DNA of 64,000 nucleotides, taken from assembly GCF_023558375.1 (NCBI RefSeq), contig NZ_CP083761.1:1725001-1789000 (forward strand). The letters are read 5' to 3'. The translations under genes and the position numbers were made by a program. Below are positions 1-64,000 of the stretch, one piece after another. A model generated the notes under the pieces. It had not been told where the DNA came from, made no database searches, and saw nothing but the letters and a program-made list of their open reading frames with translations. Source of the DNA: Chroococcidiopsis sp. CCMEE 29 (lineage in GTDB: Bacteria > Cyanobacteriota > Cyanobacteriia > Cyanobacteriales > Chroococcidiopsidaceae). Each line of letters starts with the position of its first letter. The first letter of the stretch is position 1.

Positions 1-2
1 AA

Positions 3-1055
3 CTCATCCGGATCAAGCGTGAGTTTAGCTGTTCTAAGCGAGCCAATTACTACTTCAAGTTCTTCGTCTTCGTCGTGGACAATGCCGTAAACAACAGCAG
101 TGTGAACGTTTTCTTCTGTAACTAGGAAATCAGCAGCTTGGGGGATGGCATCTCGGTCATCGTAACGCAGGTACCCAACACCAGCAATGGAAAAGTTGTT
201 CTGTACAATGCGGTTTTTGAGCGATCGCTCAATTACATCCATCACCCGCTTTGAGCGATTTGCCTGTAGCACTGCTTTTAGCAGTTGGGAGTCATAAAAC
301 CGGCTGAGATATCCAGATGCCAGGAAATCCTCCTCCTGCGCTTGCATCAGCCCATTAGTATCGGACCGCAACCCATGCATTAAAGCAGTAGCACACTTGA
401 CATGTTGATTAATACTGTTATCTAGAACTAGCAAACCCGCCTGCAAGTATTGGGCAAAAATGGTGGATGTAGCTCTTACACTAGGACGGAGGTCGCTGAA
501 CTCTGCTTTAAGATTTCCCTGTAGGCTGTGATGGTCAATAAGCACAGTGATTGGGATACCTGCCTCTTGCAATAACGGCATCAGTTGGCTAGTTGTTCCC
601 TGGTTATCAATCAACACACAGCCTTGATAAATCGATAAATCTTTGCTCTTGGTAGTTTGAACTGGCCACCTTTGGGCGGGTAAACCAGTAAGCTTAACCA
701 GGGCAATGTTCTCTTGGTGGCTCAGGGTACCTGCATATACAATGTCGCATTCAATCTGATATTGTTCTGCCATTAATTGGTACGCCCAAGCACAGGAGAG
801 AGCATCAGGGTCGGGAAAATCTTGCAGAATGACGATCTGACGTTCGTGTTGGTGCCGCTCTAGAGTTTGCCGTAATGCCTCTGCCTTCTGACTAGGTAAA
901 GATATGACACGCTGAACCCCGTTGTTGCCAGACTCATTTGTTGATGGAGCGCTAGCCGGCAATTCAACAGGTGCTATGTTAGTTTGAGATTCATCTGGTG
1001 TTGGCTCGGTCGTAGATGGCAGAGTTTCAATCTGCTTGAACGAATTCAAATGCAT
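3..1055 (-). CDS. DHH-family phosphoesterase (NrnA-like), C-terminus beyond window
   Basis: My own translation from ATG at 1055 runs open for 351 codons to the window edge, so the C-terminus is missing. After a roughly 50-residue Pro/Thr/Glu-rich linker comes a DHH-family core: FPDPDALS (first acidic metal motif), then VLIDNQG and LIDHHS, the signature DHH motif that binds Mn2+. The family includes oligoribonuclease/pAp phosphatases (NrnA) and related cyanobacterial proteins. The expected role is hydrolysis of short RNAs or phosphorylated nucleotides in the cytoplasm; the exact substrate is inferred, not visible. A C-terminal DHHA1 domain would lie outside the window. Confidence 0.8.
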   Translation of the reverse strand, partial: MHLNSFKQIETLPSTTEPTPDESQTNIAPVELPASAPSTNESGNNGVQRVISLPSQKAEALRQTLERHQHERQIVILQDFPDPDALSCAWAYQLMAEQYQIECDIVYAGTLSHQENIALVKLTGLPAQRWPVQTTKSKDLSIYQGCVLIDNQGTTSQLMPLLQEAGIPITVLIDHHSLQGNLKAEFSDLRPSVRATSTIFAQYLQAGLLVLDNSINQHVKCATALMHGLRSDTNGLMQAQEEDFLASGYLSRFYDSQLLKAVLQANRSKRVMDVIERSLKNRIVQNNFSIAGVGYLRYDDRDAIPQAADFLVTEENVHTAVVYGIVHDEDEELEVVIGSLRTAKLTLDPDE

Positions 1056-1271
1056 AATTTATTTTGAGCGTGAGGCGCGAATTATGTAGACAGCCCTACA
1101 ATCAGCAGTTGACTGGTTGAGCCACACACTTACGATCTTCGCAAATAATTTGAATACTGGCAGCCAACCTAAGACTATATTTCTTTAGACAGAGATTTGA
1201 CCTGCCGATCCAAACTATGACTGTAACTATGATTTTTGGTTCCGGAGCATTATCAATTCTTAACAATATTC

Positions 1272-1769
1272 TTAAAGCCCAATCACATATTTTTGCCATT
1301 CATCGTGCAGTCCACTCTTGAGGTGTTTAGTCACTTCAAAGTAAAGACTACTGTACGGCTTACGGGGAGGATGACGTAAAAGCATGTGGGCTTCATGGGG
1401 AGTGCGGCTGCCTTTTTTGACGTTGCAGCGGACACAAGCTGTAACAATATTTTCCCAGCTATCGCCACCGCCGCGCGATCGTGGAATAACATGGTCCAGC
1501 GTCAATTCATCGCCAGTATAGCCACAGTATTGACAGGCGTGACTGTCACGGTGGAGGATGTTTCGGCGAGTTAGAGGAATTTCCTTGTAAGGAACCCGCA
1601 CATAATGACGCAGCCTGATAACTGTTGGGAGGGGAAACTCCGAATAAAGGTATTTACCATTGTGCTCGACCCGCTCTGCCTTGCCCTTGATTAATAGAAC
1701 AACTGCTCGCCGCCAGCTTGTGATATTGAGCGGTTCATAAGAGGCGTTCAGGACCAGGACCTTAGCCAT
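1272..1769 (-). CDS. HNH endonuclease family protein
   Basis: A 165-residue protein with a zinc-ribbon HNH domain: CQYC at about 79-82, then LDHVIPRSRGGGDSWEN (the H and N of the beta-beta-alpha metal fold) and CVRCN. The N-terminal half (VLVLNASYEPLNI, then WRRAVVLLIKGKAE) is typical of the stand-alone HNH proteins present in nearly every cyanobacterium. These are predicted nucleases of unknown biological role, not tied here to a restriction system or intron. It follows the DHH gene on the same strand direction, but a 216-bp gap separates them. The ATG start has no competitor. Confidence 0.85.
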   Translation of the reverse strand: MAKVLVLNASYEPLNITSWRRAVVLLIKGKAERVEHNGKYLYSEFPLPTVIRLRHYVRVPYKEIPLTRRNILHRDSHACQYCGYTGDELTLDHVIPRSRGGGDSWENIVTACVRCNVKKGSRTPHEAHMLLRHPPRKPYSSLYFEVTKHLKSGLHDEWQKYVIGL

Positions 1770-2272
1770 TGATGATCGCTACAGGCAATATTTTTACAAA
1801 ATAGTAACATAATTGCAGCTATTTATGCCCTGTTTAGTGTGGGCTATGGCATTTTTGGCTATTGCTACTGCTTTTTGGCTCATGAGTAGTGGTTATGCAA
1901 AGGCTACCACTCAGTACCACTACACTCAGATTACTATGTTTTAAGGTTGCCGCTTGGCTACCCAACCCCCCATAGGTCTAAGGCAACTCTCTGGAGAAAG
2001 TTGACGCGCCCAAACAGTGCCCACAATAAAGAAATAGCAAACGCTGCAATAACTGCAATCGCCTTACCGTGTGGAAACCTCGAGTTTCCCAGCAGACCTT
2101 ACGAGGCAAATTTAAGATGCCTAACAGCTTATTGGAGAGCAAAATGTACTAAAGATAGCTTTACACCTCTACGTCAAGTTGGCATCCATGCCCTTACTGT
2201 TGTCCGCTTGCTGTGATTGGTGCAATCAAGCGGAGAAATTGTCATTAATTTCATCATTGGGGGTGGTAGAAC
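1770..2272. other. Intergenic stretch, no convincing gene
   Basis: About 500 bp between the HNH gene start and a small membrane ORF. The open frames inside lack family resemblance and ribosome sites. One 39-codon frame from 1825 begins with a hydrophobic segment, but there is too little to call it a gene. It presumably holds the HNH promoter on the minus strand. Confidence 0.4.
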
Positions 2273-2533
2273 ATGGCAAAGCGGAACTATCAAGTCTTAA
2301 AGTGGCTTCCCTTAGCAGCCATTGGTATAGTATTTCCAGCAGCATATTTTTGGCTCTTTTTGTGGTGCCTGAACTTAAAAGTAAGTTTTTGGTTAGTTTA
2401 CGCAGTACTTTATGGAGGGGTAATCGCCTACTCTATCTCCTCGTATAAAACACAAATTACTCGTAAAAATCCAAATACACACTTATACCTTTCTACTCAA
2501 GCTGAGATTGTAGCTCAAGGCTCTTTGATTTGA
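2273..2533 (+). CDS. Small membrane protein, unknown function
   Basis: An 86-residue ORF starting MAKRNYQV, with two hydrophobic segments (about 11-30 and 34-52) and a short polar tail, so it is probably a two-pass inner- or thylakoid-membrane protein with both ends on the same side. I recognise no family. It sits 130 bp upstream of alanine racemase on the same strand. A competing ORF in another frame (2179-2448) overlaps it but has no membrane pattern. The call rests on composition and position only. Confidence 0.4.
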   Translation: MAKRNYQVLKWLPLAAIGIVFPAAYFWLFLWCLNLKVSFWLVYAVLYGGVIAYSISSYKTQITRKNPNTHLYLSTQAEIVAQGSLI

Positions 2534-2665
2534 GGTATAAGAACTACCAGTTGAATCAGTAGTGGAGTGATTACTGCTATACCTAGTGGTTAGTTTAAAA
2601 GCAGGGATTAGTTTAACCACTAACAATTAACCACTCAAAGCGGTGTCGAGAGGAGTGAAGTAAAA

Positions 2666-3862
2666 ATGACGTTGATCTGGGAGCAAACTTTTAGTATTGT
2701 CGAGACAAATCGGTGTGATGGCTTCGGTGGGCTGCGCCAACGCGCTTGGGTGGAAATTAATTTAGCGGCATTGGCATACAATGTACGTCAGGTCAAAAGC
2801 TTGTTATCACCAAAGACGGCACTGATGGCGGTAGTGAAGGCAGATGCCTATGGTCATGGAGCTGTACTGGTGGCTCAAACTGTTTTGCAAGCTGGTGCTA
2901 GTTGGCTAGGTGTGGCAACAGTGCCAGAGGGGATTGAACTGCGAGCAGCGGGAATTAAGGCTCCGATTTTGATTTTAGGCGCGACACACACAAAAGAACA
3001 GTTACAAGCGATCGCCCAGTGGCAACTACAGCCTACTTTGTGCAACTTGAAACAAGCTCTGGTATTTTCGCAAACGCTAGAAGCAATTAATGGTGACACC
3101 TTACCTGTACATATTAAGCTAGACACGGGAATGTCGCGGTTAGGACCGCTTTGGGAGCAAGCAGTAGAGTTTGTACAGTTAGTACAGCGGTTGCCGCATT
3201 TACGCATCGCCAGCATTTATTCCCACTTGGCAACGGCAGAAAGTCTTGATCAAACGGTGATGAGACAGCAACAAGCACGGTTTGAGACAGCGATCGCTCA
3301 AATCCAATCTGCTGGGATACCGCTACCTCCACTCCATTTAGCAAACTCAGGTGGCACCTTAACTGACTCATCCTTGCATTACGATATGGTGCGCGTGGGT
3401 TTAGCTGTCTATGGACTTTATCCAGCCGAGCATTTAAGAACCGCGCTCGATCTTAAACCTGCCTTGCAAGTTAAAGCACGAGTAACTCAAGTCAAGACTA
3501 TTCCGCCTCAGACTGGCGTAAGTTACGGGCATCAATTTATCAGCGATCGCGAACTCCGCCTTGCTGTGGTTGGCATTGGTTACGCTGATGGCGTGCCTCG
3601 CAATCTCTCTAACAAAATGACAGTATTAATTCGAGGTCAAAGACTACCACAAATTGGCGCCATTACGATGGATCAGCTAATGCTCGATGTTAGTACTATT
3701 CCCGATTTACAAGAAGGTGAAGTCGTTACCCTACTAGGACAGGAAGGAAAAGAACAAATTTCAGCTGATGACTGGGCATCTGAATTAGGCACCATTTCTT
3801 GGGAAATACTTTGCGGTTTCAAGCACCGACTGCCACGCGTGGCAGTCGGTCAGCCGTTATAG
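2666..3862 (+). CDS. alr: Alanine racemase
   Basis: Converts L-alanine to D-alanine for peptidoglycan, using PLP. The 398-residue length is normal, apart from a roughly 25-residue N-terminal extension before RAWVEINLAALAYNVR. The PLP lysine is K58 in AVVKADAYGHGA, and the second catalytic Tyr lies in VSYGHQF near residue 287. RVGLAVYGLYP and AITMDQLMLDVS are conserved blocks, and the C-terminus CGFKHRLPRV is typical. GAGGAGTGAAG lies upstream of the ATG and acts as ribosome site. The last codons contain a perfect 26-bp palindrome (separate entry). Confidence 0.96.
   Translation: MTLIWEQTFSIVETNRCDGFGGLRQRAWVEINLAALAYNVRQVKSLLSPKTALMAVVKADAYGHGAVLVAQTVLQAGASWLGVATVPEGIELRAAGIKAPILILGATHTKEQLQAIAQWQLQPTLCNLKQALVFSQTLEAINGDTLPVHIKLDTGMSRLGPLWEQAVEFVQLVQRLPHLRIASIYSHLATAESLDQTVMRQQQARFETAIAQIQSAGIPLPPLHLANSGGTLTDSSLHYDMVRVGLAVYGLYPAEHLRTALDLKPALQVKARVTQVKTIPPQTGVSYGHQFISDRELRLAVVGIGYADGVPRNLSNKMTVLIRGQRLPQIGAITMDQLMLDVSTIPDLQEGEVVTLLGQEGKEQISADDWASELGTISWEILCGFKHRLPRVAVGQPL
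3825..3850. repeat. Perfect 26-bp palindrome inside the 3' end of alr
   Basis: ACCGACTGCCACG is followed immediately by its exact reverse complement, so the 26 bases are fully self-complementary. They encode HRLPRVAV near the alr stop. In RNA this could form a hairpin and act as terminator or mRNA stabiliser although no T-run follows. In DNA it could be a protein-binding or recombination site. Confidence 0.7.
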
Positions 3863-3918
3863 CGATGAATAAGCCTTAAAGTCCTGTAGACTCGGTTTCA
3901 ACACTTTTGCCGCTTTGC

Positions 3919-4155
3919 TCAATGATGGTGTGGCAACAATACAGCTAATGTCTTTTCTATAACTGGATGTACAACTACTCGCAGTTCATGGGGGTATCGG
4001 GGCTGCGGATCGTCAACTAACCAGATAGGGGGCACCATCGTCGCTTCGTAGCTGGCGATGGTATCGAAGGTTCCAGGTTGAGATTTCAACTCAACTTTTT
4101 GTCCAGGTCGATACATAAATGCCTCTGCCCAATCTGCGTTTGTATCAAAGTTCAT
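3919..4155 (-). CDS. Small conserved-looking hypothetical protein
   Basis: A 78-residue ORF, MNFDTNADWAEAFMYRPGQKVELKS, then DTIASYEATMVPPIWLVDDPQPRYPHELRVV, and an HHH tail. It has no signal peptide or membrane segment. The pattern (basic beta-rich core, PPIWLV) looks like a small SH3-like or KOW-like beta barrel, but that is a guess. It is convergent with alr and 57 bp from it, and divergent from arsA. Codon use resembles the neighbours, so it is probably real; the function is unknown. Confidence 0.55.
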   Translation of the reverse strand: MNFDTNADWAEAFMYRPGQKVELKSQPGTFDTIASYEATMVPPIWLVDDPQPRYPHELRVVVHPVIEKTLAVLLPHHH

Positions 4156-4431
4156 GGTGAATCAAACGAACCGTATCTCCTGATACCAATTTTAAATCTC
4201 TTGCATCAACAAAATTTATATTCTGTAAATATTGCTACAATTTGTTATATTTGCCGCTCAGAACAGACAGTCAGGTGATCGCATTCAGTTTTGAATTAAA
4301 CTTGACAATTTGAACTAGATGCAGTAAGGGCATCTCAGAAGGCGCGATACAGCTTAGAGTGTTGAGATGGTTTCTTAAAAGAATTGATAGAGTGAATAAA
4401 CATTAATACTTTTCAAAATACGAAATTATCC

Positions 4432-5622
4432 ATGCGTGTAATCTTGATGACAGGCAAGGGGGGAGTGGGAAAAACCTCCGTTGCTGCCGCTACTGGACTG
4501 CGTTGTGCCGAACTAGGCTATCGGACACTTGTCCTTAGTACTGATCCAGCTCACTCCTTAGCAGATAGTTTTGACTTGGAACTAGGTCATGACCCTCGAG
4601 CGATTCGTCCGAATTTGTGGGGTGCAGAACTCGATGCACTTTTGGAGTTAGAGGGTAATTGGGGAGCAGTCAAGCGTTACATCACCCAAGTCTTACAAGC
4701 GCGTGGACTTGAGGGCGTACAAGCAGAAGAATTAGCAATTCTACCAGGCATGGATGAAATTTTTGGCTTGGTACGCATGAAGCGTCATTACGATGAAGGC
4801 GAGTTTGATGTCTTGATTATTGATTCAGCCCCAACTGGTACTGCTCTAAGATTACTAAGCTTACCTGAAGTCAGTGGTTGGTATATGAGAAGGTTCTATA
4901 AGCCGCTGCAAGGTATATCAGTTGCACTCCGACCTCTCGTTGAACCGATCTTCAGACCAATCGCTGGTTTTTCTTTACCGGATAAAGAGGTAATGGATGC
5001 ACCTTATGAATTCTATGAGCAAATTGAAGCTCTAGAAAAAGTATTAACTGATAATAGCCAGACTTCAGTCCGCCTCGTCACCAACCCTGAAAAGATGGTG
5101 ATCAAAGAGTCTCTCCGCGCTCATGCTTATTTGAGTTTGTATAATGTTGCAACGGATTTAGTAGTAGCAAATCGGATTATCCCTAACCAAGTCACTGATC
5201 CCTTCTTCCACAGGTGGAAAGAAAATCAGCAGCAGTATCGGCAGGAGATTCATGAAAACTTCCGTCCTCTGCCTGTTAAAGAAGTTCCTTTATTCTCAGA
5301 AGAAATGTGTGGCTTGGCAGCTTTAGAGCGGCTGAAGGAAACACTATACAAGGATGAAGACCCAACCCAAGTTTATTACAAAGAAACAACTCTCAAAGTA
5401 GTACAAGATAAAAATCAATATAGTTTGGAACTTTACTTGCCCGGTGTTGCCAAAGACCACATTCAACTAAGCAAAACTGGCGATGAGTTAAATATTACGA
5501 TTGGCAATCATCGTCGTAACTTAGTACTGCCACAGGCTTTAGCAGCTTTACAACCCGCTGGAGCGAAAATGGAAGAAGATTATCTAAAAATCCGCTTTAG
5601 TAACACTGTAGAGGTTTATTGA
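4432..5622 (+). CDS. ArsA/Get3-family ATPase with C-terminal Hsp20-like domain
   Basis: A 396-residue single-copy ArsA/GET3-type ATPase. The deviant P-loop GKGGVGKT is at residues 8-15, [13 protein letters not shown] (A-type switch) follows, and the switch region [16 protein letters not shown] is near residue 143. The last 90 residues ([11 protein letters not shown] to the end) resemble the alpha-crystallin/Hsp20-like domain that cyanobacterial and plastid ArsA homologues carry. Family members act in arsenite transport or in tail-anchored protein targeting; there is no ars operon here, so a chaperone-type role is more likely. Its TGA stop lies inside the end of the adjoining TnpB element. Confidence 0.88.
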
Positions 5623-6895
5623 CACCCTCCCACCACTGATTCGGAGTACCGAATGCAGTGGGGGATTCCATAGAGTCGCCTCTAGGATTTCCTGGTTCCA
5701 CGAGTCCACTTAACCAACCGAAGTTACCCTCGACTAGCCAGAGGTGGTTCTCTCCCCAGGCGTGAGTTTCTGGCTGCCCACCAGTACTTTTTTCTACTCC
5801 CAAAACCTCTAGTCCTTTGACTAGAATGTTCTGGGCAGCATTATGATCGCGATGTATTTTCAGTCCACACTTCAGGCACTGATGAGTACGTTCACTCAAA
5901 GTCTTTTGAACTCGATGACCACAACCACTACAGTCCTGACTTGTGTATTGAGGTGGAACTGCCACTGTCACAATCTTGTGCAGCTTGGCAAAATACTCTA
6001 CCCACTCAATGAACATCGACCAAGATGCATCTGATATCGACTTAGCTAACTTATGGTTTTTGACCAGATTTCGCACTTGCAAGTTTTCATAGGCAATGAG
6101 GTCATAAGACGCTACTAACGCACCCGCCGTCTTTACAGCAAAGTCTTTACGCTGCCTACTCACTTTCAAGTGCTGTCTTGCCATTGTGTTGATGGCTTTT
6201 GTGCGGTTTTTACTGCCTTTGTTCTTTAAAGAAACTTTCTTTTGTAGCCGTTTGAGACGCTTCTCAGACTTCCTTAAACGGCGTGGGTTAGCTACTGTTT
6301 GCCCATCAGAATCTGTATAGAACAATTCCAGTCCTAAGTCAATGCCGACTATCGAGCCTGTATATTCGTGTTCGATTTCTCTGTCTACATCAACGCAAAA
6401 CTGAGCATAGTAGCCATCGGCTCTACGCACTACTCGAATTCGTTTAATCTGAGATATTTGATAGAAGTTGAGGTCCCGTGTACCCCACATTTCAAAAGTC
6501 CCAGCAGCAAAACCATCGGTGAAAGTTATTGATTTGCGGTCATCCGAAAGCTTCCAGCCTGACGTTTTATACTCAACTGAGCGAGTATTTTTCTTGAAGC
6601 GTGGGAACCCTTTCTTCCCAGGTTTTTTCTTCTTGCAGTTGTTGTAGAACCGAGCTATTGATTGCCAAGCACGTTCAGCACTGGCTTGCCTTGCCATTGA
6701 GTTGAGCTTACCTGCAAACTCAAACTTTTTGGCTAAAACCGCACATAACTTTGATAAGTCTCCTTTCCCTACGTTTTGATTGTCCATCCAATACCTGATA
6801 CAACTATTTCGCACAAATTGAGCAGTACGGATGGCTTCGTCTAGCCGCCCATACTGCTCGTTCGTGCTTTTTAGCTTGGTTTCAAGTACTATCAT
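5597..6895 (-). CDS. tnpB: RNA-guided endonuclease TnpB (IS200/IS605 OrfB family)
   Basis: A 432-residue TnpB. It has an N-terminal OrfB helix-turn-helix/WED region, then a RuvC-like nuclease split as GIDLG (first Asp, near 196), AYENLQ (Glu) and [10 protein letters not shown] (last Asp). A CSGC...CLKC zinc ribbon lies between the last two, so all catalytic residues are intact. The tail from [15 protein letters not shown] onward is encoded by right-end DNA, and the ORF runs through the element boundary into arsA, so the last eight or so residues are probably not functional. Family role: RNA-guided DNA cleavage that favours element retention. Confidence 0.93.
5619..5670 (-). repeat. Right end of TnpB element 1 (guide-RNA scaffold hairpin)
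   Basis: On the minus strand TGGAATCCCCCACTG pairs with CAGTGGTGGG (one bulged T), with an inner stem ATTCGG/CCGAAT, and then ends GGAGGGTGTCAA. The same architecture occurs at 25018-25081. In TnpB systems the RNA 3' end over this region forms the omega/re-RNA scaffold, and the flanking DNA supplies the guide. Confidence 0.75.
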
Positions 6896-6956
6896 GTATA
6901 AATTATAACTTATCTATTTTTGTTTTGGATAAGATGTTGAGTACCATAGATCCTGT

Positions 6957-7009
6957 CCGCGATTCATCTCACCGCCAAATCAAAGATTATGGCGGGAGCC
7001 TTCTCGCGG
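6957..7009 (-). repeat. Left-end stem-loop of TnpB element 1
   Basis: Nested inverted repeats: outer CCGCGA (6957-6962) with TCGCGG (7004-7009), inner CCGCC (6972-6976) with GGCGG (6991-6995). It lies 60 bp before the tnpB start and 23 bp from the dnaN stop, as expected for the subterminal hairpin of an IS200/IS605 left end. Confidence 0.6.
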
Positions 7010-7031
7010 TTGAAGGTAAAAGCTAAGTAGT

Positions 7032-8171
7032 TCAATTCCTAATTTGCACGGGCATGATTAGATAAGTCATTTTTAAACTACCCAGTGGAGTCAAAATTAC
7101 TGGACTGGTTGCAGTGTTCATCTGAATTTGAATCTCAGAAGATTGAAGCGCCTTTAATCCATCCATCAAATACTTAATATTAAAGGCGATTTCTAAACTT
7201 TCTCCTGAAGCTTGTGCTGGCATCAACTCTCTGCCACTACCAACATCTTGAGCATCAACAGATAAGGCTACTTCTTGATTAACGCTATCAATACTAAACT
7301 TAACAATATTGTTTTTCTGGTCTGCTAAGACAGCAATTCGTTCTAAAGCATTGAGCAAATGACGGCGTTCCAGCGAGATCTGTCGCTCAAATCGATGTGG
7401 AATCAGTTGACGATAAGCTGGGTATTGTCCTTCTAGCGTGCGGCTAGTTAAGCGTTGATCTGCCCATTCAAAGATGATTTGACCTTGATCGAAATTTAGG
7501 GTTACTGCTTCAGTAGATTGGCGTATCCCTAGCATTCGTTCTAGTTCGCGCAAGGCTTTAGCTGGTACTGTTACCTCTAATTGAGATAGTTCCTCGCTCT
7601 CTAGACTCTCGTTAGCAGTTTGCACAACTGCCAATCGGTGACCATCAGTTGCGGCAAACTCTAAAGTATCTTGTTGAACGGTTAAATGCAGACCTGTCAA
7701 AACTTGTTTAGTTTCATCAGCACTGGTAGCGAATAATGACCCCTTCAAGCCCTCAATCAACGCTTCTGCTGATAGATTTACTGCTTCACTTTTTTCCAGT
7801 ACTGGTAGTTCAGGAAATTCTTCTACACCCATGCCACGAACCTGATATCTTCCTGAAGCAGAGGTGATGGTAGCGCGGAGTGTTTCCTCCGCTTCATCTT
7901 CTAGTGCGATCGCGCCCTCAGGCAGCCGGGAAACAATGTCATTTAACAATTTAGCAGGAAGAGTAATTTCACCACCTGTTTCTATTTCAGCCGGAAAACT
8001 AGTCCGAATTCCCAAGCTCAGATCGAAGGCTGTCAAACTCACGCGCTGAGTTGAAACATCAGCTTGTAACAAAACATTAGCTAGAACCGGATGCGTCGGG
8101 CGTGAGGGGACGGCACGGCTAACCAGGGAAAGGTGGGTACTGAGGTCGCTTTGGTTACAAACTAATTTCAT
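7032..8171 (-). CDS. dnaN: DNA polymerase III sliding clamp (beta subunit)
   Basis: A 379-residue beta clamp, which forms a ring dimer that tethers DNA polymerase III to DNA. Recognisable blocks are MKLVCNQSDLSTHLSLVSRAVPSRPTHPVLANVLL at the start, FAATDGHRLAVV in the middle and MPVQIRN at the end (family consensus MPMR/V near the C-terminus). Length matches the family. It lies downstream of dnaA in the same direction, separated by the presumed origin. A TnpB element begins about 20 bp after its stop, so its natural terminator may have been displaced. Confidence 0.97.
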   Translation of the reverse strand: MKLVCNQSDLSTHLSLVSRAVPSRPTHPVLANVLLQADVSTQRVSLTAFDLSLGIRTSFPAEIETGGEITLPAKLLNDIVSRLPEGAIALEDEAEETLRATITSASGRYQVRGMGVEEFPELPVLEKSEAVNLSAEALIEGLKGSLFATSADETKQVLTGLHLTVQQDTLEFAATDGHRLAVVQTANESLESEELSQLEVTVPAKALRELERMLGIRQSTEAVTLNFDQGQIIFEWADQRLTSRTLEGQYPAYRQLIPHRFERQISLERRHLLNALERIAVLADQKNNIVKFSIDSVNQEVALSVDAQDVGSGRELMPAQASGESLEIAFNIKYLMDGLKALQSSEIQIQMNTATSPVILTPLGSLKMTYLIMPVQIRN

Positions 8172-8693
8172 GGGGTTGAGCTGCTTGGCGAGTTAGATTG
8201 ATTGGCGACCATTCAGAGGCGCTCAAACATTAGGCTTTACCTGGGTCAACGCTACATGGGTCTCGGGGATTGAGCTTGGGATTTACACTCTCGGTTAAAT
8301 CTGAACCCAGAAAAATATGGTAACACCCTGGCTAAGGTAATGCAGTTCAATTGCCATAACTCGGATGAACAAGACTATTACTATAAAATTTATTAAATTC
8401 TTTTAGTAGTAGTAGGGGCTGTGGAAATTGTGAAAAAAGTTTGGCAACTCTTTTCTAGCCATCGTTTTGGATACTAAAGGCTGTGGAAAACCTGTGGAAA
8501 AGACTAGGTCTTTTTCCACAAGGTATTTATACTCTGTCAAGTTTTCCACTCAAACCTTTTGGTTTTCCACAGGTTCTTCAACAGTTTTCCACAAAAAAAT
8601 TACTGTTTTTCCACAAACCATCATGTCTTAATCATTCTTTATACTTTTGTTAAGCTTAATGGCTGTGGATAGCTTTAGTAAGTTGAGTTACGT
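8172..8693. other. oriC: Probable chromosomal replication origin (oriC) with DnaA boxes
   Basis: The gene-free spacer between dnaA and dnaN holds a cluster of DnaA-box-like nonamers. TTTTCCACA occurs at 8512-8520, 8563-8571, 8585-8593 and 8607-8615, with TTTTCCACT at 8542-8550. The complement TGTGGAAAA is at 8482-8490 and 8493-8501, and looser TGTGGAAAT/TGTGGATAG at 8420-8428 and 8664-8672. AT-rich tracts at 8380-8405 and 8590-8660 could be the unwinding element. The dnaA-box cluster-dnaN order is the classic bacterial origin arrangement. Confidence 0.85.
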
Positions 8694-10076
8694 TCAGGGA
8701 GAATTTTGTGAACGGCTAGCTAGATTGATGCGATCACTTAGTTGACGCAACTTTTGTTCCAAGACGGGGTCGCTATTCCTTAGTTGAGCAATTTTGTCGC
8801 AACTGTAAATCACAGTCGTGTGATCCTTTCCACCAAATTCTTCACCAATTCTTGGTAGGCTAAGTTCCGTATACTGCCGCATTAAGTACATGCCAATTTG
8901 ACGCGCCCAGCTAATTTCCCGTCTTCGAGAGTTGCCCTTGAGGTCTTCAACGGAAACATCAAATGCATCCGCTACAACCATCAAAACTGCTTCGGCGGAA
9001 GCCTCAACTTTATCACTTGCTGGGTTTAAAACGGGTGCAATATTTTCCACCGTCATCGACAAACCCGAAATTGAAATATAGGCAACAGCTCGAATCAACG
9101 CTCCTTCCAATTCTCTGATATTGGAAGTGTAGTTGGAGGCAATGTATTCAATTACCTCTCTAGGTAGACGCATATTTTCGTATTCTGCCTTCTTTTGTAA
9201 AATTGCCATTCTAGTTTCTAAATCTGGTAGCTGAATATCAGCAATCAGTCCCATAGAAAAGCGGGAACATAGACGTGCTTGCAGCCGAGAAATCTGATTT
9301 GGCGGACGGTCAGACGCTAGTACGACTTGCTTACCCGCCTCATGCAAAGTATTGAATGTATGGAAAAATTCTTCTTGAGTGTATTCCTTGCCTTCAATAA
9401 ACTGAATATCATCCACTAACAACACATCCGCAGCGCGATAATGCTCTCGGAAGCTCTGCATACTATCTTTACGAATTGATGCAATCAAATCATTCGTGAA
9501 CTGCTCGGTAGAAACATAAAAGATCTTAGAATCAGCGCAAATTTCCAAGCGGTAATGACCGATCGCCTGCATTAGATGTGTTTTACCTAACCCAACCCCA
9601 CCGCAGAGAAATAACGGATTAAACTCGCGTCCCGGAGATTCAGCAACTGCCAAGGCAGCGGCATGAGCCATGCGGCTATTGGAACCAACCACAAATCGTG
9701 AGAACACATACTTTGGGTTTAACTCACTCGGCTTCGGTCGGTTAGGGGGTACACTTTCCGGCACACTCGCTTCAATTGGCTGTGGCCAGGGTGCTTCTGC
9801 TTCGCTGAACTGACCTTCATCCCCCTTGGCTACAGTAATGTGGATTTCAATTGGACAGCCAAGAATATCCTGTACTACATCAGCAATTGTTTTGACGTAG
9901 TACTTCTGTAACCAATTTCGTGCAAAGGGGTTAGGGGTACAAATCACTAAGCAATGGTTTTCCAGCTGCTCCGCACTAGCAGTTTTAATCCAGGTCTCAA
10001 AAGTAGGTCGGCTCAACTGTAGCTGTAGCCGCTCTAGTACCTGACTCCAAAGACTCTCAAGGGGAAGTTCCACCAA
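8694..10076 (-). CDS. dnaA: Chromosomal replication initiator DnaA
   Basis: A 460-residue DnaA. Domain I ([22 protein letters not shown]) is followed by a Pro/Ser linker around 95-115. Next is the AAA+ domain, with Walker [10 protein letters not shown] at about 159-167, Walker B LLVDDIQF and sensor [13 protein letters not shown]. Domain IV ends with [15 protein letters not shown], the DnaA-box-binding signature. It opens double-stranded origin DNA using ATP. It reads away from htrA; the 180-bp divergent spacer presumably carries both promoters. Own-box binding in the adjoining spacer suggests autoregulation, by analogy. Confidence 0.98.
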
Positions 10077-10277
10077 TAACCACCTTTGCTGTTAACAGTC
10101 ACAATAAGGAATAGGGGTAAGGAACTAATTTACCAAACTCAGCACTGAATCAGGTTGATAACTAAAGTACAAACATTAGCGATCGCCTTTCCAGTCCAAG
10201 TTTAGTAAGCAGCTCTGAGCCTAATTAATGCAAAATCGTACTACCACCGATTAACTTTGACAGTTAACTATAGACAG

Positions 10278-11555
10278 ATGAAAACCAGGCAACGTGATTT
10301 TGAGTCAAAAAATATAGGAGTCAAAAATCAGGAGTTAAGAGTCAGGAGAATTTCCCCTCGTCCCTTGTGCTTCGTTCCTCAACTGTGGATATTGCTAGTT
10401 GGGACAGCAGTAACGTTGGGTGGCTGCGCCTTTCCGAGATCCTCTGGTGAGCCACAGATCCAACAAGCCCCTTCGCAGCCTGTTGTCACTTCGCCAAATT
10501 TGCCGAGTACTACCGCAACTTTGCCTAGTCCGACAGATCCTAATTTCGTAGTAGCAGCGGTGCAGAGAGTAGGACCTGCGGTTGTGCGAATTAATGCTGC
10601 TAGGACAGTGACTCGTCGGATACCCGAAGCGTTTGACGATCCAATCCTGCGGCGATTTTTCGGCGAGCCCCCATCACAACCAAGACAGCGAGTCGTGCGC
10701 GGTACTGGCTCTGGATTTATTTTCAATGCTGGTGGTCAGATTTTGACCAATGCTCATGTGGTAGATGGTGCGGATACAGTTAGCGTCAGGCTCAAAGATG
10801 GTCGTACTTTTGAAGGCAAAGTTCTCGGTCAAGACTTAGTAACTGATGTGGCTGTGATCCAAATCCAAGCCAACGACTTGCCTGCCGTTACTATAGGAAA
10901 CTCTGATGCGCTGCAACCCGGTGAATGGGTGATTGCGATCGGCAACCCCTTAGGTCTAGATAATACCGTTACGGCAGGCATTATTAGTGCTACAGACCGC
11001 TCTGCTAGTGACGTTGGTGTTCCTGATCGGCGCGTCGGCTTTATTCAAACGGATACTGCTATTAACCCTGGAAACTCTGGTGGTCCACTACTAAATGCTC
11101 GTGGTGAAGTCATTGGGATGAACACAGCTATCATTAGTGGTGCTCAAGGGTTAGGTTTTGCGATTCCCATTAATACGGTGCAAAACATTGCACAACAATT
11201 AATTACCAAGGGAGCAGTTGAGCATCCCTATTTGGGCGTTCAAATGGTGACATTGACACCTGAAGTTAAGCAACAACTTGATATTGAATCGGGTGGTCAA
11301 ATTAAAGTAGCAGCAGATCAAGGTATTTTAATCATTCGGGTTGTGCCTGATTCTCCAGCAGCTAGGGTGGGACTGAGGGCAGGCGATGTGATTCAAACCA
11401 TCAACAATCAGCCTGTTACCACAACTGAGCAAGTTCAGCAGATCGTGGAAAGTAGTTCTGTGGGTAGCCAATTACAAGTTCAAGTACAGCGTAATGGGCA
11501 GTCTGCACAAGTAGCTGTAAGACTTGCACCTCTACCAGTGCAACGTCAAGAGTAG
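10278..11555 (+). CDS. HtrA/DegP-family serine protease (HhoA/HhoB/HtrA type)
   Basis: A trypsin-fold protease plus one PDZ domain, 425 residues from the ATG at 10278 (a TTG at 10257 would add seven). [15 protein letters not shown] is a lipobox-like signal, so it is probably an exported lipoprotein. The catalytic triad is visible as NAHVVDG (His), TDVAVIQI (Asp) and GNSGGPLL (Ser). The PDZ core is in [22 protein letters not shown]. It degrades or refolds damaged periplasmic or thylakoid-lumen proteins. The cytoplasmic N-terminus is encoded partly by a short tandem repeat. def follows 11 bp downstream, an operon-like spacing. Confidence 0.93.
10302..10350. repeat. Short repeat tract in the 5' coding region of htrA
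   Basis: Degenerate copies of AGGAGTCAAAAATC / AGGAGTTAAGAGTC follow one another. The same AGGAGTTAGG-type unit recurs at 52481-52517, so this looks like an STRR-type cyanobacterial repeat that is read as protein between the start codon and the signal sequence. Confidence 0.55.
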
Positions 11556-11566
11556 GGAGTATGAAT

Positions 11567-12106
11567 ATGGCTGAAATTTTGCAAATCATTCAACTCGGCG
11601 ATCCAGTTCTACGCTCTCCAGCACAGGTAGTTGAAAATGTTCGAGAACAACGTATCCAAAACCTGATTGATGACTTAATTACTACAGTTGCACAGGCGAA
11701 CGGTGTTGGAATTGCTGCCCCTCAGGTCGCTGAATCCTATCGATTATTTATTGTTGCCTCCCGTCCTAATCCCAGATATCCCCATGCCCCAGAAATGGCA
11801 CCTACTGCCATGATTAATCCCACAATTCTGGCTCATTCAACTGAGGTGGTGAAAGGATGGGAAGGATGTTTAAGCATTCCCGGAATCAGAGGTTTTGTGC
11901 CGAGATTTCAAGCGATTGAAGTTGAATACACTGACCGAGATGGCAAATTCCAAAAGCAAGAATTAACAGATTTTGTCGCTAGAATTTTTCAACACGAATA
12001 CGATCATCTTGATGGTATCGTATTCTTAGATCGGTTAGAGAGTACGCAAGATATTATCACTGAGCAAGAATATCAGAAGCGAGTTTTGCAGCAAATAAGT
12101 GGCTAG
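11567..12106 (+). CDS. def: Peptide deformylase
   Basis: Removes the formyl group from the initiator Met of nascent proteins; a metalloenzyme. All three family motifs are present: GIAAPQ (near 48), EGCLSIPG (Cys metal ligand, near 99) and QHEYDHLDG (HExxH-type HEYDH, near 143). I choose ATG 11567 (179 residues) because GGGAG ends 7 bases before it; an ATG at 11561 is too close to that site. It sits 11 bp after htrA on the same strand and is probably cotranscribed. Confidence 0.96.
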   Translation: MAEILQIIQLGDPVLRSPAQVVENVREQRIQNLIDDLITTVAQANGVGIAAPQVAESYRLFIVASRPNPRYPHAPEMAPTAMINPTILAHSTEVVKGWEGCLSIPGIRGFVPRFQAIEVEYTDRDGKFQKQELTDFVARIFQHEYDHLDGIVFLDRLESTQDIITEQEYQKRVLQQISG

Positions 12107-12166
12107 CAAATTAGCCTTTGTGGTGCAGGCATCTTGGCTGCATTGGACACAAAAGCTGATACGCCA

Positions 12167-12532
12167 CTACTCTCTGAGATGAGCCGCGATCGCTTCTAGC
12201 AGTTGGTTCATTGTAAATGGTTTAATTAGATAACCGTTGGCACCCAGGAGTTGCCCTTGGTAAATGACGTTTTGGTTAGCCTCGGCAGTAAGCAAAATGA
12301 AGGGAATTGTTGCCGTTGTCGGGTCTTGACGTAGCGCTCTTAGCACCTCATATCCATCAAGCTCTGGCATTCTGACATCACACAAAATTAAATCAGGAAT
12401 AATCTCTTTTACTAACTGTAAGCCAACACGACCATTTTCAGCTCCAATTGCACTAAATCCTCTTGTGTTGAGTAGGTGCAGAATACTCTCTCGAATCAGA
12501 TCTTCGTCTTCAATCACCAATACCTTTGTCAT
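12167..12532 (-). CDS. Stand-alone response regulator receiver (CheY-like)
   Basis: A 121-residue single receiver domain. It has the acidic pair in VIEDEDLI, the phosphoacceptor Asp in LILCDVRMPELDG (near residue 52), Thr in FILLTAEA and the switch Lys in LIKPF. There is no output domain, so it acts through protein partners, as in CheY or PatA/PilG-type circuits. No histidine kinase is adjacent. It is convergent with def, with 60 bp between the stops. Confidence 0.93.
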   Translation of the reverse strand: MTKVLVIEDEDLIRESILHLLNTRGFSAIGAENGRVGLQLVKEIIPDLILCDVRMPELDGYEVLRALRQDPTTATIPFILLTAEANQNVIYQGQLLGANGYLIKPFTMNQLLEAIAAHLRE

Positions 12533-12642
12533 CAGTTGCTCTTTAAATGCTTAACTTCCGTACGACAAAAGTGATGATGAAGTAACTCCATGGCTTATCT
12601 GGCTAGTATCAATTTTAGGTAAAATGCCGAGGTTTGTAAAAA

Positions 12643-12906
12643 CTATTTTGTTCCTGGTTCTAGATCTGCTCCAATCTTCAGTTCTTTCTTACTCTGCTTT
12701 AACTGCTTCCATAGATTTTTCACCTGTTCATATGCTTGTTCCGGAGAAAGCTTGCCTCCAGTTTGGAGCGCAGAAATATAGGAAATTTTATGAGAAAATT
12801 CTTGCAGGTTGGCATTAAAGGCTAGCTTTTCAGGGGTAAACATCCCATAATAGCGACTCTGAGGGTAGAGAAAGTTGTTTTTGCTGGTCAGGTTAGGTTT
12901 TGTCAT
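12643..12906 (-). CDS. Small cyanobacterial protein (DUF7219-like)
   Basis: 87 residues from ATG 12906, chosen because TTGGAGG sits 7 bases upstream; a TTG 12 bases earlier is less likely. The core reads NNFLYPQSRYYGMFTPEKL, then FNANLQEFSHKISYI and a basic helix LWKQLKQSKKEL. From memory this matches a short family widespread in cyanobacteria (labelled DUF7219), with no known function; I could not run a search. It is soluble, helical and single-domain. Confidence 0.65.
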   Translation of the reverse strand: MTKPNLTSKNNFLYPQSRYYGMFTPEKLAFNANLQEFSHKISYISALQTGGKLSPEQAYEQVKNLWKQLKQSKKELKIGADLEPGTK

Positions 12907-13143
12907 GGCTACCTCCAAGTGAAATTGAGCCTCAATCTCATCATTTCCACGTTACCTTAACCTAAATTTAACCTAAAGGAATATATCTCTTCAGGGAGAT
13001 TTTCATAAAACATAAATATATATCTCAATTCTGTATAGGTGCAGGATGGGCTCATGCCTTGCAGAGTTTAGAGATATCCACAAAATCAAAGCAGTATTAG
13101 TCCTATATCGTGGTCTATAACACCCTCTAAGGAGGAATAGACC

Positions 13144-14217
13144 ATGAAAAAGCTAATTAATCAGCCTGAAGATTTTGTGCGTGAAAGTCTAGATGGTATG
13201 GTAGCAGCTCATCCAGATTTGCTTAAAGTGCAGTTTGAACCCAATTTTGTCTACCGGGCTGATGCGCCGGTACAGGGCAAAGTAGCAATCATTTCTGGTG
13301 GAGGCAGTGGTCATGAACCAATGCATGCTGGCTTTGTTGGCATGGGGATGCTGGATGCTGCTTGTCCTGGAGAGGTTTTTACTTCACCAACGCCAGATCA
13401 AATGCTGGAAGCTGCGAAAAAGGTGGACGGTGGGGCTGGCATCCTCTACATTGTCAAGAATTACAGTGGCGATGTCATGAACTTTGAGATGGCAACCGAA
13501 CTCGCCCGCCCTGAGGGAATACAGGTGCTCAATATCTTGATTGATGACGATGTAGCGGTGAAAGACAGCCTCTATACACAGGGAAGAAGAGGTGTTGGAA
13601 CCACTGTGCTGGCAGAAAAGATCTGTGGTGCGGCGGCTGAGCAACGCTATAACTTGCAGCAAGTGGCAGATCTCTGCCGACGAGTCAACCTGAATGGTCG
13701 CAGTATGGGAGTGGCACTGACATCCTGTACTGTACCAGCTAAAGGAACACCTACCTTTGAATTAGGCGATCGCGAAATCGAAATTGGTATTGGTATCCAC
13801 GGTGAACCAGGACGGGAACGAATGACTCTCAAATCAGCAGATGAGATTGCGGAAATGCTAGCACTATCGATTATTGAAGATTCTCCCTATCAGCGCACCA
13901 TGCGGGAGTGGGATGAAGATAAAGAGGAATGGGTAGAGGTGGAACTGACCGATCCGAAAGTTGAAAAAGGCGATCGCCTGCTTGCTTTTGTGAATGGCAT
14001 GGGTGGCACTCCTCTTTCGGAACTGTATATTGTTTACCGTAAACTAGCAGAAGTCTGCCAGCAGCAGGGACTTCAAATTGTACGAAATCTAATCGGTTCT
14101 TACATCACTTCCTTAGACATGCAAGGTTGCTCAATTACCCTGCTGAAGTTGGATGATGAAATGATTCAGCTATGGGATGCTCCGGTGAAAACGCCTAGTT
14201 TGCGTTGGGGAATTTGA
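13144..14217 (+). CDS. dhaK: Dihydroxyacetone kinase subunit DhaK
   Basis: A 357-residue DhaK that binds dihydroxyacetone. [13 protein letters not shown] (about 52-64) is the substrate-binding loop, and the His that forms the covalent hemiaminal lies in GIGIHGEPG (near 218). AAGGAGGAATAGACC gives a strong ribosome site 8 bases before the ATG. dhaL follows at once, giving a two-gene operon. No dhaM (PTS phosphodonor) is present, so the phosphate source is unclear. Confidence 0.94.
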
Positions 14218-14234
14218 TCGAGGGTAGGTTACAA

Positions 14235-14885
14235 ATGGTGACGAAAGAGCAGATTTTGCAATGGTTGCAAACTTTTGCAGCCGAGATAGAGCAGAATAAA
14301 GACTATTTGACTGAATTAGATGCAGCAATCGGTGATGCCGATCACGGCATTAATATGGAGCGCGGTTTCAAAAAGGTGATGAGTCAGTTGCCTAGCGTGG
14401 CAGACAAAGACATCGGCAGCATTTTGAAAACTGTAAGCATGACCTTAATCTCTAGTGTCGGCGGTGCCAGTGGTCCGCTTTATGGCACTTTGTTCTTACG
14501 AGCGAGTACAGCTGTTACTGGCAAGCAGGAACTAACTGATGAGGATGTCTTGAGCTTTCTCCAGTCAGGGTTAGATGGTGTGCTTCAGCGCGGCAAGGCG
14601 CAACTAGGGGATAAAACAATGGTTGATGCGCTATCCCCGGCGGTAGCGACTTTCGTGCAGACCATAAGCGAGGGGAAGAATACCCTGGAAGCCATGCAAC
14701 AGACTGTGGTAGCAGCTGAGCAGGGGATGAAAGACACGACACCAATGCTGGCTAAGAAAGGACGAGCTAGTTATCTCGGAGAACGCAGCATTGGTCACCA
14801 AGATCCAGGTGCTACTTCATCTTATTTAATGCTGAAGAGTTTGCTCGCAACCCTTGAAAGTTCTAACAATGAAGCGACGGGCTAA
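14235..14885 (+). CDS. dhaL: Dihydroxyacetone kinase subunit DhaL
   Basis: Nucleotide-binding subunit of about 216 residues. The ADP/Mg-binding Asp triad is visible in DAAIGDADHGINMERGF, the phosphate loop in SSVGGASGPLYGT, and the third block in GDKTMVDALSPA. RSIGHQDPGATSSYLML closes the domain. I start at ATG 14235, 18 bases after the dhaK stop and after GAGGGTAGG; an in-frame upstream ATG at 14205 overlaps dhaK and is less likely. It works with DhaK in dihydroxyacetone phosphorylation. Confidence 0.92.
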   Translation: MVTKEQILQWLQTFAAEIEQNKDYLTELDAAIGDADHGINMERGFKKVMSQLPSVADKDIGSILKTVSMTLISSVGGASGPLYGTLFLRASTAVTGKQELTDEDVLSFLQSGLDGVLQRGKAQLGDKTMVDALSPAVATFVQTISEGKNTLEAMQQTVVAAEQGMKDTTPMLAKKGRASYLGERSIGHQDPGATSSYLMLKSLLATLESSNNEATG

Positions 14886-14942
14886 TTATTTGACATCATC
14901 TTTATCTAACCCTGCGGGTATTGAACGGAGATTCCCCAGCTT

Positions 14943-15122
14943 CTGACAGGACTGGTGATGGCGATCGCCCTAATCCTGCCCTTCATGCTTGTTGGAGCAA
15001 ACTTCAGCATGGTGCCGCTGCCAGCCCGTTACTTCCCCTGGCCGATCGTCATTCTGATTGGCTATTTCCTTGTACAAAGAATCAAAATTGGATACATCAA
15101 ACAATTTCAGAAATGGTTATAG
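14943..15122 (+). pseudogene. Relic: C-terminus of a P-type (MgtA-like) cation ATPase
   Basis: The frame from 14943 to TAG 15122 reads LTGLVMAIALILPFML, then FSMVPLPARYFPWPIVIL and ends FQKWL. This matches the last two membrane helices of MgtA-type magnesium P-ATPases (PLP.RYFPW motif). Nothing of the ATPase core precedes it; the frame is closed upstream by stops after dhaL. It is a decayed fragment that shows rearrangement behind the dha operon. Confidence 0.7.
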
Positions 15123-15167
15123 GATTTCTCATCTGTGTCTTTTGATGGCTGAGAAAAGTAAAGCAAA

Positions 15168-15344
15168 ATGATAAATATTCTTAAATTGTCTGATTCACTT
15201 AAACTCACCCATGAAGCATTTTTAGATTTAGTAGAAATTTATCGCCTAGGGCAAGATCAGGAGGTTCTCAGCCAACCTACCACTCTGTCTGGAGAAGATG
15301 TACTGCCAGGATTTGTTTTGGATTTGCGACCAGTTTTTGATTGA
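15168..15344 (+). pseudogene. Relic: C-terminus of a Uma2-family (PD-(D/E)XK) protein
   Basis: 58 codons ending SGEDVLPGFVLDLRPVFD. The EVYRPGQ-like segment (EIYRLGQDQEVL) followed by a short loop and LPGFVLDL is the usual ending of Uma2-family endonuclease-like proteins, common in cyanobacteria. The catalytic domain is absent, so this is a fragment. An ATG at 15168 is present but there is no reason to think it is used. Confidence 0.6.
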
Positions 15345-15346
15345 TT

Positions 15347-15649
15347 CTAAATAGTTTCTTCTGAGTCTGGCGGTAGATCGTGGTTGGGCCACAACAGTCG
15401 TACAGCGAGTAAGGCAAACCCTACAGCAGCGATCGCTTTCGCCAAACGAACTGGCAACAACTGAGCTGCTCCTGCTCCTGCCAACACTCCGATTAAGCTT
15501 GTCAACAGCAGTGCTCCTGCTGTTCCAAAGAACACAGCACGGGGAGATTGGGAACGTCCACTCAGTGTGATCGCCGCCAGTTGGCTTTTATCCCCTAATT
15601 CCGACAAAAACACCGTAATAAAACTAAGTCCTAATAAATTCCAATCCAT
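15347..15649 (-). CDS. GDT1/UPF0016 half-size membrane protein, second copy
   Basis: About 100 residues from ATG 15649 (a GTG at 15679 would add ten). It has three hydrophobic helices, the first carrying FLSELGDKSQLA, the ExGD(K/R)(S/T) motif of the UPF0016/GDT1/TMEM165 cation-exchanger family (Mn2+/Ca2+ export). A full GDT1 has two such halves in one chain; here they are separate adjacent genes, 36 bp apart (6 bp if the GTG is used), so a heterodimer is likely. In cyanobacteria the family protects photosystem assembly from excess Mn. Confidence 0.88.
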   Translation of the reverse strand: MDWNLLGLSFITVFLSELGDKSQLAAITLSGRSQSPRAVFFGTAGALLLTSLIGVLAGAGAAQLLPVRLAKAIAAVGFALLAVRLLWPNHDLPPDSEETI

Positions 15650-15685
15650 ATTCTTTAACTTGAAATCACCTTTGTCCACTCAGCC

Positions 15686-16123
15686 TTAAACCTGTGCGAC
15701 ATCCCACAGCAGCATTACGGAGATCAGCAGTAAACTTATAGCCGCTAACGTTTTCAACGTTTGTGGAGCGAGTCTATTTGCCAACCATTGCCCTAAGAGA
15801 ACGGCTAACAAGCTGGTAGCGATCAATGCAGCCGCCGCTCCCAAAAACACCACCCACGGCGACTGTGATTCTGCACTCATTAATAGAGTAGACAACTGGG
15901 TTTTATCGCCAAATTCTGCCAGAAAGATTGTTAAGAACGCAGAACCAAAAACTGCCCCCGGCGATTGCTTCTTAACAGGTAGTCGGGGTGTTGTCTTAGG
16001 AATATTAGTAACCACAGGTTGAGGTGTCTCAAGCGTGACGACAGATGAAAAGCTTTCTGTTTCCGCTTCTAAGTCCGGTGCTGTTAATGGACAGGACAAG
16101 TGGAGGCTAGGAGGTGCTTTCAC
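15686..16123 (-). CDS. GDT1/UPF0016 half-size membrane protein, first copy
   Basis: 145 residues. A soluble N-terminal extension of about 55 residues (Pro/Thr/Glu-rich, unlike its partner) precedes three membrane helices with the motif FLAEFGDKTQLS in the first. It is upstream of the second half-size copy on the same strand, with only a few dozen bases between the genes, so they are cotranscribed. Predicted role: subunit of a cation/proton exchanger for Mn2+ or Ca2+ at the plasma or thylakoid membrane, by family knowledge. Confidence 0.88.
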   Translation of the reverse strand: MKAPPSLHLSCPLTAPDLEAETESFSSVVTLETPQPVVTNIPKTTPRLPVKKQSPGAVFGSAFLTIFLAEFGDKTQLSTLLMSAESQSPWVVFLGAAAALIATSLLAVLLGQWLANRLAPQTLKTLAAISLLLISVMLLWDVAQV

Positions 16124-16223
16124 AGGCAGTTAGGCTAAATGCTATATTTTTTTCATATTCTTTTCATTTTCTCAATTTGTGTTACAAAAATCAACTGTGC
16201 TCAACAAAACGCAAATAATCAGC

Positions 16224-16574
16224 TTAAATACCTACCGCTCGATTAAAGCGCAACATCTCTAAACTGCGATCGCCGTAGACTCCTGTAATCTGTTGCTGAC
16301 AACACTCAATCGCAAAGTCATTCAACTCTTCCGGCTCAATGCCGTACATATCCTGAAACACCTCTGACTCCACGCGACAAAAACGAGGACGGTGCGGGTA
16401 AATTTTGCATTCTCGTGTGGCGCGATCGTAGTTAATACACCAGCCGTCTTCTCCCACCATACTCAGGTATAATTCCAGCTCTTCTGGCAATAAATATTCA
16501 TCCAAGTCTGGACGCTCAGTCGGGTCAAGATTACAGCAGGCTCCACATTGCTGTATACATTGCCATGTCGCCAT
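16224..16574 (-). CDS. YkgJ-family cysteine-cluster protein
   Basis: 116 residues with the Cys pattern of the zinc/iron-chelating YkgJ family: CIQQCGACC near the N-terminus, WCINYD and ECKIYPHRPRFCRVE in the middle, and CC near 90. Such proteins probably bind a metal or Fe-S cluster; the cellular role is unknown. It ends 100 bp from the upstream GDT1 gene on the same strand, which may or may not share its transcript. Confidence 0.85.
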   Translation of the reverse strand: MATWQCIQQCGACCNLDPTERPDLDEYLLPEELELYLSMVGEDGWCINYDRATRECKIYPHRPRFCRVESEVFQDMYGIEPEELNDFAIECCQQQITGVYGDRSLEMLRFNRAVGI

Positions 16575-16780
16575 GATTTAAAACCAGTTATGATTTGCTT
16601 GCCCTTTGAGCATAGCGATTTTGGCTTTTGGTCTGCCAAGATGAGAGGGGTGATAGTTATTTTGTGCTTTTTTATAGATTTATTAATTTAATTAAATTTA
16701 GCGATCGCTCTCCAGGTAAAATAAAATCCGGATTTTCTAGCTGAGTCATTCAATCTGGTTGGGTTAATTTCGGAGGCAAA

Positions 16781-16921
16781 ATGGACGTTTTATCTGGGCT
16801 TTTTGAGGGGTTAAGCAGCTTTCAGTGGGAAACCCTTTTCCAGCTAGTATGTGTCACGTTTATCATGCTTGCTGGTCCAGCGGTAATCTTTGTGCTTGCC
16901 TTTCGCGGCGGTAACCTTTAG
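16781..16921 (+). CDS. psb30: Photosystem II protein Psb30 (Ycf12)
   Basis: A 46-residue single-pass protein too short for routine ORF lists. The hydrophobic helix and its end (IMLAGPAVIFVLAFRGGNL) match Psb30/Ycf12, a small subunit next to PsbZ and CP43 that stabilises photosystem II. CGGAGGC is 6 bases before the ATG. The N-terminal extension MDVLSGLFEGLSSFQW is typical of cyanobacterial copies. It stands alone, with its own upstream region containing GCGATCGC and AT-rich promoter-like DNA. Confidence 0.92.
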   Translation: MDVLSGLFEGLSSFQWETLFQLVCVTFIMLAGPAVIFVLAFRGGNL

Positions 16922-17097
16922 AAGCAACAGAGCGGGAAAGTGGGACGAGAGAACCTCACCTCATTACTCCCTTATCCCCTCTTTGCTCATAAATATCTTG
17001 CAACACATCTTGCCTAGTCTTGTTGCCGATGCTGTTTAGTTGACAGGTGACCCCGCTGTTGATTAACAACATCAATTTTTTATTCTTGCTGCTGTTT

Positions 17098-19221
17098 CTA
17101 TAAGTTTGAAGTTGTTTTTTCTACTGTCTCTAGAGCATTAAAAGCCGCCTGGATCAGGTTATGGAATGGTTGAGAAAGATCAACTTCTTTGGCATCTTCA
17201 CGCTTAGTTCCTAAAAAGCCAGTTGATTTCCCGGGTTGAACCGCGAGTACCTGACCCTGAGAGTTGCGAATTCTTAATTCCGGGGCAGAATTGTTTTGAA
17301 AGATGCCACAAGTATAGCAGCGCTGTTGATGGTGGAATTGAGCTTTTAAGCTAAGACCCGCTGATTGGAAAAGCGGGTGGAATATTGCTCCTAGAGAGGA
17401 ATCCCCTGGCAGTCGCACACCTAGTAATTCTAACTCAATGGTGGTGCTGCCATTCCACGTGTTTTCTCGCAGTCGGTAGGCGAGATCGACTCGTGGTGGT
17501 AGAGGGAAGTAGTCGCGCCAACGCCAAGCCATCGCTTTAATCTTAACTGGCTGAGTCCCATTGTCTTGTGCAACTGTCAGCTTGATGTGACCTTTGCCAA
17601 CAATTTGCTGTTCAACTACTTGGACATTGGGCGTCCAGAATAGGGGATCGGGGTTTTCAATCCCACAAGGGTGGAGGGCATCTAGCTGTTTGTAAAGTTG
17701 AAGATCAATTTGATGTAAGTTGGCTTGGGCGTCAATTTTTATCAGTGGTTTGAGGTGTTCTGGCTTCAGCATCCTATTGGCAAACTGACTCAAGCGCGAT
17801 CGCAAGGCATCTAAATTTTCAGCTGGCAGTGAAAAGCCTCCAGCTGCTTTGTGTCCGCCAAATTTACCTAATAAGTCGTGACAGAATTCCAGCGCTTCAA
17901 ATACATGAAACTCAGGAATACCCCGCGCTGAACCTCGGATGTGGTGCTGGTCTTCATAAGTGCCAATAAATACGGGGACACCGTAGCGTTCTACCAAACG
18001 GGAGGCAACAATGCCAATAACGCCGTGATGCCAGTTAGGCTGGACAATGAGTAAAACGCGCTCTTGCTGCAAGTCCAGCTGACTTTGCTCAAAATAGGCG
18101 ATCGCCTCTTGTTCAATTTGCTCGCAAAGTTGCTGGCGGTGCTGGTTAATTTGTTCGCACTGCATTGCCCGTTCCAGAGCTAACCCCATATCGTCTGTAG
18201 TCAGCAACTCAATCACAATTTGAGGATCAGCAAGCCTACCTACCGCATTAATCCGGGGACCAAGCCGAAAGCCGATATCATCGGGCTTGAGGGATTTTGG
18301 ATTTTGGATTTTAGATTTTGGATTAGAATTCTGTTTGCCCTGCTCCTCTACACTACTGCTTCCTTGTACTCCCGCCACCTGAATCAAAGCTTGTACTCCA
18401 GCTAACTGGGACTGCGGTAGCTGTCGCAACCCACGTTTAACCCAGCGACGATTCACACCTGTTAAGGGGGCAAGATCGGCAATTGTTCCCAATGTAAATA
18501 GTTCTAGCAGCGGCTTGACTAAACCCTTAATTTGACCGAGTTGTTGGGCGAGAGACACTGCAAGGATGTAAGCAACTCCGACACCAGCAACACCCCGATA
18601 AGGTGAAGATTCCGGAATGAGCTTGGGGTTGAGGATAGCGTCAGCTGGGGGTAGTCGTTGTGGGATATCGTGGTGATCGGTAACGATCACCTTTAGACCT
18701 AGTTCTCGCGCTCTGGCAATTGGTTCAAAGGCTGAAATGCCGTTATCTACGGTTAAAATTAGCTCAACACCTTCACGATGAAATTCTTCGACGATTCGCT
18801 GATTAATGCCATAGCCTTCATGCATTCGGCTGGGAATGGCGTAATCAACTTGAGCACCTAACCACCGGAGCGATCGCAGCAATAAAGCAGTGCTAGTCAT
18901 GCCATCAGCATCGTAGTCACCACAGATAGCGATTTTGTGTTGAGAGGCGATCGCTTTCTGTAACAACTCTACACTATGGGCAAGATCCGGAAATTCCTCT
19001 AGAGGCGAAGGTAAAACCTGGGCCTCTGGCTCTATAAATACTTGTGCTTGTTCCAGCGTTTGAATGCCTCGGTTAACTAGCAGCTGGCTGACTATGGGTG
19101 ATAGTTGGGTAGCCTCAGCTAGCTGTGTAGCCAATTCAGTCTGAGCAGGGTAAATCTGCCAGCGCTGATTGGGCAACCGTTGAGCGCGACGAGGCAATTC
19201 CGGTGTGAGTTGATATAGCAC
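17098..19221 (-). CDS. recJ: Single-stranded-DNA-specific exonuclease RecJ
   Basis: 707 residues. The DHH core has GDYDADGMTSTAL (about 101-113) and TDHHDIP (181-187). DHHA1 has GGHKAAGGFS (near 465), followed by the OB domain and a cyanobacterial C-terminal extension with a Cys pair (RCYTCGIF). It degrades 5' single-stranded DNA in recombination and mismatch repair. Between DHH and DHHA1, residues about 290-310 carry a low-complexity insert ([13 protein letters not shown]) encoded by a TCCAAAA heptamer repeat, absent from the normal family fold. Confidence 0.95.
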   Translation of the reverse strand: MLYQLTPELPRRAQRLPNQRWQIYPAQTELATQLAEATQLSPIVSQLLVNRGIQTLEQAQVFIEPEAQVLPSPLEEFPDLAHSVELLQKAIASQHKIAICGDYDADGMTSTALLLRSLRWLGAQVDYAIPSRMHEGYGINQRIVEEFHREGVELILTVDNGISAFEPIARARELGLKVIVTDHHDIPQRLPPADAILNPKLIPESSPYRGVAGVGVAYILAVSLAQQLGQIKGLVKPLLELFTLGTIADLAPLTGVNRRWVKRGLRQLPQSQLAGVQALIQVAGVQGSSSVEEQGKQNSNPKSKIQNPKSLKPDDIGFRLGPRINAVGRLADPQIVIELLTTDDMGLALERAMQCEQINQHRQQLCEQIEQEAIAYFEQSQLDLQQERVLLIVQPNWHHGVIGIVASRLVERYGVPVFIGTYEDQHHIRGSARGIPEFHVFEALEFCHDLLGKFGGHKAAGGFSLPAENLDALRSRLSQFANRMLKPEHLKPLIKIDAQANLHQIDLQLYKQLDALHPCGIENPDPLFWTPNVQVVEQQIVGKGHIKLTVAQDNGTQPVKIKAMAWRWRDYFPLPPRVDLAYRLRENTWNGSTTIELELLGVRLPGDSSLGAIFHPLFQSAGLSLKAQFHHQQRCYTCGIFQNNSAPELRIRNSQGQVLAVQPGKSTGFLGTKREDAKEVDLSQPFHNLIQAAFNALETVEKTTSNL
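18291..18326. repeat. Heptamer repeat inserted in frame in recJ
   Basis: Four tandem units of GGATTTT/AGATTTT (TCCAAAA in the sense of recJ). This is a short tandemly repeated repeat of the cyanobacterial STRR class. It is translated as [11 protein letters not shown]. The same unit occurs at 25832-25850, 51970-51990 and 54032-54065. Confidence 0.8.
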
Positions 19222-19766
19222 AAATAAGGGACTGGGAACTAGCTAATTATTTTACCCCTTAGTCCTTAGCTTCAACGGGCACAATCCCCGCCCTATGGAA
19301 CGAGTGCTTTTAAGCACGATGTTTCTAGGGTCAAGCATTCATCTCGCCCCGATTGTGGATACAAATGAACAGAATCGTGATGTACGAACACATCACCGCC
19401 TCTAGTGTCGTGCTTATGACAAGCCTCTCGCACAAGTCTTACTTGTCGAAAGCTTACCCGTTTAAAATGCTGGAAAAGAAGATAATAAGGATTAAACCCA
19501 GGCTCCTGATAAATTTACAATATCTTTAAGAAATAAGCAGGAAAAGCAGTAAAACCCTTCATGCTTCAATTGCTACGCTTAGATGAGTAGATGCACCCTG
19601 ATGATCTTAAGAGAGCCACTTTTGTGACTCTCCTTTTTTTTAGCTATCAGGAATGAGAATAAACACAACAGAAAAGAATTTTTGTCACCTTCTCCTGACC
19701 CCTGACCTCTGAACCCGGACCCCTATCTTGGTATAATCCCAAACTAAACATTTATAGGCAGGCATC
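19222..19766. other. Long intergenic region before argJ
   Basis: 545 bp without a recognised gene. A minus-strand frame of about 60 codons (between 19470 and 19290) is open but matches nothing I know. A plus-strand terminator-like hairpin lies at 19611-19641, and a CCTGACC/CCTCTGAACCC repeat tract at 19690-19728, just before argJ. The recJ promoter must lie at its left edge. Confidence 0.4.
19611..19641 (+). terminator. Terminator-like hairpin with T-run
   Basis: GAGAGCCAC and GTGACTCTC form a 9-bp stem (one mismatch) closed by a four-base loop, followed by C and nine T. The orientation fits a plus-strand transcript, yet no plus-strand gene lies upstream for more than 2 kb, so it may end a small RNA. 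Confidence 0.6.
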
Positions 19767-21110
19767 ATGGCAGACTGGCAGGAAATTTCTGGTGGTGTCA
19801 CCGCTCCTAAGGGATATTGGGCGGCGGGAATTGCTGCAGGGCTGAAACCTTCGGGACTTCCAGATTTAGCATTAATTTTTTCTGATGTAGAGGCGATCGC
19901 AGCGGGTGTATTCACGACTTCTCAAGTTCGAGCTGCCCCTGTAGACTACTGTCGCCAAAGCCTGCAAGCCAAGCATAGTGCTCGTGCTATTCTCTGCAAT
20001 GCTGGGCAAGCAAACGCAGCAACCGGCTCCCAAGGTTGGCTCGATGCTCTGGAATGTGCCATGTTGGTGGGACAAGCGCTGAATATTCCATCAGACGCAG
20101 TGCTGCTAGCTTCCACTGGGGTCATTGGTCAACGAATTCGCATGGAGGAACTGCGGAATGGGCTCTCCTCGCTGGTGGCAGCCGCCTCGGAAAACGGTTC
20201 TGATGCAGCGGCACAAGCCATAATCACGACCGATTTAGTAACAAAATCTATTGCCTTAGAAACAACCTTAGGCGATCATCGTCCAGTCCGGATTGGGGGT
20301 ATTGCCAAAGGTTCTGGGATGATTCATCCTAACATGGCGACCCTGCTTGCCTTTGTCACCTGTGATGCCGTTGTTTCACCTTCCTTGTGGCAGCAAATGT
20401 TGAGCCGAGCAGCTGATAAGAGTTTTAATCAAATTACTGTAGATGGCGATACCAGTACTAATGACACGCTGATCGCCCTAGCGAACGGTCAATCTCGTAC
20501 TCCAGCAATTACTGAGATGGGGCAAGAAGCGGAAAAGCTAGAGGCTATGTTAACAGCAGTTTGCCAACATTTAGCCAAAGCGATCGCCCGTGACGGCGAA
20601 GGCGCAACGTGCCTGATTGAAGTACAAGTTTCTGGAGCAACAGATGAAGCAGCTGCCCGTCAGGTTGCCAGAACCATTGCTGGTTCTTCTCTTGTCAAGT
20701 CAGCAATCTTCGGTCGTGACCCTAATTGGGGACGTATTGCTGCCGCCGCTGGACGCGCTGGGGTTCTGTTTGAGCAAGAAAACCTCCAAATAAAGTTAGG
20801 AGATTTCTTCCTCATGGAAAATGGTCAACCCCTCCCTTTTAACCGTAAAGATGCCAGTGCTTATCTCAAACAAAAAGCGACTAGTAAGGCTCCTCAACAA
20901 GGTGTAGCTAGCACTAACATGAGTAATGAATTATTAATGGTTAAGGATGGTGAGCTAAGCGCTTTTGAGCGCAGTGCCGCTAGTGGTTATTTAAAAGACG
21001 ATACAGTCTTAATCTCAGTCAGCATTGGTAATGGTTCTGGATTTGGCATTGCTTGGGGCTGCGATCTCAGCTATGACTATGTGAAGATTAACGCTGAGTA
21101 CACGACCTAA
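19767..21110 (+). CDS. argJ: Bifunctional glutamate N-acetyltransferase/ornithine acetyltransferase
   Basis: 447 residues. ArgJ recycles the acetyl group from N-acetylornithine to glutamate in arginine synthesis. The autocleavage and nucleophile site is KGSGMIHPNMATLLAFV (Thr of MATLL, near residue 194), which yields alpha and beta chains. Earlier blocks NAGQANAATG and STGVIGQ build the oxyanion hole. A 25-residue low-similarity insert (KATSKAPQQGVASTNMS) sits near the C-terminus. Upstream AGGCAGGC is a moderate ribosome site. Confidence 0.96.
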   Translation: MADWQEISGGVTAPKGYWAAGIAAGLKPSGLPDLALIFSDVEAIAAGVFTTSQVRAAPVDYCRQSLQAKHSARAILCNAGQANAATGSQGWLDALECAMLVGQALNIPSDAVLLASTGVIGQRIRMEELRNGLSSLVAAASENGSDAAAQAIITTDLVTKSIALETTLGDHRPVRIGGIAKGSGMIHPNMATLLAFVTCDAVVSPSLWQQMLSRAADKSFNQITVDGDTSTNDTLIALANGQSRTPAITEMGQEAEKLEAMLTAVCQHLAKAIARDGEGATCLIEVQVSGATDEAAARQVARTIAGSSLVKSAIFGRDPNWGRIAAAAGRAGVLFEQENLQIKLGDFFLMENGQPLPFNRKDASAYLKQKATSKAPQQGVASTNMSNELLMVKDGELSAFERSAASGYLKDDTVLISVSIGNGSGFGIAWGCDLSYDYVKINAEYTT

Positions 21111-21131
21111 AATGTAGGCATGATATGAACT

Positions 21132-21161
21132 ACTCCAAGCGCAGGCAAGGCGGCTTGGAGT
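21132..21161 (+). terminator. Hairpin after argJ
   Basis: ACTCCAAGC (21132-21140) pairs perfectly with GCTTGGAGT (21153-21161) around a 12-base loop, 22 bp after the argJ stop. Only a weak T tract follows, so it may be an mRNA-end stabiliser more than a classic terminator. Confidence 0.55.
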
Positions 21162-21320
21162 TTCTGTCGCTTCATTGAGGCAAGTGCTTCATCCCTCCGC
21201 AGTGCTTTCGCTTCTTGGGTGTTGTAGCCTAATCAACGAAAAACGGTAGCTTAGAATAGTCTTAATGGGGCAAATAATAGGTTCTGAGTGTGCTTGTTCA
21301 GTAGAACCTAGGTAAGCGAG

Positions 21321-22220
21321 ATGCAAACACTATTGACACTTTTTAGTAAAGGACGGAGCGAACTTCAGACAGAACTCGACCAGGCGGCTAGTCTTAAGCA
21401 GGTAGTTAAGCTAGTTCAAAACCGACTTGATAGTCTTGAGAAAGCTTACATTGGTGAGCTAAGCGTAACTCAGGTACGTCTAGTTAACTTTTTCTTAGAT
21501 GCGCTGCGGCAGTCACTATCCACTCTCAGTGCAGCCAATGAGACCAAGGTTTTGGACTTAGAGTCTGAGCAACTCGTTACCCAAACTACGCAGTTTTCTC
21601 CCAATAGCTTCATACTGAAACTGCTACAGGCAATTATCTGCGTAGGCATCTTAGTTTCGCTGTTCTCGTTAACTAGAAATGATGCGGGAGCTTGGATGCC
21701 TATTTTACTGATGTCCGTGCTGATCGGACTGGAAATTTCACTCCTATTCAACAAAAATAACCAACCTAGCTCTTTTCAGCCTATAGAAACTCCCAAGCTA
21801 CCTGTAGGAGTGGATAGCAAAGTTCTTCTAGACAACCTTGCTGACGCTCTCAATACCATTGATTTTGCAGTTGCTCAAGTTGAAGAAGTGAATAAACCGC
21901 TTGCATCCAGTGGCTTAGAAGAGTTGACAGAAATCTTGGATATCCTTCAAAGGCTAATGGGTGCGTCATCTCTTGAGAATCCTCTGATGACACTTGAGCT
22001 TGTCAAACTGATTCCACAGATCTTACTCAAACAGGGAATTCGAGTACAAAGCTACCGACCTAACGAGGAACAGAGTGCTCGTGAGTATTTTGATTTTGAA
22101 CCAAGTATTGACTCCTCTGTTAAAGACTACGTGACCCTAACTCCTGCCTTGTTGAAGGGCGAAAGTTTACTCCGACGCGGTCGAGTTATTGAGCCAGTAG
22201 ACGTTAGGGCTAGTGGTTAA
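21321..22220 (+). CDS. Membrane protein of unknown function, paired with an Hsp70-like gene
   Basis: 299 residues. A helical N-terminus of about 90 residues (repeated Leu/Gln, coiled-coil-like) is followed by two close membrane helices (about 98-117 and 125-143), then a long polar helical domain with LEELTEILDILQRLMG. The polar parts probably both face the cytoplasm. I recognise no family. It is 105 bp upstream of the Hsp70-like gene on the same strand, so a shared operon and physical partnership are plausible. No catalytic motif is visible. Confidence 0.7.
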   Translation: MQTLLTLFSKGRSELQTELDQAASLKQVVKLVQNRLDSLEKAYIGELSVTQVRLVNFFLDALRQSLSTLSAANETKVLDLESEQLVTQTTQFSPNSFILKLLQAIICVGILVSLFSLTRNDAGAWMPILLMSVLIGLEISLLFNKNNQPSSFQPIETPKLPVGVDSKVLLDNLADALNTIDFAVAQVEEVNKPLASSGLEELTEILDILQRLMGASSLENPLMTLELVKLIPQILLKQGIRVQSYRPNEEQSAREYFDFEPSIDSSVKDYVTLTPALLKGESLLRRGRVIEPVDVRASG

Positions 22221-22325
22221 ACCACTCGTTGTGTTTAGGGAGAGGGAAGAGAGGCTTTCCTTTTCCCTTGCCCCTTTCCCTCCGAAGAGGGGAATAGGGA
22301 AATTGTATAAGGATTAAGAGAGAGC

Positions 22326-24251
22326 ATGAGTACGCAAGTTACAGAAATAGTTGGGTTTGATTTGGGACACGGTGAAACAGCTGTGGCTAAGGCGAAGGTG
22401 GAGAGCATCGAGACGCCCCAGATGCTTGAAATCAATAATAAGAAGGTTCAAATCACGGCGATTGGTTGGCATCCCGATCTTGGCACTCTTGTTGGCGAAC
22501 AAGCATTAATACATGTTGGTGTCACCCAACTCCAAATCGGTTTTAAACAAAAACTAAACAAAGAGCCAAATTCCAGACAGACAATCCGCAATTTTGTTGC
22601 AACCTACTACCAACTTTTAAAAGCAAGTAGACAGATTGAACTTGGAGGGAATGTCAGCCACTTTTACGTCGGCTGTCCCTCAGGGTGGTCAGCTAGCGAA
22701 CGAGAGGAATACCAAAAGCTCCTCAAGGAAGCTGGGATTGGGCTGGTAAGCGTCGTACCCGAGTCACGGGCTGCGTTAATGCAAGCGAAGGAAGCCGGTA
22801 AGCTCGACTATGACGAAATTAAATCAGCAGTGCTGCTCGTTGATATCGGCTCTTCGACCACGGATTTTACCCTTGTCAAGAGCTTGTCCGAATTTCCACT
22901 TGATTTTGGTTATAACGCCTTGGGAGCATCCCTGATTGACAAGGCTATTTTTGCCCGCACTCTAGCAAACCACGAGCACAGGACATTACTCGAAAAAGTT
23001 TTTGAGGAACATCCGCATCACAAACTACGCTGTGAACTCCAATGTCGTAAAGCTAAGGAAGACTACTTTTCCAATGAACTGCTGTACAACGAGTCTCAGT
23101 CATTTGCACGGGGATTCGAGTGTATCAGTCCACAGCTTTTCTTTATCCCCCAAGTCAACAAAGAGATTATGGAGGAGATCTTGAACCAGCCCTTGCCCCA
23201 ACTGGAACACAAGAGTTGGATTCAAACCTTTCGCCAAGCAGTGAGTGAGGCAAAGGAAAAGCTGGCAACACAAGGCATTGTGCCGAAAGTGCTGTTGATG
23301 ACTGGAAGCGCATCGCGCATGCAGTTCACGCGTCAAATTTGCCAAGAGATCTTTCCCGAATCCGAACTGCGCCCCGATCCAGAACCGGAGCGTTGCATTG
23401 CACTGGGTCTAGCGCGTGTAGGACGATGGGAGCGGCGCGCTGCTGCGTTTAAAGAAGAGGTCAACAAACTCTGCGACTCAGAAAAGCTGAAAGCTCTGAT
23501 TGAAAAACATATTCCAGCTCTGATTGAGTTGCTGATAGAACCACTGTCAGCCGGTGCGATCGCAAATGCAGTCAAACCAAGTTTACAAGACTGGCGAAAT
23601 AACCGCATCCGGACTTGGGCTGACCTAGAAAGCGCCATTGAGCAGCGGTCGGAGCAGTGGCTTAAAAGCAATCAGGCGCAGCAGATCATCAACAATAAGA
23701 GTGTTATTTGGTTTAACAGCAAGATCCAACCTGACTTAGCTGCAGAAACCGATCCCATTTGTCAAAAGTTCCAAATATCTAGAAGTAGCTTGAGGTTTGA
23801 GGGTGGTATCAACCCAGCTGTGGTTAACCCAGAGTTGTTGATTGGAGACGATCTCCTTGCTGCTACAGCAGCGTTGATAGTTAATCTGGTAATTGCTGGG
23901 GGTACTATCGGCAGCATCATCGCTTTGCTACTAACGGGTCACTTGATCTTGCCGATCGCCCTAGTGTATGGTGCAGCATTACTGGGTGAGGGTGTGCGGC
24001 TAAACAGGGAGAAGCTTGAGGACGCGATCAAGAAACAGGTGGATATCCCTGGATGGATTCGTTCTGTTTCATTGGGAGATAGAGCAATTGAAAGTATGTG
24101 TGACAAGATGCATCATGAGTTAGAGGAGAGTTTAAGACAACAAATGACCCAGAAATGGGAGACTTTCGACGAACTGATTGGGAAAATTGGACAAGAGCTG
24201 AAAAAAGCTTTGCATGCCAAGGCAGAAGAGGCAATAATTCTGATCCAATAG
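22326..24251 (+). CDS. Hsp70-family (DnaK-like) ATPase with membrane-prone C-terminus
   Basis: 641 residues. The actin/Hsp70 ATPase fold shows phosphate 1 VGFDLGHGETAVA, phosphate 2 LLVDIGSSTTDFTLV (near 172) and the adenosine motif LLMTGSASRMQF (near 325). The usual DnaK substrate-binding domain is replaced by a helical region. A strongly hydrophobic stretch (about 515-560, LIVNLVIAGGTIGSIIALLL then LPIALVYGAALLG) is followed by an amphipathic tail. It is therefore a divergent Hsp70-like protein that may sit at a membrane. The partner gene lies just upstream. Confidence 0.85.
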   Translation: MSTQVTEIVGFDLGHGETAVAKAKVESIETPQMLEINNKKVQITAIGWHPDLGTLVGEQALIHVGVTQLQIGFKQKLNKEPNSRQTIRNFVATYYQLLKASRQIELGGNVSHFYVGCPSGWSASEREEYQKLLKEAGIGLVSVVPESRAALMQAKEAGKLDYDEIKSAVLLVDIGSSTTDFTLVKSLSEFPLDFGYNALGASLIDKAIFARTLANHEHRTLLEKVFEEHPHHKLRCELQCRKAKEDYFSNELLYNESQSFARGFECISPQLFFIPQVNKEIMEEILNQPLPQLEHKSWIQTFRQAVSEAKEKLATQGIVPKVLLMTGSASRMQFTRQICQEIFPESELRPDPEPERCIALGLARVGRWERRAAAFKEEVNKLCDSEKLKALIEKHIPALIELLIEPLSAGAIANAVKPSLQDWRNNRIRTWADLESAIEQRSEQWLKSNQAQQIINNKSVIWFNSKIQPDLAAETDPICQKFQISRSSLRFEGGINPAVVNPELLIGDDLLAATAALIVNLVIAGGTIGSIIALLLTGHLILPIALVYGAALLGEGVRLNREKLEDAIKKQVDIPGWIRSVSLGDRAIESMCDKMHHELEESLRQQMTQKWETFDELIGKIGQELKKALHAKAEEAIILIQ

Positions 24252-24321
24252 CCTTCTACATTTGCTAATGCCAGAGCAAAGACAAGCACCTTGGAAAACT
24301 ACTTAGCAAGGAAAAGCAGTC

Positions 24322-24927
24322 GTGAATCAACAACGTGAGTTTCCTGACTGGGAACAATTGTATCAAAACCAGCAAGTAGAATCTATGCCTTGGTTCAACC
24401 CAGATCTCGATCCAGATCTTGACCAGGCGTTAACCCGGCTGAACCTCCATACGGGGGCTGCCTTGGATCTCGGCACTGGTCCAGGTACTCAAGCGATGGC
24501 ATTGGCACAGCGCGGCTTTAAAGTCACTGCTACTGATATTTCAGACACCGCTGTAAGTCAGGCTCAAGAGAAAGCCCAAGAAAAGGGGTTGAATATCGAC
24601 TTTCGGCAGGATGATATCCTCAACAGTAATCTTGACAAGACATTTGACTTTGTATTTGATCGTGGCTGTTTCCACGTGCTACTTCCTGCACACAGGCAAG
24701 ATTACGTTAGCACTGTAGCTGGTTTGATTAAGCCTGGAGGTTATCTCCTTCTTAAGTGCTTTAGCCAGTTGGAAACACGCGAGTCAGGTCCTTATCGATT
24801 TACACCCGCCCAAATCCAGGAGATTTTTAGCAGCCGATTCAATGTCATATCGACTGAAGAAACGGTATATCATGGTACCTTAGACCCACTTCCACGCGCA
24901 TTATTCTGTGTTCTAGAAACATCTTAA
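24322..24927 (+). CDS. Class I SAM-dependent methyltransferase
   Basis: 201 residues from a GTG start preceded by AAGGAAA. Motif I LDLGTGPGTQAMALAQRG (about 49-66) binds S-adenosylmethionine, ATDIS is the acidic loop after beta-2, and FVFDRGCFHVL is motif IV. The N-terminus (DWEQLYQNQQVESMPWFNPD) resembles thiopurine/tellurite-type small methyltransferases (TehB or TPMT-like). The substrate is unknown. It is in the same direction as the Hsp70-like gene, 70 bp downstream, but a functional link is not evident. Confidence 0.88.
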   Translation: MNQQREFPDWEQLYQNQQVESMPWFNPDLDPDLDQALTRLNLHTGAALDLGTGPGTQAMALAQRGFKVTATDISDTAVSQAQEKAQEKGLNIDFRQDDILNSNLDKTFDFVFDRGCFHVLLPAHRQDYVSTVAGLIKPGGYLLLKCFSQLETRESGPYRFTPAQIQEIFSSRFNVISTEETVYHGTLDPLPRALFCVLETS

Positions 24928-25017
24928 ATTGCCTGTGCAGAGCATCTGGTAGGGATATTTACAACTCTTTTGAGTGGCGAGTTTTGAGTCTGTGAGACAG
25001 GACCAAAGAGCGATGTT

Positions 25018-25081
25018 TGGAATCCCCCACTAGAATCGCCAGCGCATAGCGCAAAGGGATTTAGTGGTGGGAGGATGTCAA
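25018..25081 (+). repeat. Solo right end of a TnpB-type element
   Basis: TGGAATCCCCCACTA pairs with TAGTGGTGGG (one bulged T) and ends GGAGGATGTCAA, the same layout and nearly the same bases as the right end of TnpB element 1 (5619-5670). No tnpB coding sequence lies upstream, where the methyltransferase gene ends 90 bp away, so this is a relic or a non-autonomous derivative. Confidence 0.75.
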
Positions 25082-25124
25082 TTTGGCTCACTGTTCCAGC
25101 CATACACTCTAATACTAATAGTTC

Positions 25125-25292
25125 TTAATAGCGCCAATCGTTGCCAGACTCGCTATAAGTCGGTAACTGCCGCATTAGTTGTCGCAACACGTCAGTTTTG
25201 GTTCGTTGCGTTTGTTGGCAGTAAGCTTCCAGCGCACTCATTTCCCATTCTGACACCTTAAACGTGATCCATTGTTTTTGGTTCTTTGGCAT
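25125..25292 (-). CDS. Small ribbon-helix-helix (CopG-like) DNA-binding protein
   Basis: 55 residues from ATG 25292, found by reading the minus strand. The N-terminal beta strand KQWITFKVSEWEMSALEAYC is followed by a helix-turn-helix pair (TQRTKTDVLRQLMRQL), the pattern of ribbon-helix-helix repressors, which dimerise through the strand. AAGGAGAAG-like purines are not close, but CTCCTTAATTTATAG lies upstream in complement. It lies 43 bp beyond the solo TnpB right end and reads toward it, which suggests an association with this element class. Confidence 0.7.
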   Translation of the reverse strand: MPKNQKQWITFKVSEWEMSALEAYCQQTQRTKTDVLRQLMRQLPTYSESGNDWRY

Positions 25293-25753
25293 ATACAGAT
25301 TAGATAGATAAATGGAAACTATAAATTAAGGAGAAGTGAAGGTCATAATTTGCCCATGCCAACTAGCTTGCAGTTGCTGGTTCTACATCACCGAAGCAGG
25401 AGTCAGGGAAATAGAGAGCCCCTTGGGAATTCCTATTAGCTGCTGTAAATCTAGGTTGAAGACTTGATTATAAGCAGTCTTGTCTAAGTAGCTGGAGACA
25501 CCTATCCCCTCTCCCAGGGAAGCAACAGTTCACACTCGGTTCCTTCTGTTGCTTCCCTTAGCGCTACTAGCGCTAGCTACATCCAGACAGCCTGGACTAA
25601 TTCTATAGTGTCAGTCAGCATCAATGACGCCCCTAATGACGTCTCAGCTCTAAAACTGGAGTTTACCAATAATAAACAAGATAAACAAGTATAAAATGAA
25701 CAATTTTCCAGAGATATGTTAGCGTTTTCGGTAAATCAGGCTACAGCTAGCTA

Positions 25754-25795
25754 AGCTGTTAAACACCTAATTTGCCTGTTAGGGCAGAGCAGGGG
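25754..25795 (+). repeat. Dispersed 42-bp repeat, copy 1
   Basis: It matches 50540-50581 in inverse orientation at 37 of 42 positions; the 3' 27 bases (AATTTGC.TGTTAGGGCAGAGC..) differ at only one. Confidence 0.75.
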
Positions 25796-25825
25796 AGGCA
25801 GGGGAGGCAGGGGAGGCAGGGGGAG
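25789..25825. repeat. G-rich 9-bp tandem repeat
   Basis: Four tandem copies of CAGGGGAGG, the last imperfect. It follows directly on the dispersed 42-bp repeat and probably arose by slippage from that repeat's GCAGGGG end. Confidence 0.8.
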
Positions 25826-25868
25826 AAAATTCAATCCAAAATCCAAAATTGGTAGGAGAACACTTCCT

Positions 25869-27680
25869 TCAAATTGTTTGCCGTTGGCTAGAGAGGCGCT
25901 GGTAGGCAGCGGTGAAATCTTCAGTTGTAATTTGAATCAAACTGGGGTCGCTTAATCCTTGAGCGCGATAACGACGAACAGCTTCCAATGCAGCTTGGTT
26001 GCTTAATAGGTCTAGGTCAGCACCGTTCCAGCCCTCGGTTTGAACTGCCCAACTTGCTAAATCCACGTCTGCGATCGGGCGGTCTTGGTTATGAACGTGC
26101 AAGATGGCAAGACGACTGGTTTGATTGGGTAGATCGACTTTGAGTTGCAAATCTAACCGTCCAGCCCTCAACAAGGCAGGGTCAAGGGCTTCAGGGCGAT
26201 TTGTGGCTCCCACCAGCAGGACATTGGAGCACCCCTGTAAACCGTCAAGTTCTGTGAGCAGTTGACCGACTACGCGATCGCTCACTCCTGAATCACCTGA
26301 AAAGCTTCCCCGTGCTGGTGCTAAGGTATCAATTTCATCGACAAATACCACACAGGGAGCAGCCTGTCGTGCTTTAGCGAACAGTTCCCGCACCGCCTGT
26401 TCGGAAGCACCCACCCATTTACTCAGTAGTTCTGGACCGTTGACGGCAATAAAGTTTGCTCTGGCTTGGGAGGCAACTGCCTTGGCTAGTAAGGTTTTTC
26501 CGGTACCGGGCGGACCCCAAAGCAGAATACCACGAGGAGTCTTTGCCCCGGTGCGCTGGTAGAGTTCGGGATACAGTAGCGCTCCCTCCACCGACTCCTG
26601 AAGGGTTTGCTTCAGTGTTTCCAATCCGCCAATATCATCCCAGGATATTTTGGGAGACTCAATCTCTAGCGATCGCAAAACAGCAGGCTTAATCTGCTTA
26701 ATTGCCTGAAGGAAATCCGCTTGAATCACCGTCATCTTATTGGGAATGGGATCGTTCAGTGAGGGCACCAGGCGACGCAGAGCCGTGTAGGCAGCTTTTT
26801 GGCAGAGGGCTTTTAGATCTGCACCCACCATGCCAACTGAGAGATCGGCAATCATCCCCAAGTCCACGGACTCAGACAAAGGCATTGCCTGGGTCAGGAT
26901 TTCGAGAATTTCTAACCGTCCATTGCGATTGGGAACGCGCAATTGGATCTCCCGATCAAATCGTCCCGGACGACGCAACGCTGGCTCAAGGTGATCTGGA
27001 CGATTGGTTGCCGCCAGCACAATCACGCCATTGGTTCTGGCAAATCCATCCATCAAGCTCAACAGTTGAGCGACCACTCGCTTTTCGACCTCGCCTTCCA
27101 CTTTGGAGCGATCGGGGGCAAGGCTATCAATCTCGTCAATGAACAGAATACAGGGGGCAAACCGGCAGGCTTTCTCAAACAGATGCCGCAGACGCGCTTC
27201 TGCTTCTCCGTAGTACTTGCCCATCACCTCTGGTCCGACAATGGCGATGTAGTTGACGCCTAGTTCCTCAGCTAGAGCACGGGCAGTCAGGGTCTTGCCT
27301 GTTCCGGGTGGACCGACTAAGAGAACACCCCGCGTCGGTTCCAACCCTAGCTTAGTGAGCAGGTCTGAACGCTTGAGCGGAATTTCCACCAGCTCCCGCA
27401 GCTCTCTAAGAACCTCCGATAACCCGCCAACACCTCTAACAGAGACGGATGGTTTAACAATAACATTGCCTGTACTAGTTGAGGCTGACGCCGTTGCTGT
27501 TCGATTAGAATGGACACGACTGCCGCTAGTCGGGCTATTGCTATAGTGACGAGAGGTGCTCTGAACATCAGCTCTAGACCCTCCGCCCTCTGCTCTGCCT
27601 TCTAACTCTCTGACTAACTCCAGCAGGTCTTCAACTCCCTGATCGAATAGTTCCTCAAATTCTCTAAATAAGTCACTCAT
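25869..27680 (-). CDS. CDC48-like double AAA ATPase
   Basis: 603 residues with two AAA modules. Module 1 has Walker A GPPGTGKTLTARAL (about 123) and Walker B CILFIDEIDSLAPDRSK; module 2 has GPPGTGKTLLAKAV (about 386) and CVVFVDEIDTLAPARGS. Arginine fingers lie in RRPGRFDRE and LRAGRLDLQ. Unlike archaeal and eukaryotic CDC48/p97, there is no N-terminal double-psi barrel: residues 1-75 are a short acidic helix plus a Ser/Thr linker. Predicted hexameric unfoldase; substrate unknown. The gene is divergent from the 2OG oxygenase, with 89 bp between starts. Confidence 0.92.
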   Translation of the reverse strand: MSDLFREFEELFDQGVEDLLELVRELEGRAEGGGSRADVQSTSRHYSNSPTSGSRVHSNRTATASASTSTGNVIVKPSVSVRGVGGLSEVLRELRELVEIPLKRSDLLTKLGLEPTRGVLLVGPPGTGKTLTARALAEELGVNYIAIVGPEVMGKYYGEAEARLRHLFEKACRFAPCILFIDEIDSLAPDRSKVEGEVEKRVVAQLLSLMDGFARTNGVIVLAATNRPDHLEPALRRPGRFDREIQLRVPNRNGRLEILEILTQAMPLSESVDLGMIADLSVGMVGADLKALCQKAAYTALRRLVPSLNDPIPNKMTVIQADFLQAIKQIKPAVLRSLEIESPKISWDDIGGLETLKQTLQESVEGALLYPELYQRTGAKTPRGILLWGPPGTGKTLLAKAVASQARANFIAVNGPELLSKWVGASEQAVRELFAKARQAAPCVVFVDEIDTLAPARGSFSGDSGVSDRVVGQLLTELDGLQGCSNVLLVGATNRPEALDPALLRAGRLDLQLKVDLPNQTSRLAILHVHNQDRPIADVDLASWAVQTEGWNGADLDLLSNQAALEAVRRYRAQGLSDPSLIQITTEDFTAAYQRLSSQRQTI

Positions 27681-27769
27681 AAATTTGTACCGCCCCCCGT
27701 GCTTTCAGTATAGTCACCGCAAGGCACGCGATCGCTCTTTAAAACCTTCCTTGAACCCTTTGAGCACCT

Positions 27770-28372
27770 GTGAATTACTATCATCAACATCGCAACGCCT
27801 TCCCGCTGGCTTATCTCAACAACCTGCGAGGAGAGATTTTGGCTTGCCCTTATCTTGCAATCAACAATCTCAATCGCGACTTCATTGGCACCCAAGGTTT
27901 TTCTGTGGTGTTTCAACGTTCAGAACTTAGGGGAGTAGAACGACGGTTTCCCTTCTTCAAGCCCTATCTAGAGCAGGCACTACAACCCACCTGCAATGCT
28001 TTCTACCTCAACCCCCTGCTGCTCCAGGAAGGCTCGCGCGTCGATCCACATATTGATCGCTCCCTACGAGCTTACTGCAAAACTGTTGAGCCTCCTATAG
28101 TGGTCAGTGTTCTCTATGTGCTGGTGCCACCCAACCTGCAAGGCGGAGAGCTGGTGCTGCGCCGCCACAAACAGCAAGTCGGACAGATTAAGCCACAAGT
28201 TAATACACTGGTATATTTTCAGGGCGACTTGACCCATTCTGTTAATGCTGTTAAAACCACCGGAACTCGTCTAAGCTTAGTCTGTGAACAATACAACCTA
28301 AGTAAAGCTGAACTGCGAGATATTCCAGCGTTCACAGTGGAGTCCAGGGCAGTGGAGGCAAAACGGAGGTAG
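27770..28372 (+). CDS. 2-oxoglutarate/Fe(II)-dependent oxygenase
   Basis: 200 residues from a GTG start. The facial triad is visible: HID in SRVDPHIDRSLRAY (His and Asp, near 103), His in QGDLTHSVNAV (near 165), then TRLSLVCEQY with the 2-oxoglutarate-binding Arg. Members of the prolyl-4-hydroxylase-like clan hydroxylate proteins or small molecules. It sits divergent from the CDC48-like gene, sharing an 89-bp promoter region. The substrate cannot be read from sequence. Confidence 0.85.
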   Translation: MNYYHQHRNAFPLAYLNNLRGEILACPYLAINNLNRDFIGTQGFSVVFQRSELRGVERRFPFFKPYLEQALQPTCNAFYLNPLLLQEGSRVDPHIDRSLRAYCKTVEPPIVVSVLYVLVPPNLQGGELVLRRHKQQVGQIKPQVNTLVYFQGDLTHSVNAVKTTGTRLSLVCEQYNLSKAELRDIPAFTVESRAVEAKRR

Positions 28373-28563
28373 GATGGGTGTGCAAGAAAATTACTGATTT
28401 CTTAACCAACTAGACAACGCTTTATCCTGAGACTTAATCTCCTCTATCGAGGTGTAGTAGTAGTCTTCCCAGCCAACTTCTGGCAAAGCAGAAAAGAGCA
28501 TCAAGTTCAGGGGATACTGTTCACTATCAGAGCAGCGACGGAAATCATCCCGGAATAAAAAAA

Positions 28564-29622
28564 GGCTCTTTATGGATTCCAGGGATCTAGCTAAGAAGGC
28601 ACTCTAATAGAGATGACAACAGGGTTTTACCCCGTTTTCTGACATTGTGAACGAACTCAAAAAAACCCAAATAGAGCGGCAGTTTATCTTGGGAAATCCC
28701 TCGGTGTGGTCTCAACCAAGAACGTAACAATGACCAGAAGCCTTCCATCGTATTGACGTGGACTTCGTAAAACCCGTCTCCATCCTCGTCCCGAGCATAT
28801 TCCCCTTGTCCATGATTCACTGTCTTGTGACCATATCCCCACTCAGTTATGCGAGCATAGATGCTGTATTCGTCGGTGTAGATGAGCGTACCAGGTGAGA
28901 CCATCTTCTGAATCACAGGTGCAATAGTTGCTTGCTTAAGGTTGGACAGCATCTGCACAACAACCTCTCCTCCTCGCTGAATCATGCCGAAAATGGGAGG
29001 CTTTTCTTGTGCCAATGTTCCTCGCCCTGGCTTGGCTTTCAACCGCCTTGGGCGACCAAGTCGCCCCTTTTTCTCACTTCGGATGGCTGACCTTTGAAAC
29101 CAGCAATCAAGTAGAGTTCGTCCAATTCCACTTCTCCTTTCAAAATGACTTCGGGTTTCTTCTCCACAATGCCCATTCGCAGTTGACAAGTCATCTGCTG
29201 CGCGTCATCCTTGTTCAGGTCGAGTTCTTGAGCAATTTGGTGTGTCGAGAGATTTAAGCCCATCAAGTACAGACAGAGAATCCAGGTCTGCAAGGGCTGA
29301 TGATGACCAGCCAGAATCGTACCACTCAAGTCGTCGAATCGGGAAAGGCATCGCCTGACACTGGTATCGCTGACGATGAGGCTGAGTCTCATCGAAACCT
29401 CGTTTGACCACACGCTGTGAATTACATTTGCTACAAGTTACACCTTCTGACCATCGTAGCTGGCGCACGGTTTCATAGCACTTTTGTTCGTCAATCAAGG
29501 TTTGGAGATTAATCAGCACAGGGATGGTCACAGATTGGTCAGTTCTCGAAGCTAATCAGAGTAGGTATTATACCCTCCTGACTGCCACCGAAACTCTAGA
29601 TCCCTGGAATCCATAAAGAGCC
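28564..29622 (-). mobile_element. IS1595-family insertion sequence
   Basis: 1059 bp bounded by perfect 27-bp inverted repeats (GGCTCTTTATGGATTCC... at the left, its exact complement at 29596-29622). An 8-bp direct repeat TAAAAAAA flanks it at 28556-28563 and 29623-29630, the target-site length typical of IS1595. It sits inside a deoxyribosyltransferase gene. Confidence 0.92.
28587..29531 (-). pseudogene. IS1595-type transposase broken into three frames
   Basis: Reading from 29531: an N-terminal zinc ribbon (CSKCNSQRVVKRG...RYQCQ); a shift near 29370 into the frame RFDDLSGTILAGHHQPLQTWILCLYLMGLN with the DELY catalytic block; then a second shift near 29080 (AGAAAAAGGGG) into KPGRGTLAQEKPPIFG, with YTDEYSIY and ending in HVNTMEGFWSLLRSWL. 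The DDN/E motifs are all visible but not in one chain. Two shifts suggest decay, although the second lies on a slippery A/G run. The IS ends remain perfect. Confidence 0.8.
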
Positions 29623-29925
29623 TAAAAAAATTGCTTTATTGAGAGCGATCGCTACTCCCAGTTCCACCATTACCCCTTCATCGGGTGGCGTCCCGTTGAC
29701 AACAGCAAAAATCCCATCGCAGTTTTTCACATCATTCAAGTCTGCCTGCGCCACACGATATGCCCAGCCTATTTGCGAGAAATCAACTTGATTATTACGT
29801 TTGAATGGCTCCCACACTTCTGCACCCAAAGCCTCTAAAGCTTGAACAATGGGAGGCAACAGCAGCGCCTTTTGCTGCTGCGAGAAACCATAGGGACTAG
29901 CCAGATAGATCGTTTTGCGCGTCAC

Positions 29926-30278
29926 GTTTGCCTCTGATAGGCGTCCTAAGAACCAAGCCGAAATGATTGGTAATATCCGTAGCTATTTACGTAGCACACA
30001 ACGTCAACCTACCATCGTGCAAAACTTCTTTCACGAGAAGCACGTTGCTTATGCAGCCGCTTAAACTGTTCACTATTTATTGGTCTAGTTAGTATTTACT
30101 TAGTGGAACGTCTAAGTCTAGATGCTGTGCGCGATCGTATTCAGGGTATCAGATACACTGCACTGGGAGGACCATTCTGGAACCTTTATGAACTCAAAGT
30201 TGCAGAAAACTGAGAGCCAACTGATTCTTAAGCACATCTAGGCTGGAAACACTTGATTTATCATGCGGAAAAGCTTTT
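29926..30278. other. Gene-poor stretch containing a peptide-binding-protein relic
   Basis: The left 200 bp hold nothing recognised beyond the upstream region of the deoxyribosyltransferase. The right part is the relic described at 30124-30293. Confidence 0.5.
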
Positions 30279-30293
30279 TCACACTGCTCCATG
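30124..30293 (+). pseudogene. Relic: 3' end and downstream leader of a peptide-binding-protein gene
   Basis: Nearly identical to 40698-40862: the last codons AVRDRIQGIRYTALGGPFWNLY...KVAEN and stop, then the spacer with TTTATCATGC (30257-30266) up to the ATG where the next array gene would begin (30291). There the match stops abruptly and the end of the epimerase gene begins. It is a leftover of a longer array now interrupted by unrelated genes. Confidence 0.85.
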
Positions 30294-31235
30294 TGACAGG
30301 CGAGTAGCATCTAGCGTTAAACGAATCTCCTGGTCATAGGAAGTTTTATGGATGGTGCCTAAAAGTTCGTACAGGGCGGTATCGTCTAGAATCACGGGCG
30401 TTGTCCATAAATAATGCATCTCCACGAGTTCGCGGATGAAGGGATCGAATAATCCGATCGCTCGCAACATCAGCTTGTTGGCAACACTAAACCGTGGTGT
30501 TCGTCCTACTTCTGCAAAAATACGCTGAACAAATTCCCGTTGGGTTAGGGTTCCAGCCCCGCCCAGATGCCAGATATGCCCAAAGGTACGCGGTTCCTTC
30601 ACCATCGCTAACACAACCGGACCCACATCTGGGACAAATACGAATTCGTGAGGTGTATTAATCGGACCAATCAACTGCGCCCGTTTCGCTTTAACTGCTG
30701 CCTGAAACGCATCGTACAGAAAGCTGCGCTCAACATGGGGACCATAAAAATCTGGCAGTTTGAGAATCGTACCCCGAATCAAGCCAGCTGCATCGGCTGC
30801 CATTAACACATCTTCCTGTTCTTTCCGCATCCGTCCCTTGAAGGTATGAGGTTCACGAGGATGATCTTCACGAATGCGCTCGCTCTGAGGTCGTCCATAA
30901 GGGTAGACCGTGCCAATGAGCAGTAATTGTCCTACTCCTGCCGCGAACGCTCCTTCCAGGGTTTGCCGCATCAGAAGTGGGTGGAGGTGGAAGTCGGTAT
31001 AGGGCACGCCAACCAGATACACAATCGTCTCAATGTCACGCGCCGCCTCGCGTACAGAGTCTGGTTCATCTGGGTTCCATGTCACGATTTCAGCGAGTGG
31101 ATCGGCTCCAAACCGAGATTGCAACGTGGTACGAGAGCGTCCCACCACTCGATAGGGCTGCCCTGCGGCTCGTAATGCGGCTGCAACACTTTGACCGATC
31201 GCCCCTGCGGCTCCAAATAGTGCAATCTTAACCAT
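30279..31235 (-). CDS. NAD(P)-dependent epimerase/dehydratase-like protein
   Basis: About 318 residues from ATG 31235 (MVKIALFGAAGAIGQSV); a TTG at 31274 would add 13. The Rossmann nucleotide loop GAAGAIGQ is at the N-terminus, IVYLVGVPY follows, and FYGPHVERSFLY is typical of atypical or extended SDR proteins acting on sugars or as regulators. Its final codons and stop lie within the array leader relic, so the C-terminus (SHGAV) was created at that junction. It is divergent from a TetR regulator that probably controls it. Confidence 0.82.
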   Translation of the reverse strand: MVKIALFGAAGAIGQSVAAALRAAGQPYRVVGRSRTTLQSRFGADPLAEIVTWNPDEPDSVREAARDIETIVYLVGVPYTDFHLHPLLMRQTLEGAFAAGVGQLLLIGTVYPYGRPQSERIREDHPREPHTFKGRMRKEQEDVLMAADAAGLIRGTILKLPDFYGPHVERSFLYDAFQAAVKAKRAQLIGPINTPHEFVFVPDVGPVVLAMVKEPRTFGHIWHLGGAGTLTQREFVQRIFAEVGRTPRFSVANKLMLRAIGLFDPFIRELVEMHYLWTTPVILDDTALYELLGTIHKTSYDQEIRLTLDATRLSHGAV

Positions 31236-31266
31236 GACAGCCTTCCCGGTTATTAATGTTTTAATT

Positions 31267-31321
31267 CTGAACAACGTTCAGTGAACTAAGTTTATTTTAT
31301 ATTGACAATTCAGTTTGTCAA
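31267..31321. promoter_or_regulatory. Divergent promoter with two inverted repeats
   Basis: CTGAAC-AAC-GTTCAG (31267-31281) and TTGACA-8-TGTCAA (31302-31321) lie between the divergent epimerase and TetR genes. The second includes a TTGACA -35-like hexamer. These are good candidate operators for the adjacent TetR regulator; binding is inferred. Confidence 0.5.
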
Positions 31322-31362
31322 TCCCTAAACTAAAGAGTCGATTGAAAAAATATTTTGCACTC

Positions 31363-31989
31363 ATGGGAATTTCGGAGCGAAAAGAACGTCAAAAAGCGGA
31401 ACTACGAGAACAGATTCTGAGTGCAGCACGGGAAATTGTACTGCGGGATGGGTTTGCAGCACTGACAATGCGAAAAATTGCCGATGCGATCGAGTACGCA
31501 CCGGCAACGCTCTACCTCTACTTTGAGAACCGCGATGAAATTGCCAAGCAGCTTTGTATTCAGGGCTATCAAGAACTGTTGGATTTCTTGCAACCGGTTG
31601 TGGCGATCCCAGACCCCCGTGACCGATTGATTGTTCTTGCGGAGTCCTATGTTCGCTTTGGCATGACCCATGCCGCCACCTACCGCCTGATTTTCATGGA
31701 AGATCCAAAGATCACCAGTGCGGCACTCGCAGCAGTTCCGATTGATGCCTCAAATGGTCCAGCGATGCAGGCGTTTCAATTGCTTGTACATGTATTTGAC
31801 GACCTGAAAGCGAATCATGGTCTAGTTATGGATGCTGACTCTACTCGGTTTGCTCAGCTATTGTGGACCTCGTTGCACGGTATTGTGAGCTTGAAACTCA
31901 CCTGTTCAAGCTTTCTCGCTACCTCAGCCGAAGAACTGGTTAAAATAATGACTCATACATTTCTTGCAGGATTACCTCAAGACCACTAG
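31363..31989 (+). CDS. TetR/AcrR-family transcriptional regulator
   Basis: 208 residues from ATG 31363; a TTG at 31315 opens the frame but lies in the operator region. The N-terminal helix-turn-helix (ILSAAREIVLRDGFAALTMRKIADAI, then APATLYLYFENRDEIAKQL) is classic TetR. The C-terminal ligand domain resembles the TetR-C WHG-like group. It is transcribed away from the epimerase gene with two palindromes between, so autorepression and control of the epimerase are likely. Confidence 0.92.
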   Translation: MGISERKERQKAELREQILSAAREIVLRDGFAALTMRKIADAIEYAPATLYLYFENRDEIAKQLCIQGYQELLDFLQPVVAIPDPRDRLIVLAESYVRFGMTHAATYRLIFMEDPKITSAALAAVPIDASNGPAMQAFQLLVHVFDDLKANHGLVMDADSTRFAQLLWTSLHGIVSLKLTCSSFLATSAEELVKIMTHTFLAGLPQDH

Positions 31990-32106
31990 TACCGTTCCTC
32001 CACTGCATTGCGCTAGCTGACTCGTTCAGGGCGACGCCAATCCGGTAGGGCGTGTTATTAGTCGATAATGAGAGACAATAGCTCTGAGGGAGAGAGACAA
32101 GTCTAT

Positions 32107-32952
32107 ATGAAAAAACTAATTAAAGGGCTGGGGAAGTTCAAAACTAATTACTTCTCTACTCACTGGGAGCTATTTGAACAACTTGCTCACGGTCAGAAGC
32201 CTAGAGTACTATTCATCACCTGTTCTGACTCCCGTATTGACCCTAACTTGATTACTCAAACTGAAGTAGGGGAGCTATTTGTCATTCGCAATGCCGGCAA
32301 TATTATCCCACCTTATGGCGCAGCCAATGGTGGCGAAGGTGCAACTGTGGAATATGCTATCAATGCCTTGGGCATCGAGCAAATTGTAGTCTGCGGTCAT
32401 TCTCATTGCGGTGCGATGAAAGGACTGCTGCAACTGCATAAACTTCAACAAGAAATGCCTCTTGTTTATGATTGGCTGCAACATGCCGAAGCTACCCGGC
32501 GACTGGTGCAAGAGAACTACAGCAACTATTCGACTGAAGAACTGCTGGAGATTACCGTTGCAGAGAATGTGTTGACCCAAATTGAAAATCTCAAAACTTA
32601 CCCTGTCATCCGCTCGAAGCTGTATCAAGGTAAACTGCAGATTTATGGCTGGATTTATCATCTAGAAACGGGTGAGGTACTGGCATACGACCCCCAAACC
32701 CACGCTTACGTGCCTCCCCAAACCCAAATACTTGACTCTGGCTCCCAACCAGAACCAGCTACAGGTAAATTTGTTAGCATGAGCTCTCCTCTAGTTGCGT
32801 GTGAACTACCTCAGCCGCGTCAACCCGAGCCTCAAGCAGTTGCTGTTCATCAGGGAAATGGTGTCTCTTCCGATACGCTGCCGAGATTATGGCTCTCACC
32901 ACAGCAGGCACAGCGGATCTACGGAGGCTCTACTGCCAGTAGTGAGAGCTAA
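32107..32952 (+). CDS. Beta-carbonic anhydrase (IcfA/CcaA type)
   Basis: 281 residues from ATG 32107 (MKKLIKGLGKFKTNY); the upstream ATG 32068 adds 13 residues unlike the family. Zinc ligands are Cys39 in ITCSDSR, His98 and Cys101 in VVCGHSHCGAM, and Asp41/Arg43 form the catalytic dyad. The C-terminal extension beyond residue 200 (WIYHLETGEVLAYD..., then a low-complexity tail) marks the carboxysomal CcaA/IcfA class. It supplies CO2 to Rubisco from bicarbonate. No ccm genes are adjacent. Confidence 0.9.
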   Translation: MKKLIKGLGKFKTNYFSTHWELFEQLAHGQKPRVLFITCSDSRIDPNLITQTEVGELFVIRNAGNIIPPYGAANGGEGATVEYAINALGIEQIVVCGHSHCGAMKGLLQLHKLQQEMPLVYDWLQHAEATRRLVQENYSNYSTEELLEITVAENVLTQIENLKTYPVIRSKLYQGKLQIYGWIYHLETGEVLAYDPQTHAYVPPQTQILDSGSQPEPATGKFVSMSSPLVACELPQPRQPEPQAVAVHQGNGVSSDTLPRLWLSPQQAQRIYGGSTASSES

Positions 32953-32988
32953 AAACTTGCCCTGTCTACATTAGAGGAATGAAAACTA

Positions 32989-34083
32989 CTACGTCCAGTA
33001 AAGAATAGAAGCCTGCGGAAAGCGCTTGGTGATTTGTTGCTGGAAGAAACGGCGCATTGTCTTCATTGTGTCGCCATTGTATACATACTTCGTGCCGCCA
33101 AACTTGTTGCGCTTGACACTGCGCTTGGCTTCGTCCATGTCCAGCTTCGTTTGAGGATACCAAGATTGCAGGACTTCTTTTGAACCGGGTGTAAAGCGGT
33201 GTGAGATTAGCTCGAAGGTCAGGTCGCAATCGAAATCGAGTGCTTCTGAGATCGAGTCAAATAGCTGCGTGTAATGCAGCTCCCAATCATTCATTAGCAT
33301 AATGGGCGCGATTACCAGACCTACCGGATATCCCCCAACTGCTAGCCGCCGTAAGGCTTGAAGTCGTGCTGTGACAGATGCCGTGCCACCCTCGAACCGA
33401 CCGGCAACTGGTGCAGCATTTACGCTGACACGGCAGCGCGTGTGACCGTTGTGTGGCAAGTCAAGCAGATTGTCCACTGCATCAAACTTGGAAACCCAGC
33501 GCAGATAACCGTCTTGACGTGTCCCAAAGTAGCGAATGCATTCAGCCAGGCTACCTGTTAGATGTTCAATGCCCAAGGGATCGGTGTAGCAACTGACCTC
33601 AAAACTCGTGGCATCGCTTGGGCGTTCATAGGCTGCCAGATTTGCCAAGATTTGCGGCAAGTTGGCGAAGACGCGGATTACTGGCGGACCTTGCAAGCTA
33701 CCCGCCAGATAGCAATATTGGCAGTGCGCTGGACAGCCTTCTGCAATGTGAAACTGCCAGTCAGCGGAAGGCGGGATAGGACTAAGCTTGAAAGCACTCG
33801 GTGGTGCGGTTACGATCGCCAGGGTGCGCTTAGCAATGTCGTAGGTGGCGCGATCGTCAGCGCCACGCAGACCCGTCAAGCGATTTCGAGGCAGTTCCTC
33901 AATCGGTAAATTAAGCGATTGTATCCGTGCCAGAATTTGCTGACCCCACGGCTCTTCTAGTGCAGCAGGTGTGAACATTACACGCTCAGGCATCCACAAA
34001 CGTGCCTTATGCATTGGCTCCAGCGGCATCAGCTTGTTGTCTATTGTTACAACCATTCTTTGCGTTGACTCGGTTTTTATCAA
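32989..34083 (-). CDS. Radical SAM protein, spore-photoproduct-lyase family
   Basis: 364 residues. The radical SAM cluster motif is EGCPAHCQYCYL (CxxxCxxC, near 114-125). The flanking FHIAEGC and SVNAAPVAGRFEGGTASVTARLQALRRLAVGGYPVGLVIAPIM segments match the SPL family, which reverses spore photoproduct thymine lesions in Bacillus. Cyanobacteria do not form such spores, so the substrate may be another lesion or unknown. It is convergent with carbonic anhydrase and 64 bp after the RemA-like gene in the same direction. Confidence 0.85.
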   Translation of the reverse strand: MIKTESTQRMVVTIDNKLMPLEPMHKARLWMPERVMFTPAALEEPWGQQILARIQSLNLPIEELPRNRLTGLRGADDRATYDIAKRTLAIVTAPPSAFKLSPIPPSADWQFHIAEGCPAHCQYCYLAGSLQGPPVIRVFANLPQILANLAAYERPSDATSFEVSCYTDPLGIEHLTGSLAECIRYFGTRQDGYLRWVSKFDAVDNLLDLPHNGHTRCRVSVNAAPVAGRFEGGTASVTARLQALRRLAVGGYPVGLVIAPIMLMNDWELHYTQLFDSISEALDFDCDLTFELISHRFTPGSKEVLQSWYPQTKLDMDEAKRSVKRNKFGGTKYVYNGDTMKTMRRFFQQQITKRFPQASILYWT

Positions 34084-34145
34084 GGAAAAGACGATAGCAA
34101 GAAACAGAGAAACCGTTTACTTGCTATCTAAATTCAACTGAGTGC

Positions 34146-34502
34146 TTATTCTTCGACGACTTCGCGGATACGCCGCTCTAAACGTTCAAGATCAAGCCCG
34201 CCTTCGTCACGAACGATCCGGCGTACAGTCGTGTTAACGTTGTTCAAATCGAGCAGTAAATCGTGCAGAATCTCCTGCTGCTGACGTGACTGGGTAACTT
34301 CACGCGGTTCTTGCACAAGGTCACGCACAATTGAGTCCTCAGCACGTGAGGCAATGATTGGGTCTGCTTGCCCTTGTAAGTGGACAAATGTTCGTCGACC
34401 CGGTCCACGCTCTTCCTCAATCGGGATAACTGCCGTCACCTGATCTGAGCGTACATACTTTCCAAATCCCAGATGGATCAGCACCGATGACTGTATTCTC
34501 AT
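34146..34502 (-). CDS. RemA/DUF370-like small protein
   Basis: 118 residues. The first 65 (VLIHLGFGKYVRSDQVTAVIP, then RTFVHLQGQADPIIASRAEDSIVRDL) resemble the RemA/DUF370 fold, whose family signature is a (I/L)GFGN.V....VAIV start followed by beta strands. The tail is a long charged helix. RemA proteins bind DNA in Bacillus matrix genes; the assignment here is by pattern only. It lies upstream of the SPL-like gene with a 62-bp gap and may be cotranscribed with it. Confidence 0.5.
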   Translation of the reverse strand: MRIQSSVLIHLGFGKYVRSDQVTAVIPIEEERGPGRRTFVHLQGQADPIIASRAEDSIVRDLVQEPREVTQSRQQQEILHDLLLDLNNVNTTVRRIVRDEGGLDLERLERRIREVVEE

Positions 34503-34803
34503 TTAGCAAAGCATTATTCTGTGATATTTCTATTATGAATGGTAAAAAGGTTACCCAGAGTTCATAAGCAGAGCGGGTTTTGCAACATTTCTGGTAGTGT
34601 TTCCCCCTAAGTTTTTATACTGTTTATCCGAAGCAAAAATTCCAGTAGTTCTATCAGCACAGTAGCCTCACAACTTCTTAGAAGCTTGTTTAGAAACGTT
34701 ACAATTCTGGTTTTACATTAAGAAATATTGCAACTATTTGCTTTTCTTGTTAGCTTGTGAATAACAGAATGGTTGCTAAGTACTTTTACTCAAAGGAGGC
34801 TTA
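34503..34803. other. Intergenic region upstream of two divergent genes
   Basis: 301 bp, AT-rich, no gene recognised. It must hold promoters for the minus-strand RemA-like gene and the plus-strand small membrane gene. Confidence 0.4.
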
Positions 34804-35022
34804 ATGCTTCTCCCCTTGTTAATCTTCGCTACTATGTTGTTTGGTGGCTGGGTATTTGCTGCCATCATCCTTGGTGTCAGTGACGCTGGCGAATCAGCTC
34901 AACCGTCTATTATCCCAGATGGGCAGGTTTCGCTCTGGTCATTTATCTGCTTTCTCTTATTCCCTTCGTTTAATGCACCTCCTTCGCTACCGCCGCGACC
35001 AACATACTCAATCAGGGATTAA
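34804..35022 (+). CDS. Small membrane protein, unknown
   Basis: 72 residues. An excellent ribosome site (AAAGGAGGC) ends 4 bases before the ATG, which is why I accept the ORF. Residues 2-24 are a hydrophobic helix (LLPLLIFATMLFGGWVFAAIILGV), there is a second weaker one near 43-55, then a Pro-rich tail. No family is recognised. Confidence 0.55.
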   Translation: MLLPLLIFATMLFGGWVFAAIILGVSDAGESAQPSIIPDGQVSLWSFICFLLFPSFNAPPSLPPRPTYSIRD

Positions 35023-35125
35023 GACTATTAACCGCCGTCGGTGTGTCGGAGGTTGTAAAAAACGGCTGTGGAGGTCAGTCAAACAGGAATTACGCAACTT
35101 ATAGTCCTATAAGGTTCAAGGTGAA

Positions 35126-35431
35126 TTAGTAGTGGTAGCGAGCTTGCAAAAAGTCTATTCGATCATGCCTTACCCTGTAGACTAGCCGATTTTCCAAGTC
35201 AATGCGACGCGACTACATATCAGAGTCTATGTGCTTAAGTGGTTCTGGCTTGCCTAACCCCTCGAAGGGATGCTTCATTGTGTCGGTGACTAAATCAAAA
35301 ATCCTGTCTACTTTTCTCGGGGTAGTTTTGTACCACCAGCCTAAATCTTCTTTAAATTGAGGGCTAAAATTCGGGAAGCAGCTAACCGGTTGAAGAGGCT
35401 CAGATTTTGGTTGCTTCTTTTTCTTCGTCAA
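35126..35431 (-). pseudogene. YoeB/Txe-type toxin with an internal amber codon
   Basis: The frame NFSPQFKEDLGWWYKTTPRKVDRIFDLVTDTM is a Txe/YoeB ribosome-dependent RNase. It stops at TAG (35213-35215), exactly where family members carry Trp in the DMW-SRRID block. Beyond the stop the same frame continues SRRIDLENRLVYRV...IDFLQARYHY, including the catalytic His and Tyr end, to a normal TAA at 35126. So one TGG-to-TAG change removes the catalytic C-terminus. The start overlaps the antitoxin gene by 32 bp. Confidence 0.85.
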
Positions 35432-35717
35432 TCCCCAACTCCTGCTTAAGTTCGGCGATCGCGCCTTTAAGTGTCTTTGGCTCTAATTGTTCCTGATCTT
35501 GCGATTTTGACCATTCCAAAGCGCTCAATAGACGTGCCGCATTTTTAGGGGAGTGCAGCAGGTAAGCTGTCTCCCTGAGGCTTGCTAGCTCATCTTCTGC
35601 AATCAGCGCCACGCTTGGCTTGTTACGACGCTCGATCACAATCACTTCTCTATCGTCCACAGCTTTATCCATCAAGCTAGCTAGATTTTCACGCGCTTTT
35701 GTGTATGTAATTTGCAT
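35400..35717 (-). CDS. Phd/YefM-family antitoxin
   Basis: 105 residues. The N-terminal Phd/YefM DNA-binding fold is clear: MQITYTKARENLASLMDKAV followed by VIVIERRNKPSVALIAEDELASLRETAYLL. The C-terminal part is an acidic toxin-wrapping helix. It is encoded first, overlapping the YoeB-like gene, the usual TA order with autoregulation by the antitoxin. Since the toxin is truncated, the antitoxin is probably under relaxed selection or acts against another toxin. Confidence 0.92.
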   Translation of the reverse strand: MQITYTKARENLASLMDKAVDDREVIVIERRNKPSVALIAEDELASLRETAYLLHSPKNAARLLSALEWSKSQDQEQLEPKTLKGAIAELKQELGIDEEKEATKI

Positions 35718-35802
35718 CTTCTAGTTGATGTCCCGGTTTCTTGTACATGTCCAGATTACCTGTCCATATTGTAGCAACAGTCGCCAAGTGTAAAATCTAG
35801 AA

Positions 35803-35838
35803 TTTATCATGCAATAAAAGACTTGGTGATGTTGCCAG
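35803..35838 (+). promoter_or_regulatory. Conserved leader before peptide-binding-protein genes (copy 1)
   Basis: TTTATCATGC lies 26 bases before the ATG of the first array gene. The same decamer is 24 bases before the ATG of the second (38962-38971) and third (40826-40835) genes and before the missing gene of the relic (30257-30266). No standard Shine-Dalgarno is visible, so the block may be a binding site or leader structure. Confidence 0.6.
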
Positions 35839-37644
35839 ATGTTCTCTGCCGTTTTTCCTGCAGCTATACTCCATCGTTGGTTTTTGGTGTCGCTGGCATT
35901 TGTGGTAGCGATCGCCCTTTCTGGGTGCAACCCAGCTGCCTTTAAAACTCAAGCAGCACAAGTACCGCAAATAGTAATTAGTGTTACGACCGATCCGCAA
36001 ACCTTTAACTATGCTCTGAATCAACAATCACCCAGCATTTTTAGTCTCACATTTAAGGGTTTAACCACTGTCAATGGTGTTACAGGTGAGATTGAGCCAG
36101 AATTAGCTGAATCTTGGCAGACTTCAGATGACAAACTACGAGTTCTTTTTAATCTCAGAGAAGGGTTGAAATGGTCAGACGGTCATCCACTTACGGCAGA
36201 TGATGTAGTTTTCACGTATGAGCAAATAGTCTTCAACAAGGAGCTTCCTACCGATCTTGGTGATTATGTAAAAATCGGTGCAAGTGGGTCTTTTCCTAAG
36301 GTCAGAAAGATTGATGACCGCCGAGTTGAATTTCTCATGCCAGAGCCGTTTTCTCCTTTTCTCAGAACAACTACAGCCGAACCGACAAGTGCGATCGCTA
36401 TCCTGCCAAAACACGCTTTAGAAGCATCTATAAAAGCCAAGGATGTCAACGGTAATTCCCGGTTTTTTTCTACTTGGGGAACAGATACCAACCCAGCAAA
36501 AATTGTTGTTAATGGTCCTTATAGAATAGAAAGTTACCGTCCTAGTCAGCGCTTGGTATTTCGGCGTAACCCTTATTACTGGAGGAAGGATGTTCAAGGC
36601 AATCCTCAGCCTTACGTTGAGCGCCTAATCTGGCAAATAGTTGAATCAACTGAGACATCTTTAATCCAGTTTCGCTCAGGTGGGTTAGATATAGTTTCTG
36701 CGTCGGCTGATAATTTCTCTCTGCTAAAACGCGAAGAGAAGCGGGGTAATTTTACTATTTATAACGGTGGTCCAGCATTCGGCACAAGATTTATTACTTT
36801 TAATTTGAATAAAGGTAAGCGAAACGGTCGCCCTTTAGTAGATCCAATCAAATCTCGTTGGTTTAATACAGTTGCTTTTAGACAAGCAGTCGCATGTGCC
36901 ATTGATCGTCAAGCTATAATTAACAACCTTCTGCGGGGTCTGGGTGTACCGCAACATTCACACATTGATATTCAAAACCCCTACTACTTGTCTCCCGAGG
37001 AGGGTCTAAAGATCTACGATTACAATCCAGAAAAAGCAAAAGAATTACTATTAGGGGCAGGATTCAAGTACAACAATCAAGGTCAGTTACTTGATACTGA
37101 CGGCAACCGCGTGCGCTTCACAATGCTTTCTAGTGCCGGAAGCAGGGTCAGTGATGCCCTGACTTCGCAGATTAAGCAAAATTTAAGCAAAATCGGCATC
37201 CAAGTAGATTTACAGCCAATTGCCTTCTCTGTGTTGGGAGAAAAGCTGCATAACTCGCTTGATTGGGAATGTTATCTTGGAGCCTTGATTGGAGGAGGAA
37301 TTGAGCCGAATGATGCGGCAAATGTTTGGGCGCTTGATGGTGGTTTACACAGCTTTAATCAAGCACCAATGCCAGGACAATCAGCAATCGAGGGAAGAGA
37401 AATAGCAGATTGGGAACAAAAGATTGCAGATCTCTTTATTCAGGGGGCGCAGGAGTTTGATGAAACCAAGCGTAAAGCGATCTACGATGAAACGCAGCGT
37501 CTTGCCCAAGAGTATCTACCCTATATTCACCTGATTACTCCCTTGTCTATGGCTGCTATCCGCGATCGCCTCCAAGGAGTGAAATTCTCTGCTTTCGCGG
37601 GAGCATTCTGGAACATCTACGAACTCAAAGTTTTAGATAAATAA
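35839..37644 (+). CDS. Peptide-type ABC transporter substrate-binding lipoprotein, array member 1
   Basis: 601 residues of the SBP_bac_5 (DppA/OppA) family. A signal segment WFLVSLAFVVAIALSGCNPA has a lipobox (LSGC). The core then runs EPELAESWQTSDD, LKWSDGHPLTADDVVFTYE and RQAVACAIDRQAIINNL, all typical. It captures oligopeptides or similar solutes outside the inner membrane. No permease or ATPase genes are in the window, so it must share a transporter elsewhere. Two near-identical paralogues follow. Confidence 0.93.
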   Translation: MFSAVFPAAILHRWFLVSLAFVVAIALSGCNPAAFKTQAAQVPQIVISVTTDPQTFNYALNQQSPSIFSLTFKGLTTVNGVTGEIEPELAESWQTSDDKLRVLFNLREGLKWSDGHPLTADDVVFTYEQIVFNKELPTDLGDYVKIGASGSFPKVRKIDDRRVEFLMPEPFSPFLRTTTAEPTSAIAILPKHALEASIKAKDVNGNSRFFSTWGTDTNPAKIVVNGPYRIESYRPSQRLVFRRNPYYWRKDVQGNPQPYVERLIWQIVESTETSLIQFRSGGLDIVSASADNFSLLKREEKRGNFTIYNGGPAFGTRFITFNLNKGKRNGRPLVDPIKSRWFNTVAFRQAVACAIDRQAIINNLLRGLGVPQHSHIDIQNPYYLSPEEGLKIYDYNPEKAKELLLGAGFKYNNQGQLLDTDGNRVRFTMLSSAGSRVSDALTSQIKQNLSKIGIQVDLQPIAFSVLGEKLHNSLDWECYLGALIGGGIEPNDAANVWALDGGLHSFNQAPMPGQSAIEGREIADWEQKIADLFIQGAQEFDETKRKAIYDETQRLAQEYLPYIHLITPLSMAAIRDRLQGVKFSAFAGAFWNIYELKVLDK

Positions 37645-38095
37645 TGGTTATTTTTTCTGGCTTGAGTTGCGCCTAGGACATTAGTGCATCCTTCCAATCT
37701 GCAACGCTAGATTTTTGACCTTAAAGGATCTGCAAAATGGGTGTTGTTAAATTAAGCTAATGTTTGCAATACCAATGAAAATCACTTACTAATCAGTATC
37801 CTCTATTTATTCAGGCATATTTATGCAATAAAGCCTGAATTTTAACCATTGAATAATCTTTTGGTTGCCTAGTCTTTACCTAAACAACTTAGGTTAACAC
37901 TGAGGGTTTGAAATTCCTGCCTTGAAACATTGATCAAATTCCTATCTACTAAGGCATCTTAACCCTACCTCAGCAGGCAGCTATAGCAGACCAGAAGCAC
38001 TTTTGACCATAGGCGGACGAAACATTGGAAGACTGCTGAGTTACGCTGTATGGCTCAAGGCGCTACCCGCACTAAGAAGTATTGGAGGGATTCAA
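37645..38095. other. Intergenic region, nothing recognised
   Basis: About 450 bp after the first array gene without similarity to the other spacers of the array. No gene or RNA was recognised. Confidence 0.4.
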
Positions 38096-38710
38096 ATGTA
38101 CATTCGTGCTAACTCAAAACTTTGGACTTTACCACTTTCTGTAGCATCCACTGTCCTTGTAGGAAGTCTCAGCCTAATTATCTCGCCAGCAGTTGCTCAG
38201 GAGCAGCCTGGTCAGCCGACCCAGCAGGGGTATCAGTGTCGTGGTGTCGAACCAGGTGCTGATGTTAATACCGATCTCTCTAAAGTCCCACCCCCAGTGT
38301 TGGAAGCAGCTCGACAAGCTGCTGGAGATGTTCAACTCGCGAGCTACAACTCTGAGAAAGAGGACACTGGCTTAGTCTATGAGTTTCAAGGTGTCCAGGC
38401 AAATGGTTGTGGCTTAGAAGTTGATGTTCTTGAGTCAGGTCAGGTAGATGAGATCGAGCGGGAAATTACGCCTGCTGAACTTCCTCAGCCAGTCACTGCT
38501 ACCCTGAATCAAAAGTATCCAGAACTCGCGTTTTCTTTTATCGAGGAAAGCACAAGACCTGACCGTCAGCCATCTCCAGTTTATGAAATCGAGGGTAAGA
38601 CTGCTCAAGGGCAGGCTATCGAGCTGGAGATTGATGCCCAAGGCAACATAATAACCCAAGAACAACAAGAACAAGCAGGACAAGGAGGACAACCAGGACA
38701 AGCGCAATAA
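38096..38710 (+). CDS. Exported PepSY-like protein
   Basis: 204 residues from ATG 38096 (TTGGAGGGA upstream), with a signal peptide (LPLSVASTVLVGSLSLIISPAVAQ, cleavage after AVAQ). Two similar modules follow, VLEAARQAAGDVQLASY... and VTATLNQKYPELAFSFIEES..., each with the VYE(F/I)(E/Q)G...(E/D)(L/V) pattern of PepSY-like domains. The tail is Gln/Gly-rich (QEQQEQAGQGGQPGQAQ). Probably periplasmic; PepSY domains often inhibit peptidases, which would fit peptide uptake next door, but that is inference. Confidence 0.7.
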   Translation: MYIRANSKLWTLPLSVASTVLVGSLSLIISPAVAQEQPGQPTQQGYQCRGVEPGADVNTDLSKVPPPVLEAARQAAGDVQLASYNSEKEDTGLVYEFQGVQANGCGLEVDVLESGQVDEIEREITPAELPQPVTATLNQKYPELAFSFIEESTRPDRQPSPVYEIEGKTAQGQAIELEIDAQGNIITQEQQEQAGQGGQPGQAQ

Positions 38711-38745
38711 GCACCTACCCATCCGCTTGGGGTTTGAACTCCAAG

Positions 38746-38839
38746 CTAATAGCGCAAGTCATCTTTAGATGACTTAAAAGCCATCGTTAGTCCACTAAGC
38801 GTGGACTTTTGCTATTAGCCTCAGACTCAAGTCTGAGGC
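38746..38839. repeat. Three-hairpin palindromic element
   Basis: CTAATAGC (38746) closes with GCTATTAG (38811-38818). Inside are two perfect hairpins, AAGTCATCT/AGATGACTT (38756-38775) and AGTCCAC/GTGGACT (38789-38807). Immediately after comes GCCTCAGACT/AGTCTGAGGC (38818-38839). This folds as a branched structure plus a hairpin, as in palindrome-associated or REP-like mobile repeats. Confidence 0.8.
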
Positions 38840-38961
38840 GGACAAAAGCGTGGTGCAAGATTTGAGCCTGAATTCAGCAAAACCAAGGTTTTTTCTAACC
38901 CGCGCAGGTGAGTTCTGCTTGTGTAACCACAACTTACAGTCGTCAGGTGTAAGATATGGAG

Positions 38962-38995
38962 TTTATCATGCAGAAAGATTATGTGAAATTACCAA
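38962..38995 (+). promoter_or_regulatory. Conserved leader (copy 2)
   Basis: TTTATCATGC followed by AGAAAGATT and 15 more bases, then the ATG at 38996. It shares the decamer and spacing with the leaders at 35803, 40826 and 30257; the upstream GTGTAAGATATGGA also resembles copy 1. Confidence 0.6.
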
Positions 38996-40783
38996 ATGCT
39001 CTCCGCTGTTTTCCCTAAAGTTATACTGCGTCGTTGGTTCTTGGTTTTGCTAGCGTTTTTGGTGGCGATCGCTCTCAGCAGTTGCAATCCTGCTAATTTT
39101 AGAACTGCAGCCGCTCAAGTTCCTCAATTGATCGATAGTACTCTGGGTGACCCCAAAACCTTCAACTATGCCCTGAGTCAAGAGTCACCAAACGTTTTTA
39201 GTTACATTTATGAGGGATTAATCGGAGAAAACGGCAAAGGTGAAATAGAACCGACCCTAGCTGAATCTTGGGAAATTGCAGAGGACAAAAAGCGGATTGT
39301 TTTTACCATGCGAGAGGGGCTGAAGTGGTCCGATGGTGAGCCGTTAACAGTAGACGATGTAGTTTTTACCTACAACGACATTTACTTTAATGAAAAGATT
39401 CCCACTGATATCAGAGATATTCTCAGGATTGGAAAAAATCGCCTTCTGCCAAGTGTACGTAAACTGGATGAACGGCGGGTTGAATTTACTGTTCCAGAGC
39501 CTTTTGCTCCCTTCCTGCGCTATACAGGATTAGCGATCTTACCTGCCCATGCATTACGCGAATCAGTTAATACTAAAGACTCGGGAGGTAACCCCAATTT
39601 TCTGTCTATGTGGGGAACGAATACAGATCCGAAACAAATTGTTGGCAATGGTCTTTACAAGCTGGAGAGCTACACACCGAGCCAACGGGTGATATTTCGA
39701 CGAAACCCTTACTACTGGCGCAAGGATGCTCAGGGCAACCCACAGCCATATATTGAGCGCATCGTCTGGCAAATTGTGGAAAATACAGATACATCTCTTA
39801 TACAGTTTCGCTCTGGGGGCTTGGATACTCTGAGTATCACACCGGAATATTTTTCCCTACTCAAGCAGGAGGAGAAGCGAGGGAAATTTAGGATCTACAC
39901 TGGTGAACCAGAGCTGAGTACGACTTTTTTGGTTTTCAACTTGAATAAAGCCAAAAATTCTAACAATCAACCCCTAGTAGACCCGATCAAGTCTCGCTGG
40001 TTCAATAAATTGGAGTTTCGACAGGCAGTTGCCCACGCCATTGACCGTCAAAGAATGCTTAACAATCTTTATCGAGGGCTGGGAGAACCGCAAAACTCAC
40101 CCATATATAAGCAAAGCCCCTACTATTTATCTCCAGAGCAGGGTTTGAAGGTCTACGACTACGATCCACAAAAAGCTAAGGAACTGCTGAAAAAAGCAGG
40201 TTTTAAGTACAATACCAAAGGTCAACTTTTTGACGCAGATGGCAATCGGGTACGCTTTACGATGTTAACGAATGCAGGTAATAAACTGCGAGAAGCTATC
40301 GGCGCTCAGATTAGGCAAGATCTAAGCCAAGTTGGTATACAAGTAGATTTTAATGCGATCAACTTTAATACTCTAGTCGAACAGGTATATGGTCGGCGGC
40401 AATGGGATAGTTACATCGGCAAAATTGGCGGTGGTGGCGTAGAGCCTAACGGTGGAGCAAACACTTGGACAACGACAGGTGGGTTACATACCTTTAACCT
40501 GGCATCCCAGCCTGGAGAGCCGCCCTTGATTGGCTGGAAAGCGGCGGACTGGGAGAAGAAAATAGAAGAGCTTTACATTCAAGGTGCTAGCAAACTTGAT
40601 GAAAATAAGCGTAGAGCGATCTATGTCGAAAGCCAACGCATTACTCAGGAAAATTTACCATTTATTTATTTAGTCAATCCGCTGACGATGGAGGCAGTGC
40701 GCGATCGCGTTCAGGGTATCAGATACACTGCACTGGGAGGACCATTCTGGAACCTTTATGAACTCAAAGTTGCAGAAAACTGA
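38996..40783 (+). CDS. Peptide-type ABC transporter substrate-binding lipoprotein, array member 2
   Basis: 595 residues, paralogue of member 1 along its whole length. The N-terminus MLSAVFPKVILRRWFLVLLAFLVAIALSSCNPA has a lipobox LSSC. Shared blocks include GLKWSDGEPLTVDDVVFTY, RVIFRRNPYYWRKDAQGNPQPYIERIVWQIVE and RFTMLTNAG. Its 3' end and following spacer are the source type of the relic at 30124-30293. Predicted extracytoplasmic peptide receptor without adjacent permease. Confidence 0.93.
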   Translation: MLSAVFPKVILRRWFLVLLAFLVAIALSSCNPANFRTAAAQVPQLIDSTLGDPKTFNYALSQESPNVFSYIYEGLIGENGKGEIEPTLAESWEIAEDKKRIVFTMREGLKWSDGEPLTVDDVVFTYNDIYFNEKIPTDIRDILRIGKNRLLPSVRKLDERRVEFTVPEPFAPFLRYTGLAILPAHALRESVNTKDSGGNPNFLSMWGTNTDPKQIVGNGLYKLESYTPSQRVIFRRNPYYWRKDAQGNPQPYIERIVWQIVENTDTSLIQFRSGGLDTLSITPEYFSLLKQEEKRGKFRIYTGEPELSTTFLVFNLNKAKNSNNQPLVDPIKSRWFNKLEFRQAVAHAIDRQRMLNNLYRGLGEPQNSPIYKQSPYYLSPEQGLKVYDYDPQKAKELLKKAGFKYNTKGQLFDADGNRVRFTMLTNAGNKLREAIGAQIRQDLSQVGIQVDFNAINFNTLVEQVYGRRQWDSYIGKIGGGGVEPNGGANTWTTTGGLHTFNLASQPGEPPLIGWKAADWEKKIEELYIQGASKLDENKRRAIYVESQRITQENLPFIYLVNPLTMEAVRDRVQGIRYTALGGPFWNLYELKVAEN

Positions 40784-40825
40784 GCCAATTGATTCTTAAG
40801 AAGATCCCAGGCTGGAAACACTCAG

Positions 40826-40859
40826 TTTATCATGCGGAAAAGTTCTGTCACACTGCCCC
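40826..40859 (+). promoter_or_regulatory. Conserved leader (copy 3)
   Basis: TTTATCATGC with GGAAAAG and a CACACTGCC block just before the ATG at 40860; 24 bases separate the decamer and the ATG. It is almost the same as the relic leader at 30257-30290. Confidence 0.6.
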
Positions 40860-42667
40860 ATGATTTCTGCTGTCTTACTGCATTTGCGCCGTTGGCTTTC
40901 TATTCTTCTAGCATTTGCTATAGCTCTAACTTGTCAGCTTACCCTGACTAGTTGTAACCCCACCCAATTCAAAACTGAAGCGGCGCAAGTTTCCCAATGG
41001 GTCACTACCACTCTTAGCGATCCTAAAACCTTTAACTACGCCTTTAATCAAGAGTTTCCTCATGTTTTTCTCTTTACTGCTGAAGGGTTAACCACGCTCA
41101 ATGCCATCACCGCAGAAATTGAGCCAGCTTTAGCCGAATCCTGGGAGATCTCTGATGATAAGCAGATTGTTTTTACCTTGCGGGAGGGTTTGAAATGGTC
41201 AGACGGTGAACCACTCACAGCAGATGATGTGGTTTTCACCTATCAGGACGTGATTTTTAACGAACAAATTCCCACTGATTGGAAAGATTCCCTCAAAATT
41301 GGTGGTGCTTTTCCAAAGATCCGAAAAATAGACGATCGCCGCGTTGAATTTATTCTCCCTGAGCCTTTTGCTCCCTTCCTCAGCACTACTACAGGAGGAA
41401 CAACAAGTTCAGTTGGTATTTTGCCAAAACATGCTCTCCAAGAATCTGTAAACTTTAAAGATTCAAGGGACAACCACAGTTTCTATCTACTTGGGGCACA
41501 AGTACTGACCCCGCCAAAATTATTGTTAATGGACCTTATAAAATAGAAAGTTATACTCCTAGTCAGCGCGTAGTATTTCGGCGTAACCCTTACTACTGGC
41601 GCAAAGATGCACAGGGCAATCAATTGCCTTATGTTGAGCGGATTGTTTGGCAAATTATTGAATCCACTGATACAACTGTGCTGCAATTTCGCTCTAGGGG
41701 ATTGGATGCCATCGAAGTCTATCCTGAAAATTTCTCCCTACTTAAGCGCGAAGAAAAGCGGGGCAGATTTACTATTTACAATGGTGGACCAAGATTTAGC
41801 AAAACTTTTATTACTTTCAATCTTAATAAAGGTCGGCGGCAAAATGGACAACCCCTGGTAGATCCGATTAAATCCCGTTGGTTTAATACGCTGGCATTTA
41901 GACAAGCGATCGCTCATGCGATAGATCGTCAAACTATGCTGAATAACGTCTTTCGGGGCGTTGGTACGTTACAAGATTCACCGATTGATATTCAAAGTCC
42001 TTACTACCTGTCTCCAGAACAAGGGTTGAAGGTATACGATTACAACCCACAAAAGGCGAGGGAATTACTATTAGGAGCAGGATTTAAATATAACTCTAGA
42101 GGTCAGTTGCTGGATGCTGACGGTAATCGAGTTCGCTTTTCTCTGATTACGAATGCTGAGAATAAAACTCGTGTGGCAATGGGAGCGCAGATTAGGTACG
42201 ACCTGAGCAAAATCGGCATTCAAGTTGATTACAATCCAATCAGTTTCAACATCCTTGTAGACAAACTCTCCAACTCCCTCGATTGGGAATGCCATTTGCT
42301 AGGCTTTACTGGTGGAGTTGAGCCACATGATGCAGCTAATGCCTGGTTGCCTGATGGGGGATTGCATAGTTTCAATCAAAAACCACAACCAGGACAAGAA
42401 CCTCTGATTGGACAGGAGGTGGCAAATTGGGAAGCAGAAATTGGTCATCTCTACATCCAAGCAGCAGGAGAGTTAGACGAAGCTAAGCGCAAAGAAATTT
42501 ATGCTGAAACGCAACGCCTCTCACAGGAATATTTACCTTACATTTACACGGTGAATCCACTGGCTTTAGCAGCAGTGCGCGATCGCTTACAAGGAGTGAA
42601 ATACTCTGCCCTCGGTTCTCAAGGAGGAACGCTTTGGAACAAGTACGAACTTAAAGTGACACAATAG
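40860..42667 (+). pseudogene. Peptide-type substrate-binding protein, array member 3, with one-base frameshift
   Basis: The first 205 codons give a signal/lipobox (LTLTSCNPT) and the family N-domain, then the frame breaks near 41481-41484 and the old frame stops at 41546. The continuing frame reads FLSTWGTSTDPAK and runs on as a normal family protein to 42667. The paralogue has one more T in the run at that point, so a single-base deletion explains it; total length is 1808 bp, one short of a multiple of three. It is either a recent pseudogene or a sequencing error. Confidence 0.85.
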
Positions 42668-43003
42668 GGGCTAGAGGCAAGTGGGTCGAGTGCGGGTTGT
42701 GCCTCTAGCGGCTGAACTCCGCCAACCAGCCTATCTTGCTCTTCAAAAGAACTGAGGTTTGTTGAGCGTAGTTAACATTCACTACAACTTCGCGCCATTG
42801 TCACTCGTTCGCACCTTCAATTGTTGCCCAGATGCAAATGCCTGCAATTAGCAACCGCAATATCAAGTCCGCCGAATTCTTGTGTAATGTAATGCAACTA
42901 GCAGCTTCCTTCATCGCTGTATAGCTGCGGACATCCACTTTGAGTTTGACGACATCGCTCCCAAAACGATGCCTGACGTTGTCATTACAGCACTTTTAAT
43001 ACA
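42668..43003. other. Intergenic region, possible decayed coding DNA
   Basis: 336 bp between the array and TnpB element 2. A minus-strand frame of about 60 codons (near 42988-42800, RFGSDVVKLKVDVRSY) is open but has no start or family match. Confidence 0.35.
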
Positions 43004-44290
43004 TTGACATCCTCACCGGGCTGAAGCCACGGTGATTCCAAAAATCACTTCTTGGATCTTTCTGCTTCATAGCAACTGCCATCAGACTTATGCCTTTGCG
43101 GTCTTATGTTCGCTCCACAGACTTTCACCGCAAGCCCTGCGGCGAGTATGTTTTTGGCTGCATTTACATCTCGGTCATGGTGCGTTCCACACTTGGGGCA
43201 ATTCCATTCCCGGATATTAAGAGGCAGCTTTTCAACGATATGCCCACACTCAGCACATCGCTTAGAACTCGGAAACCATCGGTCAATCTTGACGAAGTTT
43301 CGACCATACCAGTCGCACTTGTACTCAAGTTGCCTGACCAATTCCCCCCAACTCGCATCGAAGACCGAGAGAGCCAGATTCCGGTTCTTGACCATATTCT
43401 TCACACCCAAATCCTCAACGGCAATGGTTTGGTTCTCACGCACCAATTGAGTCGTCAACTTGTGAAGGAAATCTTTTCTGGTATCACCAATCTCTTGATG
43501 CACTTTAGCGACTTTGAGCCGAGCTTTGTAACGATTGTTAGATCCTTTTTGTTTACGGCTCAACCCCTTGTGAGCTTTCCTTAGCTTGCGGCGTTTTGCC
43601 TCAAACCCCTTGGGATTGGCAACCTTTTCACCCGTACTCAGAGCGACTAAACTCGTCACTCCCAAGTCAACTCCAATTTGATTCGCAGACTCAGGTAATG
43701 GTTCAATCTCGACATCCATCAGCAGCGATACCGTCCATCTTCCGGCAGCAGAGAGCTTCAGCGTGACGGTGGAAGGTTCAACACCTTCTGGCAAATCTCG
43801 ACTCCACACAATTGGCAAGGGTTCAGCGGATTTCGCCAAGTAAACTTGACCGTCTTTGAACTTGAACGCCGACTTAGTGAACTCAGCGCTACCGCCATGG
43901 CGCTTCTTCTTAAACTTGGGGTATGCTGCCCGACCGGCGAAGAAATTGCCAAACGCGGATTGTAGATGGCGCAAACCCTGTTGCAATGGGACACAGCTGA
44001 CTTCGTTCAGGAACTGAAGGCTTTCTTCCCTTTTCCAGCCAGTCAACAGCGCAGAAGTCTCAACGTACCCAACCCGTTCTTGTCTTTCGTACCATGCCTC
44101 TGTTCTAGCGGCAAGGGCGCGGTTATAAACAAGACGAGTGCATCCAAGCGTTCTCCTGAGCAAAGATTCCTGCTCAGGAGTTGGATAGAATCGGTACTTG
44201 AAAGCTTTTTGTGTCATACTCACATTTTAGCATCTATTTTGTGAAGTGTGTTAATTTCAATATAAAGCCGTCTTTAAAGACGGGGTTTCC
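43004..44290 (-). mobile_element. TnpB-only IS200/IS605-type element no. 2
   Basis: Right end at 43004-43040 (minus strand ...CACCGTGGCTTCAGCCCGGTGAGGATGTCAA) with a CACCG/CGGTG stem. Left end at 44260-44290 with the perfect hairpin CCGTCTTTAAAGACGG (44268-44283). The left end is alike in sequence to that of element 3 at 57938. No TnpA. Boundaries are approximate. Confidence 0.75.
43045..44217 (-). CDS. tnpB: RNA-guided endonuclease TnpB (element 2)
   Basis: About 390 residues from ATG 44217 (MTQKAFKYRFYPTPEQESLLRRTLGCTRLVYN, the classic OrfB start); a GTG two codons earlier is possible. RuvC residues: GVDLGVTSLVAL (Asp), VEDLGVKNMVKN (Glu) and HDRDVNAAKNI (Asp); zinc ribbon CAECG...CPKCG. 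It is intact and different enough in sequence from elements 1 and 3 to belong to another subgroup. It carries no transposase of its own. Confidence 0.94.
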   Translation of the reverse strand: MTQKAFKYRFYPTPEQESLLRRTLGCTRLVYNRALAARTEAWYERQERVGYVETSALLTGWKREESLQFLNEVSCVPLQQGLRHLQSAFGNFFAGRAAYPKFKKKRHGGSAEFTKSAFKFKDGQVYLAKSAEPLPIVWSRDLPEGVEPSTVTLKLSAAGRWTVSLLMDVEIEPLPESANQIGVDLGVTSLVALSTGEKVANPKGFEAKRRKLRKAHKGLSRKQKGSNNRYKARLKVAKVHQEIGDTRKDFLHKLTTQLVRENQTIAVEDLGVKNMVKNRNLALSVFDASWGELVRQLEYKCDWYGRNFVKIDRWFPSSKRCAECGHIVEKLPLNIREWNCPKCGTHHDRDVNAAKNILAAGLAVKVCGANIRPQRHKSDGSCYEAERSKK

Positions 44291-44350
44291 ACCCATAATT
44301 TCTGATGATATCGAATCCGGTTGAACGGCCATAACAAAGGAAGTCGCCCT

Positions 44351-44989
44351 ATGTCAATCGCTATCACAGAAGCCATTACAACTCTTGCTGAGGCAGAGCG
44401 ACGATTTAACCTGTCACGAACGGAGGATGAAACGTTTTTTTTAGAATGGAATACGAGTTTGCCAGAACTTTCGACAGTTGAGCAAACGGCTCTGGATGAG
44501 TTGCGACGCCGGTATTTATATCATCGATTTGAAGGGCAGTTATTAGAAGGAACTGTTACCTTATTGCTGGCATCTCCACTGCTGACAATTGCAGGCTTTT
44601 ATGATCCACCGTTTCGAGTGCGGGCAGAAGAATCGGTGCAGTTGACCCTGGATGATGGAGAAGAGGTGTTGCAAGGGCGAATTGACGTGCTAGTGCTGTT
44701 AAATCAATTATGGGTGGTGGTGTTGGAGTCGAAGAAAACGGCATTGTCAGTTTGGGTTGCCTTGCCTCAAACACTTGCCTATCTGATGGCAAACCCTCAG
44801 CCCGAGCGACCGAGCTTTGGCATGGTGACAAATGGGGATGACATTTTGTTTGTGAAACTGGTGCAGGGTTCGCAGCAGCACTATGCCCTGTCGCGGGTGT
44901 TTGCGCCGTTTACCTCAAGTCAAGAACTCTACAGTGCGTCGCAGATTTTAAAACGCATTGGTCATGTCATGGGAGATGCTGCAATGTAG
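44351..44989 (+). CDS. PD-(D/E)XK nuclease-like protein (type I R-subunit N-terminus-like)
   Basis: 212 residues from ATG 44351 (AAAGGAAG 11 bases upstream; the earlier TTG is unlikely). The pattern GRIDVLVLLNQLWVVVLESKKT gives the Asp and ExK of a PD-(D/E)XK fold, and PQTLAYLMANPQPERPSFGMVTNGDDILFVKL follows, as in HsdR N-terminal-like domains. There is no helicase or methylase partner, so it is an orphan nuclease-fold protein; activity is unproven. It lies 60 bp from TnpB element 2. Confidence 0.75.
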   Translation: MSIAITEAITTLAEAERRFNLSRTEDETFFLEWNTSLPELSTVEQTALDELRRRYLYHRFEGQLLEGTVTLLLASPLLTIAGFYDPPFRVRAEESVQLTLDDGEEVLQGRIDVLVLLNQLWVVVLESKKTALSVWVALPQTLAYLMANPQPERPSFGMVTNGDDILFVKLVQGSQQHYALSRVFAPFTSSQELYSASQILKRIGHVMGDAAM

Positions 44990-45065
44990 GCGGTTGTTCT
45001 TCTCGCACGCTTGTTTAGGTGCCGCACCACGATTGAGGTTCCACTACTCTGCACTGAGCAAAGAA

Positions 45066-46808
45066 TTAGAACCCTCTAGGGGTACCTTCGCCGCGTGGAT
45101 CGGCTGCCCCCTCTAGCCTGCCGTCGGGTGTAACCACGATCGCATTAGCATTACCCCAGGGAGATTGCTGCTCAATCTGATGTCCGCGACGGCAGAGTTC
45201 CATCAGAGTTAAAGCATCTAAGCCCCAAGGTTCTACCCTCAACTGATCCGGTAACCACTGGTGATGGATGCGGGGCGCTGAAACAGCTGCACCAGTATCC
45301 ATATTGTATTCAAGCACGTTGAGGATTACTTGTAGCACAGTGGTGATAATCGTGCTGCCACCAGGGGCACCAGTTGCCATACGTAAGCGTCCATATTCTG
45401 TGACAATAGTTGGTGTCATGCTGGATAGGGGTGTCTTGCGAGGTGCGATCACATTCGCCTCTCCTCCCACCAATCCATAGGCATTGGGGACACCAGGCGC
45501 AGCAGCAAAATCATCCATCTCGTCGTTTAGCAGAATGCCAGTTCCAGGTGTCACTACACCGGAACCAAAGCCGTAATTAATCGTGAACGTGAGACTAACG
45601 GCATTGCGTTGTTCATCCACAACTGTGAGATGACTGGTATCAGGTGATTCATTGACTTTGGTATAGCGTTGAAGCGTTTTTTCGTCTACTGGCTTCACCT
45701 CAGTTGATGTTCGCGCCCTATCCATGCGAATTTCTTGTCGCTTGGTTAGAGCATAAGCACGGCTGGTAAGTTGCTTGACTGGTACTTTGACAAAATCTGG
45801 ATCGCCCAAATACTCAGAGCGATCGGCATAGGCAACTCGCATTGCTTCTACCATCAGGTGCAGCACGTCTGGGTGGTGCCATCCCTGAGATTTTAAGTCA
45901 GTGTCACCAATAATATTCAAAATCTGCAACAAGTGGACACCGCCAGAAGAGGGTGGCGGCATTGAGCAGATCTTTGCTTGACGGAAAGAGCCACAGATAG
46001 GAGTGCGCCAGATCGGCTTGTATGATTTCAAGTCTTTTAAGGTAATCAGTCCACCGTTTTTTGCCATGTCAGAGGCGATCGCCTGAGCAATATTGCCAGT
46101 GTAAAAACTTTGGGGATTACGCGCGATCGCCTGTAACGTCCGTGCCAAATCCCGCTGCACCAGTTTATCTCCCACCTCATACATCGCCCTGTTACGAGTG
46201 AATACTGTACGAGCAGCAGGATTATTCAAAATTGCTCGCTTGCGTCGCTCGGCTGCTTCAACAAAACGCTCCGATACCACAAAACCGTTTTGGGCAAAAC
46301 GGATAGCAGGTGCAACCACCCTACCCCAGGGTAGCTTCCCGTACTGGCGATGCACTTGATAAAGTCCAGCCACTGTTCCAGGCACTCCCACTGATAAATA
46401 GCCATCTACACTGGCATTAGGACGGACCTTACCTTGGGCATCCAAATACATATTCCGCGTTGCTTTTAAGGGTGCGCGTTCGCGAAAGTCTAGCGCTTTC
46501 ATTTCGCCGGTTTTAGCTTGATGTAGTAGCAAAAACCCACCCCCACCAATTCCAGCAGAAAACGGCTCTACTACTGAAATGGCAAACGCTGTCGCCACAG
46601 CTGCATCTACTGCATTGCCACCCTTGCGTAACATTTCCAACCCTGCCTCACTCGCTAGAGGATGGGCTGAGACTACCATTGCCCGTTTGCTTCGCAGTGG
46701 CTGTACAAAAGCAGCTGATGTTGGTTGCTGATCTGCAATCAGTGAGACAGAAAAACACAGATGAAAGACTATCAGCCACAACCGCCTATATCCGAAAAGA
46801 CGCATCAA
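45066..46808 (-). CDS. ggt: Gamma-glutamyltransferase
   Basis: 580-residue proenzyme with a signal peptide (LWLIVFHLCFSVSLIADQ). RKGGNAVDAAVATAFAISVVEPFSAGIGGGGFLLLH is the family start. The autoprocessing and catalytic Thr is in SPDTSHLTVVDEQRNAVSLT (near residue 383), and the GSGVVTPGTGILLNDEMDDF and GAPGGSTIITTVLQVILN segments follow. It cleaves gamma-glutamyl bonds of glutathione outside the membrane. Monocistronic. Confidence 0.96.
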   Translation of the reverse strand: MMRLFGYRRLWLIVFHLCFSVSLIADQQPTSAAFVQPLRSKRAMVVSAHPLASEAGLEMLRKGGNAVDAAVATAFAISVVEPFSAGIGGGGFLLLHQAKTGEMKALDFRERAPLKATRNMYLDAQGKVRPNASVDGYLSVGVPGTVAGLYQVHRQYGKLPWGRVVAPAIRFAQNGFVVSERFVEAAERRKRAILNNPAARTVFTRNRAMYEVGDKLVQRDLARTLQAIARNPQSFYTGNIAQAIASDMAKNGGLITLKDLKSYKPIWRTPICGSFRQAKICSMPPPSSGGVHLLQILNIIGDTDLKSQGWHHPDVLHLMVEAMRVAYADRSEYLGDPDFVKVPVKQLTSRAYALTKRQEIRMDRARTSTEVKPVDEKTLQRYTKVNESPDTSHLTVVDEQRNAVSLTFTINYGFGSGVVTPGTGILLNDEMDDFAAAPGVPNAYGLVGGEANVIAPRKTPLSSMTPTIVTEYGRLRMATGAPGGSTIITTVLQVILNVLEYNMDTGAAVSAPRIHHQWLPDQLRVEPWGLDALTLMELCRRGHQIEQQSPWGNANAIVVTPDGRLEGAADPRGEGTPRGF

Positions 46809-47160
46809 CAGTCTCCAACAGCCACAGATGTGCCATATTTAAGCATCTACAGATTTTACTGCCTAACTGAAGATGCACTCAGAATATTTCAGTGAATTTG
46901 AACTTGGAATTTATCTGTCTTAACAGCTCAAACAAATTGAATGTTTTAACTTTTAACTCTATGATTGCAGACAGTTTAAGTGTATTATTTAATAATGGAA
47001 ATATTTTAACTTATAAAAAAATGTACAGATTTTCATTATATAAAAGAAGTATACCAGAAAAATCGTACTGGATCGTCTTGACCCTAAAATTTGGTGTTAC
47101 CCTCAATCTGCCAAACCCTGGCAATCGTCTCTATGAGTTAGCTCATAATTCAACGATTTA
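46809..47160. other. AT-rich intergenic region
   Basis: 352 bp of AT-rich DNA upstream of ggt. A 112-codon plus-strand frame here (46892-47230) has no start signal, no family match and a different composition, so I treat it as non-coding. Confidence 0.45.
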
Positions 47161-48054
47161 TCACTTCTTTGACTGCAGAAATTCCCGTACAACTTCTTTG
47201 ATATCCCGCAGTTCGCCTTCCACCTGGTAATTCAAGCGCCGCATCTCTTCCTCATTAATTAGTCCACCCAGTTGAGCGATCGCCTGTCGTAGTTTTGGAT
47301 GCTTTTTCAAGGTTGCTTGGCGGACAATCGGAGCCGCTTCATAAGGCGGAAAATACTGCCGATCGTCCTTGAGAATTGCTAAATCCAACCGCGCAATTTG
47401 TCCGTCGGTTGAGTTGCCAGCCACTATATCCACCTGCTTCTCAACCAGCGCCCGATACATCAATCCCAAATCCATCACGCGCGGCGGTCTAGCAAACTCT
47501 AGCCCATAGGTTTTAGCCAATCCTGGAAATCCATCTTCGCGTTGGAGAAACTCGTAGCCAAAACCAGCCTGCCACTGGGGTGTATACTGAGCTACTTGCG
47601 AGAGAGTTTGAAGATTGCGTGCTCTAGCATCTGCACCACGCACAATCATGGCGAAGGTATTTTCAAACCCTAATGGCTGAGTTACTTCTAGACCAAACTG
47701 CTTGGCATATCCTGCTTTTACCTGCTGGTAAACAGTCTTGGGGTTACCAACCGGCTTTTGTTTCAAAATGGCAGTGAAGGCTGTGCCTGTGTATTCAATA
47801 TAGGCATCAATTTTACCAGCAGTGATTGCTTGATGGCAAACAAACGTTCCACCCAGATGTAGACGACGGTCTACTTTGAGTCCCGTGGTTGATTCAATTT
47901 GCTGTGCCAGAAGTTCGCCTAAAATATCTTGTTCAGTGAAGTCTTTTGAAGCTACGACAATATCACCGCCACCAGATGAAATATTGGGGTTGCAGCTGGC
48001 GATCGCCAAGATCAAGCTGAAGGTAAGTAGGCAAAGAACAAAAAATCTTTTCAT
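47161..48054 (-). CDS. Osmoprotectant/glycine-betaine-type ABC substrate-binding lipoprotein
   Basis: 297 residues. Signal plus lipobox LILAIASCNPN, then the OpuAC/OsmF-type periplasmic domain: IVVASKDFTEQDILGELLAQQIE, YIEYTGTAFTAIL, and FARPPRVMDLGLMYRALVEKQVDIVAGNSTDGQI. It binds a small quaternary amine or choline-like solute. No permease or ATPase gene is beside it, so the transporter partner is elsewhere. Monocistronic, with a 148-bp gap to the HAD gene. Confidence 0.9.
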   Translation of the reverse strand: MKRFFVLCLLTFSLILAIASCNPNISSGGGDIVVASKDFTEQDILGELLAQQIESTTGLKVDRRLHLGGTFVCHQAITAGKIDAYIEYTGTAFTAILKQKPVGNPKTVYQQVKAGYAKQFGLEVTQPLGFENTFAMIVRGADARARNLQTLSQVAQYTPQWQAGFGYEFLQREDGFPGLAKTYGLEFARPPRVMDLGLMYRALVEKQVDIVAGNSTDGQIARLDLAILKDDRQYFPPYEAAPIVRQATLKKHPKLRQAIAQLGGLINEEEMRRLNYQVEGELRDIKEVVREFLQSKK

Positions 48055-48202
48055 ATCTAGTGATTTTAGTCATAGCGATGACTTTTATCCCAGTGAATAA
48101 AACTGGCACGATCGCGCAGAGAAAACCGACTGTTACTGACTTCGTTACTGTTGATGGTACGGCTATGGCAATGAGTTAATCGCCTTGGGGAATCCAGGCG
48201 AG

Positions 48203-48907
48203 TTATCTCTTTGACCGTGCTAGTTGAGGCTCAAGCTCGTCTAAATCAGAGGTAATCAGTTGGTCGATCAGCTCAGTAACACCTGCACCCCGGTTGCCAT
48301 TCGTGACAAAATCAGCACGCTCCTTGACGATAGGTAGAGCATTGGCAACCGCTACAGAACACTTACATAGATCGAGGAAGGCACGATCGTTCTCAGCATC
48401 GCCTACACCAACGGTATTGTGGGGTGATAATCCCAGTTCACTCAATGCTGCATTGAGTCCAACTGCTTTGTTCAAGCCTGAGGGTAGCACCATGACTGCA
48501 CCCTTATTAAAGATCACTTGCAACTCAAGCCCTAGGTCACGAATCGCTTCAACAACTGTGGTTTTGTGAGGCTCCCAGGTGGCGACAATCACCCGTCCGA
48601 CAGAAAGTGGATCGACGCCTTTTTCACGCAGCAGTTTGATAAATTCCTCTGATGGGCGATCGCCTAGTAGCTTCTCCTCCTGTCTGGCAGGTTGGTATAG
48701 CAAGGCTCCGTTCTCAGCGACAATCCGATCGAACAGGTTGACGTGAGGAAAGACTTGCAGTAAGTCCTCCAATTGCCGACCTGTAACCAAAATTAGCCTC
48801 CGACCGGAGTCCCTTAGGCGCTCAAGCGCTGCTAAAGTTGTTCGATCCACCTGACCATCCTTAGCTAGTGTTCCGTCATAGTCAGTGGCAAGTGCAAGGT
48901 AGCGCAT
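48203..48907 (-). CDS. HAD-IIB family phosphatase
   Basis: 234 residues. Motif I TDYDGTLA (nucleophile Asp near 9), LILVTGRQ (motif II), the conserved Lys, and motif IV GVGDAENDRAFLDL show a Cof/sucrose-phosphatase-type HAD. The cap region is the IIB type. The substrate is unknown; such enzymes remove phosphate from sugar phosphates or similar. It is 58 bp from pyruvate kinase on the same strand and may share its transcript. Confidence 0.9.
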   Translation of the reverse strand: MRYLALATDYDGTLAKDGQVDRTTLAALERLRDSGRRLILVTGRQLEDLLQVFPHVNLFDRIVAENGALLYQPARQEEKLLGDRPSEEFIKLLREKGVDPLSVGRVIVATWEPHKTTVVEAIRDLGLELQVIFNKGAVMVLPSGLNKAVGLNAALSELGLSPHNTVGVGDAENDRAFLDLCKCSVAVANALPIVKERADFVTNGNRGAGVTELIDQLITSDLDELEPQLARSKR

Positions 48908-48965
48908 ACAGTATCTCTTAGTAATAGAACAACAAGTGCAGGTAACGGTGTCTGAGACTCAATAT

Positions 48966-50387
48966 TTACAGCGCAGCTGACTCACCAATTCGATGTGCCT
49001 TAACTAGGTTTGTTATCCCGCTGATGGGCAGTGGTAGACCAGCAGTAATCACAACCATATCCCCCGCGCTGACAAGTCCATGAGCAACGGCTACTTGCTC
49101 AACTAAAGAAATCATTTCGTCAGTACCGGAGACTTCCTGAAGCCGCAGTGAGCGAACTCCCCAATATAAACTTAGTCGTCTTTGAACAGCTTCTGTGGGC
49201 GTGACTGCAATGATTGGAATCGGCTGGCGGTACTTAGATAGAATGCGGGCAGTGAATCCGCTTTGGGTGAAGCAGATGATAGCTTTTGCTTTGAGGTTCA
49301 CTGCCAACTGACAAGCCGCATGACCTACAGAGTTAGGGATACGATAGTCTTTCACCTCACCATCAATGTAATTAAGGGATGAGGGTAAACGCGTCTCTAC
49401 TGCCTCGGCGATCCGTGCCATCGTCTTCACTGCCTCTACTGGGTACCGACCGACTGCCGTCTCTTCCGAAAGCATCAGGGCATCCGTACCGTCTAAGATA
49501 GCGTTGGCAATGTCGGAAACTTCGGCGCGAGTTGGTATAGGACTCTGAACCATTGACTCCAGCATCTGGGTAGCAACAATTGCGGGTTTAAGGTAGTTGT
49601 GGCACGTCCGGAGCAGAGATTTTTGGATGAAGGGAACTTGCTCTAAGGGAACTTCCACACCCATGTCTCCCCGTGCCACCATGATGGCATCGGAGGCTGA
49701 CACAATTCCTTCTAGGTCATCTAATGCCTCATGGCGCTCAACTTTCGAAATAATATGAGGCATTTCCCGCTCCCCGATCGCTGCTCTCAAGTGCTTAATA
49801 TCTGAGGCTGCTTGAACAAAAGAGAGAGCAACATAATCCACTTGTTGCTTCAATCCCACCTCTAAGTCCTGGATGTCTTTCTCAGTCAGCACTGGAGCAG
49901 AGACAACGGAGTGACTGAGGTTGATTCCTTTATGACTTTTTACCCGACCCCCATGAATCACGGTAGCGTGAATATCATTGCCTTGTACTTCGTCCGCGCG
50001 GATTCGAATTAAGCCATCATCGATCAAAATGGGATCGCCCGCTTTTACGTCTCTTACCAAACCTTTGTAGGTGGAACTAAATCGCTTGGCTGTGCCTACC
50101 ACCTCATCCGTAGTGATGATAGCTTTCTCACCAGTCTTCAAAACGGCATCATCTACCATCTTTCCAACTCTAATTTTGGGACCTTGCAAGTCTTGAAGAA
50201 TGGCGATCGGGCGGTTTAGTTCTGAGGATACCTGGCGGATGAGGCACATCCTGTGTAGATGAGTTTCATGGTTCTCATGAGAAAAATTTAGTCGCGCCAC
50301 GTCCATACCCGCTTCTACCATCGCTTTAATGGTGTTGTAATCACTACAGGCAGGACCAAGGGTGCAGACGAGTTTGGTTTTACGCAT
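48966..50387 (-). CDS. pyk: Pyruvate kinase
   Basis: 473 residues. KLVCTLGPACSD is the family start, followed by ARLNFSHENHETH, ILQDLQGPKIRVG and the catalytic Lys/Glu block FVQAASDIKHLRAAIGER...IISKVERHEALDDLEGIV. MVARGDMGVEVPLEQVPFIQK, ATQMLESM and RAEVSDIANAILDGTDALMLSEETAVGRYP complete the signature. It converts phosphoenolpyruvate and ADP to pyruvate and ATP. Length matches the short bacterial form without the C-terminal PEP-utiliser domain. Confidence 0.97.
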   Translation of the reverse strand: MRKTKLVCTLGPACSDYNTIKAMVEAGMDVARLNFSHENHETHLHRMCLIRQVSSELNRPIAILQDLQGPKIRVGKMVDDAVLKTGEKAIITTDEVVGTAKRFSSTYKGLVRDVKAGDPILIDDGLIRIRADEVQGNDIHATVIHGGRVKSHKGINLSHSVVSAPVLTEKDIQDLEVGLKQQVDYVALSFVQAASDIKHLRAAIGEREMPHIISKVERHEALDDLEGIVSASDAIMVARGDMGVEVPLEQVPFIQKSLLRTCHNYLKPAIVATQMLESMVQSPIPTRAEVSDIANAILDGTDALMLSEETAVGRYPVEAVKTMARIAEAVETRLPSSLNYIDGEVKDYRIPNSVGHAACQLAVNLKAKAIICFTQSGFTARILSKYRQPIPIIAVTPTEAVQRRLSLYWGVRSLRLQEVSGTDEMISLVEQVAVAHGLVSAGDMVVITAGLPLPISGITNLVKAHRIGESAAL

Positions 50388-50405
50388 GTCAGTAGACCGA
50401 AATCT

Positions 50406-50539
50406 TTATTCCAGGGTGACTTTATTCGTAACTTTGCCCTCCTCGTCGAGATCGTACACGACAGGGATACCAGTTGCGAGTTCGAGCTGAGGCACCTCCT
50501 CTTCGCTGAGGTTGTCCAGATACATGATGACGAAACGTG
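50406..50539 (-). pseudogene. Relic: C-terminus of phosphoglycerate mutase (GpmA-like)
   Basis: Upstream of pyk the frame reads RFVIMYLDNLSEEEVPQLELATGIPVVYDLDEEGKV and ends at TAA 50406. This is the C-terminal strand-helix of the 2,3-bisphosphoglycerate-dependent mutase (V.YLDN.S, LNIPTG.P.VYELD). Everything before it is missing; a dispersed repeat begins exactly at its upstream border. Confidence 0.75.
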
Positions 50540-50581
50540 CCCCTGCTCTGCCCTAACATGCAAATTAAATGTCTAATAGCT
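50540..50581 (-). repeat. Dispersed 42-bp repeat, copy 2
   Basis: Reverse complement of the copy at 25754-25795, with 37 of 42 bases shared and the last 27 differing once. It abuts the gpmA relic at 50539. Confidence 0.75.
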
Positions 50582-50740
50582 TATCACGCTCGTAAGTATC
50601 CAATCGCTCATTTACCACCTCAGGTCTGTCATCTGGGCGCTGCTCAAGCTGGTTACCACAGTTATCACCGTCTCGACCCAGCTAAGCAAAAAGCCAGCCT
50701 GTAGGTTATAACAAGGGTACCTACGACCAAGTGCATATCT

Positions 50741-51889
50741 GTGACTAATAAAGAAGAATTAAAACCAGAAATCGCGCTGCCCTTGGCTCAGACACCCCTA
50801 ATTCATCTAGCTCTAGAACTGAAAGCGCGCTTGACAAGCTTTGGGGGATGGGAGATGCCTGTACAGTTTACTGGTATTGGGCATGAACACCAAGCTGTCA
50901 GGACTGCCGCTGGGATGTTTGATATTTCCCATATGGGCAAATTTGTCCTGAGGGGAAAAGAAGTGATTTCACAACTCCAGTATTTAGTTCCTTCAGACTT
51001 AAGTCGGCTGCAACCGGGTCAAGCACAGTATAGTGTTTTGTTAAACTCCCAAGCTGGAATTATCGATGACATAATTTTTTACTACCAAAATCAGTATGCC
51101 AATGGTGAGCAGCAGGGAGTATTGATTGTCAATGCTGCTACTACTAGTAAAGACAAAGCTTGGTTATTGCAACACCTCAACCCGGAACAGGTAGAATTGC
51201 GGGATTTGTCCCGTGAAAAAGTGCTAATTGCTGTGCAGGGACCAAAAGCATCTGCCGCCCTACAGACTTTGGTTCAAGAGGATTTGACACAGTTAAAGCC
51301 GTTTGGTCATTTAGAGGCAACAGTACTCGGACAAAAGAGTTTTATTGCCCGGACTGGTTACACAGGAGAAGATGGATTTGAAGTGATGGTGGAGCCAGAG
51401 GTTGGGGTGGAACTGTGGCAATCGCTTCTTAAAGCTGGTGTCGTTCCTTGCGGACTGGGTGCCAGAGATACCCTGCGGCTAGAAGCAGCAATGGCACTTT
51501 ATGGGCAAGACATTGATGAAACAACCACGCCTTTAGAAGCAGGCTTAAGTTGGCTAGTCCATCTAGACACCAAAGGAAATTTTATTGGGCGTGACATTCT
51601 AGAACAGCAAAAAGGTGCTGGAGTATCGCGACGACTAGTGGGGCTGCAAATGCAGGGACGCAATATTGCCCGTCACGGTTACCAAGTGCTGTCAGAAGGT
51701 AAAGTAGTGGGAGAAGTTACCAGTGGTACCCTATCTCCGACATTAGGTTATCCGGTTGCCCTTGCCTATGTTCCAACTCAGCTAAGCCAGCTAGGTCAAC
51801 AGCTAGAAGTGGAAATCAGAGGCAAGACTTACCCAGCCGTTGTAGTTAAACGTCCATTTTACCGCTCAAAAAATCGTCCGGCGAATTGA
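50741..51889 (+). CDS. gcvT: Glycine cleavage system T protein (aminomethyltransferase)
   Basis: 382 residues from a GTG start. LTSFGGWEMPVQF, then FDISHMGKF, GLGARDTLRLEAAMALYGQDI and FIGRDIL are T-protein signatures. It releases ammonia from the aminomethyl-lipoyl H protein and passes the C1 unit to tetrahydrofolate, central to photorespiration in cyanobacteria. gcvH follows 200 bp downstream and gcvP after that, all on the same strand. I see no glycine riboswitch in the 160-bp upstream region. Confidence 0.97.
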   Translation: MTNKEELKPEIALPLAQTPLIHLALELKARLTSFGGWEMPVQFTGIGHEHQAVRTAAGMFDISHMGKFVLRGKEVISQLQYLVPSDLSRLQPGQAQYSVLLNSQAGIIDDIIFYYQNQYANGEQQGVLIVNAATTSKDKAWLLQHLNPEQVELRDLSREKVLIAVQGPKASAALQTLVQEDLTQLKPFGHLEATVLGQKSFIARTGYTGEDGFEVMVEPEVGVELWQSLLKAGVVPCGLGARDTLRLEAAMALYGQDIDETTTPLEAGLSWLVHLDTKGNFIGRDILEQQKGAGVSRRLVGLQMQGRNIARHGYQVLSEGKVVGEVTSGTLSPTLGYPVALAYVPTQLSQLGQQLEVEIRGKTYPAVVVKRPFYRSKNRPAN

Positions 51890-51932
51890 TAATCATCTGA
51901 GTTTTTGGGGAATAATTTGTTCTGAGCTATGA

Positions 51933-51958
51933 GCTCCACGTCTTAATTTTCGTGGAGC
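51933..51958 (+). terminator. Hairpin between gcvT and gcvH
   Basis: GCTCCACG pairs with CGTGGAGC around a 10-base loop, 43 bp after gcvT. No T-run follows, so termination is not assured; it could also stabilise the gcvT mRNA end. A TTTTAGATTTTGGATT heptamer tract follows at 51970-51990. Confidence 0.45.
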
Positions 51959-52089
51959 ATCGTTATACCATTTTAGATTTTGGATTGTAAAAGTCTTACC
52001 AGTAGGTAGTTTTGGCAATTCAAATGCTGCAACAATAAAACAAAATGGTATTAGTATCAATACTTTCGTGATGTTGTCGAGGAGTTGAC

Positions 52090-52479
52090 ATGACGCTGGA
52101 ATATCCGGATGACCTAAAGTACCTGGACTCCCATGAGTATGTACGGCTAGATGGTGAAATAGCTACAATTGGCATCAGTGCTTTCGCTGTAGACCAACTG
52201 GGCGACATTGTGTTTCTAGAACTACCAGAAGTCGGTGACGCTGTAACCAAGGAAGAAAGCTTTGGGTCGGTTGAATCTGTCAAAGCCGTTGAAGATCTCA
52301 ACTCACCAGTCACTGGTACAGTCATAGAGCGTAATGAGGCGATGGTAGAGTCACCGGAGCAACTAGCAGAGGACCCCTACGGTGAAGGCTGGTTGCTGAA
52401 AGTCCGCCTCAATGATTCCAGCGAATTGGATGATGCCCTATCTGCGGATGAGTATCGCACTCAGGTAGAAGGGGAGTAG
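52090..52479 (+). CDS. gcvH: Glycine cleavage system H protein
   Basis: 129 residues. The lipoyl Lys is K65 in [21 protein letters not shown]. The flanking [20 protein letters not shown] and [14 protein letters not shown] blocks are canonical. It shuttles the aminomethyl group between the P and T proteins and presents it to the L protein. The start ATG follows GAGGAGTTGAC. Confidence 0.97.
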
Positions 52480-52480
52480 C

Positions 52481-52517
52481 TAGGAGTTAGGAGTTAGGGG
52501 TTAGGGGTTAGGAGTTG
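52481..52517. repeat. AGGAGTTAGG-type short repeat tract
   Basis: Five tandem 7-base units (TAGGAGT/TAGGGGT variants) directly after the gcvH stop. It belongs to the same short-repeat class as the tract in the htrA 5' end. Confidence 0.8.
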
Positions 52518-52619
52518 ACTTGGTACTTTTTTATACTATTTCCTGTTGTGAATCTGCTCTATCCTTTGATTCTTCTAGCCCCTAAGTATCTATAAACTGT
52601 TGCAAAATATTAATTAGTC

Positions 52620-55565
52620 GTGTCTGGAGAGCAACTTGTGGTAATTTACAGCCCCCATGCCGAGTCTGTTAGTCAGCAGCAGCCAGGAATAGGAACGGCG
52701 ATCGCTTTTAAACAACGGCACATTGGTCCTAGTGCCGATGAAGTCCAGGAAATGCTCAAGATGTTGGGACTGTCCACCCTTGATGCTCTCATCGACCAAA
52801 CGGTGCCACAGGCAATTCGACAAAATCTGGCGCTAAACCTTGGAGCAGAGCGAAGTGAACACGCTGCTTTAGCAGAACTGAAAGAAATTGCCTCTAAAAA
52901 TCAAGTGTTTCGGTCATTCATCGGGATGGGATATCACGACTGCATTACCCCGCCCGTAATTCAGCGCAATATCCTGGAAAATCCTGGCTGGTACACCGCC
53001 TACACGCCCTATCAGCCGGAAATTGCTCAGGGAAGACTAGAGGCGCTGCTGAATTTTCAAACCACGATCATTGACTTGACGGGCTTAGAAATTGCTAATG
53101 CTTCTTTACTAGATGAGGCAACAGCAGCAGCAGAAGCCATGAGTATGAGCTATGGTCTCTGTAAAAGCAAGGCAAAAGCTTTCTTTGTCAGTAGCACCTG
53201 TCATCCCCAAACGATTGACGTGGTTCAAACTCGTGCTAGACCCCTGGGAATTGATGTGATTGTGAGCGATCATCAGACTTTTGTCTTCGATCAGCCAGTT
53301 TTTGGGGTACTCCTGCAATACCCTGCCACTGATGGCACGATTTATGACTACCGCAACTTTATAGAACAAGCCCACGCAGCAGGGGCTTTAGTCACAGTAG
53401 CAGCAGATCCCTTGAGCCTATGCTTGCTGACACCACCAGGAGAATTTGGGGCTGATATTGCCATAGGAAGTACCCAGCGCTTTGGCATCCCCTTGGGCTA
53501 TGGCGGTCCTCATGCAGCCTACTTTGCTACCAAAGAAGAATACAAGCGGCAAGTTCCAGGGCGAATAGTTGGCGTTTCTAAAGATATCCACGGTAAGCCA
53601 GCGCTACGTCTAGCACTGCAAACCCGAGAGCAGCATATCCGCCGCGACAAAGCCACCAGCAATATTTGTACAGCTCAAGTTTTACTGGCTGTGATGGCTT
53701 CTATGTATGCGGTCTATCACGGACCAGCAGGACTCAAAAGCATTGCCCAAAATATCCACGCGCTAACTGTAACCTTGGCAGCAGGTCTGAAGCAGCTAGG
53801 TTACAGCATTGGCTCAGAAGTGTTTTTTGACACTATAAAAGTGGAACTAGGAACACGCCGTCTAGAAGACATTTTAGAAGCTGCCCAAGCTGATCGAATT
53901 AACCTGCGTACCATAGATGCAAACACTGTAGGCATCTCCTTAGATGAGACAACAACACTACAGGACTTGCAAGACCTCTTTGAGATTTTCGCAGATGGAG
54001 ATGAGCTGCCCTTCACTGCGGAAGAGTTAGCAAATCCAAAATCCAAAATCCAAAATCTAAAATCGTTTGCCCGTACCAGCAGCTATCTAACCCATCCTGT
54101 CTTTAACCGCTATCACTCGGAAACTGAGCTATTGCGATACCTGCACCGCTTGCAAGCAAAGGATCTGTCGCTAACTACATCTATGATTCCCCTGGGATCG
54201 TGCACGATGAAGCTGAATGCGACTGCCGAGATGATGCCGGTGTCTTGGCCAGAATTTAGCAAGATTCATCCTTTTGCCCCGCGATCGCAAACACGAGGTT
54301 ATCAAATTCTGTTTGAGCAGCTAGAGTCAGCCTTAGCTGAGATTACAGGCTTTGCCGGAATTTCTCTCCAACCAAACGCTGGCTCTCAAGGGGAATACAG
54401 TGGATTGCTTGTGATTCGTAAGTACCACGAAAGTCGGGGTGAAAGCCACCGCAACGTCTGTCTGATCCCCCAATCGGCGCACGGGACGAATCCTGCTAGT
54501 GCAGTAATGGCGGGTATGAAGGTGGTAGCGATTGCCTGCGATCGGCAGGGCAATGTGGACTTGGCAGATCTGAAGGCTAAGGCAGAGAAGCATGGTCATG
54601 AACTCGCCGCATTAATGGTCACCTATCCTTCTACTCACGGTGTATTTGAGGAGCAGATCGAGGAGATCTGTACTGTTGTCCATGCTTGCGGTGGGCAAGT
54701 TTACATGGATGGAGCCAATATGAATGCCCAGGTTGGGCTGTGCCGTCCAGGAGATTTTGGGGCAGATGTCTGTCACTTAAACCTACACAAAACTTTCTGT
54801 ATCCCTCACGGCGGCGGCGGACCTGGGATGGGACCAATTGGAGTCGCGTCTCATTTAGTACCTTATCTACCCAGTCACTCGGTCGTCCAGATGGACGACA
54901 CTAATCCAAAATCGATTGGTGCGGTTGCCGCAGCTCCCTGGGGTAGCGCCAGCATTCTACCCATTTCTTGGATGTACATTGCCATGATGGGGGCAGTGGG
55001 TCTAACAGAGGCAACCAAAGTGGCAATTCTCAATGCTAACTACATTGCCCGCAGGCTGGAACCTTATTACCCGAGCCTATATAAAGGCAAAACAGGTTTT
55101 GTAGCCCATGAGTGCATTATCGATCTGCGATCGCTTAAAAAAACTGCCCAAATTGAAGTGGATGACATTGCCAAGCGTCTAATGGATTATGGCTTCCATG
55201 CCCCTACGGTTTCCTGGCCTGTGGCGGGTACGATGATGGTGGAACCGACTGAAAGTGAGTCTAAGCAAGAATTAGACCGTTTTTGTGAGGCGATGATTGC
55301 AATTCGCCAAGAAATAGCGGAAATTGAATCAGGTCAAGTAGACTCTGAAAATAATCTGCTGAAAAATGCACCCCACACCGCCGAAAGTTTGATTGCCAGC
55401 GAATGGCATCATCCTTATTCCCGCGAACAAGCTGCCTATCCTGCCCCTTGGACTCGCGAACACAAGTTCTGGCCTGCTATTGGCCGGATTGATAATGCTT
55501 ATGGCGATCGCAATTTAATCTGCTCTTGTTTACCAATAGAGGCGTATACGCAGGATTTGAAATAA
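52620..55565 (+). CDS. gcvP: Glycine dehydrogenase (decarboxylating), P protein
   Basis: 981 residues, full homodimer-type fused P protein. [17 protein letters not shown] is the family start. The PLP Lys is K724 in [21 protein letters not shown]. It decarboxylates glycine and loads the aminomethyl group onto GcvH. The GTG start has no strong ribosome site. Residues about 470-483 ([12 protein letters not shown]) are an insertion encoded by TCCAAAA heptamers between the N- and C-terminal halves. Confidence 0.97.
54032..54065. repeat. Heptamer repeat inserted in frame in gcvP
   Basis: AAATCCAAAATCC-type units in tandem (four copies, last imperfect), translated as [11 protein letters not shown] in the loop joining the two GcvP halves. 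Same unit and same reading frame phase as the tract in recJ. Confidence 0.8.
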
Positions 55566-55728
55566 AGCATGATTGCTCAACATCGGCGATCGCCCTAGCT
55601 AGTGGTGTGTCAACTAAAAATTGAAGGGTAGGTGGTAGGTAGTATTCTCCGCGTCACCGCGTCAATCTCAACCCATCATTTTCAACTTGACAGAGTACTA
55701 TTTTATGTCTGGTGCGAGCGCATTTGCT

Positions 55729-56118
55729 CTATCGGATAATCGTAAAAGTGCCAAAGATTAGAGCTACAACAATTGCGACAATAATAAAGATAATTGCTAT
55801 TAAGATCAGCCAGTACTGGAGTGTATATAGTTTCCTCAGTTCCCCAAGCGCACCCATCAGATTCTCCATATCGTTACCCTGAGTATCGACAATCCGCTGA
55901 AAAGCAGTTGCTGCTCTGTTGGTCCAGAAGCCAATGATTACTTGCACAACCCCGCTGATAATGCTACCGATCTCGCCTCTTCTAAGGTTGAAGATTCCCC
56001 CTACAATCAGCAGCACTCCCAAGGCAATTAGGAAGTAACTTACAAAGCGCATTTTCTGAGCAAGATCCCGAACCAACTGGTTTTGGCTTTGGTCAAATTC
56101 GTAATGTTGGCTTTCCAT
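55729..56118 (-). CDS. Two-helix membrane protein, unknown
   Basis: 129 residues from ATG 56118, chosen because GGGGGGAGGAA sits just upstream; an earlier in-frame start at 56205 lacks this. There are hydrophobic helices at about 18-36 and 98-122, with a glycine-rich stretch GEIGSIISGVVQVIIGFW between that may re-enter the membrane. No family is known to me. It is convergent with gcvP. Confidence 0.7.
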   Translation of the reverse strand: MESQHYEFDQSQNQLVRDLAQKMRFVSYFLIALGVLLIVGGIFNLRRGEIGSIISGVVQVIIGFWTNRAATAFQRIVDTQGNDMENLMGALGELRKLYTLQYWLILIAIIFIIVAIVVALIFGTFTIIR

Positions 56119-56267
56119 TTCCTCCCCCCTAATCAATTTAGCCAAATTGTAGGATATCTCTAGTTCTGGCATGGGTTTTGAGACACAAGTATAATTTCTG
56201 AACACTTCACCACGATAGATATCATGAAAAAGGTGGTTGCACTCAGTCTGCTGCCAAAATATAAAGC

Positions 56268-57611
56268 ATGACGATTGACCCCAACAACTCTTCCCAACCC
56301 AGTTCCTCCCCTACTCCGGAGGTAATACCCGATCGCGACTTACCGCCAGAGGTTCTAGACGGTGCAGGCGATCGTGAAATCTCCCAAAAAGGTTTAGCAA
56401 CTCAGCAAGCAATGGCGGCTCTCGCCTCACTGCAACTGCCAGAACGTACCTCTATTTTGTCTCGAAGCCATAATACGGTTAGACCTCGCACTACTACTCC
56501 ACTGGCTTCGTTTATTACCTTAGGGGCGATCGCCCTCATCTTTCTGGGACTAGCCCTCAATAACTTTTTGATTGGACTGCTAGGAACGCTACTAGCTTTA
56601 CTGCTATCCTTAGCGGTGCTTTTGCCTTGGTTGCAAACAGTGGGGACATTTTTTTCACCTCAAGAGCGATCGATCTTTGTGGCAATCTTGGGAGTGATAG
56701 CAGCCCTCGTCGGCTTAAGCAAATTTACTGCAATTAATCGCCCTTTCCTAGCTTGGGGTCGTCAAATTAACTGGGAAGCCTTTGGTACACTGGCGGAGTG
56801 GTTTGGAGCCTTAGGGCAAATTCTGATCGCCGTGATCGCTGTTTATGTCGCCTGGCGACAATACGTGATTTCTAAAGACCTGACGATTCAGCAAAACCTG
56901 CTCACAGTTCAGCAAAACTTGATTACCCAGCAGCAAACGATTGATTCTTATTTTCAAGGTATCTCTGACCTGGTACTAGATGAAGAAGGAATGCTGGAAG
57001 ATTGGCCTCAAGAACGAGCGATCGCCGAAGGACGCACCGCTGCAATTCTGAGTAGTGTAGATGCCAGTGGTAAAGCGAAAATCATCCGATTTTTATCGCA
57101 ATCCAAGTTACTGACTCCCCTACAACGCGACGCTCGCTTAGGTCGAGCTATGCTCAATGGTAACGGTGGCTATGCAGAAGACCGGATCAAAGGTGTGCGT
57201 GTAATTGAATTGGGAGTAGTGCTGGCGGCAGCCGACCTTTCCGGTACCGATCTGCGGTGGACAGACCTGAGCGAAGCAAACCTGATCCGCGCCAATCTCA
57301 GCCGCTGTGACTTAGTAAAAGCCAACTTTTCCCGCACCATTCTATACGATGCCCAGTTGGTTGGTGCTGACTTAAAAGCAACTATCCTGTTCTATGGTAA
57401 AGCTGAAACTGCCACTCCCCGTAACCACAGCGCTCCACCTAACTACACAACTGGCGAACAGACTGGTGCTGTAATTGAAAATGCCGATTTCACAGATGTT
57501 CAACGCATGTCCGATTCAATCCGTTACTATTGCTGTGCTTGGGGCGGTGAAAGAACTAGAGCTACAGTTCCTGGTGGATGTGAGGGAATTCCTAATAAAT
57601 TAGGACGTTAA
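56268..57611 (+). CDS. Membrane-anchored pentapeptide-repeat protein
   Basis: 447 residues. A Ser/Pro-rich N-terminus precedes three hydrophobic helices (about 80-105, 108-122, 135-150), a fourth hydrophobic segment near 180-200 and a coiled linker of Gln-rich repeats (IQQNLLTVQQNLITQQQTI). A pentapeptide block A(D/N)LxxxxL (DLSGTDLRWTDLSEANLIRANL...DLVKANFSRTILYDAQL) starts near 323. Such repeats form a right-handed beta helix; the partner is unknown. The end is Cys-containing and odd (CCAWGGERTRATVPGGC). Confidence 0.85.
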   Translation: MTIDPNNSSQPSSSPTPEVIPDRDLPPEVLDGAGDREISQKGLATQQAMAALASLQLPERTSILSRSHNTVRPRTTTPLASFITLGAIALIFLGLALNNFLIGLLGTLLALLLSLAVLLPWLQTVGTFFSPQERSIFVAILGVIAALVGLSKFTAINRPFLAWGRQINWEAFGTLAEWFGALGQILIAVIAVYVAWRQYVISKDLTIQQNLLTVQQNLITQQQTIDSYFQGISDLVLDEEGMLEDWPQERAIAEGRTAAILSSVDASGKAKIIRFLSQSKLLTPLQRDARLGRAMLNGNGGYAEDRIKGVRVIELGVVLAAADLSGTDLRWTDLSEANLIRANLSRCDLVKANFSRTILYDAQLVGADLKATILFYGKAETATPRNHSAPPNYTTGEQTGAVIENADFTDVQRMSDSIRYYCCAWGGERTRATVPGGCEGIPNKLGR

Positions 57612-57625
57612 CGTTCATAGCCAGG

Positions 57626-57937
57626 TATCCAACACTGCAGATGCTAGAGGAAGGCGGCTATCTAACGAGTGAGCAAATTGATGAAAAGCGTGTTTACACC
57701 ATTACAGAAAGTGGCAGACAGCTACTGAGCGATCGCAACCAACAACCTGATGCAGGAAACGGTTACGGCGGCTTTACAGCAAGCAAGCCTTCTGAATTGA
57801 TCCAGTTGCGGCGCACTTTAACCGAATTGAATGATGCTGTCACGCAGGTTGCTCGAAGTAGCAATCTAGAGCAAGTAAATCAAGTGCGCGATCTTCTTGT
57901 TCAGGTTAAGCGTGAAATTTACCAAAAAAATGGGTTT
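57626..57937 (+). pseudogene. Relic: PadR-type regulator, truncated at both ends
   Basis: The frame YPTLQMLEEGGYLTSEQIDEKRVYTITESGRQLL is the second half of a PadR winged-helix domain, followed by a helical tail (VRDLLVQVKREIYQ). The first half, including the recognition helix start, is missing, and the tail runs into left-end DNA of TnpB element 3 (residues KAPSLQDGFML are element-encoded). Both ends are therefore broken. Confidence 0.7.
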
Positions 57938-58110
57938 AAAGCCCCGTCCTTGCAGGACGGCTTTATGTTATAATTAACACATGAAGACACTGAAGTTCAA
58001 GCTCTACAGTCATAAGCGGAACAGGTATCTCAAGCGGTCAATTAATGCTGCTGGAGTTATCTACAACCACTGTATTGCACTTCACAAGCGGTACTACCGA
58101 ATGTGGAATA

Positions 58111-59129
58111 TAGCGATTCTCAAATAACTCAGGTACAGTGGGAGGAAATTGCTCCGACTGAAAAGATGAAAGCATACTCTCTTGACTTTCGCCAAAAAAT
58201 CATCCATGTATATGAGAACGAAAAGATTTCTCAACGTCAACTAGCTCAACGTTTCTGTGTGGCATTGAGTTTTATTCAAAAGCTACTCAAACAGTATCGG
58301 GAAACAGGAGAAATTGCAGCGAAGCCATTTGCGGGAGGAGTCAAACTCAAACTTAACTCAGAACAACTGGTGATTCTGAGTGAATTAATTGAAGCAAATA
58401 ACGATGCCACCCTCAAAGAACTAGTTCATCTGTTCCAAGAAAAAACGGCAGTGAATCTCAGTCGCGCCACGATGGGAAGAATGACTCAAAAACTCAAGAT
58501 GACAGTAAAAAAAAACACTGCATGCGGCAGAAAAAGAAAGTGAGCGAGTACTCAAGCTCAGGGGAGAATTTTGGGAAACGATCCGAGAGATTCGAGTGGA
58601 AGACTTAATCTTCATTGATGAGGCTGGGGTCAATCTCGCGATGGTGAGACTATACGCCCGTGCCTTGAAGGGAAAAAGAGCCTACGGAACTCGCCCCCAA
58701 AAACGAGGCAAAAGTGTCTCAATGGTCAGTGCCATCACCTGCCGACAAGTATTAACTTTTTTCAATGTCTTAGGAGCAATAGATGGCATCACATTTGAAG
58801 CTTTTATTGTGCGGAAGTTGGTGCCTTCGTTATGGAAGGGAGCCTGTGTAGTATTAGATAATTGCAGCATTCATAAAAGCAAAGAAGTCGAAAAAGCTAT
58901 TCAAAATGCCGGAGGAAAAGTCCTTTATTTGCCTCCCTATTCACCTGATTTTTCACCAATTGAAAATTGCTGGTCCAAGCTCAAAGGTATCTTACGGATG
59001 ATTGGAGCAAGAACTTATCAAGCGTTAGATGTGGCAATAACACAAGCATACCAACAAATCTCCGAGCCAGACCTTTACCATTGGTTTACTCACTGCTGTT
59101 ACTGTACTTCATCTATTTGAGAATCGCTA
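58111..59129 (+). mobile_element. IS630-family insertion sequence
   Basis: 1019 bp with perfect 16-bp terminal inverted repeats TAGCGATTCTCAAATA / TATTTGAGAATCGCTA and a TA target duplication (58109-58110 and 59130-59131), the signature of the IS630-Tc1-mariner group. It lies in the same orientation as the tnpB it interrupts. Confidence 0.93.
58166..59120 (+). CDS. IS630-type transposase in two overlapping frames
   Basis: Start ATG 58166 (MKAYSLDFRQKIIHVYENEKISQRQLAQRF, HTH domain). The first frame ends at 58543. The catalytic half is in the next frame: IFIDEAGVN (first Asp), VLDNCSIHKSKEV (second Asp) and YSPDFSPIENCWSKLK (Glu), stop at 59120. The frames meet at a nine-A run (58505-58513); a +1 shift or loss of one A there gives one chain (VKKKTLHAAEKE...). 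IS630 members often use such slippage, so this may be functional, but a frameshift mutation is also possible. Confidence 0.8.
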
Positions 59130-60198
59130 TAAGCATTTAGACTGTAACAAACTTCAGGCTCACATTGCCAAACTGCGGAAACGCAAAGAGTTTTGGCAAC
59201 TGGTAGGCTCTCAAGCCGTGCAAGATATTTGTCAACGAATTGAGAAGGCATACCAACTATTTTTCAAACATAGCAACAAAGGAGTTAGACCGCCAGGATT
59301 TAAGAAAGTCAAGAAGTACAAGTCATTCACCCTTAAGCAAGCTGGCTATAAGTTTTTAGGCGACAACCGAGTCAAGATTGGAAATAAAGTTTATCAATTT
59401 TGGAAGTCTAGAGAGATAGAGGGAACTGTCAAGACATTAACCATTAAACGCACACCATTAGATGAGTTGTTCATGGTTGTAGTTGTTGACGACGTAGTTG
59501 ATCCAGAACACAAGTTCACGACTGGTAGAATAGCGGGATTTGATTTTGGACTTAAGACATTCCTCACTTGCTCTGTCAGCTTCAAGATTGAATCGCCCCA
59601 ATTCTTCAAACAAGGTTTAAACGCTATCCGCAAAGCCAGTAAGCATCTATCCCGCAAGCACAAGGGGTCAAAGCGTCGCGAGCAGGCTAGAAAACATCTG
59701 GTTAGGCAATACGAAAAGACTGCCAATCAGACGCAAGACTGGTTTTGGAAATTGGCGCATGAACTGACCGATAAGTTTGATGTGCTGTGTTTTGAGACAC
59801 TCAACCTTAAAGGAATGCAGCGTCTTTGGGGGCGTAAAGTTTCAGACCTAGCGTTTGGCGAGTTTCTGCAAATCCTAGAATGGGTTGCCAAAAACAAAGA
59901 TAAGCAACTTGTCTATATAGATAAGTGGTATCCATCTAGCAAAACTTGTAATTCTTGCAACCTGGTTCTTGAAAGCCTTGATTTATCTATTAGAGAGTGG
60001 CGCTGTCCATCATGTCAATCAGTAAATGGACGCGATGAAAATGCAGCTAAAAATATTCAAGCAGTTGGGGCATCAACTGTTAGGTTAGGCGATGTCAGAC
60101 AGGCTATGCCTGCAATTGCTGTTTGACCCTAGAATCCCCGACCGTTCACGGCGGGGAGTATGTCAAAAGATCCTCGCAGACCGGTAGGAGTAAGGCTG

Positions 60199-61152
60199 CT
60201 ATGAATCTTGAGTTGTAGTTCTTAGAGACAGAACCCACGATCGCAACAAAGAATTAACTTGCTCTGGTACTTCATCATGGGGACAATGACCAGCCCGGAG
60301 AAAGTGTTCTTGTAGCTGCGGATAGTATTGCCGAAAAAGAGGCGATCGCTCTCTAGCATTCATCCAGGGGTCAGCTTCACCCCAAAGCAGCAACAGCGGA
60401 TAAGTTAACTGTTTTAGCAGCACATCAACTTTTTCTCCTTGAGGAGAGCTAAACACGGAGGCAAATACATCTGCCGCACCTGGATCGCAAGCAGGGCGAT
60501 GGATTTCTTCTACTAGCTGATCTGTAATCGCGCTTTTGTCAAGATAAACTTTTTCTAGGGTTTGCCGAATTACCCAAGGTTGCCGTACATATTGGAATAA
60601 AAGAAAACGCGCCCAAGGTTGCTGAAAAATCCACTTAGCAACATCACCTAGTAGTTTTTGCAAGGGGTCTGGCTTTGCTGGCGGCTGGACTTCTGTTTGT
60701 AACGACTCCGGTTCAACAGAAGGCTGATTTTGGCTAAAGGGACCAGCACTGTTGAGTAACACCAACCCTGCTGCTGCATCGGGGCGTTGAGCAGCAACAC
60801 ATAAACAAGCATATCCCCCTAGAGAATTACCTGCTAAGACCGCGGGCTGACCGATCACTTCAGTGATAAAGTCATAGAGCTGGTCTCGCCATAAGTCACC
60901 GCTGTACTGCATATTAGGTTTGGCTGAGCGTCCAAATCCTAACAGGTCAATCGCCCAGACTTGAAAATCTTTACAAAGTCCAGAGATATTCTTGCGCCAA
61001 TGATCTGTAGAAGCACCAAACCCATGCACCAACAGCAAGGGCGGACGTTGTGGCTGTGGTTCTCCAGCCTGTACATAGTATACGGATTGCCCTCGCCACT
61101 GCCAGTATTTGCCAGGAATTGGAGCTGTAGAGAGCGCTGTGGTTGCCTGCAT
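60199..61152 (-). CDS. Alpha/beta hydrolase
   Basis: 317 residues. LLLVHGFGASTDHW (oxyanion HG), VLAGNSLGGYACL (nucleophile Ser in GNSLGG, near 114), LLWGEADPWM (acid Asp) and RAGHCPHDE (His) give a full catalytic triad. The insertion rich in Pro/Gln (PSVEPESLQTEVQPPAKPDP) is a lid region. The substrate is unknown; some cyanobacterial relatives act on chlorophyll or fatty-acid esters. It is divergent from aroE. Confidence 0.9.
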   Translation of the reverse strand: MQATTALSTAPIPGKYWQWRGQSVYYVQAGEPQPQRPPLLLVHGFGASTDHWRKNISGLCKDFQVWAIDLLGFGRSAKPNMQYSGDLWRDQLYDFITEVIGQPAVLAGNSLGGYACLCVAAQRPDAAAGLVLLNSAGPFSQNQPSVEPESLQTEVQPPAKPDPLQKLLGDVAKWIFQQPWARFLLFQYVRQPWVIRQTLEKVYLDKSAITDQLVEEIHRPACDPGAADVFASVFSSPQGEKVDVLLKQLTYPLLLLWGEADPWMNARERSPLFRQYYPQLQEHFLRAGHCPHDEVPEQVNSLLRSWVLSLRTTTQDS

Positions 61153-61290
61153 GGTCCAATAAAAATTAACTTATCTTAATAAATTTTAACGCAACTGTTT
61201 TAGCCACCAGTGAGCTGAAAGTAGTAGTTTATTGCCGCTAAATTGATAGCTTATTACTTAGTGGTATGCATTTTTCAGGATTTAGTTTGA

Positions 61291-62163
61291 GTGATCACAG
61301 GCAATACTAAACTGCTGGGGGTGATTGGGCATCCGGTTGAACATTCTCTGTCACCAGCGATGCACAATGGGGCGATCGCCCACTTGGGAATCGATTACGT
61401 TTACCTACCCCTACCTGTAAAACCGGAAGATTTAGAGGTAGCTCTGAATGGCTTTGCTGCCATTGGATTAAAAGGCTTTAACGTCACAATTCCCCACAAA
61501 CAAGCAATATTACCTTTACTAACGGAAGTTTCACAGATTGCTCAAGCCGTGGGAGCGGTTAACACAGTTTGGCGAACTGAAGATTTGCTGTGGGCTGGAA
61601 CAAACACCGATGTAGAAGGATTTATTGCTCCCCTAAAAACCTACAAGCGTGATTGGAGTCAGAAGATAGCAGTGATTTTAGGTAACGGTGGAGCAGCAAG
61701 AGCAGCTGTAGCCGGTTGTGCTCAACTGGGCTGTGCAGAGATTCATATTACTGGGCGGAATCAGCTGAAACTACAGCAGTTCTCAAATAGCTGGAATAAT
61801 TCACCCATTAGTGTTAACTTGCACGTCCACAGTTGGGAGAAACTACCAGAATTAATCGCTCATGCAGACTTGCTAGTAAATACAACTCCAATTGGAATGT
61901 ATCCCCAGGTTGAGCAGTCACCTCTGAGTGCAGGTGAAATAGCACAACTGCCTGTGGGAGCGATCGCCTACGACCTAATTTATACTCCTAGCCCGACCCA
62001 ATTTCTGCAACAGGCTCAGAAACAAGGGGCAGTTACGATTGATGGACTGGAAATGCTCGTTCAACAAGGGGCAGCAGCCTTAAAAATTTGGTTACAGCAG
62101 CCAGTTCCGGTAGAGATCATGCGCCAAGCTTTGCACCAGCAACTAGGGACAGTGTTACGGTAG
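61291..62163 (+). CDS. aroE: Shikimate dehydrogenase
   Basis: 290 residues from a GTG start. Shikimate binding EHSLSPAMHN (about 18-27), the catalytic Lys in FNVTIPHK (near 70), and NTDVEGF. NADPH binding is at VILGNGGAARAA (about 129). It reduces 3-dehydroshikimate in the aromatic amino acid pathway. It stands alone; 138 bp separate it from the divergent hydrolase gene. Confidence 0.97.
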   Translation: MITGNTKLLGVIGHPVEHSLSPAMHNGAIAHLGIDYVYLPLPVKPEDLEVALNGFAAIGLKGFNVTIPHKQAILPLLTEVSQIAQAVGAVNTVWRTEDLLWAGTNTDVEGFIAPLKTYKRDWSQKIAVILGNGGAARAAVAGCAQLGCAEIHITGRNQLKLQQFSNSWNNSPISVNLHVHSWEKLPELIAHADLLVNTTPIGMYPQVEQSPLSAGEIAQLPVGAIAYDLIYTPSPTQFLQQAQKQGAVTIDGLEMLVQQGAAALKIWLQQPVPVEIMRQALHQQLGTVLR

Positions 62164-62636
62164 CAGCTACTAAGTGCACGCTAAACTTTCGTACGGTCAG
62201 TCAAAATTTCAAATCGCGTAAAGTCTACTCCCTTTCCCATTGATTTCTAGTGCTGTTTTAAGAGCGATCGCAAATTGACGGCTGGAAACCATTTGAAGTG
62301 ATTGATAGCTACCAGCAGAAGGATATCATCGAAACTTTGCGGTACCAGCCCCTTGAGGTACTTCAGCAAGTTAAAGAAGTAGTTCCTAGTCAATTACTGA
62401 TTAAACTTCATCCTTCTGCTGCCATTCCAGAATCACTGAGCCACAAGTCTAAAATACAAGCAAAATCACTATTTCATCTATTTTCTTGCTGAAAGGTAAG
62501 TAAAAGCTTCTGAAAATTTAGTATTTCTCTTGTTTACTGGACTTTAGACTAATAGGGAAGGAAAGGGGACTCCGTGCAATGCACTGGCTCCCCTGTAGCG
62601 GAAGATGAAAGAAGTTCCACCAACTTTCATACCGCT
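62164..62636. other. Gene-poor stretch before the terminal transposase
   Basis: About 470 bp. A 64-codon plus-strand frame at 62298-62492 matches no family I recognise and may be a decayed fragment. An imperfect hairpin GGGGA-GTGCA/TGCAC-TCCCC (62565-62593) precedes the transposase and may be part of the element. Confidence 0.4.
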
Positions 62637-63944
62637 ATGGATGTTCTTGCGCAATTGAAGGCATTTCGTCAAGATGCATACGAACGATTGGGTAAAGCAC
62701 ATGATGCAACATTTGAGTTGACAGATGCGGTAATGCTGACGCGCAACGCTTATTGTTTGGCAGACTTTTCGTTGTGTCCAGTATTTCGCCGCAAGTGGTC
62801 TAGCATCTACGAGGCATTGCAAGATTGCCGACCACAACGGCAGAAGTTGATGCAATTATACATCAAGCAAATGCCTGATGTGGAGCAGATTATCCTGGCA
62901 GGAGACCACACAGCGTGGTCTAGACCAGAAGCAGTAACACTCCAGGAGCGAACGAGCGAACATTACACAGTAGGAGGAGGTGAAAATCGTCCAATTACAA
63001 AGGGGCAAGGTTACAGCACGATTGCATGGATACCAGAAGCTCAAGGCAGTTGGGCACTGCCATTACGACATGAGCGGATCACCAGTTGGGAATCCCCGAT
63101 TGACAAGGCAGTATGGCAACTCTCACAAGTATGTCAACATTTACCACAACGACCAATTTCTCTATGGGATAGTGAATATGGTTGCGCTCCTTTTGTTTTA
63201 AGGACTGCCCAGATTGCAGCAGATAAGTTGATGCGTCTGCGCTCAAACCTGACTTTGTATGGCGCACCGCTGCCCTACTGTGGCAAAGGCAGACCGCGAC
63301 TTCATGGTGACAAGTTTAAACTAAATGACTCTTCTACTTGGTCTGTGCCAGTAGAAAGCTTAGAGGTTGACGAGCCTCAACTGGGACGAGTACAAATTTC
63401 CCTATGGCAGAATTTGCATTTCCGTAAAGCTGCAGGACATCCCATGTCGTTACTCAGAGTAGAGCGCTTGGGCAAACGCCCAGGAAAAGCCGTAAAACCA
63501 ATGTGGTTGACTTGGATTGGTCAGCAGATGCCAACCTTGGCTGAAGTTTGGCGGTTATATCTGCGCCGCTTTGCTGTCGATCATTGGTATAGATTTTTGA
63601 AACAACGTCTACACTGGACACTGCCCAAGCTCAGTACACCAAAGCAATGTGAGCGCTGGAGTGATTTGATGCCGCTGATCACTTGGGAATTGTGGCTAGC
63701 ACGTGATATCGTTACCGATCGACCCCTACCTTGGCAGAATCGCAGCACGAAATTAACCCCAGGAAGAGTTGCCCAAGCTATGGCTGGAGTAATAGCGGTG
63801 ATTGGTACTCCAGCACTGCCACCAAAACCACGCGGAAAGTCCCCTGGCTGGATAACAGGGCAACCTCGTTTGAGTAAACCTCGTTATCCTGTCGTCAAAA
63901 AAAGTGTGAGTAGGCGAAAGCAATCCTTGCCTGAGTCTGCTTAA
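62637..63944 (+). CDS. DDE transposase of the IS4/IS701-like clan
   Basis: 435 residues from ATG 62637; an upstream GTG at 62574 would add 21. The likely DDE triad: Asp in ILAGDHTAWSR (first strand), Asp in ISLWDSEYGC, and Asp/Tyr-Glu region RFAVDHWYRFLKQRLHW where IS4-clan members place the YREK-like helix. The C-terminus is basic and Pro-rich. Related cyanobacterial proteins are annotated as putative transposases, but the exact IS group is not certain. A perfect hairpin ACCCAGCA/TGCTGGGT at 63981-63997 may be its right end. Confidence 0.8.
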   Translation: MDVLAQLKAFRQDAYERLGKAHDATFELTDAVMLTRNAYCLADFSLCPVFRRKWSSIYEALQDCRPQRQKLMQLYIKQMPDVEQIILAGDHTAWSRPEAVTLQERTSEHYTVGGGENRPITKGQGYSTIAWIPEAQGSWALPLRHERITSWESPIDKAVWQLSQVCQHLPQRPISLWDSEYGCAPFVLRTAQIAADKLMRLRSNLTLYGAPLPYCGKGRPRLHGDKFKLNDSSTWSVPVESLEVDEPQLGRVQISLWQNLHFRKAAGHPMSLLRVERLGKRPGKAVKPMWLTWIGQQMPTLAEVWRLYLRRFAVDHWYRFLKQRLHWTLPKLSTPKQCERWSDLMPLITWELWLARDIVTDRPLPWQNRSTKLTPGRVAQAMAGVIAVIGTPALPPKPRGKSPGWITGQPRLSKPRYPVVKKSVSRRKQSLPESA

Positions 63945-64000
63945 CTCTTCAAAGCGCCATTTTTTAGTGTTAACTCATTTACCCAGCACTGCTGGGTCTC

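What the first reader, a model, noticed from the sequence alone, without database searches (positions are those of the whole stretch)
30124..42667. Broken array of four paralogous peptide-binding lipoproteins
Three full-size SBP_bac_5 lipoprotein genes (35839, 38996, 40860) and a relic at 30124-30293 share coding ends and leaders. The relic matches up to the ATG where another copy would begin, and then unrelated genes (epimerase, TetR, carbonic anhydrase, radical SAM, TA pair) fill the gap to the first intact copy. No permease or ATPase is present. This suggests expansion of a receptor set feeding a distant transporter, then insertion of about 5.5 kb into the array.
Basis: partly seen in the sequence, partly recalled or inferred. 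Interest (0 to 1): 0.6.

Follow-up and report, generated by a model that had tools for sequence, protein, structure and literature searches.

The report
Rearranged cyanobacterial peptide-receptor gene array
A cyanobacterium carries a small tandem family of peptide-capturing surface lipoprotein genes that has been moved, partly broken and recombined, leaving a 200-base scrap of a lost fourth family member beside unrelated genes; this is ordinary turnover of a known kind of gene family with an unusually readable fossil.

Summary
The relic is real. Window 30093-30293 is 86% identical over 202 columns to the B-C junction of the array and cannot be chance (score 283; best shuffle 39). Three corrections apply. 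(1) The third copy (C, 40860-42667) is frameshifted, so only A and B are intact. (2) The relic is not just a copy of B. Its first 46 nt encode a tail motif (LVER) seen only in one other paralogue clade, "D" (28 of 36 D tails, none of 115 others). The next 72 nt are identical to B, and its spacer matches only the leader of C. It is a fossil D-C junction. B itself has a D-like tail, so B and D recombined at their 3' ends. (3) A single 5.5-kb insertion into the array is not supported. In relatives A comes first, and neither D nor C precedes it. The block is a patchwork: epimerase-TetR is foreign, while the lyase pair and antitoxin segment are native genes that lie elsewhere in relatives. In several relatives the array lies between trmD-ispF and larB; here those loci sit at 0.3, 1.76 and 4.4 Mb, so the whole array has moved. 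Verdict: known kind of receptor array, well-documented rearrangement, modest interest.

The parts
30093..30293 (+). relic: last ~39 codons of a D-type SBP gene, its stop, the D-C spacer, and the ATG of a lost C-type copy
   Evidence: alignment to 40663-40862, 173/202 columns; LVER motif only in D clade; best nucleotide match outside the genome is the Scytonema D gene L056, 83% over 119 nt
30140..30211 (+). 72-bp tract identical to the tail of B (conversion or crossover tract)
   Evidence: segments 70% / 99% / 83% identity; run of 72 reached in 6 of 200000 permutations
30279..30293 (-). stop codon and last four codons of the epimerase ORF lie inside the relic: breakpoint at 30293/30294
   Evidence: orthologue tails L180/L182 end differently from the same point
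30279..31274 (-). NAD-dependent epimerase, 3' end replaced by relic sequence
   Evidence: PF01370; absent from the 59 other relatives searched and from 387 of 390 other genomes of the order
31315..31989 (+). TetR-family regulator, divergent partner of the epimerase
   Evidence: PF00440; same divergent pair in L180
32068..32952 (+). beta-type carbonic anhydrase
   Evidence: PF00484
32989..34083 (-). spore photoproduct lyase-type radical SAM protein
   Evidence: PF20903, TIGR04070 (below its curated cut-off); at other loci in 15 of 18 family relatives
34146..34502 (-). 118-aa protein paired with the lyase gene
   Evidence: pair conserved at 70-77% nt in relatives away from the array
35400..35717 (-). 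Phd/YefM antitoxin; 35124-35717 as a whole is conserved at other loci in relatives
   Evidence: PF02604; 72-76% nt matches at distant loci
35839..37644 (+). SBP copy A, intact, 601 aa lipoprotein
   Evidence: PF00496; groups with same-family A copies
38003..38710 (+). PepSY-domain protein in the 1.35-kb gap between A and B
   Evidence: PF03413; A is followed by a 7-75 bp spacer in relatives
38996..40783 (+). SBP copy B, intact, 595 aa; body of B type
   Evidence: groups with copies from other families, 82% aa to G056
40710..40783 (+). D-like 3' tail of B
   Evidence: YTALGG tail in 23 of 36 D copies and otherwise only this B; body/tail identity to L056 D 66%/85%
40784..40859 (+). B-C spacer, homologous to the relic spacer, with TTTATCATGC leader motif
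40860..42667 (+). SBP copy C, broken by a frameshift near 41468-41546
   Evidence: C clade of the same family

Best explanation
This is a cyanobacterial tandem array of orphan peptide-type substrate-binding lipoproteins in which paralogues are gained, lost and recombined. Shown by sequence: the array is at an unusual chromosomal site; A and C are the native copies of the family; B groups with copies from other families; a 200-bp fossil of a fourth paralogue (D) with the spacer leading to a C-type copy lies 5.5 kb upstream; and B and the fossil share a 72-bp identical 3' tract although they differ on both sides of it. Inferred: the ancestor carried a D-C unit; B and D exchanged their 3' ends by homologous recombination, leaving B with a D-like tail in front of C; a second D-C unit was then destroyed by illegitimate joins, one of them precisely to the 3' end of an incoming epimerase-TetR unit; other native genes were assembled next to it during the same or later rearrangements. 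Function (inferred from family knowledge): the lipoproteins capture oligopeptides or similar ligands in the periplasm and hand them to a shared Opp/Dpp-type permease encoded elsewhere.
For: Relic is non-random and the only other close SBP sequence in the genome. D identity from a diagnostic motif (28 of 36 D tails, 0 of 115 others), profile scores and nucleotide match to Scytonema D. D followed directly by C in L056 and L077. C-specific leader. B tail is D-like: YTALGG otherwise only in D; body 66% and tail 85% to L056 D, a contrast above the 99th percentile of between-genome controls. Epimerase lost its own stop at the relic edge. Relocation: trmD-ispF, array and larB at 0.297, 1.76 and 4.41 Mb in this genome but together in several relatives. 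Dispersed OppB/OppC/ATPase genes.
Against: The D assignment rests on about 46 nt of diagnostic sequence. The tail of B is almost as close to the B orthologue of G056 (83% nt) as to Scytonema D (85%), so the direction of exchange is uncertain. No same-genus genome was available, so order and timing of events are not resolved. There was no general excess of tail similarity between copies within one genome, so tail exchange is not a demonstrated general mechanism. Ligand and permease partner are untested.
Confidence: 0.7

Rival explanations
1. One reading: one intact array relic-A-B-C was split by a single insertion of about 5.5 kb.
For: The relic is in the same orientation and 5.5 kb upstream of A; the block is missing from arrays of relatives.
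Against: The relic leader is C-type, not A-type; A is first in every array that contains it; nearly all of two genes (D body, C body) would also have to be deleted; the block has mixed origins; no terminal repeats flank the gap.
Confidence: 0.12
2. Tandem duplication of a whole array (D-C followed by A-B-C) and later decay and insertion inside the first unit.
For: Explains a D-C junction upstream of A and the duplicated C leader (83% identical).
Against: No relative shows two units; no other remnants of the first unit remain in the genome.
Confidence: 0.25
3. The relic is a small dispersed duplication of the B-C junction that simply decayed by mutation; the D-like motif is chance.
For: Overall 86% identity; B is the closest sequence.
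Against: Differences are strongly clustered (6 of 200000 permutations); the 5' part stays in frame and gives a D-specific peptide; Scytonema D matches it over the full 119 nt.
Confidence: 0.13

Closest known systems
Multi-receptor oligopeptide (Opp) ABC systems, e.g. Borrelia burgdorferi Opp with five binding proteins sharing permeases and ATPases (PMC5736914)
   Same: Several paralogous SBP_bac_5-type lipoproteins, apparently more receptors than permeases
   Different: Here no permease or ATPase is adjacent, partners are scattered over several Mb, and sharing of a permease is untested
Conserved cyanobacterial SBP arrays of one to four copies (Chroococcidiopsidaceae, Aphanothece, Scytonema, Nostoc loci)
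   Same: Homologous copies, same orientation, mostly short spacers
   Different: This array has left the trmD-ispF/larB context, holds a B copy atypical for its family, has a frameshifted C and a 1.35-kb insert between A and B

Membership tests
SBP_bac_5 (PF00496) substrate-binding proteins | Match to the Pfam model above its curated cut-off | tested here: met
   A 273.6, B 285.5, C piece 118.2 bits against a cut-off of 32.4
SBP_bac_5 (PF00496) substrate-binding proteins | Lipoprotein signal with lipobox cysteine | tested here: met
   Read by eye: ALSGC in A, ALSSC in B, LTSC in C near residues 30-32; no signal predictor was run
Complete Opp/Dpp ABC importer locus | Permease and ATPase genes adjacent to the receptor | tested here: not met
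   None among the ORFs at 30-43 kb scanned; OppB with its own SBP at 3.65 Mb, OppC at 4.75 Mb, oligo_HPY ATPases at 2.88 and 5.48 Mb
Opp-type receptors | Peptide binding | not testable with these tools
   Nearest PDB sequences are oligopeptide-, dipeptide- and nickel-binding proteins; NCBIfam Opp4A and NikA models match well below cut-off
Array split by one insertion | Left and right flanks of the insert rejoin into an array order seen in relatives | tested here: not met
   C-type leader on the left, A leader on the right; such an order is not seen in relatives

The most novel reading that the evidence does not exclude
Receptor replacement by tail recombination: in tandem SBP arrays an incoming receptor can take over the position of a resident by crossing over within its conserved 3' end, keeping the resident's last ~24 codons and downstream spacer. 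B here would be such a product and the relic the unrecombined resident.
Probability: 0.35. Interest if true: 0.4.

Novelty: new member of a known kind. Interest (0 to 1): 0.3.

Why it matters
It shows step by step how receptor repertoires of a presumably shared importer turn over in cyanobacteria: paralogue gain from other families, 3'-end exchange, frameshift loss and relocation. It also points to a conserved neighbourhood (cphA-cyanophycinase-trmD-ispF-SBP array-larB) in several lineages that could guide work on the ligands of these receptors, for which no direct study was found here.

Tried and rejected
Single 5.5-kb insertion: rejected on leader type and on array orders in relatives. Terminal inverted repeats around the gap: none found. 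Residual array sequence at the ispF or larB loci of this genome: none found. General tail-conversion hot spot in SBP arrays: within-genome pairs show no excess (mean -0.007 against 0.001). Plasmid origin of the block: only a 135-bp match to a Chroococcidiopsis plasmid. Structured RNA or tRNA at the breakpoints: no Rfam or tRNA hit in the window. Literature on these arrays: four searches gave no direct study.

Full report
Setting. The window is G000:C1:1725001-1789000 of a 6.39-Mb genome whose family includes Aliterella- and Gloeocapsa-like genomes (Chroococcidiopsidaceae). No other genome of its genus was held, so the closest comparisons are between genera.

Observation. A (35839-37644, 601 aa) and B (38996-40783, 595 aa) are intact SBP_bac_5 lipoproteins. 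C (40860-42667) is broken by a frameshift; its two parts are separate ORFs and separate hits. The relic aligns from 30093 to 30293 with 40663-40862, score 283 against a shuffle maximum of 39. Genome-wide, B finds only A, C, this relic and one remote SBP at 3.65 Mb.

What the relic is. Identity to B-C falls into three parts: 32/46, 72/73 and 69/83 columns. A run of 72 matches is reached in 6 of 200000 permutations. The first part is in frame and reads IYLVERLSLDAVRDR. Among 151 tails, LVE[R/G/S] occurs in 28 of 36 D-clade tails and in none of the other 115. Profile scores place this part with D (31 against 21 for B) and the same part of B with B (42 against 28). The best nucleotide match outside the genome is the D gene of Scytonema hyalinum, 83% over 119 nt, where D is followed directly by C. 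The relic spacer matches the leader of C (score 111) but not the leaders of A or B (27 each, within shuffle range). The relic is therefore a D-C junction.

B is probably a chimera. Its body groups with copies from other families (G056 82% aa, Aphanothece 81%) and not with X, the middle copy of several members of its own family. Its tail carries YTALGG, otherwise found only in 23 D copies. Against Scytonema D the body is 66% and the tail 85% identical; against the Aphanothece B orthologue 82% and 71%; against the G056 B orthologue 79% and 83%. The last figure keeps the direction of exchange uncertain. Within-genome pairs in general show no tail excess, so this is a local event and not a rule.

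The block 30294-35800. The epimerase is absent from the 59 other relatives and present in only 3 other genomes of 391 in the order; its nearest homologue also has the divergent TetR. Its stop codon and last four codons lie in relic sequence, and homologues diverge from it at that point. This places an illegitimate join at 30293/30294. The lyase gene and its 118-aa partner are conserved in family relatives at other loci. The antitoxin segment 35124-35717 is likewise elsewhere in relatives. The block is a mosaic.

Relocation. In several relatives the order is cphA, cyanophycinase, trmD, ispF, SBP array, larB (LarB named; cphA, cyanophycinase, trmD and ispF named from their sequences and my own knowledge). 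In this genome cphA-cyanophycinase-trmD-ispF is at 0.297 Mb without an array, larB is at 4.41 Mb and the array is at 1.76 Mb. Among arrays that hold A, A is first (A-X, A-X-C, A-B-D). A D-C-A order interrupted by one insertion is therefore not supported.

How it works (inference from family knowledge). SBP_bac_5 lipoproteins bind peptides, nickel chelates or similar ligands and deliver them to an Opp/Dpp-type importer. Nearest PDB sequences are oligopeptide-, dipeptide- and nickel-binding proteins. The genome has an OppB-like permease with its own SBP and an ATPase at 3.65 Mb, one OppC at 4.75 Mb, and oligo_HPY ATPases at 2.88 and 5.48 Mb. Sharing of a permease by several receptors is known, for example in Borrelia (PMC5736914, abstract as listed), but is untested here.

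Verdict. Real relic, partly right interpretation, ordinary kind of gene family; the value lies in a readable record of receptor-array turnover.

Noticed in passing
window 28564-29624: IS1595-family element with about 27-bp terminal inverted repeats (GGCTCTTTATGGATTCCAGGGATCTAG) and an 8-bp target duplication TAAAAAAA, apparently inserted in a nucleoside 2-deoxyribosyltransferase gene (remaining part 29596-29925); its transposase is split over several frames.
   Followed up: partly
window 38735-38850: Hairpin-rich sequence between the PepSY gene and B resembling the end of an IS200/IS605-type element; one copy in the window.
   Followed up: partly
window 43045-44223 and 59218-60126: TnpB-type (IS200/IS605) proteins flanking the array region; the first lies about 380 bp downstream of C.
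   Followed up: no
window 45066-46808 and 47161-48054: Gamma-glutamyltranspeptidase and a glycine-betaine-type substrate-binding protein just downstream of the array; GGT would release dipeptides from glutathione, a possible ligand source, but the adjacency may be chance.
   Followed up: no
L119, L120, L122-L124, L127, L135, L172: SBP array sits next to cyanophycin synthetase, cyanophycinase, trmD and ispF, with larB downstream in several of these; a conserved neighbourhood across families.
   Followed up: partly
G010:C134 (L172 8272-14280): A family relative with an A-middle-C array in which A and the middle copy also look broken (stops and frameshifts) and a gene lies between the middle copy and C; the genome is an incomplete assembly.
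   Followed up: no
window 7032-10076: dnaN and dnaA lie close together about 20 kb left of the relic.
   Followed up: no
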